Shown here: positions 1 through 64,000 of the stretch, piece by piece | Layout of the letters: every line of letters begins with the position of its first letter | How positions within the stretch are numbered: position 1 is the first letter of the stretch | DNA from: Parafrankia irregularis | GTDB lineage: Bacteria; Actinomycetota; Actinomycetes; Frankiales; Frankiaceae | Length of the DNA stretch: 64,000 bases | NCBI RefSeq assembly: GCF_001536285.1 | Contig: NZ_FAOZ01000025.1 | Span: 1 to 64,000 of the forward strand | Direction: 5' to 3' | The notes under the pieces: model-generated | What the model was told of the DNA's origin: nothing | Databases searched by the model: none | Seen by the model: the letters and a program-made list of their open reading frames with translations, nothing else | Made by a program: the position numbers and the translations under genes

Positions 1-2
1 AG

Positions 3-59
3 CTCGTCCACCAGCTCCAACAGCTCGGCCACCAGGTCACCCTGACAGCCTCACCCTGA
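3..59 (+). CDS. C-terminal tail of an upstream gene (partial)
   Basis: An open frame enters from the left edge and stops at TGA 57-59. It reads LVHQLQQLGHQVTLTASP. Only 18 codons are visible, so the product cannot be named. The tail is reminiscent of transposase C-termini, which would fit the IS-rich surroundings, but this is a guess. Confidence 0.3.
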   Translation, partial: LVHQLQQLGHQVTLTASP

Positions 60-91
60 GTCATTTTCGACTCAGTATTAGCCCACTTGAT

Positions 92-97
92 GGAGGA
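92..97 (+). promoter_or_regulatory. Shine-Dalgarno of the MetE-like gene
   Basis: GGAGGA lies six bases before the ATG at 104 and fixes that start. Confidence 0.6.
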
Positions 98-103
98 ACT
101 GTC

Positions 104-1276
104 ATGAAACTCAGCAGCGAACGCATCCTGACCACGCACACCGGCAGCCTGCCCCGACCGGCCGGGTTGGCCGAGCTGATCCGGGCCCGGGAACAGGAGA
201 CCCTCTCAGTCGCGGACGCCGAGCACCTGCCCGACCGGATCGCGGACGCAGTTAGCGTGGTCGTCGACCATCAGGCCCGGGTCGGGCTGGATGTGATCAG
301 CGACGGCGAGATGAGCAAGATCGGGTACGCCACCTACGTCAAGGAACGCCTCACCGGTTTCGACGTGGACGTTGCCGTGCCTGAGTGCGGCGGCCTGTCG
401 ATTGCCGATCTGGACGACTACCCTGGCATGGCCGAACGTTCCCTGGCCGGCTTGGAGACCGCGACACCCACCTGTACCGGCCCGATCAGCTACACCGGCA
501 GCGCCTTGCTCGATACCGACCTGGCCAGCTTCGCAGCCGGCGTCGGTTCAATCTCAGCAGGATCGGGTCAGCCGGCCGAGCGGTTCATGAATGCCGCTTC
601 ACCTGGAGTGATCGCACTCTATCTTCCGAACCAGTTCTATGCCGGCCTGGATGAGTACCTGTTCGCGTTGGCCGAAGCGATGAGGGTCGAGTACGAGGCG
701 ATCACCGCAGCCGGGCTGGTCCTGCAGATCGACGCCCCGGATCTGGCGATGGGTCGGCACATCCAGTACACGCACCTGTCCGAGCAGGGATTCCTGGACC
801 GGCTGCGCGTACACGTTGAGGCGGTCAACCACGCGCTCCGCAATATCGATCCGGCGAGGGTGCGGGTGCACCTGTGCTGGGGTAACTACCAGGGCCCGCA
901 CCACAAGGACGTCGGCCTGGACGTCATCCTGGACACGATCCTTCAGCTTAAGGCCGACGGACTGGTGTTCGAGGCCGCCAATCACCGCCACGCACATGAA
1001 TGGCAGGTGCTGGCCGACGCGAAGATCCCCGAGCAGAAGGTCCTCATCCCGGGTGTCATCGACACCTCCAGCGTCTACATCGAACACCCCGAACTCATCG
1101 CCCAGCGCATCACCCGCTTCGCCGACATCGTCGGCCGCGAGCGCGTCATCCCCGGAACCGACTGCGGCTTCGCGTCCTTCGCTACCTTCCTCGCCGTCGA
1201 CGAGAGCCTGGCCTGGGCGAAACTCGAATCCCTCACCGCCGGCGCTCGACTGGCCAGCGATCGGCTGTGGTCATGA
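104..1276 (+). CDS. MetE-II-like cobalamin-independent methyltransferase
   Basis: 390-residue protein of the UROD/MetE-like TIM-barrel family, corresponding to the C-terminal catalytic half of cobalamin-independent methionine synthase. The N-terminus has the family signature TTHTGSLPRP (residues 10-19). The four zinc ligands of the family are in place: His256 and Cys258 (VHLCWG), Glu290 (LVFEAA) and Cys354 (PGTDCGF). A zinc-activated thiol is therefore the expected methyl or alkyl acceptor. Stand-alone proteins of this size also include epoxyalkane:CoM transferases, so methionine synthesis is not certain. The start has a GGAGGA ribosome site. The stop overlaps the start of the following 2OG oxygenase (ATGA), implying co-translation and a shared, probably catabolic, role. 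Confidence 0.85.
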   Translation: MKLSSERILTTHTGSLPRPAGLAELIRAREQETLSVADAEHLPDRIADAVSVVVDHQARVGLDVISDGEMSKIGYATYVKERLTGFDVDVAVPECGGLSIADLDDYPGMAERSLAGLETATPTCTGPISYTGSALLDTDLASFAAGVGSISAGSGQPAERFMNAASPGVIALYLPNQFYAGLDEYLFALAEAMRVEYEAITAAGLVLQIDAPDLAMGRHIQYTHLSEQGFLDRLRVHVEAVNHALRNIDPARVRVHLCWGNYQGPHHKDVGLDVILDTILQLKADGLVFEAANHRHAHEWQVLADAKIPEQKVLIPGVIDTSSVYIEHPELIAQRITRFADIVGRERVIPGTDCGFASFATFLAVDESLAWAKLESLTAGARLASDRLWS

Positions 1277-2328
1277 CCCGCACCACCCCGACCCACAGCA
1301 CGACCGAGCGCTACGCGGCGCTGCCGGTGCTCGACCTGCGTGAGTTCGACCCTGGCGCTGATCCCGCGGTGCGCGGCCTGTTCCTTGAGCGGCTGCGCGA
1401 GACCTGCCATGACGTGGGTTTCCTCTACCTGGTGGGGCACGGCGTCGATGACACCCTGTTCCGGGAGGTCGAGGAGGTCACCCGAGCGTTCTTCGCTCTG
1501 CCCGAAGCTGATCGAATGTCGATCGCGATGACCCGGTCGCCACACTTCCGTGGCTACACCCCACTGGGTGGTGAACTCACGAACGGTCGGGCCGACCGGC
1601 GCGAGGAGATCGACCTCGGCCCGGAACGCCCCACCCCGGCACTGACGGTTGCCGATCCGCCATGGCGGCGGCTACTCGGTCCGAACCAGTGGCCAGTCGC
1701 AATACCGCAGTTCCGCGCCACGATGTTCACCTGGCACGAGCAGATGGACACCGTCGGGCACCGCCTGCTGCGTGCCCTCGCGACTAGCCTCGGTCAACCT
1801 GACGACCAGTTCGACAGCTGGGTCGACCCAGACCCTGAGGCCACCATCAAAGCCATCCACTATCCTCCATCCGGACCTGGCGGCGATCAGCAAGGCGTTG
1901 GCACCCACCGCGACTTCGGGCTGCTCACCTTCGTCCTGCAAGACGCCGTCGGTGGACTGCAGGTGGAGCGCGACGGGTGCTTCCTCGACGTCCCGCACCT
2001 GCCCGGCGCCCTGGTCGTCAATCTCGGCGAAATGCTGCAGCTCGCCACCCACGGCTACCTCAAGGCCACCGTCCACCGCGTCATCAGCCCGCCCGCTGGC
2101 ATGCAGCGATTCTCGGTCATCTACTTCTTCAACCCGCGCCTGGACGCCACCCTCACTCCCATCGACCTGCCGGCCGAACTCGCTACCCAGGCAACGGGCG
2201 GACACAGTGCTGACCCGGACAACCCCATCCTCGCCACCTACGGCGAGAACATCCTCAAGGTGCGGCTGCGCGCCCACGCCGACGTCGCGCAACTCCACCA
2301 CGCAGATTTGCTCGCCGCCGAGAACTGA
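1273..2328 (+). CDS. isopenicillin N synthase-like 2OG-Fe(II) oxygenase
   Basis: 351-residue cytosolic oxygenase. The N-terminal DIOX_N domain covers roughly residues 15-130 and the 2OG-Fe(II) double-stranded beta-helix roughly 185-290. Iron ligands are His212 and Asp214 (GTHRDFG) and His268 (ATVHRV). The RxS pair that binds 2-oxoglutarate is Arg279 and Ser281 (RFSVIYFF). The start is taken at the ATG overlapping the previous stop as ATGA; a longer frame upstream is only the shadow of the methyltransferase. The substrate is unknown. Coupling to a MetE-like methyltransferase suggests oxidation of the same substrate or of its demethylated product, which is inference. Confidence 0.85.
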   Translation: MTRTTPTHSTTERYAALPVLDLREFDPGADPAVRGLFLERLRETCHDVGFLYLVGHGVDDTLFREVEEVTRAFFALPEADRMSIAMTRSPHFRGYTPLGGELTNGRADRREEIDLGPERPTPALTVADPPWRRLLGPNQWPVAIPQFRATMFTWHEQMDTVGHRLLRALATSLGQPDDQFDSWVDPDPEATIKAIHYPPSGPGGDQQGVGTHRDFGLLTFVLQDAVGGLQVERDGCFLDVPHLPGALVVNLGEMLQLATHGYLKATVHRVISPPAGMQRFSVIYFFNPRLDATLTPIDLPAELATQATGGHSADPDNPILATYGENILKVRLRAHADVAQLHHADLLAAEN

Positions 2329-2459
2329 CCAGATCCACCGGCGCATCGCGACGCGCCTTCGGGCTCGCCCACGCGCCCCGTCGCCCATGCGCCTCACGGC
2401 CCCCACGGCCCCCACGGCGCCCAGTCATCCCCCGGACAGAAAGGAATTTGAACGCCATG

Positions 2460-3701
2460 TCAAGCCGCTGCGGTAGCGGGCTGTGGCACGGTCGGTGTGA
2501 ACGTCCGGCCGTCGCGCAGCAGCGCCCACAGGACGTCGACCATGCGGCGAGCGAGAGCGAGCAGTGCTTGGATGTGGATCAGCCGCTCGTGGCGTTTGCG
2601 GTCGTAGAAGGTCCTCGACGGCCCTGGTACGCGGATGCTGGACAGGGCCGCCATGAAGAACACCCGCCGCAGCCTGCGGTTGTAACGCTTGGGGCGGCGC
2701 AGGTTCCCGGTGACGCGGCCGGAGTCACGGGCGACGGGCACGAGTCCCGCGTAGGAGGCCAGACCTCCGGCGGTCGTGAACCCGGCAAGGCTGCCACCGG
2801 TGACCACGACGAACTCCGCACCGAGGATCGGCCCGATCCCGGGCAGCGGCTCGATGATCTCCGCTTTGGGATGGATCCGGAACCGGCTGGTGATCAGCTT
2901 GTCGTTGTCCTTGATCTGCCGATCGAGATCCAGCAGGTAGGAAGCCAGCCGTGCGACGAGCACAGCGGTAGTGACCTCACCGGGAAGCCGCACCGTCTGC
3001 GCCTCGGCGGCCACTGCCGAGGCCGCCATGGCGAGGATGCCCTTGGGCCAGACGCCGTTCTCCCGCAGGAAAGCCGCGACGCCGCCCTCGCCTGCCGTGC
3101 GGATCGCCTGCGGGGTCTGGAAACCGGTGAGCAGGACCAACGCGGAACGGGTCGAGTAGTCGAAGGCGCGTTCCAGCGCAGGGAAGATGCCAGTCAGCAG
3201 GTCGCGGAGCCGGTTCACGCCGCGCGCCCAGTCCGCCATCAGATCCTCGCGGTGTGCGGTCAGACGGGGCAGCTCGACCACCAGATCGTCGGTGACGGTC
3301 ACAGGGGTCAGATCAGCGCGCATCCGGGCGGTTTCGGCGATCACACGGGCGTCCTTGGCGTCGGACTTGCTCTCCCCGCGGAACACCCCGGCCATCCGGT
3401 TGACGACCCGGCCGGGCACGTAGACCACCTGCTGCCCACTCGCCACCAGCACCGCTGTCAGCAGCGCCGCGGCGCTGCCGGTCAGATCGATCGCCCAGCG
3501 CACCTCGCCGGCGACCTGCCCGGCGCGGGTGACGAGCTGCTCGATCACGGCCTGGTCGTTGGCCACCTTCCGCGAGAACACCACCTTGCCGGCCGCTTCC
3601 ATCGCGCACGCGTGATGCGTCGCCTTGCCCACATCCACACCGACCCAGACCAGCGGCCGATCCACTACGCCCGTACTCCTGTTATCGCAGGTCAACCCCA
3701 C
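2460..3701 (-). CDS. IS110-family transposase
   Basis: 413-residue transposase. The N-terminal DEDD (RuvC-like) domain starts at WVGVDVGKATHHACAM, and the C-terminal IS116/IS110/IS902 domain contains PLPGIGPILGAEFVVV and GLASYAGLVPVARDSG. It lies on the minus strand between two plus-strand operons and so separates the methyltransferase/oxygenase pair from the transporter and PhnYZ-like genes. IS110 elements lack clear inverted repeats, and I could not define the element ends. The gene looks intact and full length. Confidence 0.92.
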   Translation of the reverse strand: MGLTCDNRSTGVVDRPLVWVGVDVGKATHHACAMEAAGKVVFSRKVANDQAVIEQLVTRAGQVAGEVRWAIDLTGSAAALLTAVLVASGQQVVYVPGRVVNRMAGVFRGESKSDAKDARVIAETARMRADLTPVTVTDDLVVELPRLTAHREDLMADWARGVNRLRDLLTGIFPALERAFDYSTRSALVLLTGFQTPQAIRTAGEGGVAAFLRENGVWPKGILAMAASAVAAEAQTVRLPGEVTTAVLVARLASYLLDLDRQIKDNDKLITSRFRIHPKAEIIEPLPGIGPILGAEFVVVTGGSLAGFTTAGGLASYAGLVPVARDSGRVTGNLRRPKRYNRRLRRVFFMAALSSIRVPGPSRTFYDRKRHERLIHIQALLALARRMVDVLWALLRDGRTFTPTVPQPATAAA

Positions 3702-3893
3702 GGACAGCCCCGCCAGCAGGTCCCTTAACAGCGACGGTCCGCATCAGATCTGAATCAGCGGCCAGGGCGTCCAGAGCGACGGGGCGGCCATTCCTTCCGA
3801 GCCGCCGTGCGGCAGACACGCCACAAGCCACACCCCATCACCCCGGGCATCCGGGGCACCACCCCGAACAACATCGACCTTAGGGACCTCGCC

Positions 3894-4559
3894 ATGACCG
3901 TTGATGCCCCGCCCACATCGGTGGCAACGCATGTACCGCTACAGACCGAGGCCGAGGCCCCGCCCGACCCGCCGGTCACGAACCCGCTGCGAGGCAACCC
4001 CGGCATCGTCGGCATCCCGATTACCATCGCTGGCGCGCTCGGACTCGGCTTTGTCGACGCCGGCTACGTGCCCGCCGAGGCCGCCGCCGCCGGCATCCCG
4101 ACCATCCTCGCCGCAACCTCGATCGGGCTGCTACTGGCTACCGTCTGGGCCGCCGTGCTCGGGCAAAACGCATCGGCCAGCCTGTTCGCCGTCTTCTTCG
4201 GCTTCTACGCCAGCTACGCCGCGCTCGCCCTCGGACTCACGCACAACTGGTACGGCATCCCCGATGACCAGATCGTGCACACGCAAGCCATCTGGCTGAT
4301 CTGCTGGCTAGTCACCATTGCCATGCTCACTCTGGTCACCATACGGCTGCCTTGGAGCTTCACCCTACTCCTCGGCCTGGTCGACGTCGCCCTCCTCCTG
4401 CTGCTCGTCGGCACCCTGGATGCCAACACCACCCTTGTCCATCTCGGCGGGTACGTGGTCTTCGCCTTCGTCGCCGTCGCCGTCTACCTGTATGTCGATC
4501 TTATGTGGAGCGAGACCGGTGGTCGCGGACTTCCTCTCGGTAGACCTCTCGTATCCTGA
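3894..4559 (+). CDS. GPR1/FUN34/YaaH (SatP-type) carboxylate transporter
   Basis: 221-residue integral membrane protein of the acetate/succinate uptake (AceTr) family. A hydrophilic N-tail of about 38 residues precedes the family motif region NPLRGNPGIVGIP. Six hydrophobic helices follow, with the conserved HNWYGIP loop and the run SFTLLLGLVDVALLLLLVGT. It closely resembles the transporter at 58870-59535 in the same window, including the conserved LWLICWLVT-type helix and the ETGG...PLG C-terminus. It lies 93 bases before the PhyH-type oxygenase on the same strand and probably imports or exports a small carboxylate tied to that pathway. Confidence 0.85.
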   Translation: MTVDAPPTSVATHVPLQTEAEAPPDPPVTNPLRGNPGIVGIPITIAGALGLGFVDAGYVPAEAAAAGIPTILAATSIGLLLATVWAAVLGQNASASLFAVFFGFYASYAALALGLTHNWYGIPDDQIVHTQAIWLICWLVTIAMLTLVTIRLPWSFTLLLGLVDVALLLLLVGTLDANTTLVHLGGYVVFAFVAVAVYLYVDLMWSETGGRGLPLGRPLVS

Positions 4560-4652
4560 CTCAATCGCTGTAACAAAGTTGCATCGCGAAGTCTATTCAT
4601 GATATATGAGTTTCATAAACGTTACGGTTTACCGGCCCTTTGGAGGATCACG

Positions 4653-5432
4653 TTGCTGGTCGACCCTCTTGACCTCGCGACTTGGCGGGGCAGCGGCGTT
4701 CTTCTCATGGGCGGCTTCCTCGGCCCGGAGCGCCTGCGGGAGGTCAGGCGCTGGGTCGATGAGATCGAGGCTTTGCCGGGCGGCGAGGATGGTCTGCTGC
4801 AGTATGACGAGACCACCGGGGACGGGTTCTCGGTGCGCTGCCGCACCGAGAACATCGTGCCCTGCCATGACGGTATGCGTGCCCTGCTCACCCGGGGCGC
4901 GCTGATCGACATTGCCAGCACGTTGCTCGGCGAGCCCGCCGTCCTCTACAAAGAAAAGATCAACTACAAGCAATCCGGCGGTGCCGGGTTCGCCCCGCAC
5001 CAGGACGCGCCCGCCTACCCCTTTGTCCGGTGCACCATCACCTGCATGATCGCTATCGACGATTCCACCACCGACAACGGCTGTCTGGACATCGTCGAAG
5101 GCATGCACCACGACCCCCTGCCTACCGATGATGTCGGCTGCATCCCCGCTTATCTCGCCGAGATCCTCCCATGGAAATCCGTCCCAGTCCGCGCTGGGTC
5201 GCTGCTCTGGTTCAACTGGTACGTTCCTCACCGCTCCGGAGCCAACATCTCACCCCATCGTCGCCGGGCCATCTACCTCACCTACAACGCAGCCTCCGAC
5301 GGTGACCATCGCCACCACTACTACCAGGAAAAGCGGCACCGCCTCGCCGCCGGCACCGACCGAATCAGCCTCATCGGCCACTTCACCGGCGACAGCCACG
5401 TCAGCACCCAGGACACCCAGGAATCTGTATGA
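4653..5432 (+). CDS. PhyH-type Fe(II)/2OG oxygenase, PhnY/TmpA-like
   Basis: About 259 residues, phytanoyl-CoA dioxygenase family. Iron ligands are His116 and Asp118 (FAPHQDAPAYP) and the distal His193 (VPHRSGAN); an arginine near residue 205 (RRAIYLTYN) would hold 2-oxoglutarate. KEKINYK before the HxD motif and LTYNAASDGDH after the second His resemble, from memory, oxygenases partnered with PhnZ-like HD enzymes. These hydroxylate an aminophosphonate at the carbon next to phosphorus. TTG 4653 is preferred because GGAGG lies six bases before it; an in-frame ATG at 4599 has no ribosome site. The stop overlaps the next start as ATGA. Confidence 0.85.
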   Translation: MLVDPLDLATWRGSGVLLMGGFLGPERLREVRRWVDEIEALPGGEDGLLQYDETTGDGFSVRCRTENIVPCHDGMRALLTRGALIDIASTLLGEPAVLYKEKINYKQSGGAGFAPHQDAPAYPFVRCTITCMIAIDDSTTDNGCLDIVEGMHHDPLPTDDVGCIPAYLAEILPWKSVPVRAGSLLWFNWYVPHRSGANISPHRRRAIYLTYNAASDGDHRHHYYQEKRHRLAAGTDRISLIGHFTGDSHVSTQDTQESV

Positions 5433-6028
5433 ATACCGACAGGCTCCTCCACGGCACCTTCACTGACGCGGACGAGTTCTGCGACGAACTGTTCGCCTAC
5501 CTCACCGCCGTTGGCCAAAGTCAATACGACGAAACCGTCACCCAACTCGAACACGCCCGGCAAACCGCCGCTCTCGCCGAAGCCGACGGCTACGACCAGC
5601 CTGCACAGGTCGCCGCGCTGCTGCACGACATCGGCCATCTCCTCCTCGACGAACACGACGCGCACCGCGACTTCCTCGTCGAAGACCTCCATCACGAAAT
5701 TGTCGGAGCACGTTACCTGACCCGATGGTTCGGCCCCGATCTCGGCGCTCCGGCGGCGCTGCACGTCAAAGCCAAGCGCTATCTCGTGGCCACCGACCCT
5801 GCCTACGCCAACAGCCTGTCCGAGGCCTCTACCCGAAGCCTACGCGTCCAAGGTGGCCCGATGACTGGTAAAGAAGTCGATGACTTCCTTCGCCTGCAAC
5901 ATGCCGACCTCGCCCTCGCGTTGCGTCGGTGGGATGACAACGCCAAGCGAGTCAACGTCGCAGTACCGGAACTTGGCCATTGGCGTCCGGCTGTCTGCCG
6001 GTGCGTAAGAGCCTGTTTGGAATCTTGA
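5429..6028 (+). CDS. HD-domain mixed-valent diiron oxygenase, PhnZ/TmpB-like
   Basis: 199 residues, phosphonate-type HD family. Recalled PhnZ metal ligands (His34, His58, Asp59, His80, His104, Asp161) map here with a constant +8 offset: His42 (QLEHARQ), His66-Asp67 (LLHDIGH), His88, His112 (LHVKAKRYL) and Asp169 (RRWDDNAK). The family block LRVQGGPMTGKEV is present. PhnZ cleaves the C-P bond of the hydroxylated phosphonate made by its 2OG partner, releasing phosphate. PhnZ Glu27 matches Glu35, but the position of PhnZ Tyr24 is Gln32, with a Tyr one residue later, so the substrate may differ. The last ten or so codons come from an adjoining IS5-type end; the core is complete. Confidence 0.85.
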   Translation: MNTDRLLHGTFTDADEFCDELFAYLTAVGQSQYDETVTQLEHARQTAALAEADGYDQPAQVAALLHDIGHLLLDEHDAHRDFLVEDLHHEIVGARYLTRWFGPDLGAPAALHVKAKRYLVATDPAYANSLSEASTRSLRVQGGPMTGKEVDDFLRLQHADLALALRRWDDNAKRVNVAVPELGHWRPAVCRCVRACLES

Positions 6029-6270
6029 TCTATTTCACGACCTCGACCGTGGTGGCGAGGACGTCTTTCGCCCACCCGACGAGGGTGCCGGAAAGCCCGC
6101 GTCGGTGAACAGGTGCCGGCAGTGGCGGTGATCGAAGTAGAGGTCGACCAGCAGCTGGCGGGCGCCGCGGCGGTCCTGGACGCTGGCCGGGACGACGAGC
6201 ACGACCAGCAGGAGCCCGAGGGTGTCGGTGATGACGAACCGCTTACGGCAGTCTCACTGCCCCGCTGGTG
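6020..6270 (-). pseudogene. IS5-type transposase remnant
   Basis: Read on the minus strand, the stretch encodes KRFVITDTLGLLLVVLVV, then VQDR, then LLVDLYFDHRHCRHLF, typical of the central DDE region of IS5-family transposases (DxxGLLL...VQDR). A single-base loss after TDAGF shifts the frame, and a TAG follows. Only the middle of the gene remains. The right part of the element overlaps the 3' end of the PhnZ-like gene. Confidence 0.6.
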
Positions 6271-6364
6271 CTTCCTGACGGGTCGTTTCAGGCCCGAAAC
6301 CGGGGAACCCCACAAGGGTCGTTATGTTTAGCTGAGCATAAACCGCCTAATGAGCAGCGCTGGA

Positions 6365-6429
6365 TTATGCGCAGTGCTGGCCTGTCGGGCCTGGTGAGGG
6401 CCCGACCGGGGCTTGAGTGCTGCGCATAA
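6365..6429. repeat. nested palindrome (TTATGCGCAG arms)
   Basis: TTATGCGCAG at 6365-6374 is matched by its inverted copy CTGCGCATAA at 6420-6429. Inside them GTCGGGCC (6384-6391) pairs with GGCCCGAC (6399-6406). Further GCATAA/TTATGC copies lie nearby (about 6337 and 6532). The arrangement resembles a tyrosine-recombinase binding site or the folded end of a mobile element rather than a simple terminator. No gene lies in 6270-6560. Confidence 0.55.
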
Positions 6430-6559
6430 CACGCCGACGATCACTGATCGGCGGTTCGGCATGGTGCCGGGCTGGTTTGATCGGATGAGGTGAGCCCCGT
6501 TTCCCGGACACCTGCGTAGTAGGAACCTTATCCGGCTTATGCGGCATCCGCAATGGTGA

Positions 6560-7241
6560 GAGGTCGTCGAACCTGCGACGAGGGTCGTCACCGGCCCAAC
6601 GGTGCAGCTTGGCCTGGATCTCCAGTACCCGGCGTTCCGCCTCAAATAGAGCGGCCGCCGGTTCGTCGGTGTTCACCGACGACCTCCTGGCGTTCCAGCA
6701 CGTCCACCGCCGACTTGCTGGCCCCCTTCGCCATGCGCGGGCCTCTCGCCCGCTCGGACTTCTACGGGGCCTCCGCCCCGTCCCGCGCCTTTGACAGACG
6801 ACGTGTCTATCCCGCTACTCGGGGTGGCTCCCGGGAAAAGGGAACGACACGGGACAGTTCCCGTGTTCACTGAGAATCGATCGACCAGTCCGGCATCCAG
6901 CTTTGCCCCGGCAGCATCGCCACGGTTACGCCGCAGGCTTTCACCGTGGCCTCCCCACCGACACGCCAAGTCGGCTACGGAGTCGGCCCGCCCGCCAGGC
7001 GGACCGTGCACTGCATCCCGGCCTATCCACCAGATTTAAGCCGGTGCCACGCTTACGGAGCTTTACCACTGGTTCCTCTCGTACACCCTCTGGTCTCGCT
7101 CGCCGGACCCGGCCCGTCTGGCAGTCCCGAGCAGTCCCAGCTTTGTCAGCGCTGCTTCCCGCCCTCCCCGGCGTCTCCCGGGTCGGACTGCGCTCAGCTC
7201 CCACCGGACTGCTGCGACAGCCCAGCGAGGAGGTCTCGCAC
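6560..7241 (-). mobile_element. truncated group II intron (5' part, minus strand)
   Basis: Read on the minus strand the segment starts with GTGCGAGACC (from 7241), a typical group II intron 5' end. It continues through about 560 nt of structured intron RNA and enters a reverse transcriptase frame at ATG 6676. The protein begins MNTDEPAAALFEAERR and has LHRWAGDDPRRRFDDL, the usual N-terminus of actinobacterial intron maturases. The match ends near 6562, so all catalytic RT domains and intron domains V and VI are missing. It points head to head against the plus-strand intron that starts near 7353. Confidence 0.65.
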
Positions 7242-7914
7242 CTCCTTCGATCCTCAGCATCTCACGGCGCAAACAAGATCTGCGCCAGATCGTGTGAACA
7301 TGAAAACGGAAGGTGAGCGTTATGTGATGGCGGCCTTACTTTCTGAAATGCTGTGCGGGAGATGGAGGGTGCGGCGCTCCTTCGTAGCGAGCACCGTGAG
7401 GCCCTTCGGAGTCGCCCTGCGGGGGGAGGCTCCAAACCACCCAGCGGTGCCTTAGCTGAAGACTGTGGTATTGAACGGTCTGGGAAAAGCCCGGGTGAAC
7501 CCGGGCAGGTAGGGATCGGTAAGATGAGCGAAAGGGTGTAAGCCTACTGCCGTCTGAAGCGTCGCAACTGATTTAGATGACGTCGAAACCAGGGTCTGAT
7601 CTGCATCCTGGGATGAGCTCGGGGGATACCCGTTTACTGCCCGGGTGGCGTCCGGCGTAGAGGTGGCATCAGACCGATCTGCTGCTCTCGTACGGAACAT
7701 GTGAACGCGTGCGGCGAAAGTGACTACGGCCGGGTTGGTCGGAGGCGAGAAGGGACGCGCCAAGCGGCGGAATCCGCAAGGAGCAGGTACCGGTTGCGAA
7801 GCGCGCGGGCGGACCTTCCCGAGTAGCTATGAAAGCCGGATTTTCGCGGTCGGGTTGGAGCCAAGGGGAAGGGCTGCGTGGAACACAAGTGCGCGCAACC
7901 GTCTTAAGGGGAGG

Positions 7915-9092
7915 ATGCGTGTGAGTGGACCAGCATCGCGGGGCAAGTCGTTCAAGGTCCCCAAACAGCTGGTGTGGGATGCCTGGCTGAAAGTGAAGGA
8001 AAACGGTGGGGCACCTGGGGTCGACGGTGTGACGGTTGAGCAGTTCGAGGCGAACGTGAAAGACCGCCTGTATGTGCTGTGGAACCGCATGTCGTCGGGG
8101 TCGTACTTCCCCGGGCCTGTCCGGGCGATGGAGATTCCAAAGAACGACGGGAAAGGAGGGGTAAGGGTCCTAGGTATTCCCAACGTGGCAGATCGCGTAG
8201 CGCAGACGGTGCTGAAGCTGGCCCTGGAGCCGACGGTCGAGCCGGTGTTCCACCGGAACTCGTTCGGATACAGACCAGGCCGCTCGCAGCGCCAAGCACT
8301 CGAGGTCTGCCGCAAGCGGTGCTGGTCGCATGACTGGGTCGTCGACCTGGACGTGCGGAAATTCTTCGACACAGTGCCATGGGAACAGTTGCTCAAGGCG
8401 GTGGCGTACCACACGGACCAGAAATGGGTCCTGATCTACGTGGAACGCTGCCTGAAAGCGCCGATGAAGCATGCCGACGGAACCCTGGAAGAAAGAACCA
8501 TGGGCACGGTTCAGGGTGGTCCATTCTCCCCGCTAGCGGCCAACATCTATCTGCACTGGGGCCTTGACGCCTGGATGGCGCGCGAGTTCCCGGCCGTTCC
8601 TTTCGAGCGGTGGGCGGACGATGTTGTGTTTCACTGTGTAAGCCTGGAGCAGGCCAAGGAAGTACGGGACGCGGTGGCGGCAAGGCTGGTCGAAGTCGGG
8701 TTAGAAGCTCACCCCGACAAGACCCGGATCGTGTACTGCAAGGACAGCAACCGTGGCGGCGACCATGAAAACACGTCGTTCACGTTCCTGTCCTACACCT
8801 TCCGGCCACGAGTAGCGTGGAACAAGACCCAGAAGAAGCGCTTCACCAGCTTCATCCCGGGTGCCGCGCCGGATCGGGTGACTTCGTTCAGCCGCGAAAT
8901 GCACGACCTGAGACTGCACAGGCGAACGAACCTGACACTGGATCAACTCGCCGCAAACATCAACCCGAGAGTGGCGGGCTGGATGGCGTATTTCACCATG
9001 TTCTATCCGAGCGTGGTGCTCCCCGTCGGCAGGCGCATTGACAGCCATCTCGTGCGCTGGGCCAGGAAGAAGTACAAACGACTGACAGGAAG
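7915..9092 (+). pseudogene. ltrA: group II intron reverse transcriptase/maturase, N-terminal part
   Basis: About 392 residues of the intron-encoded protein. RT motifs follow in order: GGAPGVDGVTVEQFE, FGYRPGRSQRQALE, VVDLDVRKFFDTVPW, GTVQGGPFSPLAANIYL and the catalytic box FERWADDVVFH near residue 240. The box is WADD, not the usual YADD. HPDKTRIVYC and the maturase segment VAGWMAYFTMFYPS come next. The frame is cut after KKYKRLTGS by the IS21-type insertion; the missing C-terminus resumes at 11858. ATG 7915 follows GGGGAGG; GTG 7921 is an equally good start. Confidence 0.85.
9084..9092 (+). repeat. target-site duplication, left copy (GACAGGAAG)
   Basis: GACAGGAAG is repeated at 11858-11866, directly flanking the IS21-type element. 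Joining the two flanks at one copy restores an uninterrupted RT reading frame. Confidence 0.85.
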
Positions 9093-9313
9093 TGGCTTCG
9101 GACATGGCATCGAGCGCCAGATGTACGCGGCATCGAGCACCATTCGATCTTACGGTGAAGATCGAATGTCGGTGAGTTCGAGCGCCACCCGCGGGCCGGG
9201 GTGCCGGTGGTGCTGGCGTGGCCCGGGCTGTGGCATCTGTGTGGTGCGCCCGGTCCCGACCGCGACGCGGCGGTGGGAGTATCGGCGGTACTACTCGCCG
9301 TAAAGAGGCTGCT

Positions 9314-10945
9314 ATGGCGTCGCAGGCCGACCGGGTCGCGTTGTTCGCGGCGATTCGCCGTGATCTCCGTGATGGAATGTCGAGCCGGGCGATCGCGCAG
9401 AAGTATCGGGTGAGCCGGCACACGGTGGCCGCGGCCGCGGCGTCGGCGTGGCCGGAGCCACGGAAGAAACCACCGCCGCGTGGAAGCCGGCTGGACGAGT
9501 ACGCGGCTGTGATCGATGAGATGTTGCGCGCGGATCTGGACGCACCCCGCAAGCAGCGGCACACGGCGACGCGTATCACGGATCGACTGGTGGCGGAGCA
9601 TGGGGCGGTCGGAGTGACCTATCGGATGGTGCGGCTCTACGTCTCCGAGCGACGCCCACAGATCTGGGCGGAGGCAGGACGTGGACCGCAGCGTGGTTTC
9701 ATCATCCAATCACACCAGCCCGGAATGGAAGCGGAGGTCGATTTCGGGGAGGTCGCGATCCGGCTCCGCGGAGAGCTGGTGAAGTGCGCGTTGTTCTCAC
9801 TCCGGATGTCGTATTCAGGAAAATCGGTTCACCGGGTTTTCTCCTCGGCCGGGCAGGAAGCTTTCCTGGAAGGGCATGTCCACGCGTTCGACGTGCTCGG
9901 TGGAGTACCGCGAGGGAAGATCCGGTACGACAACCTCAAGGCGGCGGTCGCGACCGTGCTCGGCCCGGACCGGGGCCGGGTCGAGGCGGCGCGGTGGACC
10001 GCGTTCCGGTCGCACTACGGCGTCGAGGCGTTCTACTGCCGGCCCGGACTCGACGGGGCCCACGAGAAAGGCGGCGTCGAGGGCGACATCGGCTGGTTCC
10101 GCCGCAACCACCTGGTCCCGGTGCCCGAGGTCGATTCCCTCGCCGAACTGAACGGGATGATCGACCGCTGGGACACCGAGGACGACGGCCGGCGGATCGG
10201 AGCCAGAGCGCGCACCGTCGCTGACGACTTCGCCACCGAGGCGCCGCTGCTGGCCCCGCTACCCGACGAACGGTTCCCCACGGCGCTGGTCGCCACGGTC
10301 CGGGTCGACCGCTACGCCCAGGTCATGGTCCGCACGAACCGCTACTCGGTGCCCGCCCGGCTGATCGGCCGGCGGTTACGCGTCGAGGCCGGCGCCTCCG
10401 AGATCGTCATCTACGACGGCCGGGCCGAGGTCGCCCGCCACGAACGGCTGTCCGGCCGGATGTCGACACGGCTCGAACTCGACCACTACCTGGAGATCCT
10501 GCTCCGCAAACCCGGTGCTTTGCCCGGCGCGACGGTCCTCGAACAGGCCCGCGCCGCGGGGAAGTTCACCCCGGTCCACGACGCCTGGTGGGCCGCCGCC
10601 CGCAAGACCCACGGCGATGCCGAGGGCACCCGCGCGTTGATCGGGGTACTCCTGCTCGGCCGACACCTGCCCGCCGAGCACCTCGTCGCCGGCCTGGCCA
10701 CCGCGCTACGCGCTGGCGCACTGACCGTCGACGCGGTCGCGCTGGAAGCACGCAAGGCCGCCGAAGCCGACCAGCATCCCCCAGCCGACGAACCCCCGAC
10801 CGCCACCGGTCCGAAGGCCACCGTCAGTTCCCTGACCGTCCGCCGGCTCACCGCGCTGCCGTCGGACACCCGGCCCCTGCCCTCCGTCGCCGCCTACGAC
10901 CAGCTGCTGCGCCATCCACGTCCCGGAGCAGGAGGAACCTCATGA
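9314..10945 (+). CDS. istA: IS21-family transposase IstA
   Basis: 543-residue transposase. An N-terminal helix-turn-helix (SSRAIAQKYRVSRHTVAAAA, about residues 23-42) precedes the DDE integrase core: EAEVDFGEV near 137, KIRYDNLKAAV near 200 and GAHEKGGVEGDIGWFRRN near 250. The C-terminal Mu-transposase-like domain contains RTNRYSVPARL. The start is ATG 9314, just inside the left end; the longer upstream frame lies in the terminal repeats. IstA binds the ends and performs strand transfer, with IstB as ATP-dependent partner. Confidence 0.92.
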   Translation: MASQADRVALFAAIRRDLRDGMSSRAIAQKYRVSRHTVAAAAASAWPEPRKKPPPRGSRLDEYAAVIDEMLRADLDAPRKQRHTATRITDRLVAEHGAVGVTYRMVRLYVSERRPQIWAEAGRGPQRGFIIQSHQPGMEAEVDFGEVAIRLRGELVKCALFSLRMSYSGKSVHRVFSSAGQEAFLEGHVHAFDVLGGVPRGKIRYDNLKAAVATVLGPDRGRVEAARWTAFRSHYGVEAFYCRPGLDGAHEKGGVEGDIGWFRRNHLVPVPEVDSLAELNGMIDRWDTEDDGRRIGARARTVADDFATEAPLLAPLPDERFPTALVATVRVDRYAQVMVRTNRYSVPARLIGRRLRVEAGASEIVIYDGRAEVARHERLSGRMSTRLELDHYLEILLRKPGALPGATVLEQARAAGKFTPVHDAWWAAARKTHGDAEGTRALIGVLLLGRHLPAEHLVAGLATALRAGALTVDAVALEARKAAEADQHPPADEPPTATGPKATVSSLTVRRLTALPSDTRPLPSVAAYDQLLRHPRPGAGGTS

Positions 10946-11742
10946 CCGCCACCCGCCCCCGTGGCATGACCGACCAGGCCGCCGAAGCCGCGATCGACCA
11001 GGCCTGCCGCCTGCTACGCCTACCCACGATCCGCCGCCAGTTCCCCGACCTCACCCAGGCCGCGACCCGCGAACAGATGACCTACCTGGGATTCCTCGCG
11101 GAACTCCTCCTCGCTGAATGCGACGACCGTGACCGGCGCCGCTCCGACCGGCAGATCAAAGCCGCCGGGTTCCCCCGCACGAAAGCACTGCGCGAGTTCG
11201 ACTACACCGCCAACCCCCACGTCGATCCCGCCACCATCCACACCCTCGCCGCCTGCGACTGGGTCACCAAAGGCCAGCCCCTCTGCCTCATCGGAGATTC
11301 CGGAACCGGGAAATCCCATCTCCTCATCGCGCTCGGCACCGAAGCCGCGATGAAAGGCCACCGTGTCCGCTACACCCTCGCGACGAAACTCGTGAACGAA
11401 CTCGTCGAGGCCGCCGACGAGAAACAACTCACCAAAACCATCGCCCGCTACGGCCGCGTCGATCTTCTCTGCATCGACGAACTCGGCTACATGGAACTCG
11501 ACCGCCACGGCGCCGAACTCCTCTTCCAGGTCCTCACCGAACGCGAAGAGAAGAACAGCGTCGCGATCGCCTCCAACGAAAGCTTCGGCGGCTGGACAAA
11601 AACCTTCACCGACCCCCGCCTCTGCGCCGCGATCGTCGACCGGCTCACCTTCGGCGGCACCATCATCGAGACCGGCACCCAGTCCTACCGGCTCGCCCAC
11701 ACCCGCGCCCGCGCCACCCCCAACAGCCCACCCCAGAACTGA
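10942..11742 (+). CDS. istB: IS21-family helper ATPase IstB
   Basis: 266-residue AAA+ ATPase related to DnaC. Walker A is CLIGDSGTGKSHLLIAL (about residues 114-130). Walker B is VDLLCIDELGYM near 180, followed by the sensor motif SVAIASNESFGGW. It helps IstA choose target DNA and activates strand transfer. The start overlaps the istA stop (ATGA), with GGAGGAA just upstream. Full length and apparently functional. Confidence 0.93.
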   Translation: MTATRPRGMTDQAAEAAIDQACRLLRLPTIRRQFPDLTQAATREQMTYLGFLAELLLAECDDRDRRRSDRQIKAAGFPRTKALREFDYTANPHVDPATIHTLAACDWVTKGQPLCLIGDSGTGKSHLLIALGTEAAMKGHRVRYTLATKLVNELVEAADEKQLTKTIARYGRVDLLCIDELGYMELDRHGAELLFQVLTEREEKNSVAIASNESFGGWTKTFTDPRLCAAIVDRLTFGGTIIETGTQSYRLAHTRARATPNSPPQN

Positions 11743-11857
11743 CGCCCAGACCCCCCACCGTCGGTGGCGCTCACTCTCACCGACACGACCCACCAGCCCT
11801 CCACGACCGGCGCTCACTCCCACCGCCAAACGGTGCCCACTCCCAGCGTCACAGCCA

Positions 11858-11948
11858 GACAGGAAGCGAGCACAGGGCGCGGGCATGGCTCAGCGGCGTC
11901 CGGGAACGGGCCCCTGACCTGTTTGCGCACTGGGCGTTGCGGTACTGA
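11858..11948 (+). pseudogene. group II intron maturase, displaced C-terminal tail
   Basis: After the second copy of GACAGGAAG the frame reads HRARAWLSGVRERAPDLFAH and ends WALRY at TGA 11946-11948. This is the usual C-terminus of this maturase group (AW...R..P.LFAHW). It completes the protein cut at 9092 and proves that the IS21-type element inserted into a formerly intact RT gene. Confidence 0.85.
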
Positions 11949-12038
11949 CCGTCCCGTGGGGCGGTGCGGACGCCGACGGCTACGGCCAACCTCCGTGGGA
12001 TGAGCTACAACCCGTGGCGAGTCCGTGTTGTGCGGCAA

Positions 12039-12112
12039 GAGCCGGATGAGCCGAGAGGTTCACGTCCGGATCCGTGGGCGCCTGGGGGCGAAACTCCCCC
12101 GGGCGACCCGAC
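12039..12112 (+). ncRNA. group II intron domains V and VI
   Basis: The 34-nt domain V hairpin (12039-12072) has arms GAGCCGGATGAG and CACGTCCGGATC. Domain VI follows as a GC-rich hairpin, ending in ACCCGAC. These are the catalytic and branch-point parts of the plus-strand intron that starts near 7353. Confidence 0.65.
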
Positions 12113-12657
12113 CCACTTCCACCTTCATAGCCACCCGGCAGAAGAACGCCAGCCCCCACACCGTCGCCGCCTACCGTGACACCTGCCGGCTCCTACTCGC
12201 CTTCGCCCAGAGCACGACCGGCACACAGCACAGCCAGCTCAGCCTCGCTGACCCGAACGCCACGCTCATCGGCGAGTTCCTTCATCACCTTGAACAACAG
12301 CCTGGGAACGGAACCGCCACCCGCAACGCCCGCCTGGCCGCGATCCACTCCCTGTTCACCTACGCCGCCCCCAGAACTCCCGAGCACGCCGCCGTGATCA
12401 GCCAGGTTCTGGCGATCCCACCGCGGCGGCGCGAACGGGCGATCGTCAGCTACCTCACCACCGAGGAGATCGATGCGCTGGTCGCGGCACCCGACCGCAG
12501 CACCTGGCACGGCCGCCGCGACCTGTCCCTGCTTCTGCTCGACGTCCAGACCGGGCTGCGCGTCTCCGAGCTCACCGGCCTGACCAGGCACGACGACGTT
12601 GACGGTGGCCTTCAGATACTCGGTCTGGTGGCGATCCTCTCGGCCGGCCGCGGGTGA
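12113..12657 (+). pseudogene. tyrosine recombinase, N-terminal fragment
   Basis: The frame encodes ATRQKNASPHTVAAYRDTCR, the SAM-like core-binding domain of a XerC/D-type integrase. The catalytic domain begins with YLTTEEIDALVAAPD and includes the first active-site arginine in TGLRVSELTGLTR. The gene stops soon after, at TGA 12655, so HxxR, H/W and the nucleophilic Tyr are absent. The 5' end joins the group II intron 3' end directly, so the intron may have inserted into or next to this gene. Confidence 0.7.
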
Positions 12658-12710
12658 GCCCTTGCATCCGCCTTCGACCCAAGGGCTGTTTGCCGGTACC
12701 CCTGGCTGGA

Positions 12711-13178
12711 TCAGGGCTTCTTATCGTGGGGCAAAGGCGGCCTGGTGACTGGGACCACGCGCAGGAGCCTTTCCAAACCGGCGTAGTCGTCGGGGTTGGT
12801 GGTAAACAGCGGAAGACCCTCCGCGATCGCCGTGGCGGCAATCATCAGGTCCGCGATCCGGCGCCGCGGCTTGCGACCCGCAGCGACGACAGCCGCGGAC
12901 GCCCGGCCGTAGACCCGCGCGGTCTCGGCGTCGAACGGGATCGGGTCGAACTCGTTCTCAACGCGCTGGAGGATGTCCATCCGCCGGGCGCGTTCCTCAT
13001 GCTCGTCGTACAGGTCCTGCTCGTCGTTGCGGCGGACCTGGTGCGGCCCGGCGGACAGCTCCGCGAGCGTCACCACGCTGATCGCCATCTCGTCTGGAAG
13101 CTCAGCAACGCTGACCCAGCCGCGCAGTATAAGGATGTTGGTGTCCAACAGGCCCTGCCGGACGGGCTCAGTGGTCAT
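12711..13178 (-). CDS. VapC-like PIN-domain toxin
   Basis: 155-residue PIN-domain ribonuclease. Acidic active-site residues appear in LLDTNILILRG (Asp at about residue 13), TLAELSAG (Glu near 41), FDAETARVYG (Asp near 92) and RRIADLMIAATA (Asp near 116); IAATAIAEGLPLFTTNPDDY closes the fold. VapC toxins cleave tRNA or rRNA and are neutralised by the cognate antitoxin. The start is ATG 13178, overlapping the end of the antitoxin gene by 11 bp, as usual for such operons. It lies beside the Wadjet locus in a defence-type neighbourhood. Confidence 0.85.
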   Translation of the reverse strand: MTTEPVRQGLLDTNILILRGWVSVAELPDEMAISVVTLAELSAGPHQVRRNDEQDLYDEHEERARRMDILQRVENEFDPIPFDAETARVYGRASAAVVAAGRKPRRRIADLMIAATAIAEGLPLFTTNPDDYAGLERLLRVVPVTRPPLPHDKKP

Positions 13179-13434
13179 AGGCGCTCGTCGCCTCGTGGTC
13201 AGCCGCCGCCTCCTGGTCGGAGCGGAACGCATCAGGATCAACCGCAGGGGCGTTGCGCGACATCGCGGCGAACTCCTGCCGAGAGATGAACCGGCGTCGA
13301 CGCCGGATCGGGACGAGCTGCCCGATCTGATGGCCATCCCGCGTGACCGTGAATGTCTGCCCATGCTCGACAGCGTCCATGATCTCCCGCGACCTTGACC
13401 GCAGGTCCCGCTGCGTGATCTCAGGACTACTCAC
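13168..13434 (-). CDS. Phd/YefM-type antitoxin
   Basis: 88-residue antitoxin partner of the PIN toxin. The N-terminal Phd/YefM fold contains ITQRDLRSRSREIMDAVEHG and TFTVTRDGHQIGQLVPIRRR. A loose C-terminal tail rich in Asp, Ala and Glu (about residues 60-88) would wrap the toxin. The start is a GTG (VSSPEITQRD), chosen because the homologous fold begins there; the frame is open much further upstream without meaning. Such antitoxins bind DNA and autoregulate the operon. Confidence 0.82.
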   Translation of the reverse strand: MSSPEITQRDLRSRSREIMDAVEHGQTFTVTRDGHQIGQLVPIRRRRRFISRQEFAAMSRNAPAVDPDAFRSDQEAAADHEATSAYDH

Positions 13435-13696
13435 TTTGACAGCGTAGCACCCCGTGGCACGCCGTGCCGCGACGGAGCCTTGAGGTCGTGAATCCAGGTT
13501 CACTGGCCGCTGATCTCGGTGCGTTAAGCACGCTTGGCGGTCGAAGGAGACCGGGGCAAGGACGTCAGCACTCGCGTCCTCCGGGCGAGATGTCGGCGAG
13601 AGCCAGTCGAAAGCCGTGCTGGGTCCGCAGAAGTTACAGCGCGTGGTGCGGCGTGGGGTGGACCGCGACGGCGGCACCAGGGCCGGGAGCCTGAGC

Positions 13697-14911
13697 TCAG
13701 CTCAGCAGGCGGGTAAGGCTGGCCTCGAGGTGGGGGAATCCGACGCGTTCCTGCTCGAGTCGGATCGCGGCGCCGTAGGTGCCCGCGACGAGGTCGTCGT
13801 GCAGGGCGGCCTCCGCCGGGGTGAGGTGGGAAAGGGGGCCGCGGGCCTGGGTGGGTTCACGAACCCACTGCTCGGGATGGGCCAGCAGCGTGGCGCGGTC
13901 CATGAGGAACGACTCGACGGTGGGGGCCGTGGCGCGCAGCCGGTCGAGGATCGCGAAACCGTGGGTGTCGAGGTCGCCCCAGTAGTAGACGCGGCGGGCG
14001 GAAAGCCAGGGGAGCGCGGCGAAGGCCGTGAAACCATAACCGCCGCCGAAGACCGCGATCGCGTCGGGCACGGCTGGGAACGCCAGGTAGGTGATTTCGT
14101 TCTCCAGGACGAACACGGTGCCGACGTCGGCTGCGGCGGCTTCGAGACTGTCGAGCCGCACGGTCATTTCGGGGACACCTGGCAGCCGGGGCGGGGTCGC
14201 GCCGAGTGTTCGGAATCGGACGTAGAGCGGTGGTATCCGGAAGCCGTACCGCCGGGCGAACTGCGCTTTCGGAACCGTCTGGTCGATCGTGTCGGCGGGA
14301 AGAACAACGTCGAGAAGGTCGGCGAGCACCGCCCGGTGGGTCTCGATGAACTTGGTGTCGACGCCCGGCACGGGAACCTGTCGCAGGTACCGGCTGTGGC
14401 CTCGCTCGCTGACCAGCCAGCGCACCGTCGCGAGAACTCGCGTCCACTCGGCGTCCGGCTGATGCGCGAGCACTCGCAGGGGATGGGCGTTCATCCAGTT
14501 CACGAGCATCGCCGCGTGTGCGCCCGTCGGAACCGAGTCCCGGAGCTGGGTGAACCGGCGCACCTCGGCGGTCACCTGGAGAAGCCGCCAGAGCGCTTCC
14601 CAGCCGCCGTCGACGACAAGCCGGGCGGGTAGCTCGTTCGCGCCGATGCTGCGACGGCCGACCGATTTCATCACGAGCTGCAGGTCAGCCGAGCGGTCCA
14701 CCACGGCGAGCCATTCCTGGCGCCAGGCGCGGACCTCGTCGAACCGGTCGGTGAGGTCGCGGCCCACCGGCCCACGCAGAGTCACGTCAACCGGATGGAA
14801 CGGCTGGCCCGCGGCCCATGCGGCGAGCAGTTGTCCGTCGTCCCAGCGGCGGCGCAGATGTGTGCGTACGTCGGCGAGCGTCGTCCATCCGACCGCCCGT
14901 CTCCGGGTCAC
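13697..14911 (-). CDS. jetD: Wadjet nuclease subunit JetD
   Basis: 404 residues with an N-terminal DUF3322 and a C-terminal DUF2220 domain of the Toprim fold. Conserved acidic residues appear in VFVLENEITYLAF (around residue 270) and YYWGDLDTHGFAIL (DxD around 310), matching the metal-binding Toprim site that cleaves extruded plasmid DNA. In Wadjet, JetD cuts after the JetABC motor has recognised a small circular DNA by loop extrusion. The GTG start overlaps the jetC stop by one base pattern (GTGA). It is the last gene of the jetABCD operon and of normal length. Confidence 0.93.
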   Translation of the reverse strand: MTRRRAVGWTTLADVRTHLRRRWDDGQLLAAWAAGQPFHPVDVTLRGPVGRDLTDRFDEVRAWRQEWLAVVDRSADLQLVMKSVGRRSIGANELPARLVVDGGWEALWRLLQVTAEVRRFTQLRDSVPTGAHAAMLVNWMNAHPLRVLAHQPDAEWTRVLATVRWLVSERGHSRYLRQVPVPGVDTKFIETHRAVLADLLDVVLPADTIDQTVPKAQFARRYGFRIPPLYVRFRTLGATPPRLPGVPEMTVRLDSLEAAAADVGTVFVLENEITYLAFPAVPDAIAVFGGGYGFTAFAALPWLSARRVYYWGDLDTHGFAILDRLRATAPTVESFLMDRATLLAHPEQWVREPTQARGPLSHLTPAEAALHDDLVAGTYGAAIRLEQERVGFPHLEASLTRLLS

Positions 14912-17900
14912 CGGACGGTCACGAGTTCAGCCGCGAGCCGGTGCGCGCGGCGCGCCCGATACTCCACGACGGTCAGGTTCTGCAGGCGGGAGTAGCTGCC
15001 CGACTGGTTGTCGACGAAGCCGACGGACGAGACGTACTGCTCGATGACGTGGATCTTCTGCAAGGGTGTGACGATCAGCAGCTGCAGTCCGAGCCGCGCG
15101 AACAGGCCCAGGGCGAACCGGGTCGACCCGTCGGAGCCGCGGCCGAACGCCTCGTCGATGACGACGAACCGGAATGTCCGCGGGCCGGAGTCGAGCCTGA
15201 ACTGGTAGGCCAGTGAGGCGGCGAGGATTGTGTAGGCGAGCTTCTCCTTCTGGCCGCCGGACTTGCCGCCGGAGTCGCTGTAGTGCTCGCGCTCGGTGTC
15301 GTCGGCCGCCGAGCGTTCCGACGCGGAGAAGACGAACCAGTTGCGGACGTCGGTGACCCGGCGGGTCCAGACCCGGTCGGCGTCGGTCTGGCCCTCTCTG
15401 CCGCGCAGCCGCTCGACGATCCGGCTGACCTGAAGGAACTTCTCCTCGGAGTACTGGTCCGACTCGCCCCCGGATCCGAGCGAGCCTTCGGTACACGCGC
15501 GCAGGTCTGCGCGGAACTGCCGAACCTCCATATTCGGGGTGTCTTCGAGCTCGAGGCGGATGAAGGTACCCGCGTTGTACTCGATGGACGTCAGCGACGC
15601 GTTGATGATCTCGGCCCGTGTACGGATCTGTTCGCGCTGCTCGAGCAGCTTGGCCTGGAACATCGCGATGTCGCGGATCGTGTTGGTGTTCAGGTAGTTC
15701 TTGAACTCCTGCTCGAAGCGGGGCAGATCATCACGGATCAGCCGGGTGTGCAGCTCGCGGTACCCACCGATGGCGGCCACCGACGCATCCAGCTCCACGG
15801 TCTCCAGCGGGTACCCCTGGCGGAATCTCCCCATCTTCGCCACGACCCGTTGCCCGGCCCGCGCGCGCCGCTCCGCCACCTGCCGGGACTCCGTCCGGAT
15901 CGCGTCGTCGAGGTCGCGCCCGGCGTCGGCCCAGTCGAGGGGAGTCGTCGGCGGCGGCGTCGGAAGCCGCTCGCCGAGGCTGGCGAAGCTGGCGCATGCC
16001 AGCGCGTACGCGGGTAACGCGGTCAGCGCCTCGGACCGGGCGAACTCGGTCTCGGCGTTGGACTGGCGCGTCGTGAGACCGCCGACGCGCTCGCGCATCG
16101 CGTCGCCGTCCCGCACCGCCGCCGCGAGGTCGCGCCGGACCCTCTCGAGCCGGTGGTCGATCGCGGCGAGCTCCGCGGACGCGGCGACGAGCTGGGCTTT
16201 CTCCGCCCGCAACGCGTCGAGTTCGGCGGCGGCCGAACGCCAGTCGATCTCGAGCCATGCCCGGGTCTCGCCGAGCAGGCTCAGATCGAGCTCCTGGCGG
16301 CCGAGCGCGGCGATGTCCTTGGTGAGCTTCTCGCGACGCCCGGCTATCGCGGTCAGGTCCGTCTGGACCTGCGTCGCGCGGGCGATGATCGCGGCGATCT
16401 TCTGCTCGTTGCTCCATCCCAGGACGTACTTCGTCCGGTCGTCGACCCGCCACCGGTCGTCCTTCTCATGGCGGCCGCCGGTGTGCTTGATCTGCCCGGC
16501 GCGGGTGACCGCCTTCGTCGCCCGGCGGAAGTCGTCGAGGCTGTCGACGCAGGCGTAGTCGGCGCGGACCTCCAGCTCGCGGCGCAGCCACGGGAGGAAC
16601 GGCGAATCCGCCTTCAGGTCGAGGCGGTCGACGAGCAGCACGTCGCCGCCGGTGAACTGCTGCTGCCGCGGCGGCGGCGCCTGCGGGATGCGGAAGTAGA
16701 TCAGCCGCGCTCGCAGATGGTTGCGGTCGATCCACTCCGATGCCGCCCGGTAGTGCCGCTCCGGCACGAGGAGAGACAGGCCGAAGCCGCGCAGCAGCCG
16801 CTCGGCCGCGCCCTCCCAGGCACGGTGCTCGGACGAGACCTGGATCAGCTCGGCCGCGAACGGAAGGTCGCCGGCGTCAAGCCCGGTCTCGGCGCACAAC
16901 CGGCGACGCAGGTCCAGGCTCTGCGCCGGGATGTTGCTGCGACGCTGCCGAAGGCTGGCGATCTCCTCACCCAGCAGATCCGACTCCGCCCGGCGGGCCG
17001 CGAGCTGGACGTCCAGCTCGGAACGACGCGTTTCGAGCGTGCCGCGCTCCTCGGCGAGCCGGCTGGCCAGGGCGGCAAACTCGCGGCGGCGCTCGTCGAA
17101 CCGAGCCTCGTCGACGACGGCCGCCAGGCCGAGCGTCGCGAGTCGACCCTCGAAGATCTCGGCCTTGGCCGCTCGCTGGGCGCGTTCCCTGCCCGCGCGT
17201 TCCAGGTCCTTCTCGATCTCGCCGAGCCGGCCACCGCCGAGGCCCGCGCGCTGCAGTTGCAGCCGGACGTCCTCGTCACGCAAAGTGGTGACCTGCTGGT
17301 CCAACCGGGCGGCCTCGCCACGGCCCGCCGTGATCCGGACGCCCAGCTGCGCCAGCTCACCACGTAGGAACGTCGCGGTCCTGTCGGCGACGAAGTAGCG
17401 CACGGCGCCGGCCTCGGCGCCCAGCGCCTGCTCCCGCTCTCCAAGGGCGTCGTACTCGTCGCAGTCGGCGAGTAGCGGGGTGAGCATCGCCAGCTGGTCG
17501 CGTGCGCGCCGGACGGCGGTGTGCGCCCTGGTCAGATCTTCGAAGTGGGCCACCACCTCGTCGATCCGCCGCTGGACGTCCTGCTTCTCCAGCATGTGCG
17601 ACCGGACGAACTCGTTCAGGTCGCCGACCGACTTCATCGACACGGTCTGGTGGAACAGCTCCATCGCCTGGTCGGACTCGATGCCGAGCAGCCGGCGAAA
17701 GGTCCGACCGTAGGCCGGGAACTCGTCGTTGACCTCCGCGCCGGATTTTCGCAGCCGGCGTTTGAGCGCGGTGATGTCCGCGCCGAAGTCGCCGAAGTCG
17801 GCCGCGAGCGTAAGGTGGCGTCCGGCCGTGACGAAGAACCGCCTTGGCTGCCCCGGCTCGTCGGCTGCCTGCCAGAACACCTGCGCGAGGCTGACGGTGG

Positions 17901-18303
17901 CGTCCACGGCCTCGTTGACAAACACCCCGAGCAGCACCGAGTATGTCGTCCCGTCGGTGCGCAGCCCGACCGGGCGGGATCCACCGGTGGACTCGTTGCG
18001 CTCGGACTTGTAGTGGCCCTCGACGTAGGAGCGCAGCGTGCGCTCGCGAGCCTCGGCGCCGGCGGCCCGATTGTAGGAGATCCGCTGGGCGGGCAGCAGA
18101 AGCGTGGTGACCGCGTCGACGATCGTCGACTTACCGGAGCCGATGTCGCCGGTGAGCAGCGCGTTGTCGCCACCGACCCGCAGCGTCCAGACCCGCTGGT
18201 GAAACGTCCCCCAGTTGAGGACTTCCAGCCGGTCGAGCCGGAATCCGACACGGCCAGGCGCGGGCTCGGTCTCCTCGGCTGGAGCCGCTGGTCGCGTCGT
18301 CAC
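14908..18303 (-). CDS. jetC: Wadjet SMC-like ATPase JetC
   Basis: 1,131-residue SMC/MukB-like motor. Walker A is [10 protein letters not shown] (residues 51-60), followed by long heptad-rich coiled coils around a hinge, the signature region [20 protein letters not shown] and Walker [14 protein letters not shown] near residue 1050. ATP-driven loop extrusion measures DNA topology and licenses JetD cleavage of plasmids. The start is GTG 18303, which overlaps the jetB stop (GTGA); the open frame extends further upstream only as a shadow of jetB. All ATPase motifs are intact. Confidence 0.95.
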
Positions 18304-18935
18304 GCGGTCTCCTCGGTGGGGCCGGCCAGCGACGCCGCGTACCGGGCGAGGCCCTCGTCGAATCCAGAAAGCCACTGCGCGTCCACGAACGCCTTCAGAA
18401 TCCGGCGCACCTCGAAGGTCTCCTCGGAGCCCGGCAGCTTGCGCAGGAATCCTAGGTCGACGGCCTTCCCGAGGTGAGTGTCGATCTCGTCGACGAGCCG
18501 GGCCTCGTTGCGCCCCGCCGGCAGGAACATGCGCATCATCTCGACGACGTCGGCGCGCGCGAGCACGAGCCTGGTGTCGGCGTTGTCGGTGTCGAACTCG
18601 GCGAGCCGCTTGCGCAGCAGAGCCAGCAGCAGACTGACGGGGAACGACAGCGCCCGCCGCGCGATCAGCCGGGGCGGCCCGTCCTGCGCCTCGTCGTCCG
18701 GCCGCGAGCGCAGAAAGGCATAGCCCTCGGCCTCGTCGACGATGACCTGCAGTCCGATGACGTCGACGTAGTCGCTCACCTGGGCCCGCAGACCGAGCAG
18801 GTGACGCCACACCTTGTCGTGCTGGTCCCGGTAGACGGGACCCTTCATCAGGCTGGTCAGGACCAGAGGAAGATCCAGCTCGGCGCGCGGTGCCGCGCCC
18901 CGCGCGGAACCACGAGCAGACGCGGCGTCAGTCAT
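18300..18935 (-). CDS. jetB: Wadjet kleisin-associated subunit JetB
   Basis: 211-residue DUF4194 protein, the MukE/MksE-like winged-helix partner in the JetABC complex. Recognisable parts are [17 protein letters not shown] near the N-terminus, YAFLRSR and [20 protein letters not shown] in the centre, and [16 protein letters not shown] at the end. ATG 18935 is chosen because GAGGAG lies seven bases before it; the start then overlaps jetA by eight bases. It lies between jetA and jetC in the usual order. Confidence 0.92.
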
Positions 18936-20442
18936 CCCTGCGCTCCTCACCGTCATCGTTCGCGTCGGGGGCCACGGCGGCGAATCCAGCGCGGACGAAG
19001 GTCACCCTGGGCACGGTGGCGACGCGGGTGCCATCGTCGTCGTCCCAGCTCAGCTCGTCCGTGTTGTCCTCATCAAAGACCACGGTGAATCCGTCGCCGC
19101 TGAGCGATAGATACGTGACCAGCTCGGCGAGCCCCCGCCGCAGCGGCCGGTCGGCGACCAACGAGGTCAGCGTGACCCGCGGTCGGCTGGTCAGCGCGTC
19201 GCGCACCGCCCCGCCCAGCTCCGCCGGGTCGACGTAGACCTGCTCATAGAGCGCGTCGGACTCGAAGTCACCTTCTCCGGCCGTGATGCCGTCGCTGTCG
19301 ACCGCGGTCCGGCGTTTCGGCGTGTACAGCCGTCGTTCCATCGGCAGCACGAGCCGGGGCGCGGTCTCCTCCAGTTCGGCTCCCGGCAGCGGCCCGGCGG
19401 CGTCGCGCAGTTGGAGGGCGTGCGCCTCGATGCCACGAAGGATTTCCCCGATTCGGCGGTTCTCCAGCCAGACCCGGTCGTCCAGGAACCGGCGCAGCTG
19501 CGCGGACAGCAACCGGACGGTCGCCTGGGTGCGTTCACCCGCCGCCAGCCAGTCGTAGTGGATGTCGCGCAGCCGCTCGTCGGCTCCGGCGAGTGCGTCC
19601 AGTCCCAGAACCTGGTCGAGCAGCGCCTTGAACTCCGCCTGCCGGTCAGCCGAGAGCAGGAAGTCGTAGAACGCGCCGAAGCTCCTGCCCTGGTCCGAGT
19701 CGGTGATGCTGCCCCGGCTGCTGAGCACCTCGTCGAGCAGCTCGCCCTTCGCGCCGTTGAAGGAGGCGATCTGGACCCGCAGGGCCCGATCGAGCTCGCG
19801 GAAGTTCGTCTCGACCTGGCGGAAGTCCGCCAGCAGCTCACGTGCCATGTCGCCGAACTGCTGGAACCGGTCCCGCTGGGCGGAGGGGTCGAGCATGTCG
19901 AGCTCGCCTCGGCTGACCCGCTCGATCTCCCGGTCGAGCGCGTCGCGGCGCAGCCGCAGCTCCGTGAGCCGCCGTTCGGGGTCGGTCTCGGTACCCAACG
20001 CCATCTGGCGCAGCAGGTCGAACAGCGTGTTCAGCCGCGACTCCGTGCCGACGAACGCCCTGGAACGCAGGCTGGACAGGAACGACACGGCCTGCTCGAG
20101 TGCCGGCGTGGCGTCGAAATGCGGCTCGTCCGAGCCAGGCGGGTAGAACCGCCGAAGCCAGCCGTGCTCGGTCGCCGACCAGTCGTCCAAGTACGCCTTG
20201 GCGGCCCGCGGATAGGTACCGGCGCCCAACCGCTGATTGAGCGCATACAGAGTGTCGTCGAGCCGGTCGACCAACGCCGACGCCGCGATCTCCCGCACAT
20301 TCTCCGCCACGAACACCCGGGCCAGGAAGCTGACGACGAGTGGGGCGTGATCGGCCCGCAGCAGCCGCCACGCCGCATGCCGACGCAACAGGTCAACGGT
20401 GTCGTAGTCGAGCGAGCCGTCCACTGACGTGTCCACCACCAC
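18928..20442 (-). CDS. jetA: Wadjet kleisin-like subunit JetA
   Basis: 504-residue DUF3375 protein, the MukF/MksF-like kleisin of the type I Wadjet complex. The N-terminal winged-helix region has [20 protein letters not shown]. Long helices follow ([20 protein letters not shown]), and the C-terminal part contains [15 protein letters not shown] and [10 protein letters not shown]. It starts at one of three consecutive GTG codons. It is the first gene of jetABCD, so the operon promoter should lie in the 150 bp before it (20443-20591). Confidence 0.92.
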
Positions 20443-20591
20443 CCCCGAAAATCAGATCTGATGGTAGGCGAGGGGTGCGACAGAACTCCCGGCCCCACCC
20501 GGCGAGCTTGACCCCTGATCAGCGACACCGTGACGGGAGCGTCTCGTCACGGGCCGCGGGTCTGATGGCTGGCGTCGCGGGCGCCGAGGTG

Positions 20592-21884
20592 TCAGGGCGC
20601 GCAGGGGGCTGCCAGATCCGGGCGGTCGTGGCTGCCGTCGGTGGCGGCGAACGATAGAACGCGTAGCTGCTCGGGGAGGTCGGACTGCTCGGTGTGCCAG
20701 CGGACCCAGTCGGGGATCAGGGTGTGCGCCGCGGCGGTGACGCGGTCGTCGATCCAGTCGCTCATCACGGCGCGCAGATGACGGACGCGGTGCGGCGAGA
20801 CGGCGTTCCAGGTCCCGGGGAGCGCGCCCTCGATCCACTCGTAGGCGATCGCGGCGACTGCTTCCGTGTCCGGCTTGGCGTCGTGCTGGTCTACGTACCA
20901 GGCGGTGAAGTCCTCGATCAACGGCTCCGTGTCGAGATCACGGTAGAGGCTCCGGGGCCGGGGCAGTGGCGTGCCACGGCGCCGGAAATGGTCTGACAGA
21001 TCACGCAGACGACGGTTGGCACGGAACCAGTTGTCCAGTGCCGAATCGGACTCCCCGCCGTGCAGGATGTTGTCGTCATAGTCGGCGTACGCCAGCACCG
21101 CCACCTCGTCGGCTGTCTCGACCCGCCGCGGTCGCGCGCCGTCGGCTGACACCCCCGCGAACGACCGCCAGGCCGCGGCGGACTCGGACACGTCGGCATA
21201 TGTGCCGGCGTTGAGGACGGTGACGGGCCCGCAGGCGTCGATGTCGAGGAGGAACACCACCGGGTCGCTCTTGTCGGACGAGAGGCCCGCGATGATCCCG
21301 AACCGGCTTCCGTACGCGTCCCGCAGCAGCCAGACCTCGCCCGGCGCGACTCTGGGCACCAGTCGTAGCCACGGCGGCTGGCTGGCGCCACCCGCCCGGG
21401 CGACGGCCGCGGACAGCTTCCTGATCGAACCCGTCGGGGCGGACGCAAGCGCCGGCGTGCCAATAGCGGCCAGGCCGTGCAGCAGTCGCCACGGACCGAC
21501 CCAGTTGTCCCCACCGCGGTCGAGGTCTTCGCGGACCTCTGCCGCGAGCGCCTCGGAGACCTTCGCGTACCACCAGTCGAACCGCAGACCCCGCCCGTGC
21601 TCCCGCACCGCTCGGCGGACCTGTGCGCCGACCAGCGCGACCGTAGCCTCCTCCAGCGCGCGGGGGCTCTCCGCGGCCAGGACCGCCTCACTGCCGCCGA
21701 CAACCGCCGCGACCGCCGGCCCGAACCACTCCGGTTCCTCTCGCGGACCGCCCAGCAGGTCGGCGAGTACCGCCGCTGGCGAACCAGACCACGGCACGCC
21801 TGGGGACGCCAGAGCGGCACCCGGCCGTCCAGATGGCCGCTTCGGCGACTTCTTCGGCTTACGCCCACGCGAGACCGGCGACAT
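20592..21884 (-). CDS. protein of unknown function next to Wadjet
   Basis: 430-residue protein I do not recognise. It starts with a basic tail (MSPVSRGRKPKKSPKRPSGR) that could contact nucleic acid. An alpha-helical region follows, then a beta-rich segment with WLRLVPRVAPGEVWLLRDAY and DPVVFLLDIDACGPVTVLNA, and an acidic helical C-terminal part. No catalytic motif, signal peptide or membrane segment is evident. It runs in the same direction as jetA, ends 150 bp before it and has no clear ribosome site at ATG 21884; the open frame extends to 22055. Defence islands often hold such orphans, but a defence role here is only inferred from position. Confidence 0.6.
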   Translation of the reverse strand: MSPVSRGRKPKKSPKRPSGRPGAALASPGVPWSGSPAAVLADLLGGPREEPEWFGPAVAAVVGGSEAVLAAESPRALEEATVALVGAQVRRAVREHGRGLRFDWWYAKVSEALAAEVREDLDRGGDNWVGPWRLLHGLAAIGTPALASAPTGSIRKLSAAVARAGGASQPPWLRLVPRVAPGEVWLLRDAYGSRFGIIAGLSSDKSDPVVFLLDIDACGPVTVLNAGTYADVSESAAAWRSFAGVSADGARPRRVETADEVAVLAYADYDDNILHGGESDSALDNWFRANRRLRDLSDHFRRRGTPLPRPRSLYRDLDTEPLIEDFTAWYVDQHDAKPDTEAVAAIAYEWIEGALPGTWNAVSPHRVRHLRAVMSDWIDDRVTAAAHTLIPDWVRWHTEQSDLPEQLRVLSFAATDGSHDRPDLAAPCAP

Positions 21885-22253
21885 GCCCCGAATCGTAGGA
21901 CCCCGGCCTCGGCCCTCGCCCAGAGCCACAGGGCCCCACAGTTCTGGCACGCCGGAGAGGGCCGCCGCCACTGCGACGACCAGTTGCAGTCCCGGCTCGA
22001 CGCGATCGGCATTTCTCGCTTGGTCAGTGCGCCCGCTCCGGTCGCTGTCTGTCAACGGCGTCGACGAGGCTGGCGAAGACGAGCAGGCGGCAGGCGGATC
22101 GCTGAAGGCTGCCGAATCCGTGGTGTAGCGCGAGGTGGCGGGTTCCGAGCAGAACCGTTGACCGGACTACTGGGCTGACGATCAGCGTGTCGTAGGCGGC
22201 GGGTGGTGGCCCGTCGGTAACTGTCACCCAGTTCCGAGTGAGAGGACTGCGTG

Positions 22254-23503
22254 CGGATGTCCGATAATTGTGATCGTGTGATTGATCTGATCGATCTGCC
22301 GGAGTGGGGTCGGGTGGTCCCGCTGGCGGGTGTCGAACCGTTCTGTGTGGTGGACGAGGCGGACCGGCCGGTCGAGCCGGTCCGACGATTCCTGCGTGAC
22401 CTGGTAGTGCAGGGATGTTCGGCCGCTACGGTGCGCAGCTATGCGTTTGCGTTGCTGCGTTGGTAGCGGTTCCTGCGGGCGGTGGAGGTGGAATGGTCGA
22501 AGGCGTGTCCGGCGGAGGCGCGGGATTTCGTGCTGTGGTTGCAGCGGACCAGGAAGCGGCGTCGATTGCCGCGAACCGATTCCGCGATGACGGCAGGAAC
22601 GGTGAACCCGATCACCCGCAAACGGTTCCAGGCCGACAGCTATATCGTGGCCACGATTCGGCTTCGAACGCGGTCGTGCGGTCGTTTTATGCGTTCTGGA
22701 TCGAGCGGGGCGAAGGGCCGCTGGTCAATCCGGTGCTCCTGGCTCGGGGGCGGGGCCGGCGTCCTCATACGCATCACAACCCGTTGGAGTCGTTCCGGCC
22801 GGAGGGGCGGCTGCGTTATAACCCGCCGGCACCGAAACGCCGGCCGCGGGCGATGCTGGACGAGCGGTGGGAGCAGCTGTTCACGGCGATGCGTTCGGAC
22901 CGTGACCGCGCGATCCTGGCGTTGGCGGTCAGCACCGGCGCTCGCGCCGGGGCACTGCTGGGAATGCGCGGTATCGATCTGGACTGAGGCGACCAGCTGA
23001 TCCAGGTCCGGCGCAAGGGGACACGGGCGCCGCAGTGACTGCCGGCCAGCCCGGAGGCGTTCGTGTGGCTGCGCCTGCACGTGGAGGAGATCGGCCGACT
23101 GGGTGCTGACACGCCGGTCTGGCAGACGCTGCGCCGTCGCGCCCGGGACGGCGGCCCGCCCGGTCGCGTGCCGTTGAGCTACGAGGCGCTGCGGGCGGTG
23201 CTGCGCCGCGCGAACGGCCTGCTGGGCACGAACTGGAGCATGCACGACCTGCGGCATACCTGCGCCCTGCGCATGATCCGTGATGCTCGGTTGTCACTGC
23301 GCGACGTGCAGACGATCCTCGGACACGCTCACCTGGCCACGACCGAGACCTACCTCGTGGAAGACGACCCGCAGGTCATCCGCCGAGTACGGGACCATCT
23401 CGCCGGCCGCGACGAGCCGCTGACACTGCCGGGCCCCGGCGACGCGACGACCCCCTATCGGGCTGAGGATCTCACCGTGCTGCTCGGGCCAGCCGGCCGA
23501 TGA
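22254..23503 (+). pseudogene. decayed tyrosine recombinase (TnpA-like)
   Basis: The segment matches the 406-residue recombinase at 51253-52473 along its length but is broken. A TAG (22464) follows FALLRW, the frame shifts near 22650, and TGA codons occur at 22985 and 23036. Homologous blocks are RPHTHHNPLESFRPEGRLRY, DRAILALAVSTGARAGALLG (first catalytic Arg), SMHDLRHTCALRMIRDARLS and TILGHAHLATTETYLVEDDP with the tyrosine. A dead relative of the two-recombinase element elsewhere in the window; no partner recombinase remains beside it. Confidence 0.8.
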
Positions 23504-24081
23504 CGACGACAGCACCCGCACCTACCAGCGTCGAGGTGGCCACCGCCGCGATGAGCACGGCGCGGGTCGGGCCGTTGAACAGGGCGAGCACCGCGGTGGT
23601 GCTGGCGGAGATCCCCACGGCGGCGCCGGGGGTATAAATGGGATATTCGTAGAGCGGTACGCATCGGCTGACGGTGGCCGGTCCGCTATCCCGCCCCGTG
23701 GTTACGTGGGGCGGGTTCGGACGTTTACGGCGCGTCTGGGGCCGATGGTGGCCGCGGAACGCGGCGCGACGGGCTCGGCGGGTTGGTTCCGGGTGTCCGC
23801 TCCGCGGGTTCGGGTTCTCCGCCATGTTGCCCCTTTCTCACTGGTGTGGCCTTGTCAAGGCGACCCGCGGGCGGCGGCCCGACCAGGTCGTTCATGACGT
23901 TCAGGGCTTGGACCTCCCGGGACCGGGGGTCGTTGCCAAGGCGCGGGTCAGGTTCGCGCAGTGGGGACTTCGGGTCGTGGGGACTGTCCCTGCGGGTATG
24001 ACGGGATCGGCGGTGGAAGACGCCGCCCGCCGCAGGGTCTTCCGAGGCGGCGGGCGGGACGGGGACAGGAAGGAGCGGGTC
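23504..24081. other. intergenic stretch without a convincing gene
   Basis: A minus-strand frame (about 23472-23680) encodes two hydrophobic segments, PGAAVGISASTTAVLALF and AVLIAAVATSTLVGAGAVVV. It lacks a plausible start codon and overlaps the recombinase remnant, so I do not call a gene. Nothing else is recognised here. Confidence 0.4.
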
Positions 24082-24567
24082 GTGGGCGAGCAGCGATCGC
24101 ATCCACGGATCGTGGTGGGCGCGGACGGGAAGGCGCCGAGCGTGGCCGCCCTGCGCTGGGCAGTGCCACAGGCCCAGGCCACAGGCGCGATAATCGACAT
24201 CGTGACGGGATGGCAGGTCCCTGCGACGATCCTGGTGACGCGCACCTACACCGAGGGCGACTACATGGAGGACGCACGGCGGGCGTTGGAGCGGACCGTG
24301 GACGAGGCGTTGGTGAACGTGCCCGCTGTGCACATAGAGAAGTACCTGGTTCCCGAGCGTCCCGCGCTGGCGTTGACCAGGACTGCCGAGGACGCGGACC
24401 TGCTCGTTGTCGGCGGCCACGGGCGCGATTTTCCCGGTATGCGTCTTGGATCGGTCGCGTCATACTGCGTGCGTAACGCGCCCTGCCCGGTCGTCGTCGT
24501 GCGCGGCACCTTCACGGAGGCTCAGACGCAACCGAGCATGACCGGAAGCCCGGCCGCCGTCCACTAG
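24082..24567 (+). CDS. universal stress protein (UspA family)
   Basis: 161-residue single-domain USP. The first strand reads RIVVGADGKAPSVAALRWAV. The nucleotide-binding loop is LLVVGGHGRDFPGMRLGSVA, with the G-x2-G...GS pattern near the C-terminus, followed by CPVVVVRG. Such proteins bind ATP and modulate survival under stress. The GTG start has AGGAAGGAG before it. The TAG stop coincides with the TA target site of the adjoining IS630 end, so the last few residues (GSPAAVH) may have been altered by that insertion. Confidence 0.85.
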   Translation: MGEQRSHPRIVVGADGKAPSVAALRWAVPQAQATGAIIDIVTGWQVPATILVTRTYTEGDYMEDARRALERTVDEALVNVPAVHIEKYLVPERPALALTRTAEDADLLVVGGHGRDFPGMRLGSVASYCVRNAPCPVVVVRGTFTEAQTQPSMTGSPAAVH

Positions 24568-24587
24568 TGTCCCGTGATTCTGTTTGC

Positions 24588-24809
24588 TTATCGCTTGCGG
24601 TTTCGGTTGTTGTCGACGAGTTTGCGGATGCTGGTCTGGGTGAGACGGACCTTGGCGAGGATCTCGTCGGCGGTGGCGGTCCAGGTGAACGGCTGGGCGT
24701 TGCTGTTCCAGTGGGTGATGTAGTCGCGGATCTGGCGGGTCAGGGCATGGACGGAGGGGAAGGTGCCGCGGCGGATTGCCTGGCGGGTGATGATCCCGAA
24801 CCAGGTCTC
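24588..24809 (-). pseudogene. IS630 transposase, C-terminal piece
   Basis: Encodes ETWFGIITRQAIRRGTFPSV, then IRDYITHWNSNAQPFTWTAT and a terminal LVDNNRNRKR before TAA. This holds the last DDE glutamate region of an IS630 transposase. It begins exactly at the 3' end of the small intron and continues the frame broken at 25163. Confidence 0.8.
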
Positions 24810-25162
24810 GTCGGGTAGCCCCGGCGCATTGCTGCGCCGGGGGCCCCCTCAGAACCGGCCGTGCCCGCTTTCCAGGCAACCGGCTCAAGCGAGCCCTGTG
24901 GGCTTGCAGGCGGGCAGAAGCGCTGCCCGAATGCCATCGTCGAGGGTGCGGCGGTGGCAACGGGCGTGTATGAGGCGGGTTGCGACGCGTTCGTCCGGTG
25001 TGCCCGCGCCCCAGGCGATCAGTGTGCGTTTGCGGGCGCCGTGCGGGTGGCCGCGAGCCACTGTTCCCACTCGTGCGGGCTTTGTGGCTCCCGGTCGACG
25101 TGCAGACATCAGTCGAACCTCCTCAACGAGTACCACTGTTCTCATGCGACCTCGTGTCGCAC
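24810..25162 (-). mobile_element. 353-nt ORF-less group II intron
   Basis: On the minus strand the insert begins GTGCGACACGAG and ends GGGGCTACCCGAC. The 3' part has a domain V hairpin (24852-24886, arms GAGCCGGTTGCC and GGCACGGCCGGTTC). A domain VI hairpin follows (24813-24851, GGCGCAGCAATGCGCC). No RT gene is present. The flanking transposase reads ...SWINQI and ETWFG..., and removal of exactly 353 nt joins them in frame between codons. It is much shorter than usual ORF-less introns, so internal domains are probably deleted. Confidence 0.7.
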
Positions 25163-25445
25163 GATCTGGTTGATCCAGGACGAACCGACCGGGGTGAAGT
25201 GGAAGTGGACGTGCGGGTTCGCGTCCAGCCAGGTCTTCACGCTCGGGAGTGGTGTGGGTCGACAGGTTGTCCAGGATGACGTGGATCTCCCGGCCGTCGT
25301 GCGGGGCGACCGCGGCTTTCAGGAATGTCAGGAACGCGGCGCCGTCCCGGCGGGGGTGGCAGGCGCCGAGGACTTCCCCGGTGCCTGTGTTGAGGGCGGC
25401 GAACAGGTTCGTGGTGCCGTGGCGGACGTAGTCGTGGGTGCGTTT
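25163..25445 (-). pseudogene. IS630 transposase, central piece
   Basis: Encodes THDYVRHGTTNLFAALNTGT, GEVLGACHPRRDGAAFLTFL, EIHVILDNLSTHTTP (second DDE aspartate in ILDN) and VHFHFTPVGSSWINQI. It is bounded by the IS3-type insertion on the right and by the intron on the left. Together with the pieces at 26985-27587 and 24588-24809 it forms a complete IS630 transposase. Confidence 0.8.
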
Positions 25446-25518
25446 CCCTCTGTGTCAGTCTCGGGTGAGACACCCGCTGGGTGCGGGTTGGCTACAGAGG
25501 GCGTGATCGGAGATCCTT

Positions 25519-25944
25519 GTGCCCGTGGAGTCAGAGTCGCAGGAACGTCCGGGCGGTCCTCCGTCGCGGCGTGATCCAGCGCCGCGGCCGTCGCGGCGGG
25601 TGTTCAGCACGGCATACAAGCTGCGGATCATCGCCGAGTACGAGAACGCCCCACACGGAGAGAAAGGCGCGATCCTGCGCCGGGAGGGCTTGTTCTCCTC
25701 ACACGTGGTGGAGTGGACCCGGGCCCGGGACGCGGGAGCGCTGGGTGGATCCGGTGGCGCGGCTCGTTCTCCGGAGAAGAAGCCGGGAAAATCAGCGGAG
25801 CAGATCGAGCTGGAGAAGCTGCGCAGGGAGAACGAACGACTGAAAGCGAAGCTCGCAACGACTGAAACCGCGCTGGATATCATGGGAAAAGCGCGCGTGC
25901 TCTTGGAACAGATCTCCGAGAGCACGGACACCGAGAAGCCGTAG
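25519..25944 (+). CDS. IS3-family transposase OrfA
   Basis: 141-residue helix-turn-helix protein: FSTAYKLRIIAEYENAPHGE and EKGAILRREGLFSSHVVEW form the DNA-binding domain. A leucine-zipper-like helix follows (ELEKLRRENERLKAKLATTE). The GTG start lies just inside the left end. The heptamer GGGAAAA (25884-25890, codons GGA AAA) is a canonical -1 frameshift site that would fuse this product to OrfB. Confidence 0.88.
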   Translation: MPVESESQERPGGPPSRRDPAPRPSRRVFSTAYKLRIIAEYENAPHGEKGAILRREGLFSSHVVEWTRARDAGALGGSGGAARSPEKKPGKSAEQIELEKLRRENERLKAKLATTETALDIMGKARVLLEQISESTDTEKP

Positions 25945-26975
25945 ACCAGACCCTGAACGGTGCTTTCGACGAGCTCCGTGCCGCGGGGGTGCCGGTGAAA
26001 CGGGCCTGCGCATATACGGGCAGGTCGAGGGCGACGCATTACCGTCATACAGCTCCTGGTGGCCGGCTGCACGGCCCGTGGCCGGCGAGGAAGCCGCCAC
26101 CGGCGGCGTTGAGCGACACCGAACGCGCCCAGGTGCTGGCGGTGCTGGCTCGGGCGGAGTACCAGGATCTGGCGATCCCGCAGGTCTGGGCCCGGGAGCT
26201 GGACGCCGGCCGGTACTGGTGCTCGCTGTCCACGATGTACCGGATCGCCCGCGCGGCCGGTCAGACCCGGGAACGCCGCGCGCAGGCGACCCATCCGGCC
26301 CGGGTCCGCCCGGAGCTGTCCGCGACCGGACCGGACGAGATCTGGACGTGGGACATCACCGCGTTGAAAGGACCGGCCAAGGGTGTCTGGTACAAGTTGT
26401 ACGTCATCCTCGATATCTACTCCCGGTATGTGACCGGCTGGCTTGTCGCCGCCGCCGAGGACGCAGTGGTCGCGAAGGACTTCCTCACCGACGCCATCAA
26501 CCGGAACGGGGCCGCGCCGCGGGCGATCCACGCGGACCGTGGTGGAGCGATGGTCTCAAAACAGGTCTCCGACCTTCTCGTCGAGCTCGGTGTCCACCGG
26601 TCTCATTCACGGCCACGGACCTCGAATGACAATCCCTATTCCGAGGCGCAGTTCAAGACTCTCAAGTACAGCTACGACTTCCCTGACCGGTTCGGGTCGT
26701 TGGCTGATGCCCGTGCCTTCTGCGAGGGGTTCTTCACCGCCTACAACCACGACCATCGCCACTCCGGGATCGGGTTCCACACCCCCGCCTCGGTCCACTT
26801 CGGGACCGCCGAGCAGGTCCAGGCCCACCGGCAGGCCATCCTCGACCGCGCCCGCGCGGCGCACCCTGAACGGTTCGCTCGCAGGCCACGGCCGCCCCGG
26901 CTACCCGAGACCGTGTGGATCAACCAGCCACTTCCAAGCCAACCGACCAACGATCAACTGTCTCAGTTGACTTGA
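25890..26975 (+). CDS. IS3-family transposase OrfB (read by -1 frameshift)
   Basis: About 360 residues counted from the frameshift site; independent initiation could occur at ATG- or GTG-type codons near 25989. An HTH_21 segment (RACAYTGRSRATHYRHTA) precedes the rve integrase core. DDE residues appear in IWTWDITALKG, AIHADRGGAMVSKQV and NDNPYSEAQFKTLKY. The ORF is complete, so the IS3-type element may be active. Confidence 0.9.
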   Translation, partial: SARALGTDLREHGHREAVDQTLNGAFDELRAAGVPVKRACAYTGRSRATHYRHTAPGGRLHGPWPARKPPPAALSDTERAQVLAVLARAEYQDLAIPQVWARELDAGRYWCSLSTMYRIARAAGQTRERRAQATHPARVRPELSATGPDEIWTWDITALKGPAKGVWYKLYVILDIYSRYVTGWLVAAAEDAVVAKDFLTDAINRNGAAPRAIHADRGGAMVSKQVSDLLVELGVHRSHSRPRTSNDNPYSEAQFKTLKYSYDFPDRFGSLADARAFCEGFFTAYNHDHRHSGIGFHTPASVHFGTAEQVQAHRQAILDRARAAHPERFARRPRPPRLPETVWINQPLPSQPTNDQLSQLT

Positions 26976-26984
26976 CACCTACCG

Positions 26985-27587
26985 TTTCTCGGTGCGTCCG
27001 AAACTGATCGGGAGTAGGGGTTGGGTGCGGTCCAGTGCCTCGACCTGTGTCTTCTCGTCGATGCAGAGCACGACCGCGCCGCCGGGTGGTTCGAGGTAGA
27101 GCCCGACGATGTCGGCGACCTTGACCGCGAAGTCCGGATCCCGGGACAGTTTGAACGTGCCGGACTGATGCGGGCGCAGCCCTTCTTCCCTCCATACCTT
27201 CGCCACGTAGTGCCAGGACACCGGCACCGGTCCGGTGTGGCCGATGTAGCGGGCCATCTCCCGGCTCGACCAGTGCGACAGTCCGGTCTCCGCGGGTGGG
27301 GTCGTGCGGGTCAACGCCACGATCCGGGTCCGTACCGCGGCGGGGACCTGCTCCCGCGGGGCTCCTCGCGGCCGGTCGACCAGACCGGCCACCCCGTCCC
27401 GTTCGTACCGGCTCAGCCACAGATCCACCGTGGGTCGCGATACCCCCGCCAGCTGGGCGATCCGCGCCTTCGGCGTGTTCTCCGCATGCCACAGCACGAT
27501 CCGCGCCCGTGTACCCACGTTCGCCGGAACATCCCGACTGTTGATCAGCGCGGACAGTTCCGCCCGTTCCGCATCCCCCAACTCCAC
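26985..27587 (-). pseudogene. IS630 transposase, N-terminal piece
   Basis: 201 codons: an HTH domain (ARIAQLAGVSRPTVDLWLSR) and WSSREMARYIGHTGPVPVSW. The first DDE aspartate is in VVLCIDEKTQVEALDRTQPL, and LLPISFGRTEKR ends the piece at the IS3-type insertion. The reading frame continues at 25445. The start is ATG 27587. Confidence 0.85.
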
Positions 27588-27645
27588 AAGATCATTCTAT
27601 CTGGCGACCCGTCAACGTAAAAGAAACGGAATCACAAGACACTAG

Positions 27646-27727
27646 TTCCTCGGGTATCCGCCCAGCTCGAACCAGTTCCACCATCTGCCGGCGGAACTCC
27701 TCGGTGTATGGCAGTTTTGATCTCGGC
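27646..27727 (-). pseudogene. IS3-type OrfA N-terminal fragment
   Basis: The minus strand encodes VPRSKLPYTEEFRRQMVELV followed by RAGRIPEEL, the usual start of an IS3-family OrfA. It is cut off at 27645 by the IS630 right end and differs from the IS3-type element nested inside the IS630. Confidence 0.6.
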
Positions 27728-27739
27728 ACCTGCACTCCT

Positions 27740-28672
27740 CCCCGGGATCATTATCCCAAAGAGCCCAGGTGTGAACAGGAACAGGTCAACTCCAGGGTTC
27801 GGGTTCCACCCGCTGTGGGCGTTCGCCGACCACGGCCCGGACGGGTCGGGTGAGCCGCTGGCGGTCCTGCTACGACCGGGGAACGCCAGGGCGAACACCG
27901 GCGCCGACCACATCACCTGGCCACCGTCGCACTCGCCCGGCTACCTCGGCGGCTGCGTCGCGGCCGGTCGGTCCTGATCCGGACCGACAGCGGCGGCGGC
28001 ACGCACGCGTTCCTCGACTGGCTGCACCGCCGCCGGCTGAGCTACTCGGTCGGGTTCACCCTGCCCGAGAGCGCGTCCGAGGCGATCGCGAAGGTTCCGC
28101 CCGGGGCGTGGACACCGGCCTACAACGCCGGCGGGCAGCCCCGCGACGGCGCGTGGGTCGCCGAACTCACCGGGCTGATGGACCTGTCCAGCTGGCCTGC
28201 GGGCGTGCGGGTCCTCGTGCGCAACGAACGCCCGCATCCAGGCGCCCAACTCCGGATCGTCGACCCCGGCGGCAACCGCTGCACCGCGTTCGCGACCAAC
28301 ACCCCCCACGGCCAGCTCGCCGACCTGGAACTACGGCACCGCCGCCGGGCCCGCTGCGAGGACCGGATCCGCGCCGCCAAAGACACCGGCCTGACGAACC
28401 TGCCCCTACACGACTTCGCCCAGAACAGGGTCTGGTGCGCCGTTGTCTCCCTCGCACTCGACCTCCTCGCCTGGACTCAGGTGCTCGCCCTGGCCGGCCA
28501 CGCCGCCCGGCGGTGGGAACCGAAACGCCTGCGGCACAGGCTGTTCACCATCGCCGGACGGATCGCCCGTCACGCACGACACACCGTGCTCCACCTGCCC
28601 GAGCACCATCCATGGGCAGCGCTGGCCCTTCAGGCCCTGACCACACTGCGCGCGCTACCCGACCCCGGATAG
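27740..28672 (+). pseudogene. IS1380-type transposase fragment
   Basis: Encodes FGFHPLWAFADHGPDGSGEP and LLRPGNARANTGADHIT. A frameshift near 27916 follows, then VLIRTDSGGGTHAFLDWLHR, TNTPHGQLADLELRHRRRAR, DRIRAAKDTGLTNLPLHDFA and a C-terminal helical tail ending at TAG 28670. These are the catalytic and C-terminal parts of an IS1380-family transposase; the N-terminus is missing. Confidence 0.75.
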
Positions 28673-29464
28673 CCACCCGGACCTGCCCTGCCCCGACGAC
28701 CTCGCACCACCCCCGGCCGTGGACCGGCGCTCCAGCCCGCGCGACAGCGAGCCACCCCGCCACACCCCGACGACACACCTCAACATCAAAAACGGGGCGG
28801 GACGACCGACAAACCGACCCAGCCACCTGGCGAAAGATCGAGGTTAGAGAAGATGCTGGTGAGAAGCCTGACCATGCGCCGTCGCGATCGGTACGATCCC
28901 GGGGTTGCACATGCGACCGGCAAGACGTCGGTAGTGGCCACCGTGGACACAGTGCGCTGCGCGGCGGCCCTGCGGCCTCAGCTGGACTTCGACGACGAGA
29001 ACGACCGACGATGGCGTGCCACCGAGACGGCACTGCTCACCTTGACGCTCTACCCTCGCGACACCGTCGTGGCGGACGCCGACACTGAGTGTCCGGTGCA
29101 GGTCCACCGCTCCTTGGCCGGCTGCTCAGTGCGCAGGCGCCGCAGCCATGACCGGCAGACGGCGACTCGCGGGCGGCGGCCCGACAGGTCGCACATGCGT
29201 TCAGTTTAGTCAGCCCTGCGGACCTGCCAAGAGCTCGCAGGGCCGTTGCAATACTGGCGGCACTCCAGGGATCAGTGGCACGAACCGATCAATTGGGTCC
29301 ACGGCACTGGGTGTTCTGATACAGCGGCCATCACCGACGGTCAAAGTTGTTACGACCAGGGCATTGCCACTGACCTCGACGGCCCGGCTCCGTGGCCGGA
29401 CCGTCGAGCGTGGGCATCGCGTCGCGTCGGGGAAGGCGCCGCCGGACCACCCCGCGCTGCCGGA
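28673..29464. other. gene-free stretch
   Basis: Open frames exist on both strands, but none has a recognisable product, a good ribosome site or a conserved-looking sequence. I see no RNA gene or clear repeat. Confidence 0.4.
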
Positions 29465-29767
29465 CTACTGGTAGGACAGGTTCGACTGCCCTTCGATCAC
29501 GCGGCCGGCGATGTAGAGGTCTCCGTTGGAGTCCAGTACTGCGATGATCTTCTTCTGGCTGCCATGGTGGGTCGTGAAGAAGATCTTGTCGGCCTCTTGG
29601 GATGTGGAGTAGTTAGTATTAACTGAGAGCTCGATGCTTACCGGCGAGCTGATGAGCACGTCCTTCTTGGGGGAAGTCGGGTACTGCTGGTTCTGCCGCA
29701 GTTTGATTCGGCCGTGAGTGTCTCCCTCGTCCCAGTCCGTCGCCAGCCCAAGATCAATATCCGGCAT
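29465..29767 (-). CDS. small acidic protein of unknown function
   Basis: 100-residue soluble protein with a non-actinobacterial-looking, Ser/Asn/Gln-rich composition and lower GC than its neighbours. It begins MPDIDLGLATDWDEGDTHGR, continues KDVLISSPVSIELSVNTNYS and ends with AVLDSNGDLYIAGRVIEG, a beta-rich pattern. The start has GGAG eight bases before ATG 29767. It resembles small conserved Streptomyces-type proteins (possibly the DUF6342 group), but that identification is from memory and uncertain. No signal peptide, membrane segment or catalytic motif is seen. Flanked by about 700-950 bp without genes. Confidence 0.6.
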   Translation of the reverse strand: MPDIDLGLATDWDEGDTHGRIKLRQNQQYPTSPKKDVLISSPVSIELSVNTNYSTSQEADKIFFTTHHGSQKKIIAVLDSNGDLYIAGRVIEGQSNLSYQ

Positions 29768-30720
29768 GGAGAACTCCGTTCATACTTGTGCGGAAAACCT
29801 CTCCCGAATGGAGTAGGCTGCTTTTCTCGCAAAAGATCGGGATAGCCGGCCGTGCCGGATTATCCCTACGAATAGCCGAGCGCAAGGATAGCGTGCCGCC
29901 GAGTCGGATTTTTCCCGACCGTTGGCCGCCTCGCTGGCCACCCTTCTATCGGTCTATCCAACCGAACCAGAGGCCGGGTGTTCGGGAAGCCATGGGCTAC
30001 GGGGACGGTATCACCGGCTAAGTTTACATATTTCGTTTCCCGGTCCACGTTGTTCGGCTCAGCGAGTCGCAGGCACCGGCCGCAACATCTCCCTCCAGAG
30101 GTTGCGGTGGAATCGCGCCGTCGCGTAGGTAGCATCACACGCCGAGGTTGGCGCCGTGCAGAAATCTCCGAGAAATGTCATCCTGGAAGTTTTCTGTCCG
30201 CTTTGCTGCGGTATGCGCAATATCTGACTTGGGTATATGGCCGTCTGGTGAGCCCCAGGGCGCACCCGAATTGTTGCCTGCGGAACCAGCCTTCGACCCG
30301 ATGTCGGCACTCCCGTCAGGCAGGTAGTAGCGTGGTGCGGACGCAAACGCTATTGCGTACGCGCTGGTTCCCGGAGTAGATCTCGGCCGGCAGGCCGACT
30401 TCCGGATGATCCATCCATGCGCGTACCCCGCGAGGCGATCTGCATGTCGCTGTACGAGCGGTCCCGGGGCGTGTTGCACCGGGCGCTACCGCGCCATCAC
30501 CGCGGGTGCCAGGTCATAGGCCGAGCAGGTCACGTTCCCGGTCGGCGGTGACCCCGGTCTCGGCGTAGATCGGCCGCTTCCCGACCCGCCCGTCCCGCAC
30601 CTTCACTATGGCCGTTGGTGAATCACGACAAGTGTGGTACACATCACACACGTACTCCCGGCTGCTGTAGAAGTGGGATCGTCTTCATTAAGTGAACCGT
30701 CGATAGCTATTGGAGCGCCG
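29768..30720. other. gene-poor stretch with transposase debris
   Basis: No intact gene. A plus-strand frame at about 30418-30490 reads MRVPREAICMSLYERSRGVL, resembling the central part of an IS30-type transposase. A minus-strand tail at 30521-30613 reads VGKRPIYAETGVTADRERDL and ends LLGL, unidentified. The last 100 bp should hold the promoter of the thiolase gene. Confidence 0.4.
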
Positions 30721-31905
30721 ATGAGGGATCGTGTTGTGGTGGCGGGTGTCGGCATGGTGCCGTTCGCGACGCCGAGCAGGAGCGACAGCTACGATGTGCT
30801 GGCAGAAGGGGCGGTAAAAGCGGCCCTGGCTGATGCGGGGATCGTCCTCGCTTCAGTCCAACAGGCGTACGCCGGCTATGTGTACGGCGACTCGACCAGC
30901 GGGCAGAACGCGCTGTACCGGGTAGGGATGACCGGGGCGCCGGTGTTGAACGTGAACAACAACTGCTCGACTGGATCATCGGCTCTGTTCCTGGCGCGTC
31001 AGGTGGTGGCCTCCGGAGCGGCGGATTGTGTGCTGGCGTTCGGATTCGAGCAGATGCAGCGCGGTGCGCTGAGGACGCAGTGGGACGACCGACCCAGCGC
31101 TTTCGGGCGGTTCGACGAGGTGATTACCAAGGTGCAGGGCGAGGCCGAGGGGGTGCCCTTCGCGCCGCGGTACTTTGGCGGTGCGGGCGCAGCCTACTGT
31201 GAGAAGTACGGGATGGACCCGACGGTGTTTGCGCGGATCTCGGTGAAGTCTCGCAGGCACGCAGCCCACAACCCGTATGCGGTCTTCACCGACCCGCTGA
31301 CTGTGGATGAGGTTCTTGCCTCACCGCGGATCTTTGGTCCGCTGACCCGGTTGCAGTGCTGCCCTCCCACCTGCGGCGCGGCTGCCGCGGTGATCGTCTC
31401 CGAGGATTTCGCGCGCGCCAACGGGCTGCGGGCCGACGTGACGATCGCCGCTCAGGCGATGACCACGGATACCCCGTCGTCGTTCGATGGGGACCTGATG
31501 CACCTAGTCGGATACGACATGACCAGGTCCGCAGCTAGGCAGGTCTATGAGGCGGCCGGGGTGGACCCACGCGACATCCACGTCGTGGAACTGCATGACT
31601 GCTTCACCGTCAACGAACTGTTGTCCTACGAGGCGCTGGGGCTGACCCTGGAGGGCACGGCGGAGAAGTTCATCGCCGACGGCGACAACACCTACGGCGG
31701 GCGCGTGGTGACCAATCCTTCGGGTGGGCTGCTGTCCAAGGGACATCCGCTGGGCGCGACCGGGTTGGCGCAGTGCGCGGAGCTGGTATGGCAGTTGCGC
31801 GGCGAGGCCGACAAGCGCCAAGTGGAGGGCGTGAATCTGGCGCTGCAGCACAATATCGGCCTCGGCGGGGCCGCCGTGGTCACTCTCTACGAGAAGACGG
31901 GCTGA
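30721..31905 (+). CDS. SCP-x-like thiolase / acetyl-CoA acetyltransferase
   Basis: 394-residue thiolase of the lipid-transfer/SCP-x type. The nucleophilic cysteine is Cys82 (NNNCSTGSSALFLAR). HDCFTVNELLSYEALGL supplies a conserved histidine. The C-terminal GGLLSKGHPLGATGLAQ carries the catalytic His of the GHP motif. The second cysteine of classical biosynthetic thiolases is replaced by an SCP-x-like NIGLGGAAVV end. It would cleave a 3-ketoacyl-CoA with CoA to give acetyl-CoA. GGAG lies six bases before ATG 30721. It is separated by mobile DNA from the ketone carboxylase and ethylmalonyl-CoA genes, but its chemistry links the two. Confidence 0.87.
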   Translation: MRDRVVVAGVGMVPFATPSRSDSYDVLAEGAVKAALADAGIVLASVQQAYAGYVYGDSTSGQNALYRVGMTGAPVLNVNNNCSTGSSALFLARQVVASGAADCVLAFGFEQMQRGALRTQWDDRPSAFGRFDEVITKVQGEAEGVPFAPRYFGGAGAAYCEKYGMDPTVFARISVKSRRHAAHNPYAVFTDPLTVDEVLASPRIFGPLTRLQCCPPTCGAAAAVIVSEDFARANGLRADVTIAAQAMTTDTPSSFDGDLMHLVGYDMTRSAARQVYEAAGVDPRDIHVVELHDCFTVNELLSYEALGLTLEGTAEKFIADGDNTYGGRVVTNPSGGLLSKGHPLGATGLAQCAELVWQLRGEADKRQVEGVNLALQHNIGLGGAAVVTLYEKTG

Positions 31906-32860
31906 GCCTGGCCAACAACACCGACACCGCGGATGCGCAGGCGGGAGAGCCGATCACTATCACCACGGAGCGCCGTCGACTTCCTCTTCACCAAGGCCAT
32001 CAGCCAAACAGGCATGTTGATGACCGCGAGCCGCTCGACAAGCTCCGAGCCTGACGATCAGATGCTCAGTCGCCGCGTGCTCGTGCATACGGATCCCTCT
32101 GTAGCCGCGCATTGTCCACATTCGCTCTTCAAGAAGGCGGCATGCTCGAGTTCCCGGTGAAGAGATCCGCCGTCACCTGCGACGGCTGGTCGCCGCAGCC
32201 AGTTCTACACCCGTCGCGCACTCAGGCCGGGCCGGGGGCGCCCCAGCCAGGTGACCGAGAATCTCACCGTTGGCGCTGATCTTCCGGCGCGGGCGCACCA
32301 GAGGAACCCGCACAGAGGCTGCTGCCGCGGCTGGTCCTCAAACACGATACCCCGGCTTCGAGAAAGGGGCCGCAATCCGACAACGGCTGGCCTGCATGCC
32401 CAGGACATCGCCGAGCAAAAGGCGGTGGATTCTCGCCGCCTGATCCGCAGCATCCGCGGAGCGATTGTCAATCGCGACGTCCGCGGTCATGTAAAGCACA
32501 AAGTCCCGCGTTCGGCTGGACCGTCGACTACCTTCTCGAAGGTGTCGCTGGCAAGCCCGGTGGAACCTCGCAGAAACACCCGGCACTGGCTCATCGAGTC
32601 GGCTACTGAGATCGACATCGCCCAGCAGTACGTCGACCGCCAGATCGCCTGCCGGCTGTCCCCGGCCGACACGGCCAAAGCCAGGCGGAGGAGCTTCGAG
32701 CCGTAGGGCCGCGTGACGGACGCCCGCGCGCAGTTGCACCGGCGGTTACGGGTACATGGTCGCGTACCCGAGCCTGGACAGACTTGCGGATCTACAGTGG
32801 CACCGCAAAGACCCTCGACCGGTCGCCGGGACTGGGCCGACCTACCTTGAGGAGGTTGAC
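31906..32860. other. gap with a possible acyl-CoA dehydrogenase remnant
   Basis: No intact gene. Around 32590-32700 the plus strand encodes ATEIDIAQQYVDRQIACRLS followed by PADTAKAR, which resembles the C-terminal helical domain of an acyl-CoA dehydrogenase; the rest is not recognisable. The final 60 bp include the ribosome site of the TetR gene. Confidence 0.35.
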
Positions 32861-34039
32861 GTGCCGGACCGTGCGCTCGCGCCGCCGCGTGGCACCCGTC
32901 CGCGTAACCGGCGGGCGCTGATCCTTGGCGCCGCCTCTGACCTGTTCGCCCGCCGCGGCTACGACCAGATCGGAATGAGCGACCTCGCCGAGGCCGTGGC
33001 GATCGGCCCGTCCGCGTTGTACCGACACTTCTCCAGCAAACAGAACCTACTCCGCGAGGTCATCATCGGAGGCCTGGCCCCGATGCGGCAACTGCTCGAA
33101 AATCTCAACCTCGCCGACCAGTCCACGGCATCAGCCCAGCTCGCAGCCCTGTGCCTCGACGAACGCCACCTCGGCGTGCTCTGGCAGCGAGAAGCCCGCC
33201 GCCTTTCGCTTAACGACTATGCTCGGGTGCGCACCGAGGTCCGCGAGATCGGACGCCGGCTCACCGACCGGGTGCGCGCCGCCCGCCCTGAGCTCGACCG
33301 CCGCACCGCTGACCTGGTCACCTGGGCGACGCTTGCCGTTCTGATGAGCCCGTCCTTCCACGACCTTGAAATGCCCCGGCCCGCATACGACGAACTGCTC
33401 GCCGAGCTTGCAGGCCTTGTGCTGGAAACCTCGCTGCCAAGTGCCTTCGCCGCACCGTCGCCACCACCAGTTGGACCGGTATTGCTGCCGGCGTCACGCC
33501 GGGAGGCTTTGCTCGCCCAGGCGGTGCGGATGTTCGCCGCCCAGGGCTTCGCCAGCGTCGGCATGGAGGACATCGGCAACGCCGTCGGAATCACCGGCCC
33601 CAGCGTCTACAACCACTTCCCGAGCAAGCTGGACATGCTGCGCACCGCATTTCAGCGGGGCACAGCCGCCCTGTTGATGGACGTCAGCACCATCTATCAA
33701 ACCTCGAGCGGTGCAGCCGATGCGCTGCGCAGACTGGTCGTCTCCTACATCCGATTCTCTCAGGTCCACCACGACCTGATCGGGCTGCTGATCACCGAGG
33801 TCGAGCACCTCCCTGAGGTCGAACGCCACGCCGCCCGTCGAGCCCAGCACAACTACCTCACCGAATGGGTCCACCTGCTCCAGCTCATGTACCCCGAGCT
33901 CGAGGCCACCGCCGCCCGGATCCGCGTACATTCCGCAGTCGCCGTCGCCAACGACACGGCCCGCACCCCTCACCTGCGGCACAACCCGGACGTGCCGGCC
34001 GCGATCGAGTCGATCTGCGGCCGGCTGCTCGGGCTCTGA
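32861..34039 (+). CDS. tandem TetR-family transcriptional regulator
   Basis: 392-residue protein with two complete TetR units. The first HTH is near residues 17-60 (LILGAASDLFARRGYDQIGM, then ALYRHFSSKQNLLREVI). The second is near 208-255 (EALLAQAVRMFAAQGFASVG, then VYNHFPSKLDMLRTAF). Each is followed by its own helical ligand domain, so one chain could act as a built-in dimer. The GTG start follows GAGGAGG. Acyl-CoA or related ligands are common for TetR repressors near such pathways, so control of the neighbouring thiolase and ethylmalonyl-CoA genes is plausible but inferred. Confidence 0.88.
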   Translation: MPDRALAPPRGTRPRNRRALILGAASDLFARRGYDQIGMSDLAEAVAIGPSALYRHFSSKQNLLREVIIGGLAPMRQLLENLNLADQSTASAQLAALCLDERHLGVLWQREARRLSLNDYARVRTEVREIGRRLTDRVRAARPELDRRTADLVTWATLAVLMSPSFHDLEMPRPAYDELLAELAGLVLETSLPSAFAAPSPPPVGPVLLPASRREALLAQAVRMFAAQGFASVGMEDIGNAVGITGPSVYNHFPSKLDMLRTAFQRGTAALLMDVSTIYQTSSGAADALRRLVVSYIRFSQVHHDLIGLLITEVEHLPEVERHAARRAQHNYLTEWVHLLQLMYPELEATAARIRVHSAVAVANDTARTPHLRHNPDVPAAIESICGRLLGL

Positions 34040-34202
34040 CCTGGCACGGGGGGTTCTGTTCCCGCCGCTGCTGATAAGCCCGGCCAAGGCAGCGGCGGTC
34101 TCCTCGCGCGGGTCGATTCCGTCGGTGCCACTAGGCCGTGTCCGGCCGATCATGGGTTGGTGGGTGTTGTCCTGGTGTGGGCGGTGATCTGGTTGGCCGG
34201 AC

Positions 34203-34622
34203 ATGTGGATCTCTTGCCGGGACGGTCGTCCTATGGGGCGGGGGGATCTGACAGCGCAGGAATGGGACCGGTTGGCGCCGCTGCTGCCGGTGAGTAATGG
34301 GCGGTGCGGCCGGTGGCGGGACCACCGGCAGGTCGTGAACGGCATCCTGTTCCGGGTCCGTACCGGGGTGCCATGGCGGGATCTCCCGGAGCGGTTCGGC
34401 CCGTGGAAGACCGTGTATGAGCGGCATCGCCGCTGGTCAGCGGACGGAACCTGGGACCGGCTGGCCGGTGAACTACGCCGCGGCGGGGATACCGACCCGC
34501 CGACCGGGTCCGGTGGCGGGTGGGAACTGAGTGTCGATTCCACGACCTGCCGTGCCCACCAACACGCGGCCGGGGCACCGAGACTGCGGCCCCGGGTGCC
34601 GGGAAAAGCCAGGCGCCCGTGA
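34203..34622 (+). CDS. IS5-family transposase, first frame
   Basis: 139 residues containing the N-terminal DUF4096-like domain: LTAQEWDRLAPLLPV, RWRDHRQVVNGILFRVRTGV, PWRDLPERFGPWKTVYERH and the first DDE aspartate in WELSVDSTTCRAHQHAAGA. The heptamer GGGAAAA at 34601-34607 is in the right frame (GGA AAA) for -1 ribosomal slippage into the second frame, 13 bases before the stop. Confidence 0.85.
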   Translation: MWISCRDGRPMGRGDLTAQEWDRLAPLLPVSNGRCGRWRDHRQVVNGILFRVRTGVPWRDLPERFGPWKTVYERHRRWSADGTWDRLAGELRRGGDTDPPTGSGGGWELSVDSTTCRAHQHAAGAPRLRPRVPGKARRP

Positions 34623-35125
34623 ACGATGCACCCGATGAAGGACTCGGCCGTAGCCGCGGCGGGTTCACCACCAAGATTCACCTCGGTGCCGACGGGTATC
34701 GCCGACCGGTCAGCCTGCTGATCACCGCCGGCCAGGTCGCTGACTCCACCCGGTTCACCGCGGTCGTGGACCGGGTCCACATGCTCCGGTCGGGTCCTGG
34801 CCGGCCCAGGACCCGACCCGACCGGGTGCTGGCGGACAAGGCCTACTCCAGCCGTGCGAACCGGACCTACCTGCGCGGGCGGGGTATCACCGCGACGATC
34901 CCGGAGAAGGCCGACCAGCAAGCCAACCGGCGTCGCCGCGGCTCCCGTGGTGGGCGTCCCCCGTCATTCGACGCCGAGGCGTACAAGCGACGGAACACCG
35001 TCGAGCGGTGCATCAACCTGCTGAAACAGAACCGGGCCGTGGCCACCCGCTACGACAAACGCGCCTACGTCTTCCACGGCACCGTCACCGCCGCAGGCCT
35101 ACGGCTCTGGCTCCGACCACCATGA
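34608..35125 (+). CDS. IS5-family transposase, second frame (-1 frameshift)
   Basis: About 170 residues read after slippage at [61 protein letters not shown] (second acidic residue) and YKRRNTVERCINLLKQNRAV (catalytic Glu in the Y-x2-R-x3-E motif). An independent start upstream at 34520 is possible. With the first frame it forms a complete transposase. Confidence 0.85.
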
Positions 35126-35144
35126 TCGGCCGGACACGGCCTAG

Positions 35145-35672
35145 TCCCCACCGTCTGAGAAACGCACCAGCTGTTTCCAGGTCCGCGACCGGCGCCACGA
35201 CCTGACAAAACAGTTCGGCCAGCGGCGAGGAACCGTGCCGCTGGCGGGCTTCGGCCAGGCACCTGGAGTTCGCTCCCATCGCGGCCCCACGACGTAGAGA
35301 TCCGTGAGCCTGGCGCCGAGCCGGCCGGCGCCTCACCTCGTAGTCGTCGCCCGCGGCGGATAGGGGAACGGCGCGAGCCCCATCACAAAGTAGGCCACGA
35401 CCTGCTCTGTGAGCGTCGTGTCGCTGCGCCGGGCGTTCTTCCCTGTCGCCTCGTCGACCGCATCACGCGGAACGAACGATGTCAGGACCCCCCGAGAGAT
35501 CTAGTCCGTCAGCCGGCTACCCGCGACCATCTCAATGTCTGCCACACATTCCGATCGTGCCGGCAACCAGACAGAACAACCGGAACCGCCGCACCGACGA
35601 TCGCCAGGATCCGGTTGGTGGAAGTGGCATTGTCAGTTACAGGGCACCGCACTTGACCAATCTATTGAATGT
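35145..35672. other. gene-free stretch
   Basis: A minus-strand frame (about 35085-35336) encodes a helical peptide, SPLAELFCQVVAPVADLETA, which could be the C-terminal end of a lost TetR-type regulator; it has no start and is not called. Nothing else is recognised. Confidence 0.35.
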
Positions 35673-36980
35673 TCAGTTGATCGGGCTACCGCAACGGGCT
35701 GCAGATTGTAGTGGTACGAATTGTCTGCCGTCGTCGCTGACACGCACGAAGTAGTAGCAGTCGGCGAGTTGGTCCCGGTCTTTTGCGAGATCCACCGGCG
35801 CGGGGAGTAGCCCGGCGCCGTCGTAGTCGTGCACGGCGCGCAAGCCTTGGATGAACGACTGGCGGTTCGGACATGCGCCGGCGGTTTGCAGCCCGCGTAG
35901 AAATAGGTCCGCGGACAACCAGCCGAACACGGCGCTTTCCTGCTCCGGCACCTCGCTCTGCGAAGAGTGGTGAGCCATCGCGGTGAGCAGCCGCTGATGT
36001 GCGGGGGTGTTCAGCTCAAACGGGAGGAAGCTGATGTAGATTGTCGTGCCGGCTAAGACTGGGCCGAATTGTGTTAGCAGATCCCGGTCGTAGCCGAGCG
36101 AGAGGAGTACCGTCCTGAGGTTCACGCCGGCGGCACGGACCGCGGGGATGATCTGAGCGAGGACGTCCGGGGTAACGACGCCGGTAATGGCGTCGATGTT
36201 CGCCTCCTTCATCTGTCTGGCCAACGCCCCGAAGCCGGTTGTCTCGGCGGTCACTTCAGAGTCTATGTCCACGCTGACACCGGCCACCCTTAGACTCTCA
36301 ACGAGCTGCCGATGGTATTCTTGTACCGCTTCGTTCAACGCTACGTCCACCACGGCGGCCCGAGTTCCCCCCGCACTACGGATAAAATCCCCCCAGACGG
36401 TCGACGATCCGGTCGAATGTGTATAATTATGCCATGTAAACATGTTTTCGTGGGTCACCCAGGCGGGTTCGGCTCCTAGTCCGATGACCGGTACGTCCAG
36501 ATCTGCGAGGTACTGGGCTGAGCCGGAGACCGCACCCAGTCCTTCCATGATGCCGAAGACTTCTTCCTTCTGAATGAGTTCGCGGGCCGCGGTGAGATTC
36601 AGCTGGGGAGTGGAGGCGTCGTCCCGCCAAACGGCGACAATCTTCCGCCCGTTGACGCCGCCTGCGCTGTTCGCTTCACCAAGACGAGCCTCAATCCCCG
36701 CCCGGAACGCATGCATGCTGTGCGAAAAAGGCCCGGTGTCAGGGAACAGAATGCCGGCCTTAATCTCGGTCTCAGTTATGCCCGGTGCGGCGCAGGTAGC
36801 CGCTCCGGCGGAGTCCTCCGAACCGGTGCACGCAGCCAGTCCGACCAAGCCACACAGAATAAGAATCAGCGCAGTCAGCCGTAATAGCGATGACCGTCCA
36901 GGTAGGGCAATCGCGGCGGTGCTACAATTCTGTTTCAGATCTATCGTGACGTTCAGCGTCGACGGACTTCCCTCAAGCAT
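35673..36980 (-). CDS. branched-chain-type ABC substrate-binding lipoprotein
   Basis: 435-residue extracytoplasmic protein of the Peripla_BP_6 (LivK) family. A lipoprotein signal peptide is visible: RSSLLRLTALILILCGLVGL followed by the AAC lipobox. The mature part starts with ITETEIKAGILFPDTGPFSH and has the usual GGVNGRKIVAVWRDD segment and two lobes. ATG 36980 is preferred over the TTG at 37031 because the signal peptide then has a normal length. No permease or ATPase gene is beside it, so it is an orphan binding protein. It lies 207 bp downstream of the mutase gene on the same strand and may sense or deliver a carboxylate or ketone-derived substrate. Confidence 0.85.
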   Translation of the reverse strand: MLEGSPSTLNVTIDLKQNCSTAAIALPGRSSLLRLTALILILCGLVGLAACTGSEDSAGAATCAAPGITETEIKAGILFPDTGPFSHSMHAFRAGIEARLGEANSAGGVNGRKIVAVWRDDASTPQLNLTAARELIQKEEVFGIMEGLGAVSGSAQYLADLDVPVIGLGAEPAWVTHENMFTWHNYTHSTGSSTVWGDFIRSAGGTRAAVVDVALNEAVQEYHRQLVESLRVAGVSVDIDSEVTAETTGFGALARQMKEANIDAITGVVTPDVLAQIIPAVRAAGVNLRTVLLSLGYDRDLLTQFGPVLAGTTIYISFLPFELNTPAHQRLLTAMAHHSSQSEVPEQESAVFGWLSADLFLRGLQTAGACPNRQSFIQGLRAVHDYDGAGLLPAPVDLAKDRDQLADCYYFVRVSDDGRQFVPLQSAARCGSPIN

Positions 36981-37187
36981 TTCCTGACGACCTTGCGCTG
37001 AGTTCCGGTGCAATTTCCTGTCATTATCCAATTTCGCGACCGCATTTACTAGTCGTTCTGGTCTGGGAGAATGGGAGCATAGTCTTTAGGTGATTCTGAC
37101 ACTTCCCGACAGGCGGCAAGATGCGCGACACCGTTGGTGGCCAAGAGCCCTGGCCTCGCAGGTGGTGCAGCGAGATAGCGTTGACCC

Positions 37188-39251
37188 CTACACTGGTATC
37201 CGAGAAACAGGTGGCACCTCACTGTGGAGGCCGCGGGCGGTGCGGACGATATTAACAATGTCGTACATAATATTGGTCAAGCCGTAGTCTTTGGGTGTGT
37301 AGACCGACGTTATTCCCATCGCGATCAGCTGCTGTATGTCGCTGGTCGGGATGATCCCGCCGACCACGACCGGCACGTCCCCCAGCCCGGCGGTGCGAAG
37401 CCCGGTGAGCACTTCGGGTATGAGATCCATGTGCGATCCGGAGAGCACGGACAGGCCGACCAGGTGGACGTCTTCCTCGACAGCGGCGGCGACGATCTGT
37501 GCTGGGGTGAGCCGGATACCCTGGTAGACGACTTCGAAACCGACATCGCGGGCCCGTACGGCGATCTGCTCAGCTCCGTTGGAGTGTCCATCCAGGCCCG
37601 GTTTTCCGATGAGTAGCCGGAGCCGCCGGCCGAGCGCATCGCTAGTACGGGCGACGAGATCGCGTACTTCGGCCAGTTCCGCGCCACCCGCGGTTGCGGC
37701 TGCGGCCGACACGCCGGTCGGGGCCCGGTACTCTCCGAACACCTCGCGTAAGACCCCTGCCCACTCTCCAGTCGTCACTCCGGCTCGGGCGCAGGCTAGC
37801 GTCGCAGGCACCAGGTTGGCGTCGGTCTTCGCAGCCGCCTGCAGCCTCAGTAGAGCCTCACCGACTGCAGTGGCGTCCCGACCGGCGCGCCAGGCGGCGA
37901 TCCGGGTCCCGGCGGCGCTCTCCACGGCCGGGTCGACAGTTTGCACCGCCGTGTCTAGGTCCGCCAATAGCGGGTTCGGTTCGGTCTCGGTGTACCGGTT
38001 CACGCCGACCACGGTGTCCTGCCCGGATTCGATCCGTGCCCGCCGCGCAGCCTGGGAGTTTACCAGCTGGGACTTCATGTATCCGCTCTCAACCGCCGCG
38101 ACCGCGCCACCCATTGCCTGGACCCGGTCAATCTCCTCGGTAGCGGCGTCGACCAGCTCGGCGACCCGTTTCTCTACGACGACCGAGCCGTCGAAGAGGT
38201 CTTCGTATTCCAGCAGGTCGGTCTCGTAGGCGAGGATCTGCTGGATGCGTAGCGACCACTGCTGGTCCCACGGCCGCGGCAGCCCCAAGGCCTCGTTCCA
38301 TGCCGGGAGCTGCAACGCTCGGCACCGGGCACCCTTCGACAGGGTGACGCCGAGGGCCTCGAGTACGATCCGGGTGACATTGTTCTCCGGCTGCGCCTCG
38401 GTCAGTCCGAGGGAGTTGACCTGTACCCCGTACCTGAACCGGCGCTGCGCAGGGTCCACCACCTTGTACCTGGTGCGCAACAGTCCGTCCCACAGCACCC
38501 CGAACGCGCGCATCTTGCACATCTCCTCGACGAACCGCACACCGGCGTTCACGAAGAACGACATCCGGGCGCACACCTCGCCGATCCGGTCCTGCGGCAC
38601 CTGGCCGGACGCGACGACCGCGTCCAGCACCGCGATCACCGTGCACATCGCATAGGCGATCTCCTGCACCGGTGTCGCGCCGGCCTCCTGCAGGTGATAG
38701 CTGCAAATGTTGATCGGGTTCCACCGGGGGACCTCGACCACGGTGTAGGCGATCAGATCGGTGATCAGTCGCAGCGACGGCCCGGGCGGAAACACGTACG
38801 TTCCCCGCGACAGGTACTCCTTGATGATGTCGTTCTGCGTCGTACCCGTGAGCTCGTCAGGCTGCGCGCCCTGCTCCTCCGCGACGACCTGGTACAGCGC
38901 GAACAACCACATCGCCGTCGCGTTGATCGTCATCGACGTGTTCATCCGTGCGAGCGGGATCCGATCGAACAACGCCCGCATGTCACCCAGATGCGCGATC
39001 GGCACCCCCACCTTCCCGATCTCGCCCCTGGCGAGAACATGATCAGGATCATACCCGGTCTGGGTCGGTAGATCGAACGCCACCGACAGCCCTGTCTGCC
39101 CCTTCGCCAGATTCTGCCGGTACAAAGCATTGCTCTCCACCGGGCTCGAATGCCCCGCATATGTGCGGATAATCCACGGCCGGTCCCGCTCAGATCGGAC
39201 GGCCTTGGACTGATCGAACCCCGAACGCCCACCCTCAGGCGCACCTGCCAC
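37188..39251 (-). CDS. ecm: ethylmalonyl-CoA mutase
   Basis: 687-residue B12-dependent mutase. The TIM-barrel domain starts with ERDRPWIIRTYAGHS and contains GQTGLSVAFDLPTQTGYDPD and the substrate-site segment RMNTSMTINATAMWLFALYQ, which has the MeaA/Ecm rather than methylmalonyl-CoA mutase pattern. The C-terminal cobalamin domain has the base-off motif KPGLDGHSNGAEQIAV (DxHxxG). It converts (2R)-ethylmalonyl-CoA to methylsuccinyl-CoA. GTG 39251 is chosen because GGAGG lies five bases before it and it follows the hydratase stop as TGAGGTG; an ATG at 39299 would overlap that gene by 47 bp. Confidence 0.9.
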   Translation of the reverse strand: MAGAPEGGRSGFDQSKAVRSERDRPWIIRTYAGHSSPVESNALYRQNLAKGQTGLSVAFDLPTQTGYDPDHVLARGEIGKVGVPIAHLGDMRALFDRIPLARMNTSMTINATAMWLFALYQVVAEEQGAQPDELTGTTQNDIIKEYLSRGTYVFPPGPSLRLITDLIAYTVVEVPRWNPINICSYHLQEAGATPVQEIAYAMCTVIAVLDAVVASGQVPQDRIGEVCARMSFFVNAGVRFVEEMCKMRAFGVLWDGLLRTRYKVVDPAQRRFRYGVQVNSLGLTEAQPENNVTRIVLEALGVTLSKGARCRALQLPAWNEALGLPRPWDQQWSLRIQQILAYETDLLEYEDLFDGSVVVEKRVAELVDAATEEIDRVQAMGGAVAAVESGYMKSQLVNSQAARRARIESGQDTVVGVNRYTETEPNPLLADLDTAVQTVDPAVESAAGTRIAAWRAGRDATAVGEALLRLQAAAKTDANLVPATLACARAGVTTGEWAGVLREVFGEYRAPTGVSAAAATAGGAELAEVRDLVARTSDALGRRLRLLIGKPGLDGHSNGAEQIAVRARDVGFEVVYQGIRLTPAQIVAAAVEEDVHLVGLSVLSGSHMDLIPEVLTGLRTAGLGDVPVVVGGIIPTSDIQQLIAMGITSVYTPKDYGLTNIMYDIVNIVRTARGLHSEVPPVSRIPV

Positions 39252-39252
39252 C

Positions 39253-39762
39253 TCAGCCTCCCGAACGGGGCTCGGGACGGCCGGGCTGCTCGCCGCCACG
39301 CCTCTGTCCGTGCGCCCGCTTGGGCACCATGACCTTGCGCTTGTAGACGCAGACCAGAACGCCGTCCTGGTTGTGACCGCGGGTCTCGACCGTCACGATG
39401 CCGCGATCGCCCTTGCTCTTCGACTCGTTCTTGTCCAGGACGGTCGACCGGCCGTAGAGGGTGTCACCATGGAAGACGGGGGCCACATGCCGCAGCGAGG
39501 TGACCTCGAGGTTTGCGATCGCCTTGCCCGAAACGTCAGCAACGGACATTCCGAGCAGTAAGGAGTAGACGTAATTCCCAACCACTACGTTGCGTTTGAA
39601 CTGCGTAGCCTGCTCAGCGTAGTTCGCGTCGATGTGTAACGGATGATGGTTCATCGTTAGCAAGCAGAAAAAGTGGTCATCGTATTCAGTCACGGTTTTT
39701 CCGGGCCAGTGCTTGTAGACGACACCGACCTCAAAGTCTTCGTAGTACCGGCCGAACTGCAT
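39253..39762 (-). CDS. mch: mesaconyl-CoA hydratase (MaoC-like)
   Basis: 169-residue hot-dog fold hydratase. The catalytic Asp/His region is FCLLTMNHHPLHIDANYAEQ, followed by the hydratase segment VVVGNYVYSLLLGM. A proline- and arginine-rich C-terminal tail overlaps the region in front of the mutase gene. In the ethylmalonyl-CoA pathway it hydrates mesaconyl-C1-CoA to beta-methylmalyl-CoA. GAGGG precedes ATG 39762. It lies between the dehydrogenase and the mutase genes, an arrangement that matches the pathway clusters of streptomycetes in gene content. Confidence 0.88.
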   Translation of the reverse strand: MQFGRYYEDFEVGVVYKHWPGKTVTEYDDHFFCLLTMNHHPLHIDANYAEQATQFKRNVVVGNYVYSLLLGMSVADVSGKAIANLEVTSLRHVAPVFHGDTLYGRSTVLDKNESKSKGDRGIVTVETRGHNQDGVLVCVYKRKVMVPKRAHGQRRGGEQPGRPEPRSGG

Positions 39763-39868
39763 GAATCCCTCACGTTCTCTCTCGGAGTAGCATGGCGGCG
39801 AGAAGTCTCAGCTGCCCGTCCAGTGGTCCGGCCGGGCCGCTGGACGGGCAGCGGGCGTGGTGAATGAG

Positions 39869-41068
39869 CTACCGAGGCAGTCTGTATTCGTTGAGCAGCG
39901 CCCGACTAATGATCAACTTCTGGACCTCGGAGGTGCCTTCACCGATGAGCATGAACGGGGCCTCGCGGTAAAGGCGTTCGATCTCGTACTCCTTGGAGTA
40001 GCCGTAGCCGCCGTGGATCCGAAACGATTCGGTGGTGACCTCGTGGCAGTACTCGCTGGCGAGATACTTGGCCATCCCGGCCTCGACGTCGTTGCGCTGC
40101 CCGCCGTCCTTCTTGCGGGCCGCGTGGACCATCATCAGATGCCCGGCCTCGACCTTGGTGGCCATGTCCGCGAGTCTGAACGCGATGGCCTGGTGGTCGG
40201 CGATCCGGTGGCCGAAGGTACGGCGCTGCTGGGAATAGGCGATCGCCAACTCCAACGCCCGGATCATGATCCCGCAGGCGCGGGCAGCGACATTGACCCG
40301 GCCGACCTCGACACCATCCATCATCTGGTAGAAACCCTGGCCGGCACCCGCTGGGCCACCGAGAACGCTCGCCTCCGACACTCGATGGTTGTCCAGGATC
40401 ATCTCGGTGGTCTCGACGCCCTTGTAGCCCAGCTTGTCGAGCTTGCCGGGTATGGTGATGCCGCCGTGGGTGCCGAACCCGGGTTCCTTCTCCAGCAGGA
40501 AGGTGGTCATGTTCCGGTAGACCGAGTCGGCGCCTTCGTCGGTCTTCACTAGGGTCGCGACCACACCGGCGCGGGCGCCGTTGGTCAGCCACATCTTCGT
40601 TCCCGTCAGGAGGTAGTCGTCGCCGTCGCGGTCGGCTCTGGTGGTGATGGCGGCCACGTCGGAGCCGCAGCCCGGTTCGCTCATCGAGAACGCACCGCGG
40701 ATCTCACCCGTGGCCATCTTCGGCAGCAGGCGGGCGCGCTGTTCCTCGGTGCCGTGCTGGAGAATTAGGTAGGCGACGATGAAATGAGTGTTGATGACAC
40801 CGGAGACGCTCATCCACCCGCGGGCGATCTCCTCGACGACAAGGGCGTAGGTCAGCAGCGACTCGCCGAGTCCCCCGTACTGTTCGGGGATGGTAATCCC
40901 GAACAGGCCCATCTCCTTCATGGCTGCCACGATCGCCTCGGGGAACTCATCCTTGTGCTCGAGGTCGTTCGCGTACGGAAGGATCTCCTTGTCCACGAAG
41001 GTGCGCACCGCGGCCAGGATGTCGGCCTGCGTGTCGGTAAGACCGTCGGTCTGCGCGACCCTGCCCAT
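39869..41068 (-). CDS. msd: acyl-CoA dehydrogenase, probable methylsuccinyl-CoA dehydrogenase
   Basis: 399-residue FAD-dependent dehydrogenase. FAD and substrate motifs are GAFSMSEPGCGSDVAAITT and KMWLTNGARAGVVATLV. QQRRTFGHRIADHQAIAFRL and FRIHGGYGYSKEYEIERLYR follow. The catalytic Glu is in IGEGTSEVQKLIISRALL. Oxidation of (2S)-methylsuccinyl-CoA to mesaconyl-CoA is inferred from its place between lyase and hydratase genes; sequence alone would only say short-chain acyl-CoA dehydrogenase. GGAG lies seven bases before ATG 41068. Electrons would go to an electron-transfer flavoprotein encoded elsewhere. Confidence 0.85.
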   Translation of the reverse strand: MGRVAQTDGLTDTQADILAAVRTFVDKEILPYANDLEHKDEFPEAIVAAMKEMGLFGITIPEQYGGLGESLLTYALVVEEIARGWMSVSGVINTHFIVAYLILQHGTEEQRARLLPKMATGEIRGAFSMSEPGCGSDVAAITTRADRDGDDYLLTGTKMWLTNGARAGVVATLVKTDEGADSVYRNMTTFLLEKEPGFGTHGGITIPGKLDKLGYKGVETTEMILDNHRVSEASVLGGPAGAGQGFYQMMDGVEVGRVNVAARACGIMIRALELAIAYSQQRRTFGHRIADHQAIAFRLADMATKVEAGHLMMVHAARKKDGGQRNDVEAGMAKYLASEYCHEVTTESFRIHGGYGYSKEYEIERLYREAPFMLIGEGTSEVQKLIISRALLNEYRLPR

Positions 41069-41219
41069 CTGAAAACTCCAGTCCTTTTAGCCCCGAGACC
41101 TGTGCGCTCGGAGGAGTCCGCTGACCGCCGGTAGTGGAGCCACCCCGCCCGGTGGGTCCGCGTCCCGGGGCTTAGGCCGCGGTCACCGGACGAGGTGGTC
41201 CGTCAGGGGGAGAGAACGG

Positions 41220-42170
41220 TCAACTGGTGGGGGGTTCGAACTTGGCGGCGCGCCGCAGTCCTGCGGCGCGGCCCTTGCCCGCTATGACCTCGGCCATCTT
41301 CCGGCTCGCCTCGTCGATCATCTCGTCGCCGAGCATTACCGCCCCCCGCAGGCCACCTTCGGCGGAGGTGTGCCAGGCGTAGGCGTCCAGGATCAGTTCG
41401 GCGTGGTCGTAGTCCTCCTGCCGGGGCGCGTAGATCTCGTTTGCAGCCTCGATCTGCCCCGGGTGCAGCACCCACTTGCCGTCGTAGCCCAGCGCGGCGG
41501 ACTTCCTGGCAACCTCACCGAACCCGTCCACGTCCCGGATATGCAGGTAAGGCCCGTCGATCGCCTGCACCCCGCGCGCCCGCGCCGCCTCCAGAATCTT
41601 GAACAGGACGTAGTGGAACTGGTCCCCGGGATAGTGCGGGCTCAACGCGCCGACCACCAGTGACGGCATGTTCACCGAGGCCATGAAGTCCGCCGGACCG
41701 AAGATGATCGTCTCGATGCGAGGGCTGGCGAACGCGATCTCCTTCACGTTCGACAGACCGAGCGCATTCTCGATCTGCGCCTCGATGCCGATCCGCCCGA
41801 CCTCCAGGCCCATCACCTCCTCGATCTGCGTAAGCAGCAGATCAAGCCACTGCACCTGTGCACCAGTCTGCACCTTCGGCAACATCACACAGTCCAGATT
41901 CTCCCCGGCACCCTCGACCACCGTGATGACATCCCGATACGTCCATTTCGTGGTCAGGTCGTTCACTCGGACCACCCGCGTCTTGCCCGTCCAGTTACCC
42001 TCGTTCAACGCCGCGACGACATTCCCGCGCGCAGGCTCCTTGGCCAGCGGAGCGACGGAGTCCTCAAGATCACAGAAGATCTGGTCGGCCGGCAGACCCT
42101 GAGCTTTGCCGAGCATCTTCGGATTCGAAGCGGGAACAGCCAGACAGGACCGGCGAACACCCAGAGGCAT
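41220..42170 (-). CDS. mcl1: malyl-CoA / beta-methylmalyl-CoA lyase
   Basis: 316-residue HpcH/HpaI (CitE-like) lyase. The N-terminus reads MPLGVRRSCLAVPASNPKML. The magnesium- and CoA-binding features are DQIFCDLEDSVAPLAK, IGIEAQIENALGLSNV (catalytic Glu) and IIFGPADFMASVNMPS (Asp). KWVLHPGQIEAANEIYAPRQ is also diagnostic. It splits beta-methylmalyl-CoA into propionyl-CoA and glyoxylate and can make or cleave malyl-CoA. ATG 42170 is chosen because family members begin there and AAAGGA precedes it; the frame is open to 42245. Confidence 0.9.
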   Translation of the reverse strand: MPLGVRRSCLAVPASNPKMLGKAQGLPADQIFCDLEDSVAPLAKEPARGNVVAALNEGNWTGKTRVVRVNDLTTKWTYRDVITVVEGAGENLDCVMLPKVQTGAQVQWLDLLLTQIEEVMGLEVGRIGIEAQIENALGLSNVKEIAFASPRIETIIFGPADFMASVNMPSLVVGALSPHYPGDQFHYVLFKILEAARARGVQAIDGPYLHIRDVDGFGEVARKSAALGYDGKWVLHPGQIEAANEIYAPRQEDYDHAELILDAYAWHTSAEGGLRGAVMLGDEMIDEASRKMAEVIAGKGRAAGLRRAAKFEPPTS

Positions 42171-42253
42171 AGCAGGATCGCATTCCTTTCGATTCCGTTC
42201 GTTCGCTGGAGAAGAAACCGTCAGGGTTAGCGGTGGAACATTCAAAATTTAAA

Positions 42254-43609
42254 TTACATGCCACGGAAGCGGTTAATCGCGGTGAGGTGACGGGCCCGGG
42301 CGGTCGCATCGCGGACTCCGAGTCCCTCGGTCGGGGCGAGGCAGAGCACACCGACCTTGCCCTGGTGGGTGTTGCGGTGGACATCGTGGGCGGCCTGCCC
42401 GGTTTCGGCCAACGGGTAGACCCGCGACAGGGTCGGGTGGATCAGCCCCCGGGCGATGAGCCGATTCGCTTCCCACGCTTCGCGGTAGTTCGCGAAGTGC
42501 GACCCGACGATCCGTTTGAGATTCATCCACAAGTAGCGGTTGTCGTAGCTGTGTAGGAAGCCGCTGGTCGAGGCACAGGTGACAATCGTGCCGCCGCGCC
42601 GCGCTACGTAGACCGAGGCACCGAACGTCTCTCTGCCGGGATGCTCGAAGACGATGTCGGGGTCGTCGCCTCCGGTGAGCGAGCGGATCCGCTTGCCGAA
42701 CCGCTGCCATTCCTTCGGGTCCGGGGTCTCGTCGTCGGACCAGAACCGGTAGCCCTCCGCGGCACGGTCGATGATGAGCTCGGCACCCAGCGAACGGCAG
42801 ATCTCCGCCTTGGCTGGCGACGAGACCACACAGACCGGGATCGCACCGCCGCGCAGCGCCAGCTGAGTTGCATACGAGCCCAAGCCGCCGGAGGCGCCCC
42901 AGATGAGCACGACGTCGCCCTGCTTCATGTTCGCGCCGTTGGTCGAGACGAGCTGGCGGTAGGCGGTCGAATTCACCAGTCCGGGCGCCGCCGCCTCCTC
43001 CCAACTCAGGTGCTCTGGTTTGGGCATCAGCTGGTTGGCCTTGACTAACGCGAGCTCGGCGAGCCCACCGAAATTCGTCTCGAACCCCCAGATCCGCTGT
43101 TCGGGGTCCAACATCGTGTCGTTATGACCTTCGGGGCGTTCCAGCTCCACCGACAGGCAGTGCGCGACGACCTCGTCTCCAGGCGACCAAGCATGCACCC
43201 CAGGACCCGTCCGTAGTACCACACCGGCTAGGTCCGAACCGACCACGTGGTACGGCTGGTCGTGCCGCCGCGCCAGCGGCGAGGTACGCCCGTAGCGCTC
43301 GAGGAACCCGAATGTCGACACCGGCTCGAAGATCGACGTCCACACAGTATTGTAGTTTACGGCCGACGCCATCACCGCCACTAAGGCCTCACCCGGCCCG
43401 ATTTCCGGGGTCGCCACCTCGTCCACGTGCAGGGACTCCCGCGGATCCTTGTCCCGGGAAGCCCGGCCCTCGAACATTTCGACCTCGTCCTTGCGGACAA
43501 CAACTCCCCGGTAGGTTTCGGGCACCGAAAGGGCGCTGAACTCTACTTCCCGGGCGTCACTGCGGAGGGTCTGCGCCAAGATCACCTCGACGATGTCCTT
43601 CATGCTCAT
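42254..43609 (-). CDS. ccr: crotonyl-CoA carboxylase/reductase
   Basis: 451-residue NADPH-dependent MDR-family enzyme that reductively carboxylates crotonyl-CoA to (2S)-ethylmalonyl-CoA, the key step of the ethylmalonyl-CoA pathway. The CO2-pocket residues recalled for the Kitasatospora enzyme (Asn81, Phe170, Glu171, His365) all align with a constant +6 offset: Asn87 (VNYNTVW), Phe176-Glu177 (WGFETNFGG) and His371 (GSHFANYREAW). A true carboxylase rather than a plain enoyl reductase is therefore expected. The NADPH loop is IWGASGGLGSYATQLA. GGAGG lies four bases before ATG 43609. First gene of the ccr-mcl-msd-mch-ecm run. Confidence 0.95.
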   Translation of the reverse strand: MSMKDIVEVILAQTLRSDAREVEFSALSVPETYRGVVVRKDEVEMFEGRASRDKDPRESLHVDEVATPEIGPGEALVAVMASAVNYNTVWTSIFEPVSTFGFLERYGRTSPLARRHDQPYHVVGSDLAGVVLRTGPGVHAWSPGDEVVAHCLSVELERPEGHNDTMLDPEQRIWGFETNFGGLAELALVKANQLMPKPEHLSWEEAAAPGLVNSTAYRQLVSTNGANMKQGDVVLIWGASGGLGSYATQLALRGGAIPVCVVSSPAKAEICRSLGAELIIDRAAEGYRFWSDDETPDPKEWQRFGKRIRSLTGGDDPDIVFEHPGRETFGASVYVARRGGTIVTCASTSGFLHSYDNRYLWMNLKRIVGSHFANYREAWEANRLIARGLIHPTLSRVYPLAETGQAAHDVHRNTHQGKVGVLCLAPTEGLGVRDATARARHLTAINRFRGM

Positions 43610-43946
43610 TCTGCCTCCTGGCAGACGTTACTTCCGAGCGCGGGGAGAATAGATAGAGCTGCAGATTCTAGAAGGATAGTCGCGCATCTTCTCTTCGCGC
43701 TTGGGGCCAAATCAACAGGAAGATGCGCAAAACAAGAGGACCTCCTCCCGGCCGGCGCAGATATGAAAATCCACACCGATCCCAAGTGCTCGCCCTACTT
43801 TCACCGTCGTCCCCTGTTGCCAGGCTCATGGGCAGTACAACTGGCCTTGTTCTCCATAGATGGCCCGCCGTCCCAGGCCAGCGGCTAAAACTCTGGATCG
43901 ATGCGGCCATCACCGCAAATCACAGCCTCACGCGCAGAAGACGGCG
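43610..43946. promoter_or_regulatory. AT-richer gap upstream of ccr
   Basis: 337 bp between the end of the acyl-CoA dehydrogenase gene and ccr, both on the minus strand. Composition is less GC-rich near 43620-43760, as expected for a promoter region of the pathway genes. No gene is seen, and I could not identify a specific operator. Confidence 0.35.
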
Positions 43947-45110
43947 CTAACCGCGCAGGAGCGCGCGAGACATGACAAGCCGTTGAATCTGATTGGTGCC
44001 TTCATAGATCTGCGTGATCTTAGCGTCGCGCATCATGCGCTCGACCGGGAAGTCGCGAGTGTAACCAGCGCCACCGAAGAGCTGGACAGCGTCCGTCGTC
44101 ACTTGCATGGCCACATCGGAGGCGAAGCATTTCGCGGCGGCGGTGATGAAGCCGAGGTTCGCCTCGCCGCGTTCGGCGCGGGCGGCGGCGACGTACACCA
44201 TGTGCCGGGCTGCCTCGATCTTCATCGCCATATCGGCGAGCATGAACTGCACGGCCTGGTTGTCGGCGATCGCCCGGCCGAACTGGCGGCGCTCCTTCAC
44301 GTAGGCGATGGACGCGTCCAGAGCCCCCTGGGCAATACCCAATGCCTGGGCGCCGATCGTGGGCCGGGTGTGGTCGAGAGTGGCCAGGGCGGTGCGAAGG
44401 CCGGTGCCGGGCTCACCGACGATCCGGTCGGTCGGGATCGTGCAGTTGACGAAATGGATCTCCCGGGTCGGGGATCCCTTGATCCCGAGCTTGCGCTCCT
44501 TGGATCCCACCTCGAAACCGGGATCCTCGGCGTGGACGACGAACGCGGAGATGCCGTCGGCTGGCTTCGCCGCGCCCGGGTCGGTGACCGCCATGACCGT
44601 GTACCAGGTGGACTCGCCGGCGTTCGTGATCCAGGTCTTTGTGCCGTTGAGGACCCAGTGATCGCCATCCAGACGTGCGCGTGTTCGCATGGAGGCTGTG
44701 TCCGAGCCGGCTTCACGTTCGGACAGCGCGTACGACGCGGTCGCCTCACCGGCGGCGATCGGGGGTAGAACCAGCTGTTTCAAGCTCTCCGACCCGGAAA
44801 GCAAGATCGGCATCGTACCCAGCTTGTTCACCGCGGGAATCAGCGACGACGAGGCGCAGGCGCGCGCGACCTCTTCGATGACGATGCAAGTGGCTACCGA
44901 GTCCGCGCCCTGCCCGCCGTACGCCTCCGGAACATGCACCGCGGCGAAACCAGAACGGACCAGCGCCTCATGCGCCTCGCGAGGATAACGCTCCTGCTCG
45001 TCCACATCGGCCGAATGCGGCGCGATCTCCTTGTCTGCGAGCGCGCGGACCGCCTCACGGAGCGCCCAGTGTTCCTCGGCCAGCCTATACAGATCAAAAC
45101 CAGAGTTCAC
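43947..45110 (-). CDS. short-chain acyl-CoA dehydrogenase
   Basis: 387-residue FAD enzyme. Motifs are ATASYALSEREAGSDTAS, TKTWITNAGESTWYTVMAV, LDHTRPTIGAQALGIAQG, VQLFGGAGYTRDFPVERMMR and the catalytic Glu in IYEGTNQIQRLVMSRALL. It resembles butyryl-CoA-type dehydrogenases. GTG 45110 is preferred because GAGGG precedes it; the frame also opens at a TTG (45128) without a ribosome site. It follows the 3-hydroxybutyryl-CoA dehydrogenase gene by 42 bp and could oxidise butyryl-CoA to crotonyl-CoA for the carboxylase, or act on methylsuccinyl-CoA instead of the other dehydrogenase. Confidence 0.87.
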   Translation of the reverse strand: MNSGFDLYRLAEEHWALREAVRALADKEIAPHSADVDEQERYPREAHEALVRSGFAAVHVPEAYGGQGADSVATCIVIEEVARACASSSLIPAVNKLGTMPILLSGSESLKQLVLPPIAAGEATASYALSEREAGSDTASMRTRARLDGDHWVLNGTKTWITNAGESTWYTVMAVTDPGAAKPADGISAFVVHAEDPGFEVGSKERKLGIKGSPTREIHFVNCTIPTDRIVGEPGTGLRTALATLDHTRPTIGAQALGIAQGALDASIAYVKERRQFGRAIADNQAVQFMLADMAMKIEAARHMVYVAAARAERGEANLGFITAAAKCFASDVAMQVTTDAVQLFGGAGYTRDFPVERMMRDAKITQIYEGTNQIQRLVMSRALLRG

Positions 45111-45152
45111 GATGGCAAACGCCCTCAAGATCGTAAGAATTGTCGATGGATG

Positions 45153-46016
45153 CTAGGAGGAGTAGTTATAGAAACCATGACCACTTTTTTTTCCAAGCAG
45201 ACCTGCATCCACCATGCGCAGAAGTAGCGGCGGCGGGGAATAGTGAGGCTGTTTGAACTCGTCGTACATCGACTCGGCAATGGCCTTGACGGTTGCCAGC
45301 CCAATCAGGTCGATCAGGCGCAGCGGTCCCAGCGGGTGGGCGCAGCCCAAGACCATCCCGCTGTCGATGTCCTCCGCCGAGGCAAACCCCGACTCCAGCA
45401 TCCGGATCGCAGACAGCAGGTAGGGTACCAGCAACGCGTTGACGACGAATCCAGCGCGGTCCTGCGAGCGGATAATCCGCTTACTCAACGGTCCGACCAC
45501 GAACTCCTCGGCGCGGCGCTGAGTATGTTCACTAGTCAGCAGAGAGGGCACCAACTCGACTAGTTTCAGCACCGGCACCGGATTGAAGAAGTGGACGCCG
45601 ATCACCTGTTCTGGCCGTGCCGTCGCGATCCCTAGCTTCATGATGGGGATGGCGGAGGTGTTCGACGCGAAGATGGCCTCATCGTCTTCGACGACCTTGT
45701 CGAGCACTCGGAAGGCCTCGGTCTTGACTTGCTCGTTCTCCGCGATGGCCTCGACCACGAACTGCCGATCGGTGAAGTCCCCCAAGTCGGCGGTGAACGT
45801 GAGCCGTTTCAATGCCGCAGCCCGGTCCTGTTCGCTAAGTTTCCCGCCACGCACTCCCCGGTCTAGCGATACCGTGATCCGCGCCCGGCCTGCCCGGCAG
45901 GCGGCCTCGTCCACCTCCCGCACCAGCACGTCCAACCCTGCACGGACACACACTTCGGCGATCCCGGAACCCATCAGACCGCATCCGACAACGCCCACTT
46001 TGCGGATCTCGACCAT
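45153..46016 (-). CDS. 3-hydroxybutyryl-CoA dehydrogenase
   Basis: 287-residue NAD(P)-dependent dehydrogenase. The Rossmann GxGxxG is VGVVGCGLMGSGIAEV (Gly11-Gly16). The substrate and catalytic region is VIGVHFFNPVPVLKLVELVP (His), and the C-terminal helical domain contains DSGMVLGCAHPLGPLRLIDL and KKSGHGFYNY. It reduces acetoacetyl-CoA to 3-hydroxybutyryl-CoA, feeding crotonyl-CoA to the carboxylase/reductase. ATG 46016 is chosen: AAGGGAG lies nine bases before it and the product has the normal length, while the long upstream extension is not family-like. Heads the minus-strand cluster. Confidence 0.92.
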   Translation of the reverse strand: MVEIRKVGVVGCGLMGSGIAEVCVRAGLDVLVREVDEAACRAGRARITVSLDRGVRGGKLSEQDRAAALKRLTFTADLGDFTDRQFVVEAIAENEQVKTEAFRVLDKVVEDDEAIFASNTSAIPIMKLGIATARPEQVIGVHFFNPVPVLKLVELVPSLLTSEHTQRRAEEFVVGPLSKRIIRSQDRAGFVVNALLVPYLLSAIRMLESGFASAEDIDSGMVLGCAHPLGPLRLIDLIGLATVKAIAESMYDEFKQPHYSPPPLLLRMVDAGLLGKKSGHGFYNYSS

Positions 46017-46331
46017 CACCGTCATCTCCCTTGCTTCGCTTCCCCACAGACGTGATCGCATTCTCCGAACCGGCTCCACGACAGTTACGTGGGCGTTGAC
46101 AGCCCGGCCGGCTGGAAGAACACCAGACGGGCCCGACAGTCGGACCGAAAACGGACCGTGATCGGGCTGTCCGAACAGCCGCTCCCGCTCGTCGGCTAAG
46201 CCGTCGCCGCGGTTGATGTGAAACACGACCGCTGGGGCGCCACGCGGTCACGCCGTCGCGCAAGGGCCAGCGGGCGGCAACCTAGCTAGCGCGTGTCGTG
46301 GTCGTTCTTCTTTCCGCGGTCGAGATGCATT

Positions 46332-46577
46332 TCAGTCCGTAGCTATCGGCACTGTGGTTTCAGACGCGACAGAGCCCCGTGAGCAGCCGATGACGGCGTT
46401 GGCGGCTACGTTGACCGCAGTACGAGCCACCTCGAGATCGATGTAGGTGTATGTGGCGTGGTCATAGGCGTCGAGCGCGGCCTTCAGGGCGCACCACTCC
46501 GGTGACTCCGGGTCGATGGGAGGGGAAAACGCTCCAAGGAGCTCGGCCAGATGTGAAGGTGAAATGAGCTGGCTCAT
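46332..46577 (-). CDS. small hypothetical protein
   Basis: About 81 residues starting MSQLISPSHLAELLGAFSPP and containing CALKAALDAYDHATYTYIDL. Helical, soluble, unrecognised. The frame is open further upstream to 46844 and the ribosome site is weak, so the start and even the existence of the gene are uncertain. It stands alone upstream of the hydroxybutyryl-CoA dehydrogenase gene; nothing else is seen in 46017-46970. Confidence 0.35.
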   Translation of the reverse strand: MSQLISPSHLAELLGAFSPPIDPESPEWCALKAALDAYDHATYTYIDLEVARTAVNVAANAVIGCSRGSVASETTVPIATD

Positions 46578-47137
46578 CCTAGCGGCAAAGACGGCCCCTC
46601 GTAGTGATTGGGGGACGGGGTCGCTGCCGGCCGCCCTCACACCTGATATTTCGGCTATCGAAGGGACTGCGCCGAAAATAGCGGTCGGCTCAGCCCGCTC
46701 GTGCTGGGGCTGGTTGATGCGTGAAGCGCAAGAACGGAGTGCCGAAACCGAGAATTTTTGGTACTGAATGGGCATGCGATAGTACGCACCTGATGTGTTG
46801 GTTGGCACCTTTCCGTCAAATTGATTTTTATCGTCTACTCTCACCTAGGCCTCTTTTGCTTGTGGGAGGGGGAAGCGAGTCCCAAGCCGCCACGACGGAT
46901 GATGTCGGTCACAATCCTGACAGTAGGCATGCATGGTCGCACCACCCTTTCGGGTGGCCAGTGGCGGGAAAACGGGTGGCAGCGGTCCCTGCTACCACGA
47001 GTGTCTGGATGGTTACAGTGTCAGTCGTTCCGTTGTCAAGGGCCATTGAGAACGGCCCGGTGGCGGTCATGGTTCCGGCCCGGTGGTGGCCACCAGGTCT
47101 GCCCACTGGCGGCCACCGTTTCGGCGCGGCCTTTGTG

Positions 47138-47911
47138 TCAGGCCAGGGCTTTCGCCCCCTTGCCGGCGAGGGCTTGAGCGAGGCGGACGCTGTCGCCGCT
47201 GGTCTGGCAGAGGTGGGCGTGGTGCAGGAGCCGGTCGACGGTCGCGGTCGCGAGGGTCTTGGGCGTGATCTCGTCGAAGCCAGCGGGGTGCAGGTTCGAG
47301 GAGACCGCGATCGAGCGCTTCTCGTAGGCGGCGTCCACGAGCCGGTAGAGGCCTTCGGCAGCGTCGGGTCCGACGGGGAGCAGACCGATGTCGTCGACGA
47401 TGACCAGGTCGGCGCGCAGGATCTTCTCGACGGCCTTGGTGACGGTGTCGTCGGCGCGGTGGGCGCGGACGAGGACACCGAGGGTTTCGAGGGTGAACCA
47501 GGCGACGTGCAGCCCGGCCTCGACGGCGGTCTGGCCGAGGGCTTCGAGCAGGAACGTCTTGCCGGTGCCGGCGGGGCCGGCGATGACGAGGTTCTCCCGG
47601 CGGTGGACCCATTCCAGGGTTTGCAGGGCCTGCTGGGTCGGGGCGGGGATCGAGGAGGCGGCTGGGTCCCAGGCGTCGAACGTCTTGCCGGTGGGGAACC
47701 CGGCGCGGGCCCTGCGGGTGGCCAGCCCGGCGCGGTCACGGCCGTCGGCTTCGGCGGTGAACAGGGCGCGGAGGACCTCTGCTGGTTCCCAGCGTTGGGC
47801 TTTCGCGGTGGCCAGCACCTCGGGGGCGTGCCGGCGGACGTGCGGCAGTCGCAGCCGGCGCAGCAGGGTGTCGAGGTCGTCGGGCAGCGGTGGGGCGGAG
47901 ACGGTGTTCAC
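47138..47911 (-). CDS. istB: IS21-family helper ATPase IstB
   Basis: 257-residue AAA+ ATPase. Walker A is VIAGPAGTGKTFLLEAL (about residues 108-124) and Walker B ADLVIVDDIGLLP near 170; SIAVSSNLHPAGFDEI is the sensor region. The frame is complete. The GTG start overlaps the istA stop (GTGA). Only distantly similar to the istB at 10942. Confidence 0.9.
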   Translation of the reverse strand: MNTVSAPPLPDDLDTLLRRLRLPHVRRHAPEVLATAKAQRWEPAEVLRALFTAEADGRDRAGLATRRARAGFPTGKTFDAWDPAASSIPAPTQQALQTLEWVHRRENLVIAGPAGTGKTFLLEALGQTAVEAGLHVAWFTLETLGVLVRAHRADDTVTKAVEKILRADLVIVDDIGLLPVGPDAAEGLYRLVDAAYEKRSIAVSSNLHPAGFDEITPKTLATATVDRLLHHAHLCQTSGDSVRLAQALAGKGAKALA

Positions 47912-48763
47912 TGGTTGCCTCCGGCGCCGAGGGCGTTCCAGCCGGCGGTGCCCTGGGCCAGGGCGTGGCCCTCACCGGCCTGGCTGGCCGGGCCGGGCCG
48001 GGGGCGGCGGTGGCCTGGTGGGTGAGGATCGCGGCCAGGTCGCCGTCGGTGAACCGGCCGGCGGTCGCGGCGACGCCGAGTGCCCGGTCGACGACGCTGG
48101 GCCCTTGCAGACCCGCGAGAGTGACGGCCTCGGCCATCTCACCCGCATCCGGGACGTCCCCGCGGTCGCGGCTTCGACGAGCCAGAGCCTCGCTCCGTCC
48201 CCCAACGCGCAGAACTCCGCCTCGCAGGCGGAACGAGGACGGGGTGACCGGGCGGCGGGCCTGGCCGGGTCGGGTGGGAAGTGCGTCTCGTCCAACGCCG
48301 GGCTGCCCGCCGTGGTGCCCCGGTGGCGGGCGACCTCGACCGGCCCGTCGCCGCCGAGATGGGTGATGACGATCTGCTCGCCGTGCCGGCGGACCCGCAC
48401 GACCTGACCGGCCAGCCCGTGCGGCACCGAGTACTGCCCACCCTCGAAACTGACCAGCGCCGTGGTCGACCCGACCCGACGCGCCGCCCCGAGCAGCACG
48501 GCGAACGGCCGGACCGGCAGCGGATGCAACCGCGCCCGCTCCTCAGCCAACATCTGAGCGGGGGGACGGCGGGCCGCCCGGTGCGGCCGGGCGTTGACCT
48601 GCGCGCAGAACAGCTCGCAGGCGGCTTCCAGCTCGGCGAACGCCCCATAGCCCGCGCGCAGGTTCGCCTCCGTCGGGACCAGATCCGCCTTCGCGATCCG
48701 CACCGTCGCCTCCGACCCGCCCCTGGTCTGCGGATCCGCCGGCAGACACGTCGCCACCGTCAA
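47912..48763 (-). pseudogene. IS21 transposase IstA, C-terminal half (frameshifted)
   Basis: Starts at the recombinase-element junction with TVATCLPADPQTRGGSEATV and continues CAQVNARPHRAARRPPAQML and TTALVSFEGGQYSVPHGLAG. The frame shifts near 48137 (MAEAVTLAGLQGPSVVDRAL lies in the next frame) and again near 48000. It ends GEGHALAQGTAGWNALGAGG at the istB start. Confidence 0.8.
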
Positions 48764-48769
48764 CCCGTA
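48764..48769 (+). repeat. left core ACCCGT of the recombinase element
   Basis: Six-base core between the istA flank (CCACCGTCA) and the element end (ATTCTCTGAACT). The right core at 52546-52551 is its reverse complement. Such variable 6-bp cores are typical of Tn554-like insertion. Confidence 0.5.
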
Positions 48770-48817
48770 TTCTCTGAACTTGATCTCGAAGGGTGCCTGT
48801 CCCGTATGCCCGGCTGC

Positions 48818-51256
48818 TCAGCGGGTTGCTGGCCGGTTGGGGAGTCCCAGGTGAGTGGCTGCCGTGGGGCGGGTCTGGCGGTCAAGTTGGACGAGTTTGT
48901 CCTGGGCGCCGGCGAGGCTGACGCGGAGCCCTTCGACCTCACCGAGCCAGCCTTCACGTTCGGCCTCGGCGATGCGGGCGACCAGGTTGTCACGGATCTC
49001 GACGAGGCGCGTCCGTTGCGCGGGATCGGGCCAGAGGAGCGCGCACCGGACGCAGGCGTGCTCGTGGATGCAGGCCGAGGCGAACGCCCGTCCGCAGGTG
49101 CCGATGGAGACCTTGCGCCGTTCGAAGTGGCCGAGGAACTCCTGCCACTCCTCGTCAGTCGGGACGCGGTATTCCTCGGTCGGGCGCAGGGCGCGCCGCC
49201 GGCGGAGGAAGGCCAGGTGGGACTGGATCGCCTCGTCGGGATAGACCGCCTTGTAACCCATGGTGGTGTTGATGTCGCGGTGGCCGGCGATCACCTGGGC
49301 GATGTGTGGCGGCAGCCCGCCGAGGATGGCCTCGGTGATGAACAGCCGACGGAAGTCGTGCGGGGTGAACCGCAGGGACTGGCCGGTCGTGGGATCGACC
49401 AGCCCTGTGTGGATCAGCGCAGCGCCGAGCAGGTCGCGGATGGCCCCGGCGTTGATCGAACGGGGCTCGAAGCCGACCCTGCGCTGGAAGAGCAGGGGCA
49501 GGGGCGGTGACCAGAGACGTTCGCGGTCGTCGTAGGCGGCGACCAGCGGAATCGCGCCTCGTTCGCTGCGGACCCTGCTGATGATCGAGCTGAGGACCTC
49601 GGCGAGTTCGGGGCTGACGACAAGCAGGCGTTCGGCGTCGGTCTTGGACGGAGCGATCTGCAACAACGGGACGATCTCGCCGGTGGTCGGCAGCCGGTAT
49701 TGCACGAGGCTGTGGTGGGAGAGTTCCGTCAGTTCCTCGACGCGGATGCCTGTGTGACGCAGCACCTCGACGGCGGCGTAGGCCCAGAACGCGTGCTCCT
49801 CCTCGCGGCCAAGATCGCGTCGCCGGCCGCCGGCAGGGTCCTCGACCCAGACCTTGGCGGCCGCGGAGCGGCGCGGGACGATCCGTATGAGGGTCTGCCC
49901 GGCCGCGGTGAACGACTTCCCAGCCGGTGTCGGGCGCGCGGCGTCGAGCAGCGCCGCGGCCTGCGCGCGGCGCTCGGCGACCGTGCGGGTCAGGACCGGC
50001 AGGACGGGCAGCCGTTCGCGAGTCCGAGCGTCCATGCGGGACTTGCGGTGGCGTTTGTCCTTCTTCCGGTTGATCTCCTCGCTGCCGACCGGGCAGAGCG
50101 CGACCCACGGCCCCCAGCGTGCCGGGTCCTCCACGGCCCAGTGCGCCAGGTCGAGGTAGAAGGCACGGACCGGGGTCAGGCATTCGCGGTAGTTGATCCG
50201 CGGGGCGCGGGTCTCGACGGTGCGGCCATCAGCGCCCTTGGACATCCGGGAGACCGTGCGCAGCCGCTGCTTCCACGCCTCGGCGACCTCGACGGGCAGG
50301 TTCAGGCTGTCGATGCCGGGATGATGGCGTTCCAGGTCGGCCCAGAACAGCCCACCGAGGTAATGCGCCAGCGACTCGAGGCTGGTGTAGTCGAGAGCGG
50401 GTTGGCGTTCCCTCAGGTAGTCGACCAGCAGGTCCCGGACGGGGCGGCAGACGAGCCCGTAGCGGTCGATCATCTGGTCGCAGGTGCGTTGCCCGGAGGT
50501 CCGCAACTCCCGCAGGCTCTTGGGCGCCTGGTCACCGAAGACGCCCATGGCGTGCAGGACCCGGTAGAACATGTGCGTCGCGCCGACCGCGGTGCCGTGC
50601 TCCCGCGCCTCGATGTCGAGCAGTTCCAGGACGTCGCCGGTGGTGATGTCGCCGATCGTCCCGCCCTTGGCTGCGAGGATGAGCGCGGCGCGGTAGGCGG
50701 TGCGGGTCGCCGCAGCCGGTGCCACGTCCGGCTCAGCCGAGCACAGCGACCGCAGTCGCTCGAACCCCGCGCTGTCGCGGCACTGCGCCATGATGTTCGG
50801 TAGCGCGCCGCGGCGGAAGCTGGCGGTGACGAGCCAGTCCAGCGACGGCCGGAAAAGGTCGGCGCCGATCGCGGTCGACAGCGCTCGGAAGAACCAGTCG
50901 TGCAAGGAACCCGAGCCGGCCCGCCCGGCCAGCCAGGCCGTCGGGAGGTGCCGCCAGCGCCGGCCGTCGGAGCCAGCGCCGCTGGACAGCCAGCGTTCCT
51001 GCCAGCTGGTGCCCGGCTGGGAGGCCAGCCAGTCGAGCATCAGGCCCACCCCGGCCTGATAGCCCTTCACCCGGCCGGCATCGGCCGGGCCGAACGGCGC
51101 GCCGATCAGCAATCCCCACGCCTCATCGCGGCTGAGCCTGGTCATCGGCCAGCCGGCCCCGACCGGCCGGGCGGTGCCCAGGCCGGGCAGCGGCGCCACT
51201 GTCGTGTGGGCCACCGGACCGGCCGCCGGTTCCTTGAGAACCGTCGCGGCTGTCAC
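48818..51256 (-). CDS. large tyrosine recombinase (TnpB-like) with C-terminal zinc motif
   Basis: 812-residue site-specific recombinase. The long N-terminal region contains AWGLLIGAPFGPADAGRVKG. The catalytic domain lies at about residues 530-760, with Arg in RHTGIRVEELTELSHHS, HxxR in FTPHDFRRLFITEAI, His in AQVIAGHRDINTTMGYK and the nucleophilic Tyr in MGYKAVYPDE. A Cys/His cluster follows (CGRAFASACIHEHACVRC), probably zinc-binding, then a coiled-coil end. The GTG start overlaps the stop of the smaller recombinase (GTGA); the frame upstream is a shadow of that gene. Predicted to act with the smaller recombinase in excision and integration of the element. Confidence 0.88.
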   Translation of the reverse strand: MTAATVLKEPAAGPVAHTTVAPLPGLGTARPVGAGWPMTRLSRDEAWGLLIGAPFGPADAGRVKGYQAGVGLMLDWLASQPGTSWQERWLSSGAGSDGRRWRHLPTAWLAGRAGSGSLHDWFFRALSTAIGADLFRPSLDWLVTASFRRGALPNIMAQCRDSAGFERLRSLCSAEPDVAPAAATRTAYRAALILAAKGGTIGDITTGDVLELLDIEAREHGTAVGATHMFYRVLHAMGVFGDQAPKSLRELRTSGQRTCDQMIDRYGLVCRPVRDLLVDYLRERQPALDYTSLESLAHYLGGLFWADLERHHPGIDSLNLPVEVAEAWKQRLRTVSRMSKGADGRTVETRAPRINYRECLTPVRAFYLDLAHWAVEDPARWGPWVALCPVGSEEINRKKDKRHRKSRMDARTRERLPVLPVLTRTVAERRAQAAALLDAARPTPAGKSFTAAGQTLIRIVPRRSAAAKVWVEDPAGGRRRDLGREEEHAFWAYAAVEVLRHTGIRVEELTELSHHSLVQYRLPTTGEIVPLLQIAPSKTDAERLLVVSPELAEVLSSIISRVRSERGAIPLVAAYDDRERLWSPPLPLLFQRRVGFEPRSINAGAIRDLLGAALIHTGLVDPTTGQSLRFTPHDFRRLFITEAILGGLPPHIAQVIAGHRDINTTMGYKAVYPDEAIQSHLAFLRRRRALRPTEEYRVPTDEEWQEFLGHFERRKVSIGTCGRAFASACIHEHACVRCALLWPDPAQRTRLVEIRDNLVARIAEAEREGWLGEVEGLRVSLAGAQDKLVQLDRQTRPTAATHLGLPNRPATR

Positions 51257-52473
51257 GGCGCGCCGCCGAAGAGCACCCGCAGCGTCTCGGGCCGGTAGCC
51301 CGGCGCCGGAGACGGGATCACCCGCTCGGCGGCCTTGGCGGTCTGCTGCGCGTGGTGCGCCAGGACCCGGCGGACGACCGCCTCCTGGCGTGGGGTGACG
51401 TAGATCTGGGTCGTGGTCAGCAGCGCGTGGCCGAGGACGAACTGGACATCGGTCAGCGGCAGGTGCGGATCCTCGGCCATCCGGTAGGCGGCCGTGTGCC
51501 GCAGTGCGTGCAGGGTCGCCGCGCTGCCCGCCGCAGCGACCGCCCGCTCGAATATTCGGTGCGCTGCGTGGTAATTCAACGGCGTCAGTGGTGCGCGGAC
51601 CGTCCACCACAGCGGTTGCCGGCGCCCCCGGGGCACCAGCCCCTCGAACTGCGCCTGGTAGAGCCGCAGCCACACGAACGCGTCCGTCGAGGCGGGCAGT
51701 TCCTGGACCACCCGGCTGCCCTTGCGGACCACCGCGATCAGCTGCCGGCCAGGGTCGACACCACCCTGGGTGGCCGACAACAGTTCCGAGGCCCGCGCCC
51801 CGGTCGATATGTAGAACGCCACCAACGCCCGGTCCCGGTGCGACGGCAGCCTCGCGAAGATCTCGTTGAACTCCGCGTCCGGGACCGCCCGGGGCACGCG
51901 GGACGGCACCGTTGGCCGATACCGCCCCGTGCGCTCGTCGCGGTAAGGCTCCATCGGGTTGTGATGCGCGTGCGCCCGCCGGCCCCGCCGCGCCCGGTCC
52001 AACGGAAACGGGTTCATCAGCGGCCCGCTGCCAGCGTCCAGGTGGAAGTCGTAGAAGCCGCGCAGCACCGTCTCGGCGTGCGCGCGCACCGACGGCGCAT
52101 AGGGCACCACCGTCGCGGCCGGTGCCGGCCTGACCTCCGGGTGACGCCAGTGCGCTCGGGCAGGCTTACCCGCGACCTGCATCCACCGGCAGAAGTCCCG
52201 CGCTTCCACCCGGCCTGCGCGCTCCCAACCGACACCGATCGCCCACAGGAACCGGAACCAGCGCAGCAGGTCCATCCCATAGGAGCGCAGTGTCGCTTCC
52301 GACCGCCCCGCCGCCTGCAAGTCATGGAAGAACACCGACACCGCCTCCACCGGCACCCCGGCCGGATCAACCAGCCGGAACGGCAGCCACCCGTCGCCCG
52401 TTGCCTGCAACTCGCCCACCGGCGCGACCGCCAACGTCGCGAGGTCCCGCTGGAGCTCCTCGTCCTCGATCAC
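51253..52473 (-). CDS. tyrosine recombinase (TnpA-like)
   Basis: 406 residues. The core-binding domain contains LQAAGRSEATLRSYGMDLLR and the linker AHAHHNPMEPYRDERTGRYR. Catalytic residues are Arg in FYISTGARASELLSATQ, HxxR in TLHALRHTAAYRMAED, His in QFVLGHALLTTTQIYV and Tyr in TQIYVTPRQE. The decayed copy at 22254-23503 belongs to the same subfamily. First gene of the element on the minus strand. Confidence 0.9.
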   Translation of the reverse strand: MIEDEELQRDLATLAVAPVGELQATGDGWLPFRLVDPAGVPVEAVSVFFHDLQAAGRSEATLRSYGMDLLRWFRFLWAIGVGWERAGRVEARDFCRWMQVAGKPARAHWRHPEVRPAPAATVVPYAPSVRAHAETVLRGFYDFHLDAGSGPLMNPFPLDRARRGRRAHAHHNPMEPYRDERTGRYRPTVPSRVPRAVPDAEFNEIFARLPSHRDRALVAFYISTGARASELLSATQGGVDPGRQLIAVVRKGSRVVQELPASTDAFVWLRLYQAQFEGLVPRGRRQPLWWTVRAPLTPLNYHAAHRIFERAVAAAGSAATLHALRHTAAYRMAEDPHLPLTDVQFVLGHALLTTTQIYVTPRQEAVVRRVLAHHAQQTAKAAERVIPSPAPGYRPETLRVLFGGAP

Positions 52474-52545
52474 GAGCCGTGACCATAACCAGCCAACCCC
52501 GCCGCAGGCCGTCTACCTGCGCAAACGCGTGTCGTAGTTCAGTCA

Positions 52546-53239
52546 ACGGGTAATGCCGGCCGAACGCGACCGCGGCAGGGTTGCGCACCGCCACCCCGGC
52601 GACATGCTCGACCGTCACGGTCTTCTCGTTGTCCGTCAGCAGATAGGTCGGCACCCCACCGGCCCGACGCAGCGCCACGTCGACCGCGGCGAACACCGTC
52701 GGCGCCGCCCGATCCAGCAGAGGCAGCACCACCCGGAACCGCGACCACGCCAGCCACAGACAGAACAGCACCGTGCCCGCCCCGCCGACCCGCGGCCCCT
52801 GACCGAAGTCGTACTAAGCCCACATCCCGGGCTCGGGCACCCACGGCCGGAACACCCGCCGTCGCCCCGCCCCATACGCCGCCTTCGTCTGGGCCACCGC
52901 GCGGCGTGTCGTGCGCGCCGCCCCCGGATAGCCCATGGCCACGAGCTTGTCGTGGACCACATCCGCGCGGATCTTCCCCCGCGACCGCTCAACCAGCTCC
53001 TCGATCTTCCCCCGGAACGGGTCCACCACACTCGCCCGGACCGGCCGCGCACCCGGCACCAGCGCACCCGCGGCACGGGCCGCGACATACCGGCCGACCG
53101 TGTGATGCGAACAGCCCGCGAGCTCATCCGCGTCACGCGACGACCCTGTCAGGTCGTACGCCTCAAGAATTTCCATGATCTCCTCGGCAGACTTCAATCT
53201 CGTCCCCTTCCCGGGACCAGTACTGAGCTCGGTTGGCAC
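52546..53239 (-). pseudogene. IS21 transposase IstA, N-terminal half (with internal stop)
   Basis: The GTG start (53239) gives LKSAEEIMEILEAYDLTGSS and an HTH with ELAGCSHHTVGRYVAAR. KIRADVVHDKLVAMGYPGAA leads to PWVPEPGMW, where an in-frame TAG appears (52817 region). The frame then continues YDFGQGPRVGG, AAPTVFAAVDVALRRAGGVP and TDNEKTVTVEHVAGVAVRNP, and is cut at the recombinase-element junction. Confidence 0.8.
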
Positions 53240-53419
53240 CGCTCAGCACACCGGGAAGGGGACCCCGACCGATCACGACAGGCCGGAACAGACAGCCACA
53301 ACGGGCAGATCAACGGGCCGCCGGCGGGCAGATCTACGGCCACCAGCGGGCACCCACACGGCCGTTACCGGGCAGGATCTCGTGGCCGCCGACATTCCGT
53401 CCGCCGGACGCTCCCCGCA

Positions 53420-53819
53420 TTCCACGCGACCAGGATCGACGCCGGAGTCTCATTGTCCCGGTAGGTCGGGGACCTTTGCCTGTGGGTTTCGGTGTGGGTC
53501 GAGCCTCTCTACACCCACGGCCGAGACCTCGAGGCCCCCCGTTATCGCTCGCTACCCACCGGCGCAGGGTGATCGACCGGTACCCGCCTTCGGCGTTGAG
53601 CCCGGCAGTTCCGGACTCGCGCTACGAGAACCTTGTCCGGCGAGTCATCGTACGATCACTAGTCGTGAAAGAGCTTGGTGGGCGCCGCTCTGCAGCCTCG
53701 GGTAGAGCGCCCTCGACCACCCGATTTCCTCCTGCGAGCCACCCGTAAGAGTGGTGCAACCACCCTTCGATGACTGGAATCTTGTGACCGAGTTCATACG
53801 GCAAGCCGGCGGAGGGCCC
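53420..53819. promoter_or_regulatory. leader of the ketone carboxylase operon
   Basis: About 400 bp between the second IS21 element and the first carboxylase gene. No gene is seen. The 3' end carries GGAGGG just before ATG 53820. It should contain the operon promoter, but no operator or promoter boxes were confidently identified. Confidence 0.35.
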
Positions 53820-55748
53820 ATGGGAATCCTTGTCAATATCGACAACGGTGGTACGTTCACCGACGTCTGTGTGACGGACGGTGAACGCGTCGTGCATGCG
53901 AAGACCCCGACAACGCCGCACGATTTAACGCAGTGTTTTGTCGATGGGCTGCGGACCGTGTCCGACCGTCTGTACGGCGAGGAGGACATGGCTCGCCTAT
54001 TGCGTGACACGGAGTACCTCCGCTACTCGACGACGTCGGGCACGAACGCCGTGGTCGAGCGGAAGGGCGCACCGGTCGGATTGCTTGTCGACAGCGGTGC
54101 GGAGGGGGATGTCTACGGGATTGTGAATCTGGTCGACGCATCGCTGTGGCAGGCCATGGTGCCGCACCCTCCGGTCGGGATCGCGGTGGACGCCGATGGG
54201 TCGGTGGGCTTGGAGGAGTTCACGGCCGCGATCAACGAGCTGCTGGCGACGGCGACATCGCGGATCGTGATCGCACTGCGGAGCGTGGATGCAGAGCGGG
54301 CGATCAAGAACCTGCTGTTGGAGCGGTACCCGAGGCACCTGCTGGGCGCTATCCCCTTTACCCTGTCCCACGAGCTTGTGCACGACGTCGACGACGCGCG
54401 GCGTGTGCTGACCGCGGTACTGAACTCATACCTCCACCCGGGAATGGAGCATTTCCTCTACGGGGCAGAGAAGGCGTGCAAGGCCAACGGGCTGACACGA
54501 CCGTTGCTGATCTTCCGCAATGACGGGGACTCGGCCCGGGTCGCCAAGACGACCGCGCTGAAGACGTGGGGTTCCGGGCCGCGTGGCGGGCTGGAGGGCA
54601 GCGTCGCCTACGCCTCGCTCTACGGCGCGGACGTGCTCGTCGGGATGGATGTCGGTGGGACCACCACAGACGTGTCGGTCGTGGTGGACAAGGCCCTAAC
54701 GGTGCACGCGCACGGCCGGGTCGAGTCGGCGCAGACCTCGCTGCCCATTCCAGATCTGAGCAGCGTCGGGCTGGGTGGCAGCTCGGTGGTCGAGGTCGTC
54801 GACGGTCGGATCCAGATTGGTCCGCGCAGTGTCGGGGCCGCGCCAGGACCGGCCTGCTTCGCTCGCGGCGGCACCGACGCGACCGTGACCGATGCGCTGC
54901 TGATCGTGGGTGCGCTGGATCCGGACAATTATCTGGGCGGGGATCTGAAGCTGGACTTGGCCCGTGCGGAGAGGGCCCTGGTCACCCGTGTCGGGGAGCC
55001 GTTGTCGATCCCCGCCCATGCCGCGGCGCTCGCAGTGCTGCGGGTGTTCGAGGAAATGGCTGGATCCGCGCTCAAGGAGATGATCTCTTCCGCAGGCCGC
55101 GAGCCCCGCGATGCCGCGCTGCTGGCTTTCGGCGGCGCGGGCCCCGTGTTGGCATCCGGAATCGCCACGGCAGCGGGGATCACGCGAGTGATCGTGCCGC
55201 ATCTGTCGGCGGTGTTTAGTGCCTTCGGTATCGGCTTCAGCGGCCTGGCGCACGAGTACAGCGTCCCGATGCCCGGCACCGGCGCCGGTGTGAGTGCGGC
55301 CCGAGACGATCTGCTGGCCCGGGCGCGGCGTGACATGTTCGGCGAAGGAGTGTCCATCGACGAATGCACTTTCGAGACACGCAATCGATTCATTTCCGGT
55401 GGCGTGCTGCGGGACGAGGCGTGGACCAGCGGTTCGCTTCCTGACACCGCGGGAGGCAAGGCTGACCGGCTGGTCGTGCGGGCCTCCCGTCGGCTGCCGA
55501 CCTTCGAACTAGCGGCCGACCAGCGCGGCACCGTGCAGCCAGCGACGGCGGACGGATCGCGCTGCATCCGCCTCGTCGACGGTGAGGAGCAGGAGGTGCC
55601 GGTCTACCGTCCGGAGAACCTGGAGCCGGGACAAGGGGCCCAGGGGCCGGCGCTCGTCGCGGGTGACTACCTGACCTGTTTGATTGAGCCCGGGTGGGGG
55701 TTCCGGGTGAGCAGCAACTCCGACCTGATTATGGAGGCCCAGCGATGA
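53820..55748 (+). CDS. HyuA-type carboxylase subunit, ApcA-like
   Basis: 642-residue ASKHA-fold ATPase subunit of the hydantoinase A / acetone carboxylase beta family. Phosphate-binding loops are ILVNIDNGGTFTDVCVTDG at the N-terminus and VGMDVGGTTTDVSVVVDK near residue 275. EYLRYSTTSGTNAVVERKGA and LAFGGAGPVLASGIATAAGI are family blocks. In acetophenone carboxylase such subunits use ATP to activate bicarbonate or the ketone. Its mass (about 68 kDa) fits ApcA. ATG 53820 is preferred over the upstream GTG because GGAGGG precedes it and the family N-terminus starts there. The stop overlaps the next start (ATGA). Confidence 0.88.
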   Translation: MGILVNIDNGGTFTDVCVTDGERVVHAKTPTTPHDLTQCFVDGLRTVSDRLYGEEDMARLLRDTEYLRYSTTSGTNAVVERKGAPVGLLVDSGAEGDVYGIVNLVDASLWQAMVPHPPVGIAVDADGSVGLEEFTAAINELLATATSRIVIALRSVDAERAIKNLLLERYPRHLLGAIPFTLSHELVHDVDDARRVLTAVLNSYLHPGMEHFLYGAEKACKANGLTRPLLIFRNDGDSARVAKTTALKTWGSGPRGGLEGSVAYASLYGADVLVGMDVGGTTTDVSVVVDKALTVHAHGRVESAQTSLPIPDLSSVGLGGSSVVEVVDGRIQIGPRSVGAAPGPACFARGGTDATVTDALLIVGALDPDNYLGGDLKLDLARAERALVTRVGEPLSIPAHAAALAVLRVFEEMAGSALKEMISSAGREPRDAALLAFGGAGPVLASGIATAAGITRVIVPHLSAVFSAFGIGFSGLAHEYSVPMPGTGAGVSAARDDLLARARRDMFGEGVSIDECTFETRNRFISGGVLRDEAWTSGSLPDTAGGKADRLVVRASRRLPTFELAADQRGTVQPATADGSRCIRLVDGEEQEVPVYRPENLEPGQGAQGPALVAGDYLTCLIEPGWGFRVSSNSDLIMEAQR

Positions 55749-56104
55749 GCGACCAGCAGTCCTCGGTGAACATCACCGAGTATCTCGCGATCGATCTGTT
55801 GGCCGAGCGATGGATGTGCCGGGTGTGCGGGCACGACATCGCGAACGCCCGCGAGAACTACAAGACTGGGATGCTGGTCTACGACCGCGATCCCCGGGAG
55901 ATTCACCGGCCGATCCTCGACGAAAGCTACGAATTTACCTACGCCCCCGATCCCGCCTGGTGTCGGATCGTCGAGTTCTACTGCCCGGGCTGCGGAACAC
56001 TGGTGGAGAACGAGTACCTACCGCCCGGCCACCCGCTGACGCACGACATCGAACTCGACATCGACTCGCTGAAGCGTCGTCACCTGAGTGCTGTGGAGGG
56101 CTAA
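55745..56104 (+). CDS. small zinc subunit, ApcB / acetone carboxylase gamma-like
   Basis: 119 residues. Two Cys pairs, WMCRVCGHDI near residue 22 and EFYCPGCGTLVENEYL near 80, form a probable zinc site. The family segment LVYDRDPREIHRPILDESY lies between them. This is the small subunit type found in acetone and acetophenone carboxylases (about 15 kDa). It starts at the ATG overlapping the preceding stop, with GGAGG seven bases upstream, and ends three bases before the next gene. Confidence 0.87.
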   Translation: MSDQQSSVNITEYLAIDLLAERWMCRVCGHDIANARENYKTGMLVYDRDPREIHRPILDESYEFTYAPDPAWCRIVEFYCPGCGTLVENEYLPPGHPLTHDIELDIDSLKRRHLSAVEG

Positions 56105-56107
56105 AGA

Positions 56108-58234
56108 ATGCGGCAAGTAAGCGTTGACATCGGCGGGACGTTCACCGACTGCTTTCTCGTCTACGACGACGCCTACGTCGAGGCGAAGTCGTTAACCACA
56201 CACCATCATCTCGCTTCCGGCTTCATGGACGCGCTGGCGCAGGCGTGCACGCAGATCGAGCTCGATGTGAAGGCGGTGCTCTCGTCCGTCGACGCGGTGC
56301 GCTACGCCACCACGCTGGGGACGAACGCGCTCATCGAGCGCAGCGGACCGTCCGTCGGGATCCTCACCACCGCCGGCTTCGAATCGACTGTGCCGCTGAT
56401 GCGGGCCCGCGGCTACGGCGACGGGCTGACCGCGGCCGAGCAGTCCGACCTGCCTGCTGCGGACCGGCCCGCGCCGCTGGTTCCGGTGACCCGCATCGCA
56501 GGAATCCAGGAACGCATTGACTACGCCGGCAAGGTAGTGCTCTCCGTCGACGAGGACGACGTCCGCAGCCAGGTGCGGCGGCTGGTGGATGAGGGTGCGC
56601 AGGCGTTCGTGGTCGCGCTAACCAACGCGGTGGTCAACCCTGCCCACGAAAAGGAAGTTGAGCGCATCGTCCTCGATGAGTATCCCACTCATCTGCTCGG
56701 TGCGATCCCGATCGTGCTGTCGCACCGGGTCAGCGGACGCAAGGGCGAGTACGCCCGCACCATGTCGTCGATCATCGACGCCTACCTGCACAACCAGATG
56801 TACCACGGCCTGGCGTCCCTGGAGATCGAGTTGCGGCGTAACGGCTACACCAAGCCAATGCTGCTGGTGCACAACACCGGGGGCATGGCTCAGCTGAACT
56901 CGACCGCCTCGCTGCAGACCATCCACTCCGGACCCGTCGCCGGGCTGGAGGCCACCCACTACCTGTCGAAGACCTACGACCAACCCAACCTCATCGCCAC
57001 CGACATGGGGGGCACCAGCTTCGACATCGGCCTGGTGACCTCCGACGGCGTGAAGTTCTACGACTTCAACCCGGTCATCGATCGTTGGCTCGTATCGACT
57101 CCGATGACCTACCTGCACACCCTCGGCGCCGGCGGCGGCTCCATCGCCCGCTACGACCGTCTGTGGAGCGCCATCGAAGTGGGCCCGGAAAGCGCCGGCT
57201 CCGACCCGGGCCCGGCCTGTTACGGACGGGGAGGGCGGCTCCCGACTACGACGGATACCAACCTGGTGCTGGGTTACCTCGATGCGGACAACTACGCGGG
57301 CGGCACGATCAAGCTCAGCCTGCGCCGGGCGCAGCGCGCCATCGAGGAGCATATCTGCAAGCCCACCGGTATGAGCCTGGTCGAGGCGGCAAAGGCGATC
57401 AAGCGCAAGGTGGACAGCAACATGGCCAATGCGATCTTCAAGGAGGTCGCGGTCAAGGGCTACAATCCGAAGAACTTCGTCGCGCTCAGCTACGGCGGCG
57501 GTGGTCCGCTGCACGCCTGTGGGTATGCCGCGCAGCTGGGCATTAAGCACGTGCTTGTCCCCCCGTTCAGCTCGGTTTTCTCGGCGCTGGGCGCGGGCAA
57601 CATGAACCAGTTGCACATTCACGAGCGTTCGCTATACATGATGGTCTATGACGCCACCGGCCGTCGGCTCCTGGACGACTACCAGGTCTTCAACGACACC
57701 GTGGCGGAACTTGCCGCGAAGGGCCGCGACGACCTGCTCCGCCAGGGCGTCGATCCCGCCGACATCCAGTCGCGCGTGGAGGTCGACCTGCGCTACGGCA
57801 ACCAGCTTGCCCAGATCGGTGTCGTATGTCCGTTTGAGCGGCTCACCTCGCACCGGGACGTGGTCGAGTTGCTGGACCTGTTCAGTAACCTCTACGCCCA
57901 GCGGTTTGGCGAAGGCAGCCAAGCGCCCGAGGCAGGTGTCCGGATCAACGTCATCCGAGTGGTGAGCTATGTCGATCACGACAAGTTCGCCATGCGGCCC
58001 ACCCAGGCCGAGCCTCGTCCTGCACCGAGCCCCGCCCGGTGGCGGGAGTGCTACTACCCAGGCATCGATGGAGCGGTCAAGACCGCCGTCTACGACGTTG
58101 CCTGCCTTGAAGAGGGCCATGTCGTGGAGGGTCCCGCCTTGGTGGAAACCCCGCGCACGACCTACCTCGCCGAACCGGGCTGGCAGATCACGATCGGGCG
58201 TACCGGCTCCGCGGTGCTCACCAGGACCATCTGA
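56108..58234 (+). CDS. HyuA-type carboxylase subunit, ApcC-like
   Basis: 708-residue ASKHA-fold subunit. N-terminal loop QVSVDIGGTFTDCFLVYDD, second loop IATDMGGTSFDIGLVTSDG near residue 300, HTLGAGGGSIARYDRL and the family block ALSYGGGGPLHACGYAAQLG. Larger than the first HyuA-like subunit, which matches the unequal ApcA/ApcC pair (reported sizes about 70 and 87 kDa); this suggests two different ATP-dependent steps. GGAGGG lies before the ATG. Third gene of the operon. Confidence 0.88.
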   Translation: MRQVSVDIGGTFTDCFLVYDDAYVEAKSLTTHHHLASGFMDALAQACTQIELDVKAVLSSVDAVRYATTLGTNALIERSGPSVGILTTAGFESTVPLMRARGYGDGLTAAEQSDLPAADRPAPLVPVTRIAGIQERIDYAGKVVLSVDEDDVRSQVRRLVDEGAQAFVVALTNAVVNPAHEKEVERIVLDEYPTHLLGAIPIVLSHRVSGRKGEYARTMSSIIDAYLHNQMYHGLASLEIELRRNGYTKPMLLVHNTGGMAQLNSTASLQTIHSGPVAGLEATHYLSKTYDQPNLIATDMGGTSFDIGLVTSDGVKFYDFNPVIDRWLVSTPMTYLHTLGAGGGSIARYDRLWSAIEVGPESAGSDPGPACYGRGGRLPTTTDTNLVLGYLDADNYAGGTIKLSLRRAQRAIEEHICKPTGMSLVEAAKAIKRKVDSNMANAIFKEVAVKGYNPKNFVALSYGGGGPLHACGYAAQLGIKHVLVPPFSSVFSALGAGNMNQLHIHERSLYMMVYDATGRRLLDDYQVFNDTVAELAAKGRDDLLRQGVDPADIQSRVEVDLRYGNQLAQIGVVCPFERLTSHRDVVELLDLFSNLYAQRFGEGSQAPEAGVRINVIRVVSYVDHDKFAMRPTQAEPRPAPSPARWRECYYPGIDGAVKTAVYDVACLEEGHVVEGPALVETPRTTYLAEPGWQITIGRTGSAVLTRTI

Positions 58235-58869
58235 ACAAGGCACCGAAGGCGGGGCCGACTGACCCCCGGCCGTCCGGACGACATCGGCTCTCATATGCAC
58301 GTCCGATGTGCACACCGTCAGGGGTAACCTTCCCGCTCCGAAGCTCGCGGTCTCGGCCACGAGTCGGTCGGTGTAATCCTCGACCTGGGCTCCACCGACA
58401 CCAATGAAGCGTCGGAGGACGGGTAGTGATCGGATCCGTCGCGCCGCACTGTCAATGTTCTCCCTGTCAGCAGGGTTTCAGTCCCAATGTCAGGGAATGC
58501 TCGGCGCATACAATTCACCGCTCAAGGCGATGTCAACATGGCGAAGTCATTTCCAGTCAATGGCGCGCCCGCCGGGCTCACTTCATTCTTTTGGTGTGGC
58601 CCGCGCTAGCTAGAGAAGCCGCTTACCCTCTTCTGGCTCGTGGGCGACCCACGGCCGCATCCCTGCCGTAATCTTCGAACACCCCTAGCCGTCCAGCAGG
58701 ACACGACGGCAAGCAACGCCTGCTGGGCCAGGAGGGCCGGGTACCGCCTCACGGGTATTGGGCGGCGTGGCCCCGTCATGGCACGCCCGGCCCTCCTCCG
58801 CCGCTCATATCCGCAGTACGCACGAGCAACCAGCTCGAAGCGGTCCGCCCGGTTAAGGAGGGTGATCTC
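58235..58869. other. gap without a gene inside the carboxylase cluster
   Basis: 635 bp between the ApcC-like gene and the transporter. No frame looks real and no RNA gene or repeat is recognised. The strong AAGGAGGG ribosome site of the transporter lies at its end (58855-58862). The length suggests a second promoter. Confidence 0.4.
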
Positions 58870-59535
58870 ATTACCACCGACGATTCCATTCTTTCGACCG
58901 ATTCACCGCCGTTGCCAAACGAGGCCGGGGCATTACCCCTTCAGCCGGCTGCCAACCTGGTGCGCGGCAACCCAAGCGCAATCGGCATCCCCAGCTTCAT
59001 AGCCGGGGCCGTCGGACTCGGGCTGGTCGACACCGGCTGGATCGAGCCCGCAGCGACTGGTGCCGCCATCCCTGTCATCGTGACCGCGACCTCGCTCGGT
59101 CTTCTGATCGCCGCGGTCTGGGCGGCGGCGCTCGGGCAGAGCGCGCCAGCCAGCCTGTTCGCGGTGTTCAGCGGGTTTTTCGGCAGCTACGCCGCGTTCG
59201 TCCTAGGCCTCGGCCACAACTGGTACAACATCCCGGCCGACCAGGTGACCAGGACCACCGAGCTGTGGCTGATCTGCTGGCTGGTCACCGTGGTCGTGCT
59301 CACCGTGGCACTCCTACGACTGCCCAGCAGCTTCACCCTGCTGCTCGGGCTCGTTGACGTCGCGCTGCTGCTGCTACTGCTCGGCACCATCAACACCAAT
59401 GCGGCCCTGACCCACGCCGGCGGCTACTTCGTGTTCGCCGTCGTCGCCGTGGCGACCTACCTGTACGTCGGCATCTTGTTCGCCGAGACCGGTGGGAAGG
59501 GGTTCCCGCTCGGCAAGCCGATCATCTCCGGATAG
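58870..59535 (+). CDS. GPR1/FUN34/YaaH (SatP-type) transporter, probable AUU start
   Basis: 221-residue six-helix membrane protein, paralogous to the transporter at 3894-4559: PLQPAANLVRGNPSAIGIP, LGHNWYNIPADQV, LWLICWLVTVVVLT, SFTLLLGLVDVALLLLLLGT and ETGGKGFPLGKPI. No ATG or GTG exists in frame near the expected start. AUU at 58870 lies eight bases after AGGAGG, and from there the N-terminus (TTDDSILSTDSP) parallels the paralog's TVDAPPTSV; a TTG at 58912 is the alternative. Probably carries acetate or another small carboxylate for the ketone pathway. Confidence 0.82.
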   Translation: MTTDDSILSTDSPPLPNEAGALPLQPAANLVRGNPSAIGIPSFIAGAVGLGLVDTGWIEPAATGAAIPVIVTATSLGLLIAAVWAAALGQSAPASLFAVFSGFFGSYAAFVLGLGHNWYNIPADQVTRTTELWLICWLVTVVVLTVALLRLPSSFTLLLGLVDVALLLLLLGTINTNAALTHAGGYFVFAVVAVATYLYVGILFAETGGKGFPLGKPIISG

Positions 59536-59687
59536 CACCCCGTGATCCGACTTCCGTAGGTGCCCACGCTGACGCGTAAACGAGGAAGGCGTCATCACAC
59601 CCCTCATCGGTTTTGCGTAGCCCATGCGGGGCCTGGGAAGCCGCTCGCCATCCTTGCCAGAAACGTCCCACCGGAAGGTGTATCGTT

Positions 59688-61919
59688 ATGAGCCAAGCTG
59701 AAAATTCTGACGACAAGTCGCTCGTTGAGAGGTTCCTCGAAGACAACGTCCTGTTCCTCGGGCCCGATCCCGAGATCATGAAAAACCACAAGCTCGCTCC
59801 CGAGTCACCGCGCGAGACACAGGCGCTGGCGCAGTTCACGGACCCTGAAGTGGTCAACCTGGTGCGGAACAAGCTGCAGACCGCATGTAACGAGTCGTTC
59901 GAGATGGTAGAGCAGATGGGTGCGGCTCCGGGAGCGAAGTGGGGCGACCTGATCTCCGGGATATGGACGTCCTCGGGTGACCTGGCCCTGTCCAGCATGG
60001 GCGGTGTACTGCTGTTCTCGGTGCTCACGCAGCACCCTGTCAAGTTCATCGTCAAGTACTGGGCCGACGAGCCGACGGTCGGTATCCACGAGGGCGACAT
60101 CTTCATGCACAATGACGCCCGCTACGGCAATGCCCACAACACCGATCAGAGTCTCCTCATTCCAGTCTTCCACGAGGGGCAGCTGATCTGCTTTACCGGC
60201 GCGGTCGTGCATGAGGGTGAGAACGGAGCCACCGAACCCGGCGGTATGCCCTCGGCGGCGGAGTCCCCGTTCGACGAGGGTCTGAAGATCCCGCCGCTCA
60301 AGGTGGGCGAGAACTACACGTTCCGCCGCGACATCATGACATTCCTACAGAACTCGGTGCGCGAACCGAAGTTGCAGCTGGAGGGCATGAAGGCTAAGCT
60401 TTATGCGGCCATGCGGATGAAGGACCGGGTTCTGGATGCGATCGCCGAATATGGTGTCGACCCGGTGATCGCCACGTTGCGGCGCACCCTGACCGACACC
60501 GCCGACGAGGTTCGCCGCAGGCTCCGCACGTGGCCGGATGGCACCGTGCGGCAGAACGTCTTCCCGGACGGGACGCTGCGGGAGAACTGCCTGGTCAAGA
60601 TCAGGCTGGCGATGACAAAGAAGGACGACGAGCTGATCCTGGATTTCCGTGGCTCATCACCGGAGTTCCTTAACCGGGCCAATAACACGATCCTTTCGTC
60701 GATGAAGGGCATGCTGGCCCAGGAGTTCCTTACGTTCGTGTGGCCGGACCTGCCGCGGAACCAGGCGGTGTTCGAGCCGATGACCGTCGTCACCGACCCA
60801 GGGTCGGCGCTGAACTGTTCCCCGGATGCGCCGAACGCGCAGTGCATGATGACGTTCTTCCCTTCCTTCACGGCGGCCCAGTTGGCGGTGCCGAAATTCC
60901 TCTACAGCGCGGGTGAACGTTCTACGGACATCGTCGCCGGCTGGTACAATATGATCGTCACGCTCATCTACGGGGGCATCAACCAGCATGGCGAGCTGGT
61001 CGGTAATGTGTGTGCCGACCTCAATGGAATGGGCGGGGCCGCGCGGTCCAACCGGGACGGTGAGCACGCGGTCGCCCCGATCTTCGCGCCCATGGCCGAC
61101 ATAGGCGAGCAGGAGCTCATCGAGGAAGAAGTCCCGATCCTGAAGATCGTGCCGAACAGGGTGATGCGGGATAACCAGGGCTTTGGCAAGTTCCGCGGCG
61201 GCCAGGGCTACCAGCAGATCGCCACCGCCAAGGACAGCGCCATGTGGGGGTTCATGGTGTGCAGCATCGGCTCGAAGTTCCCCAGCTCGCACGGCATCTT
61301 CGGTGGTTACGGCCCCGGCACCTTCCCATTGTGCAAGATCAAGAATGTTGACATGTTCAAGGTGATGGACGACCAGCGCGAACTGCTGCGCTACACCATC
61401 GAGGAACTGATGAACGACCGTCCGTTCCCCGACGCGACCTACTCGACACACCACATGGGCCTGCAGTTCGAACTCGCCGAACGAGGTGAGCTGTACATGC
61501 TCACCCAGGGAGCCGGAGGTGGCTACGGTGACGTGCTCGAACGCGCCCCTGAGGCGGTGGCCGCCGACTACCGCGACGGCCTAGTGTCCCTCAGCACCGC
61601 GCGCGACATCTACCAGGTGGTGCTCAACCCGGACACTGCCGCGGTCGATGCCGAGGCTACCTCAGCGGCCAGGAACGCCGAGCGGGCTGCTCGGCTGAAG
61701 CGGGGCAAGCCGTTTGCGGAGTTCGTCAAGGACTGGGAGACCGAGACGCCTCCAGCCGATGTGCCGTTCTTCGGTTCCTGGGGTGATCCTCGGTTGCTTT
61801 TCCGAGGTACTCCGGAGGACACCTGCCCTGCGGACGCGATCGTGCCGGTGATGATGCCCAACCCGAAGGATGTGCGGATCGCGGAGCTGGAGGCCAAGCT
61901 CGCGCAGCTGCAGGGCTGA
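59688..61919 (+). CDS. HyuB-type carboxylase subunit, ApcD / acetone carboxylase alpha-like
   Basis: 743-residue hydantoinase B family protein. EGDIFMHNDARYGNAHNTDQ, PVFHEGQLICFTGAVVHEGE, NMIVTLIYGGINQHGELVGN, NRVMRDNQGFGKFRGGQGYQ and YMLTQGAGGGYGDVLERAPE are family blocks. The HxxD-type metal and substrate site is expected in the first. In ketone carboxylases this subunit carries the carboxyl transfer site. The start at ATG 59688 follows GGAAGG. Its order after the two HyuA-like and small subunits mirrors apcABCD, apart from the intervening transporter. Confidence 0.88.
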   Translation: MSQAENSDDKSLVERFLEDNVLFLGPDPEIMKNHKLAPESPRETQALAQFTDPEVVNLVRNKLQTACNESFEMVEQMGAAPGAKWGDLISGIWTSSGDLALSSMGGVLLFSVLTQHPVKFIVKYWADEPTVGIHEGDIFMHNDARYGNAHNTDQSLLIPVFHEGQLICFTGAVVHEGENGATEPGGMPSAAESPFDEGLKIPPLKVGENYTFRRDIMTFLQNSVREPKLQLEGMKAKLYAAMRMKDRVLDAIAEYGVDPVIATLRRTLTDTADEVRRRLRTWPDGTVRQNVFPDGTLRENCLVKIRLAMTKKDDELILDFRGSSPEFLNRANNTILSSMKGMLAQEFLTFVWPDLPRNQAVFEPMTVVTDPGSALNCSPDAPNAQCMMTFFPSFTAAQLAVPKFLYSAGERSTDIVAGWYNMIVTLIYGGINQHGELVGNVCADLNGMGGAARSNRDGEHAVAPIFAPMADIGEQELIEEEVPILKIVPNRVMRDNQGFGKFRGGQGYQQIATAKDSAMWGFMVCSIGSKFPSSHGIFGGYGPGTFPLCKIKNVDMFKVMDDQRELLRYTIEELMNDRPFPDATYSTHHMGLQFELAERGELYMLTQGAGGGYGDVLERAPEAVAADYRDGLVSLSTARDIYQVVLNPDTAAVDAEATSAARNAERAARLKRGKPFAEFVKDWETETPPADVPFFGSWGDPRLLFRGTPEDTCPADAIVPVMMPNPKDVRIAELEAKLAQLQG

Positions 61920-61952
61920 CGGTGGGGTACTGACGAGGATGGCGGGAGAACG

Positions 61953-62783
61953 ATGAAGGCCTTGGACGACTGGGTTCATGGCAGGCGTGACACTCTGACC
62001 TGGTTGGACTGCGACCGGTACGTGTGGTCGGTGTTCGCTGGCGCGCCGGACCGCTGGTACGACGATCCGGCCACGCTGGTCGCGGCCACCGCGCAGGCAC
62101 ACCGGTTACTGCGGTCCGATGTGTTCGGTGTCAACGTCTTAGGTCCGTTCTCCCGCCACCTCGTTCCGGCTGGAGACGCTGCCGAGGTGTGCGCGGCGCT
62201 GGAGTTGGCCGAGCCGCGCCGGGTGCTGGCCGACACCCTCGACGCCCTGCTCCACCAGCTCGGCGACCATGCCGACATCGTGCTCGGCTGTCCGTCCCCG
62301 CGCCGGCTCTTCGCGTCCGGTGCGGAGGTCGGTTTCGACGAGCTCGATGACGTCGCAACAGGTCTGCTGGAGGTGATCCGCACCATGGCGGATCGGCCGG
62401 TCGGCGGGTTGCAGATCATCTGTGATACCCCGTCAGGGCCCGACGACGACGAAATTGACGTCTGGTCGAGTCTGCTGGCCGCAGCCGGGCACTACGGCTG
62501 GATCAGCGCGATCCGGTTGGATGGCGTCGCCGACCCCGACCAGGTCGACACTCCGCTGGCCGGTGAGCTACTGCTCCTTCCCCGCGTAGCGGCCGATGCG
62601 CTGCCTGATGATCGCCGCCACGGTGGCGGACTCCCGCCCGCCCTGTGGGCCGACACGGCCGAGGCCGCCAGGCTCGCCGAGGCGGCAGCCAAGCGTCGGT
62701 TCCGGTTCGGGGAGATCCCGGCCGACGCCCCCCCGGAAACGGTCGTTGCCCGCATCGCGGTGCTCGGCGAAGCCGCACGGTGA
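61953..62783 (+). CDS. probable fifth carboxylase subunit (ApcE-like)
   Basis: 276 residues (about 30 kDa). I do not recognise a domain with certainty: FGVNVLGPFSRHLVPAGDAA, EPRRVLADTLDALLHQLGDH and YGWISAIRLDGVADPDQ suggest an alpha/beta barrel reminiscent of UROD/MetE-like proteins. There is no signal peptide or membrane segment. Acetophenone carboxylase needs a fifth subunit of about 34 kDa, and this gene has the expected size and position directly after the HyuB-like gene (33-bp gap, GGGAGA before ATG). The assignment rests on that context. Confidence 0.6.
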   Translation: MKALDDWVHGRRDTLTWLDCDRYVWSVFAGAPDRWYDDPATLVAATAQAHRLLRSDVFGVNVLGPFSRHLVPAGDAAEVCAALELAEPRRVLADTLDALLHQLGDHADIVLGCPSPRRLFASGAEVGFDELDDVATGLLEVIRTMADRPVGGLQIICDTPSGPDDDEIDVWSSLLAAAGHYGWISAIRLDGVADPDQVDTPLAGELLLLPRVAADALPDDRRHGGGLPPALWADTAEAARLAEAAAKRRFRFGEIPADAPPETVVARIAVLGEAAR

Positions 62784-63164
62784 CGGTGAGCGCCACGGAC
62801 GACAGCCTGGACGAATGCCGCCATATCCGCCTGGCCGCGCTTGCGTGGGAGGGCCTCCTGCCTGCTGGCTCAAGGGGAGGCCGGTTGGGCCATCGGGGTC
62901 TGTGGCGTTCCACGAGACGTGGACGCGCTGTCCGATCAGTGCGAGGTGGCGCTGGCCGTCGGCGCGGACATATTGAACGATCCCAGTCCTCCAGTGGCTG
63001 AGGCACCGGAGCGGATCGGGGCCCGCGGCTGACAACCTCGACCCGACCTCGTACTGGAGGCCGGATGAGGAGCTCGCCGCGGTGCTCGGCACCACGTTCT
63101 GGTCGCCAAGGTTGGCTCCGTGACCGTTCTCGAGCGCACCTCACCAAGGCAGGAAGGACGCCCC
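62784..63164. other. gap with a possible broken small gene
   Basis: A GTG overlapping the preceding stop (GTGA, 62780) opens a frame with DECRHIRLAALAWEGLLPAG; a plausible continuation, AGWAIGVCGVPRDVDALSDQ and ALAVGADILNDPSPPV, lies in another frame. This may be a frameshifted gene of about 80 codons with no assignable function. AGGAAGGA at the end serves the ligase gene. Confidence 0.35.
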
Positions 63165-64000
63165 ATGCGGGTCATCGACTACTTCGACAAGGGCGCACAG
63201 CACAACGGCGATCGCTTCTTCATCGTCTCCGATGAGGGCAACGTGACTTATGCCGAGGCCGCTCGGCATTCGCGGCGGCTGGCCGCCGGGCTGTACGCGC
63301 GAGGCTTCTCCCCCGGTGATGGGGTCGGCGTGCTGGCCCCGAACGTCAGCGAGGGGCTCCTGGGGATGCTCGGCCTCTGGAGGGCCGGCGGCGTCTGGGC
63401 ACCCCTCAACCATCTCAACGCGTTGAGCGCGACGCTGGACTTCATGAATGAAGTGAAGGTGCGGTGGCTGCTGCTGCACTCACGCTTCGCCGACCAAGTA
63501 GATGAGATCCTCGCGCACGTGCCCACCCTCAAGCACGTCATCTGCCTGGACAAGCCGTTCGCCGGCGCTGAGTCGATGGCCGATGTCCTCGCCGCCGGCG
63601 ACGGGGTGGACATACCGGACTGGAGCGACCCCTTCGGCGCACCTACCGCAGTGTGTGCTACCTGGCCCACGGGCGGGACGACGGGCAGGTCCAAGGCGGT
63701 CATCTGGACCAACGACGTATTCGCGAACCTCATCGACCTGTCCACGCGGCACTGGCCGGCGTCCGAGCACCCGGTGAACCTCATGGTGGCGCCTATCACG
63801 CACGCGGCCGGCGTCATGGCGGTCATCCTGGCGGCCCAGGGCGCGACGGTCGTCATCCGCCCGGGTTTCGACGCCGAGGACGCACTGGGCCGCATCGAGC
63901 GCGACGGAGTCACGCATGTGTTTCTTCCGCCGACGGCGTACTACCGCATGCTGGAAGGCCAGAAGGCGCGGCCCCGCGACTGCTCCAGCCTGAAGATGCT
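63165..64000 (+). CDS. acyl-CoA synthetase (AMP-forming), truncated by window end
   Basis: The first 278 residues of an ANL-superfamily CoA ligase: MRVIDYFDKGAQHNGDRFFI, then GLYARGFSPGDGVGVLAPN and GLWRAGGVWAPLNHLNA. The phosphate loop TWPTGGTTGRSKAVIWTN near residue 167 differs slightly from the usual TSGTTG. The adenylation core continues past the edge. It directly follows the carboxylase genes, as benzoylacetate-CoA ligase follows apcABCDE in the acetophenone pathway, so it probably activates the 3-oxoacid made by the carboxylase. AGGAAGGA precedes ATG 63165. Confidence 0.85.
   Translation, partial: MRVIDYFDKGAQHNGDRFFIVSDEGNVTYAEAARHSRRLAAGLYARGFSPGDGVGVLAPNVSEGLLGMLGLWRAGGVWAPLNHLNALSATLDFMNEVKVRWLLLHSRFADQVDEILAHVPTLKHVICLDKPFAGAESMADVLAAGDGVDIPDWSDPFGAPTAVCATWPTGGTTGRSKAVIWTNDVFANLIDLSTRHWPASEHPVNLMVAPITHAAGVMAVILAAQGATVVIRPGFDAEDALGRIERDGVTHVFLPPTAYYRMLEGQKARPRDCSSLKM

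Follow-up and report, generated by a model that had tools for sequence, protein, structure and literature searches.

A PhyH-type and HD-domain oxygenase pair at the end of a conserved gene cassette in Parafrankia irregularis: a putative PhnYZ-like module for oxidative C–P bond cleavage

Introduction

Oxidative cleavage of the carbon–phosphorus (C–P) bond is known in four substrate versions (PMC10574752). A second paper gives H...HD...H...H...D as the ligand motif of this HD oxygenase family, presents YxxE as the mark of PhnZ and TmpB, and describes Glu27 of PhnZ, or its Glu33 counterpart, as amine-binding (PMC8177086). The closest described systems are PhnY/PhnZ of HF130_AEPn_1, which degrade 2-aminoethylphosphonate, TmpA/TmpB of Leisingera caerulea, which act on trimethylaminoethylphosphonate, and the methylphosphonate pair PhnY*/PhnZ1 of Gimesia maris. 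The family model TIGR03276 (phosphonate degradation HD-domain oxygenase) is broad, including HD proteins inside C–P lyase clusters, and stands for no single substrate.

Here we analyzed 64,000 nucleotides of the P. irregularis genome (contig NZ_FAOZ01000025.1; hereafter the window), in which genes for a PhyH-type oxygenase and an HD-domain protein form the terminal end of a larger conserved cassette. We put the probability that this pair is a PhnYZ-like module for oxidative C–P cleavage, acting within the cassette pathway proposed below, at roughly 0.7.

Organization of the cassette

The cassette comprises genes for a MurR/RpiR regulator, a metallophosphoesterase-propeller protein, a zinc MetE-like protein, an IPNS-like oxygenase, a SatP-type transporter, the PhyH protein and, at its end, the HD protein. 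The features located in the window are as follows.

104–1276, plus strand: MetE-like protein of the cobalamin-independent methionine synthase II family (390 aa; PF01717, 65.4 bits, cut-off 21)
1273–2328, plus strand: IPNS/EFE-type 2OG-Fe(II) oxygenase (351 aa; PF14226 and PF03171)
2445–3889, minus strand: IS110-family insertion with its transposase at 2460–3701 (NF033542, 232.5 bits, cut-off 140)
3894–4559, plus strand: SatP/YaaH (GPR1/FUN34) family membrane transporter (221 aa; PF01184, 58.8 bits, above the gathering cut-off of 25)
4653–5432, plus strand: PhyH-type 2OG-Fe(II) oxygenase, PhnY-like (PF05721, 87 bits, cut-off 22), from its probable start
5429–6028, plus strand: HD-domain diiron oxygenase, PhnZ/TmpB-like (199 aa; PF01966, 26.8 bits, cut-off 22)

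An earlier note on this DNA had treated 3894–6028 as the unit. Its SatP, PhyH and HD reading frames were confirmed, but the true unit is larger and includes the MetE-like and IPNS-like genes. These two overlap by ATGA, and a four-base overlap between them is found in all four cassette copies. The MetE-like protein, which corresponds only to the C-terminal catalytic domain of MetE, is 67, 66, and 56% identical to its counterparts at the cassette loci L033, L034, and L046, respectively, and H256, C258, E290, and C354, the zinc ligands expected for this family, are invariant in six sequences. The IPNS-like protein is 65% identical to its L033 and L034 counterparts and has 9ovh as its closest solved sequence (E 1.5e-61); it carries HxD at H212, and H268, picked out by eye, is probably the distal His. 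SatP is 55–59% identical to its L033 and L034 counterparts and gave no match to PDB sequences at E ≤ 1. In actinobacteria, the phosphoesterase forms a fusion with a PQQ-type propeller. The best solved sequences for the L046 phosphoesterase are 2dxl, 2zo9, and Rv0805, the first two being presumably GpdQ. The likenesses of the L046 phosphoesterase to GpdQ-type phosphodiesterase, of the MetE-like protein to MetE, and of the transporter to SatP are all at the family level.

The HD protein and its PhyH-type partner

The PhyH and HD genes overlap by ATGA at 5429–5432, and both products have complete iron sites, as the earlier note had stated. The PhyH reading frame opens at ATG 4599, and TTG 4653 sits behind GGAGG (4642–4646); because the sister copy of the cassette (L035) carries a stop in the longer reading, the start is probably TTG 4653. 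All 14 sequences compared keep H116, D118, and H193 (numbered from this TTG), the triad expected for PhyH proteins, as well as Arg204/205.

The HD protein scored 233.4 bits against TIGR03276, passing the curated cut-off of 214.6. Its AlphaFold model (pLDDT 92.3) matched PhnZ with Z 25.2 and TmpB with Z 24.9, while MIOX, the next family, gave 10.7, and identity to PhnZ was 32–34% across the structural alignment. On sequence and model, we assign the HD protein as a PhnZ/TmpB-type oxygenase. The PhnZ metal ligands, which we take to be H34, H58, D59, H80, H104, and D161, are all present, but not at the constant +8 offset claimed earlier: alignment to the solved PhnZ sequence placed H34, H58, D59, H104, and D161 at H42, H66, D67, H112, and D169 (+8), and the fourth ligand, H80, at His89 (+9), which is invariant in 43 homologues. 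H70, K116, Q141, and R166, whose counterparts presumably line the PhnZ pocket, are also kept. The pair thus resembles PhnY/PhnZ of HF130_AEPn_1 in fold, six ligands, K116/R166/Q141, and gate-loop Glu, and TmpA/TmpB in fold, ligands, and the placing of an oxygenase pair in a single operon. Similarity to L035 stops at window position 6001; therefore, approximately the last eight HD residues derive from other DNA. The segment 6000–6120 is single-copy in the genome, and the DNA of this tail is no demonstrated repeated element.

The gate loop

Glu35 of the HD protein aligns with Glu27 of PhnZ, and Gln32, three residues before it, takes the place of Tyr24, with Tyr33 following two residues before Glu35, all as previously read. 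The resulting loop, Y33-D-E35, is of the YxE form, one residue shorter than YxxE. The proposal that this altered gate signals a special substrate did not hold, because the YxE loop is common to the subfamily. It occurs in 28 of 28 PhyH-partnered homologues, which makes it a subfamily mark, as well as in 4/30 TauD-partnered and 16/61 other homologues. A private gate mutation was accordingly rejected, the short loop being shared across homologues. We do not claim co-evolution of partner type and loop length as proven, since there are just one or two phylogenetically independent pairs and PhnZ itself has YxxE together with what we take to be a PhyH-type partner. Because most homologues carry the loop Glu, whichever loop type they have, it is not diagnostic; the HD protein of L046 lacks it (YDP). 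A search with YxxE as the motif would overlook the PhyH-partnered YxE group.

These counts and the tree described below were made without eight duplicate loci (L003, L011–L015, L018, and L019), L001 and L002 (whose genes are the same as those of the window and L035), second hits, and the divergent L031, L032, and L183; L184–L195 and L200–L208 were not added. A locus was scored as having no partner when no PhyH or TauD HMM match at E ≤ 1e-8 lay in its flank, which was short for some loci.

Phylogenetic position and transporter

In the tree, the HD protein falls in an 11-member clade (support 98/92), all members of which lie beside PhyH. The tree places the HD protein in neither the PhnZ nor the TmpB branch. 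A partial PhnZ sequence joins Bacteroidota sequences (95/87), and TmpB lies inside a TauD-partnered branch (97/88), both apart from the HD clade. At three TmpB-like plasmid loci, the partners are annotated as TauD/TfdA or gamma-butyrobetaine dioxygenases, not PhyH. Thus, unlike TmpA/TmpB, with a TauD/TfdA partner at TmpB-like loci and YxxE, the pair described here combines PhyH with YxE on a separate branch. PhnZ likewise differs in its branch and in its YxxE motif (PMC8177086).

Phosphonate genes stand beside some close relatives. At L044, TIGR01098 (phosphate/phosphite/phosphonate binding protein) and PhnE pass their cut-offs, while the PhnD equivalog TIGR03431 misses its own (184 vs 261), and at L036 a PhnX-like protein passes TIGR03351. 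At L206, the HD protein is 61% identical to that of the window and has the same loop type, and tblastn searches using the PhyH proteins of the window and of L046 gave no match in 19.9 kb; therefore, PhyH hydroxylation is not universal among close relatives.

The carboxylate-type transporter reported ahead of the pair is indeed a SatP-family ORF (PF01184). That it implies a different substrate is only half right, because importers vary within the same clade. The slot is occupied by a PhnD-family/PhnE ABC transporter (L044), a phosphate:H+-symporter-like MFS protein (L036 and L045), a urea/Liv-type ABC importer (L046), or SatP. Given this variety, it is more probable that SatP stands in for the phosphonate importer than that its presence excludes a phosphonate substrate. 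A stronger hint of an unusual substrate than either the gate or the transporter comes from the phosphoesterase and the MetE-like gene, both of which are conserved.

Proposed function and alternative readings

Oxidative C–P cleavage, predicted earlier from family knowledge, was the right mechanism class, as judged from the family model, the fold, the tree, and the phosphonate genes beside some close relatives. Given the observed family, fold, iron ligands, gene order, conservation, and selection, we propose a two-step chemistry by analogy with PhnYZ, TmpAB, and the Gimesia pair. The PhyH protein, with Fe(II) and 2-oxoglutarate, would place a hydroxyl on the carbon adjoining the phosphorus of a small phosphonate, and the HD protein, with a mixed-valent diiron center and O2, would cleave that carbon from phosphorus to give phosphate and a small carboxylate. 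The SatP-family transporter would import the substrate, and the upstream metallophosphoesterase would probably release the phosphonate from an ester precursor. The zinc MetE-like and IPNS-like proteins may trim or recycle the remaining group, at its simplest a methyl or other alkyl group by our guess; the MurR/RpiR protein would be the regulator. We regard methylphosphonate-like and other short alkyl- or hydroxyalkylphosphonates as the likeliest class of substrate; that the exact substrate is a methylphosphonate-type compound is a guess that we would sooner doubt than trust.

We tentatively extend this to the whole cassette as a complete mobile catabolic pathway for an undescribed phosphonate ester, consisting of a phosphoesterase-propeller, a MetE-like alkyltransferase, an IPNS-type oxygenase, and a short-loop PhnYZ-like pair, though the odds are somewhat against so full a reading. 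The separate, well-supported branch, its own gate loop and regulator type, and the conserved phosphoesterase and MetE-like partners predict a further substrate. If the full pathway reading is correct, MetE-type chemistry would be linked with C–P breakdown from an alphaproteobacterium to actinobacterial plasmids. Among the listed titles and abstract beginnings of the open-licence literature, we found neither this link nor a description of the cassette. As a five-to-seven-gene cassette on sequenced plasmids, it is defined and directly testable.

It is possible, although we think it rather unlikely, that the locus encodes no more than an actinobacterial counterpart of the Gimesia PhnY*/PhnZ1 pair, converting methylphosphonate to formate and phosphate, with SatP moving small acids in or out and MetE and IPNS as unrelated neighbours. 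The methylphosphonate models are the highest-scoring characterised models for both proteins, and the HD clade accounts for 8 of the 9 best PhnZ1 profile scores among 48 places searched without L033, L034, and L016. We also counted in its favor that the Prochlorococcus methylphosphonate route excretes formate (PMC6581173). However, the PhyH protein reached only 233.1 bits against NF052437 (methylphosphonate hydroxylase; cut-off 500) and the HD protein 193.5 bits against NF052439 (hydroxymethylphosphonate dioxygenase; cut-off 300); with 132.6 bits against NF049941 (cut-off 300), a model for the TmpAB system, both partners stay well short of the thresholds set for characterised phosphonate equivalogs, reaching approximately half to two thirds for the methylphosphonate models. 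These low scores count against our main reading as well. Moreover, if they were mere neighbours, MetE and phosphoesterase genes would hardly be expected to lie next to PhyH-HD in two phyla, as they do, and the MetE-like, IPNS-like, phosphoesterase, MurR, and SatP genes set the locus apart from Gimesia PhnY*/PhnZ1. No Gimesia-type PhnZ1 scored over the cut-off in 44 genomes or in 102 genomes of the order to which a planctomycete locus belongs, and the Gimesia protein itself was therefore not placeable in the tree.

A comparably doubtful reading is that the genes here are decaying relics in a region rich in mobile elements, having no present function. The MurR gene is split by a transposase and the phosphoesterase frame is broken once in the window's genome, and blastn junctions show that the IS110 insertion (~2445–3889) separates IPNS from SatP, whereas L035 lacks it; insertions appear to flank the MetE-IPNS block on both sides, and a search for inverted repeats around the IS110 insertion yielded nothing useful. 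The HD tail is replaced at 6001, and IPNS of the sister copy has lost 72 internal residues. The cassette in this genome is split and damaged by insertions and may be poorly expressed. Nevertheless, the MetE, IPNS, SatP, PhyH, and HD frames are all open in the window, and comparison with L035 gave dN/dS of 0.17–0.29 for MetE, the C-terminal part of IPNS, SatP, PhyH, and HD residues 1–193; the short N-terminal part of IPNS gave 1.19 on 13 changes. Decay here is in any case no argument against function in plasmid hosts, and between the two plasmid copies dN/dS was 0.05–0.18 for six genes, rough values because dS exceeds 1 for four of them.

We consider it improbable that 2-aminoethylphosphonate or one of its N-methylated derivatives is the substrate, as it is for PhnYZ and TmpAB. 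The HD fold and ligands match those of PhnZ and TmpB, and Glu35, the equivalent of the amine-binding Glu27/Glu33 (PMC8177086), is kept; this Glu is not diagnostic, however, and the separate branches and the non-PhyH partners of TmpB-like loci argue against this reading. That the cassette serves to make or modify a phosphonate natural product, and not catabolism, is very improbable: biosynthetic clusters also contain such genes as a pair of 2OG oxygenases and a MetE-like protein, but the annotations of the L033 and L034 flanks (~9 kb each side) name neither PEP mutase nor any other biosynthetic gene, and relatives adjoin phosphonate-type ABC and PhnX-like genes.

Distribution of the cassette

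Returning to the proposed cassette, the full set occurs intact on Rhodococcus (sp. NJ-530) and Dietzia plasmids, in two records among 72,556 plasmid records, and a Rhodococcus pyridinivorans plasmid has a broken phosphoesterase-propeller only. L033, L034, and L035 carry the cassette with a divergent phosphoesterase-propeller, with no MurR match in L035, and L046, from a Rhodospirillaceae genome, has a PhyH-HD-MurR-MetE-phosphoesterase version. In the order to which L044 belongs, 6 of 397 genomes have an HD protein at E ≤ 1e-30; in three of these, the cassette was absent from the 13–20 kb stretches viewed.

The MetE-like protein was detected at E ≤ 1e-100 in 43/337 genomes of the class of L046 and 4/345 of that of the window; in the two class genomes other than the window's and the sister copy's, no cassette gene lay within ~1.5 kb. 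MetE beside PhyH-HD as an alphaproteobacterial rule was unsupported, as 34 of 37 distinct MetE places, a part of the MetE-positive places viewed with flanks of at most ~1.5 kb, were devoid of cassette genes, the exceptions being the window, L035, and L046. Unrelated genes surround a MetE relative of Ruegeria (L125) and likewise an IPNS relative of Tsukamurella (L126).

Cassette organization in the window and its relatives

The window starts at base 1 of its contig, C25, in a 9.5-Mb genome, and carries the following part of a multigene cassette.

104-1276: MetE-like protein, 66-67% identity to the plasmid copies
1273-2328: IPNS-like protein, 65% identity to the plasmid copies
about 2445-3889: IS110 insertion, between the IPNS-like and SatP genes
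3894-4559: SatP-family protein (GPR1/FUN34/YaaH)
4653 (likelier start, TTG, with GGAGG at 4642-4646) to 5432: PhyH protein
5429-6028: HD protein, sharing ATGA with the PhyH gene

The SatP, PhyH and HD genes named by the earlier note were thus all found, with the PhyH and HD genes overlapping as it had described. TTG 4653 is the more likely PhyH start because a stop interrupts the longer reading in the sister copy L035. On plasmids of Rhodococcus sp. NJ-530 and Dietzia sp. DQ12-45-1b, genes for a MurR/RpiR and a phosphoesterase-propeller protein lie on one strand, and those for the MetE-like, IPNS-like, YaaH, PhyH and HD proteins lie in this order on the other. L035, from the window's family, has the window's order without IS110; its IPNS-like protein lacks residues 117-188, and MurR had no match in this copy. 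Each of the four cassette copies has a four-base overlap between the MetE-like and IPNS-like genes, and H256, C258, E290 and C354 of the MetE-like protein, presumably zinc ligands by family, are unchanged across six sequences. At L046 (Rhodospirillaceae bacterium R-7), the order is PhyH, HD, MurR (opposite strand), MetE-like (56%), phosphoesterase and ABC importer. The L046 phosphoesterase stands alone, and its nearest solved sequences are Rv0805 and 2dxl/2zo9 (GpdQ); in the actinobacterial copies the phosphoesterase is fused to a PQQ-type propeller. Overall, the novelty lies in this cassette.

Placement of the PhyH-HD pair

The earlier note predicted PhnYZ-like oxidative C-P cleavage for the pair, and this mechanism class is upheld by family model, fold and metal ligands. 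The HD protein passed TIGR03276 (233.4 bits; cut-off, 214.6). Its AlphaFold model, built from 43 sequences (mean pLDDT 92.3), matched both PhnZ, at Z 25.2 (rmsd 1.9; 32% identity over 179 aligned residues), and TmpB, at Z 24.9 (rmsd 1.7; 37% over 176), the next family being MIOX (Z 10.7). All six PhnZ metal ligands are present, but the constant +8 offset claimed for them did not hold: five are at +8 and the fourth at +9, since alignment to PhnZ identifies it as H89, not H88. H89 is unchanged across 43 homologues, as is the PhyH triad H116/D118/H193 across 14 sequences.

The HD protein fell below the PhnZ1 and TmpB equivalog cut-offs (193.5 and 132.6 of 300 bits), and the top-scoring model for the PhyH protein, methylphosphonate hydroxylase, was also under its cut-off (233.1 of 500 bits). 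In the tree, TmpB lies inside a TauD-partnered branch and PhnZ groups with Bacteroidota rows, whereas the window HD belongs to an 11-member clade (support 98/92) with L035, the Rhodococcus and Dietzia plasmid copies, L044 (Nocardia higoensis), L045 (Mycobacterium), L036 (a genome of the window's class), the further actinobacterial loci L016, L037 and L070, and L046. Members of this clade account for 8 of the 9 highest PhnZ1 profile scores among 48 places in 44 genomes, in a search that left out L016 and the two plasmid copies, L033 and L034. True Gimesia PhnZ1 was not found in these 44 genomes or in 102 of a planctomycete locus's order.

The earlier note also took the shifted gate Tyr as a sign of a different substrate. 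According to a review (PMC8177086), a YxxE loop is common to PhnZ and TmpB, and its Tyr sits on Fe2 until substrate binds. The HD loop, Y33-D-E35, is one residue shorter. Across 121 rows, two of them solved references, we scored loop length as the distance from Tyr to the first ligand His (short, 9; long, 10). The loop was short in all 28 PhyH-adjacent homologues; TauD-adjacent homologues were long in 26 of 30 and short in 4, and those with neither partner in the examined flank were long in 43 of 61, short in 16 and otherwise in 2. The gate argument for a different substrate therefore fails, the short loop being common to the subfamily. Because the window HD and its relatives served as queries for the sample, which clusters phylogenetically and holds 1-2 independent pairs, we read the short loop as a subfamily mark and not as proof of co-evolution. 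The loop Glu is lost in L046 and is Asp in L045.

Transporter slot

Within the clade, we surveyed the transporter slot in L044, L036, L045, L046 and the cassette copies. In L044, the binding protein passes TIGR01098 (though not the stricter PhnD model), the permease passes PhnE, and the ATPase was identified by eye. L036 and L045 have an MFS protein nearest phosphate:H+ symporters and L046 a urea/Liv-type importer, all under cut-off; the cassette copies have SatP. Such varied importers filling one slot in one clade favour import of the pathway substrate by SatP. A second SatP-family gene (58912-59532; 62% identity to the first) lies between hydantoinase A and B genes at 56108-62783.

State and selection

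The other cassette half lies on contig C31 of the same genome (L198 8420-13677), where the phosphoesterase-propeller gene has one frame break near its start and a transposase splits the adjoining MurR/RpiR gene. A repeat of window bases 1-80 lies at the C31 junction (L198 8420-8499, 98.75%), with a second occurrence at L198 4816-4961; we infer that the repeat is an insertion sequence end parting the two halves. Similarity to L035 stops at window 6001, within the last HD codons, and window 6000-6120 is single-copy in the genome. Directly past the cassette, 7720-11742 is rich in mobile elements, with IS21 istA/istB coming after a group II intron maturase (7720-9303).

Between the plasmid copies, dN/dS was 0.05-0.18 for six genes, with dS >1 in four, and HD was saturated and gave no value. 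Between the window and L035, MetE, the C-terminal part of IPNS, SatP, PhyH and HD residues 1-193 gave 0.17-0.29; the short N-terminal part of IPNS gave 1.19, from 13 changes. On Rhodococcus pyridinivorans pGZ01, a phosphoesterase-propeller relic between IS6 and IS3 transposases (L175 9001-10839) suggests plasmid-borne spread and decay of the cassette.

Proposed function and HD relatives in other settings

Judging from gene content, a small phosphonate or its ester would be taken up, the phosphonate would be set free from the ester, and the MetE-like and IPNS-like proteins would handle an alkyl group. By homology, PhyH would then 1-hydroxylate the phosphonate and HD would cleave the C-P bond to give phosphate and a carboxylate. 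Counting against this reading is L206, whose HD protein (10664-11401) is 61% identical to that of the window and has the short loop, with no PhyH match in 19.9 kb of the locus. Some close HD relatives may therefore use 1-hydroxyphosphonate made by other means. The L206 neighbours, assigned by eye, are class II aldolase-like, FAD amine oxidase-like, sugar kinase-like (PfkB-like) and MFS proteins, and the locus is possibly another phosphonate route. On Variovorax and Nostoc plasmids (L124, L177), TIGR03276-named HD oxygenases lie in C-P lyase operons without a PhyH or TauD partner, and in Novosphingobium (L178 2623-5537) an HD oxygenase gene is divergent from one for phosphocholine-specific phospholipase C.
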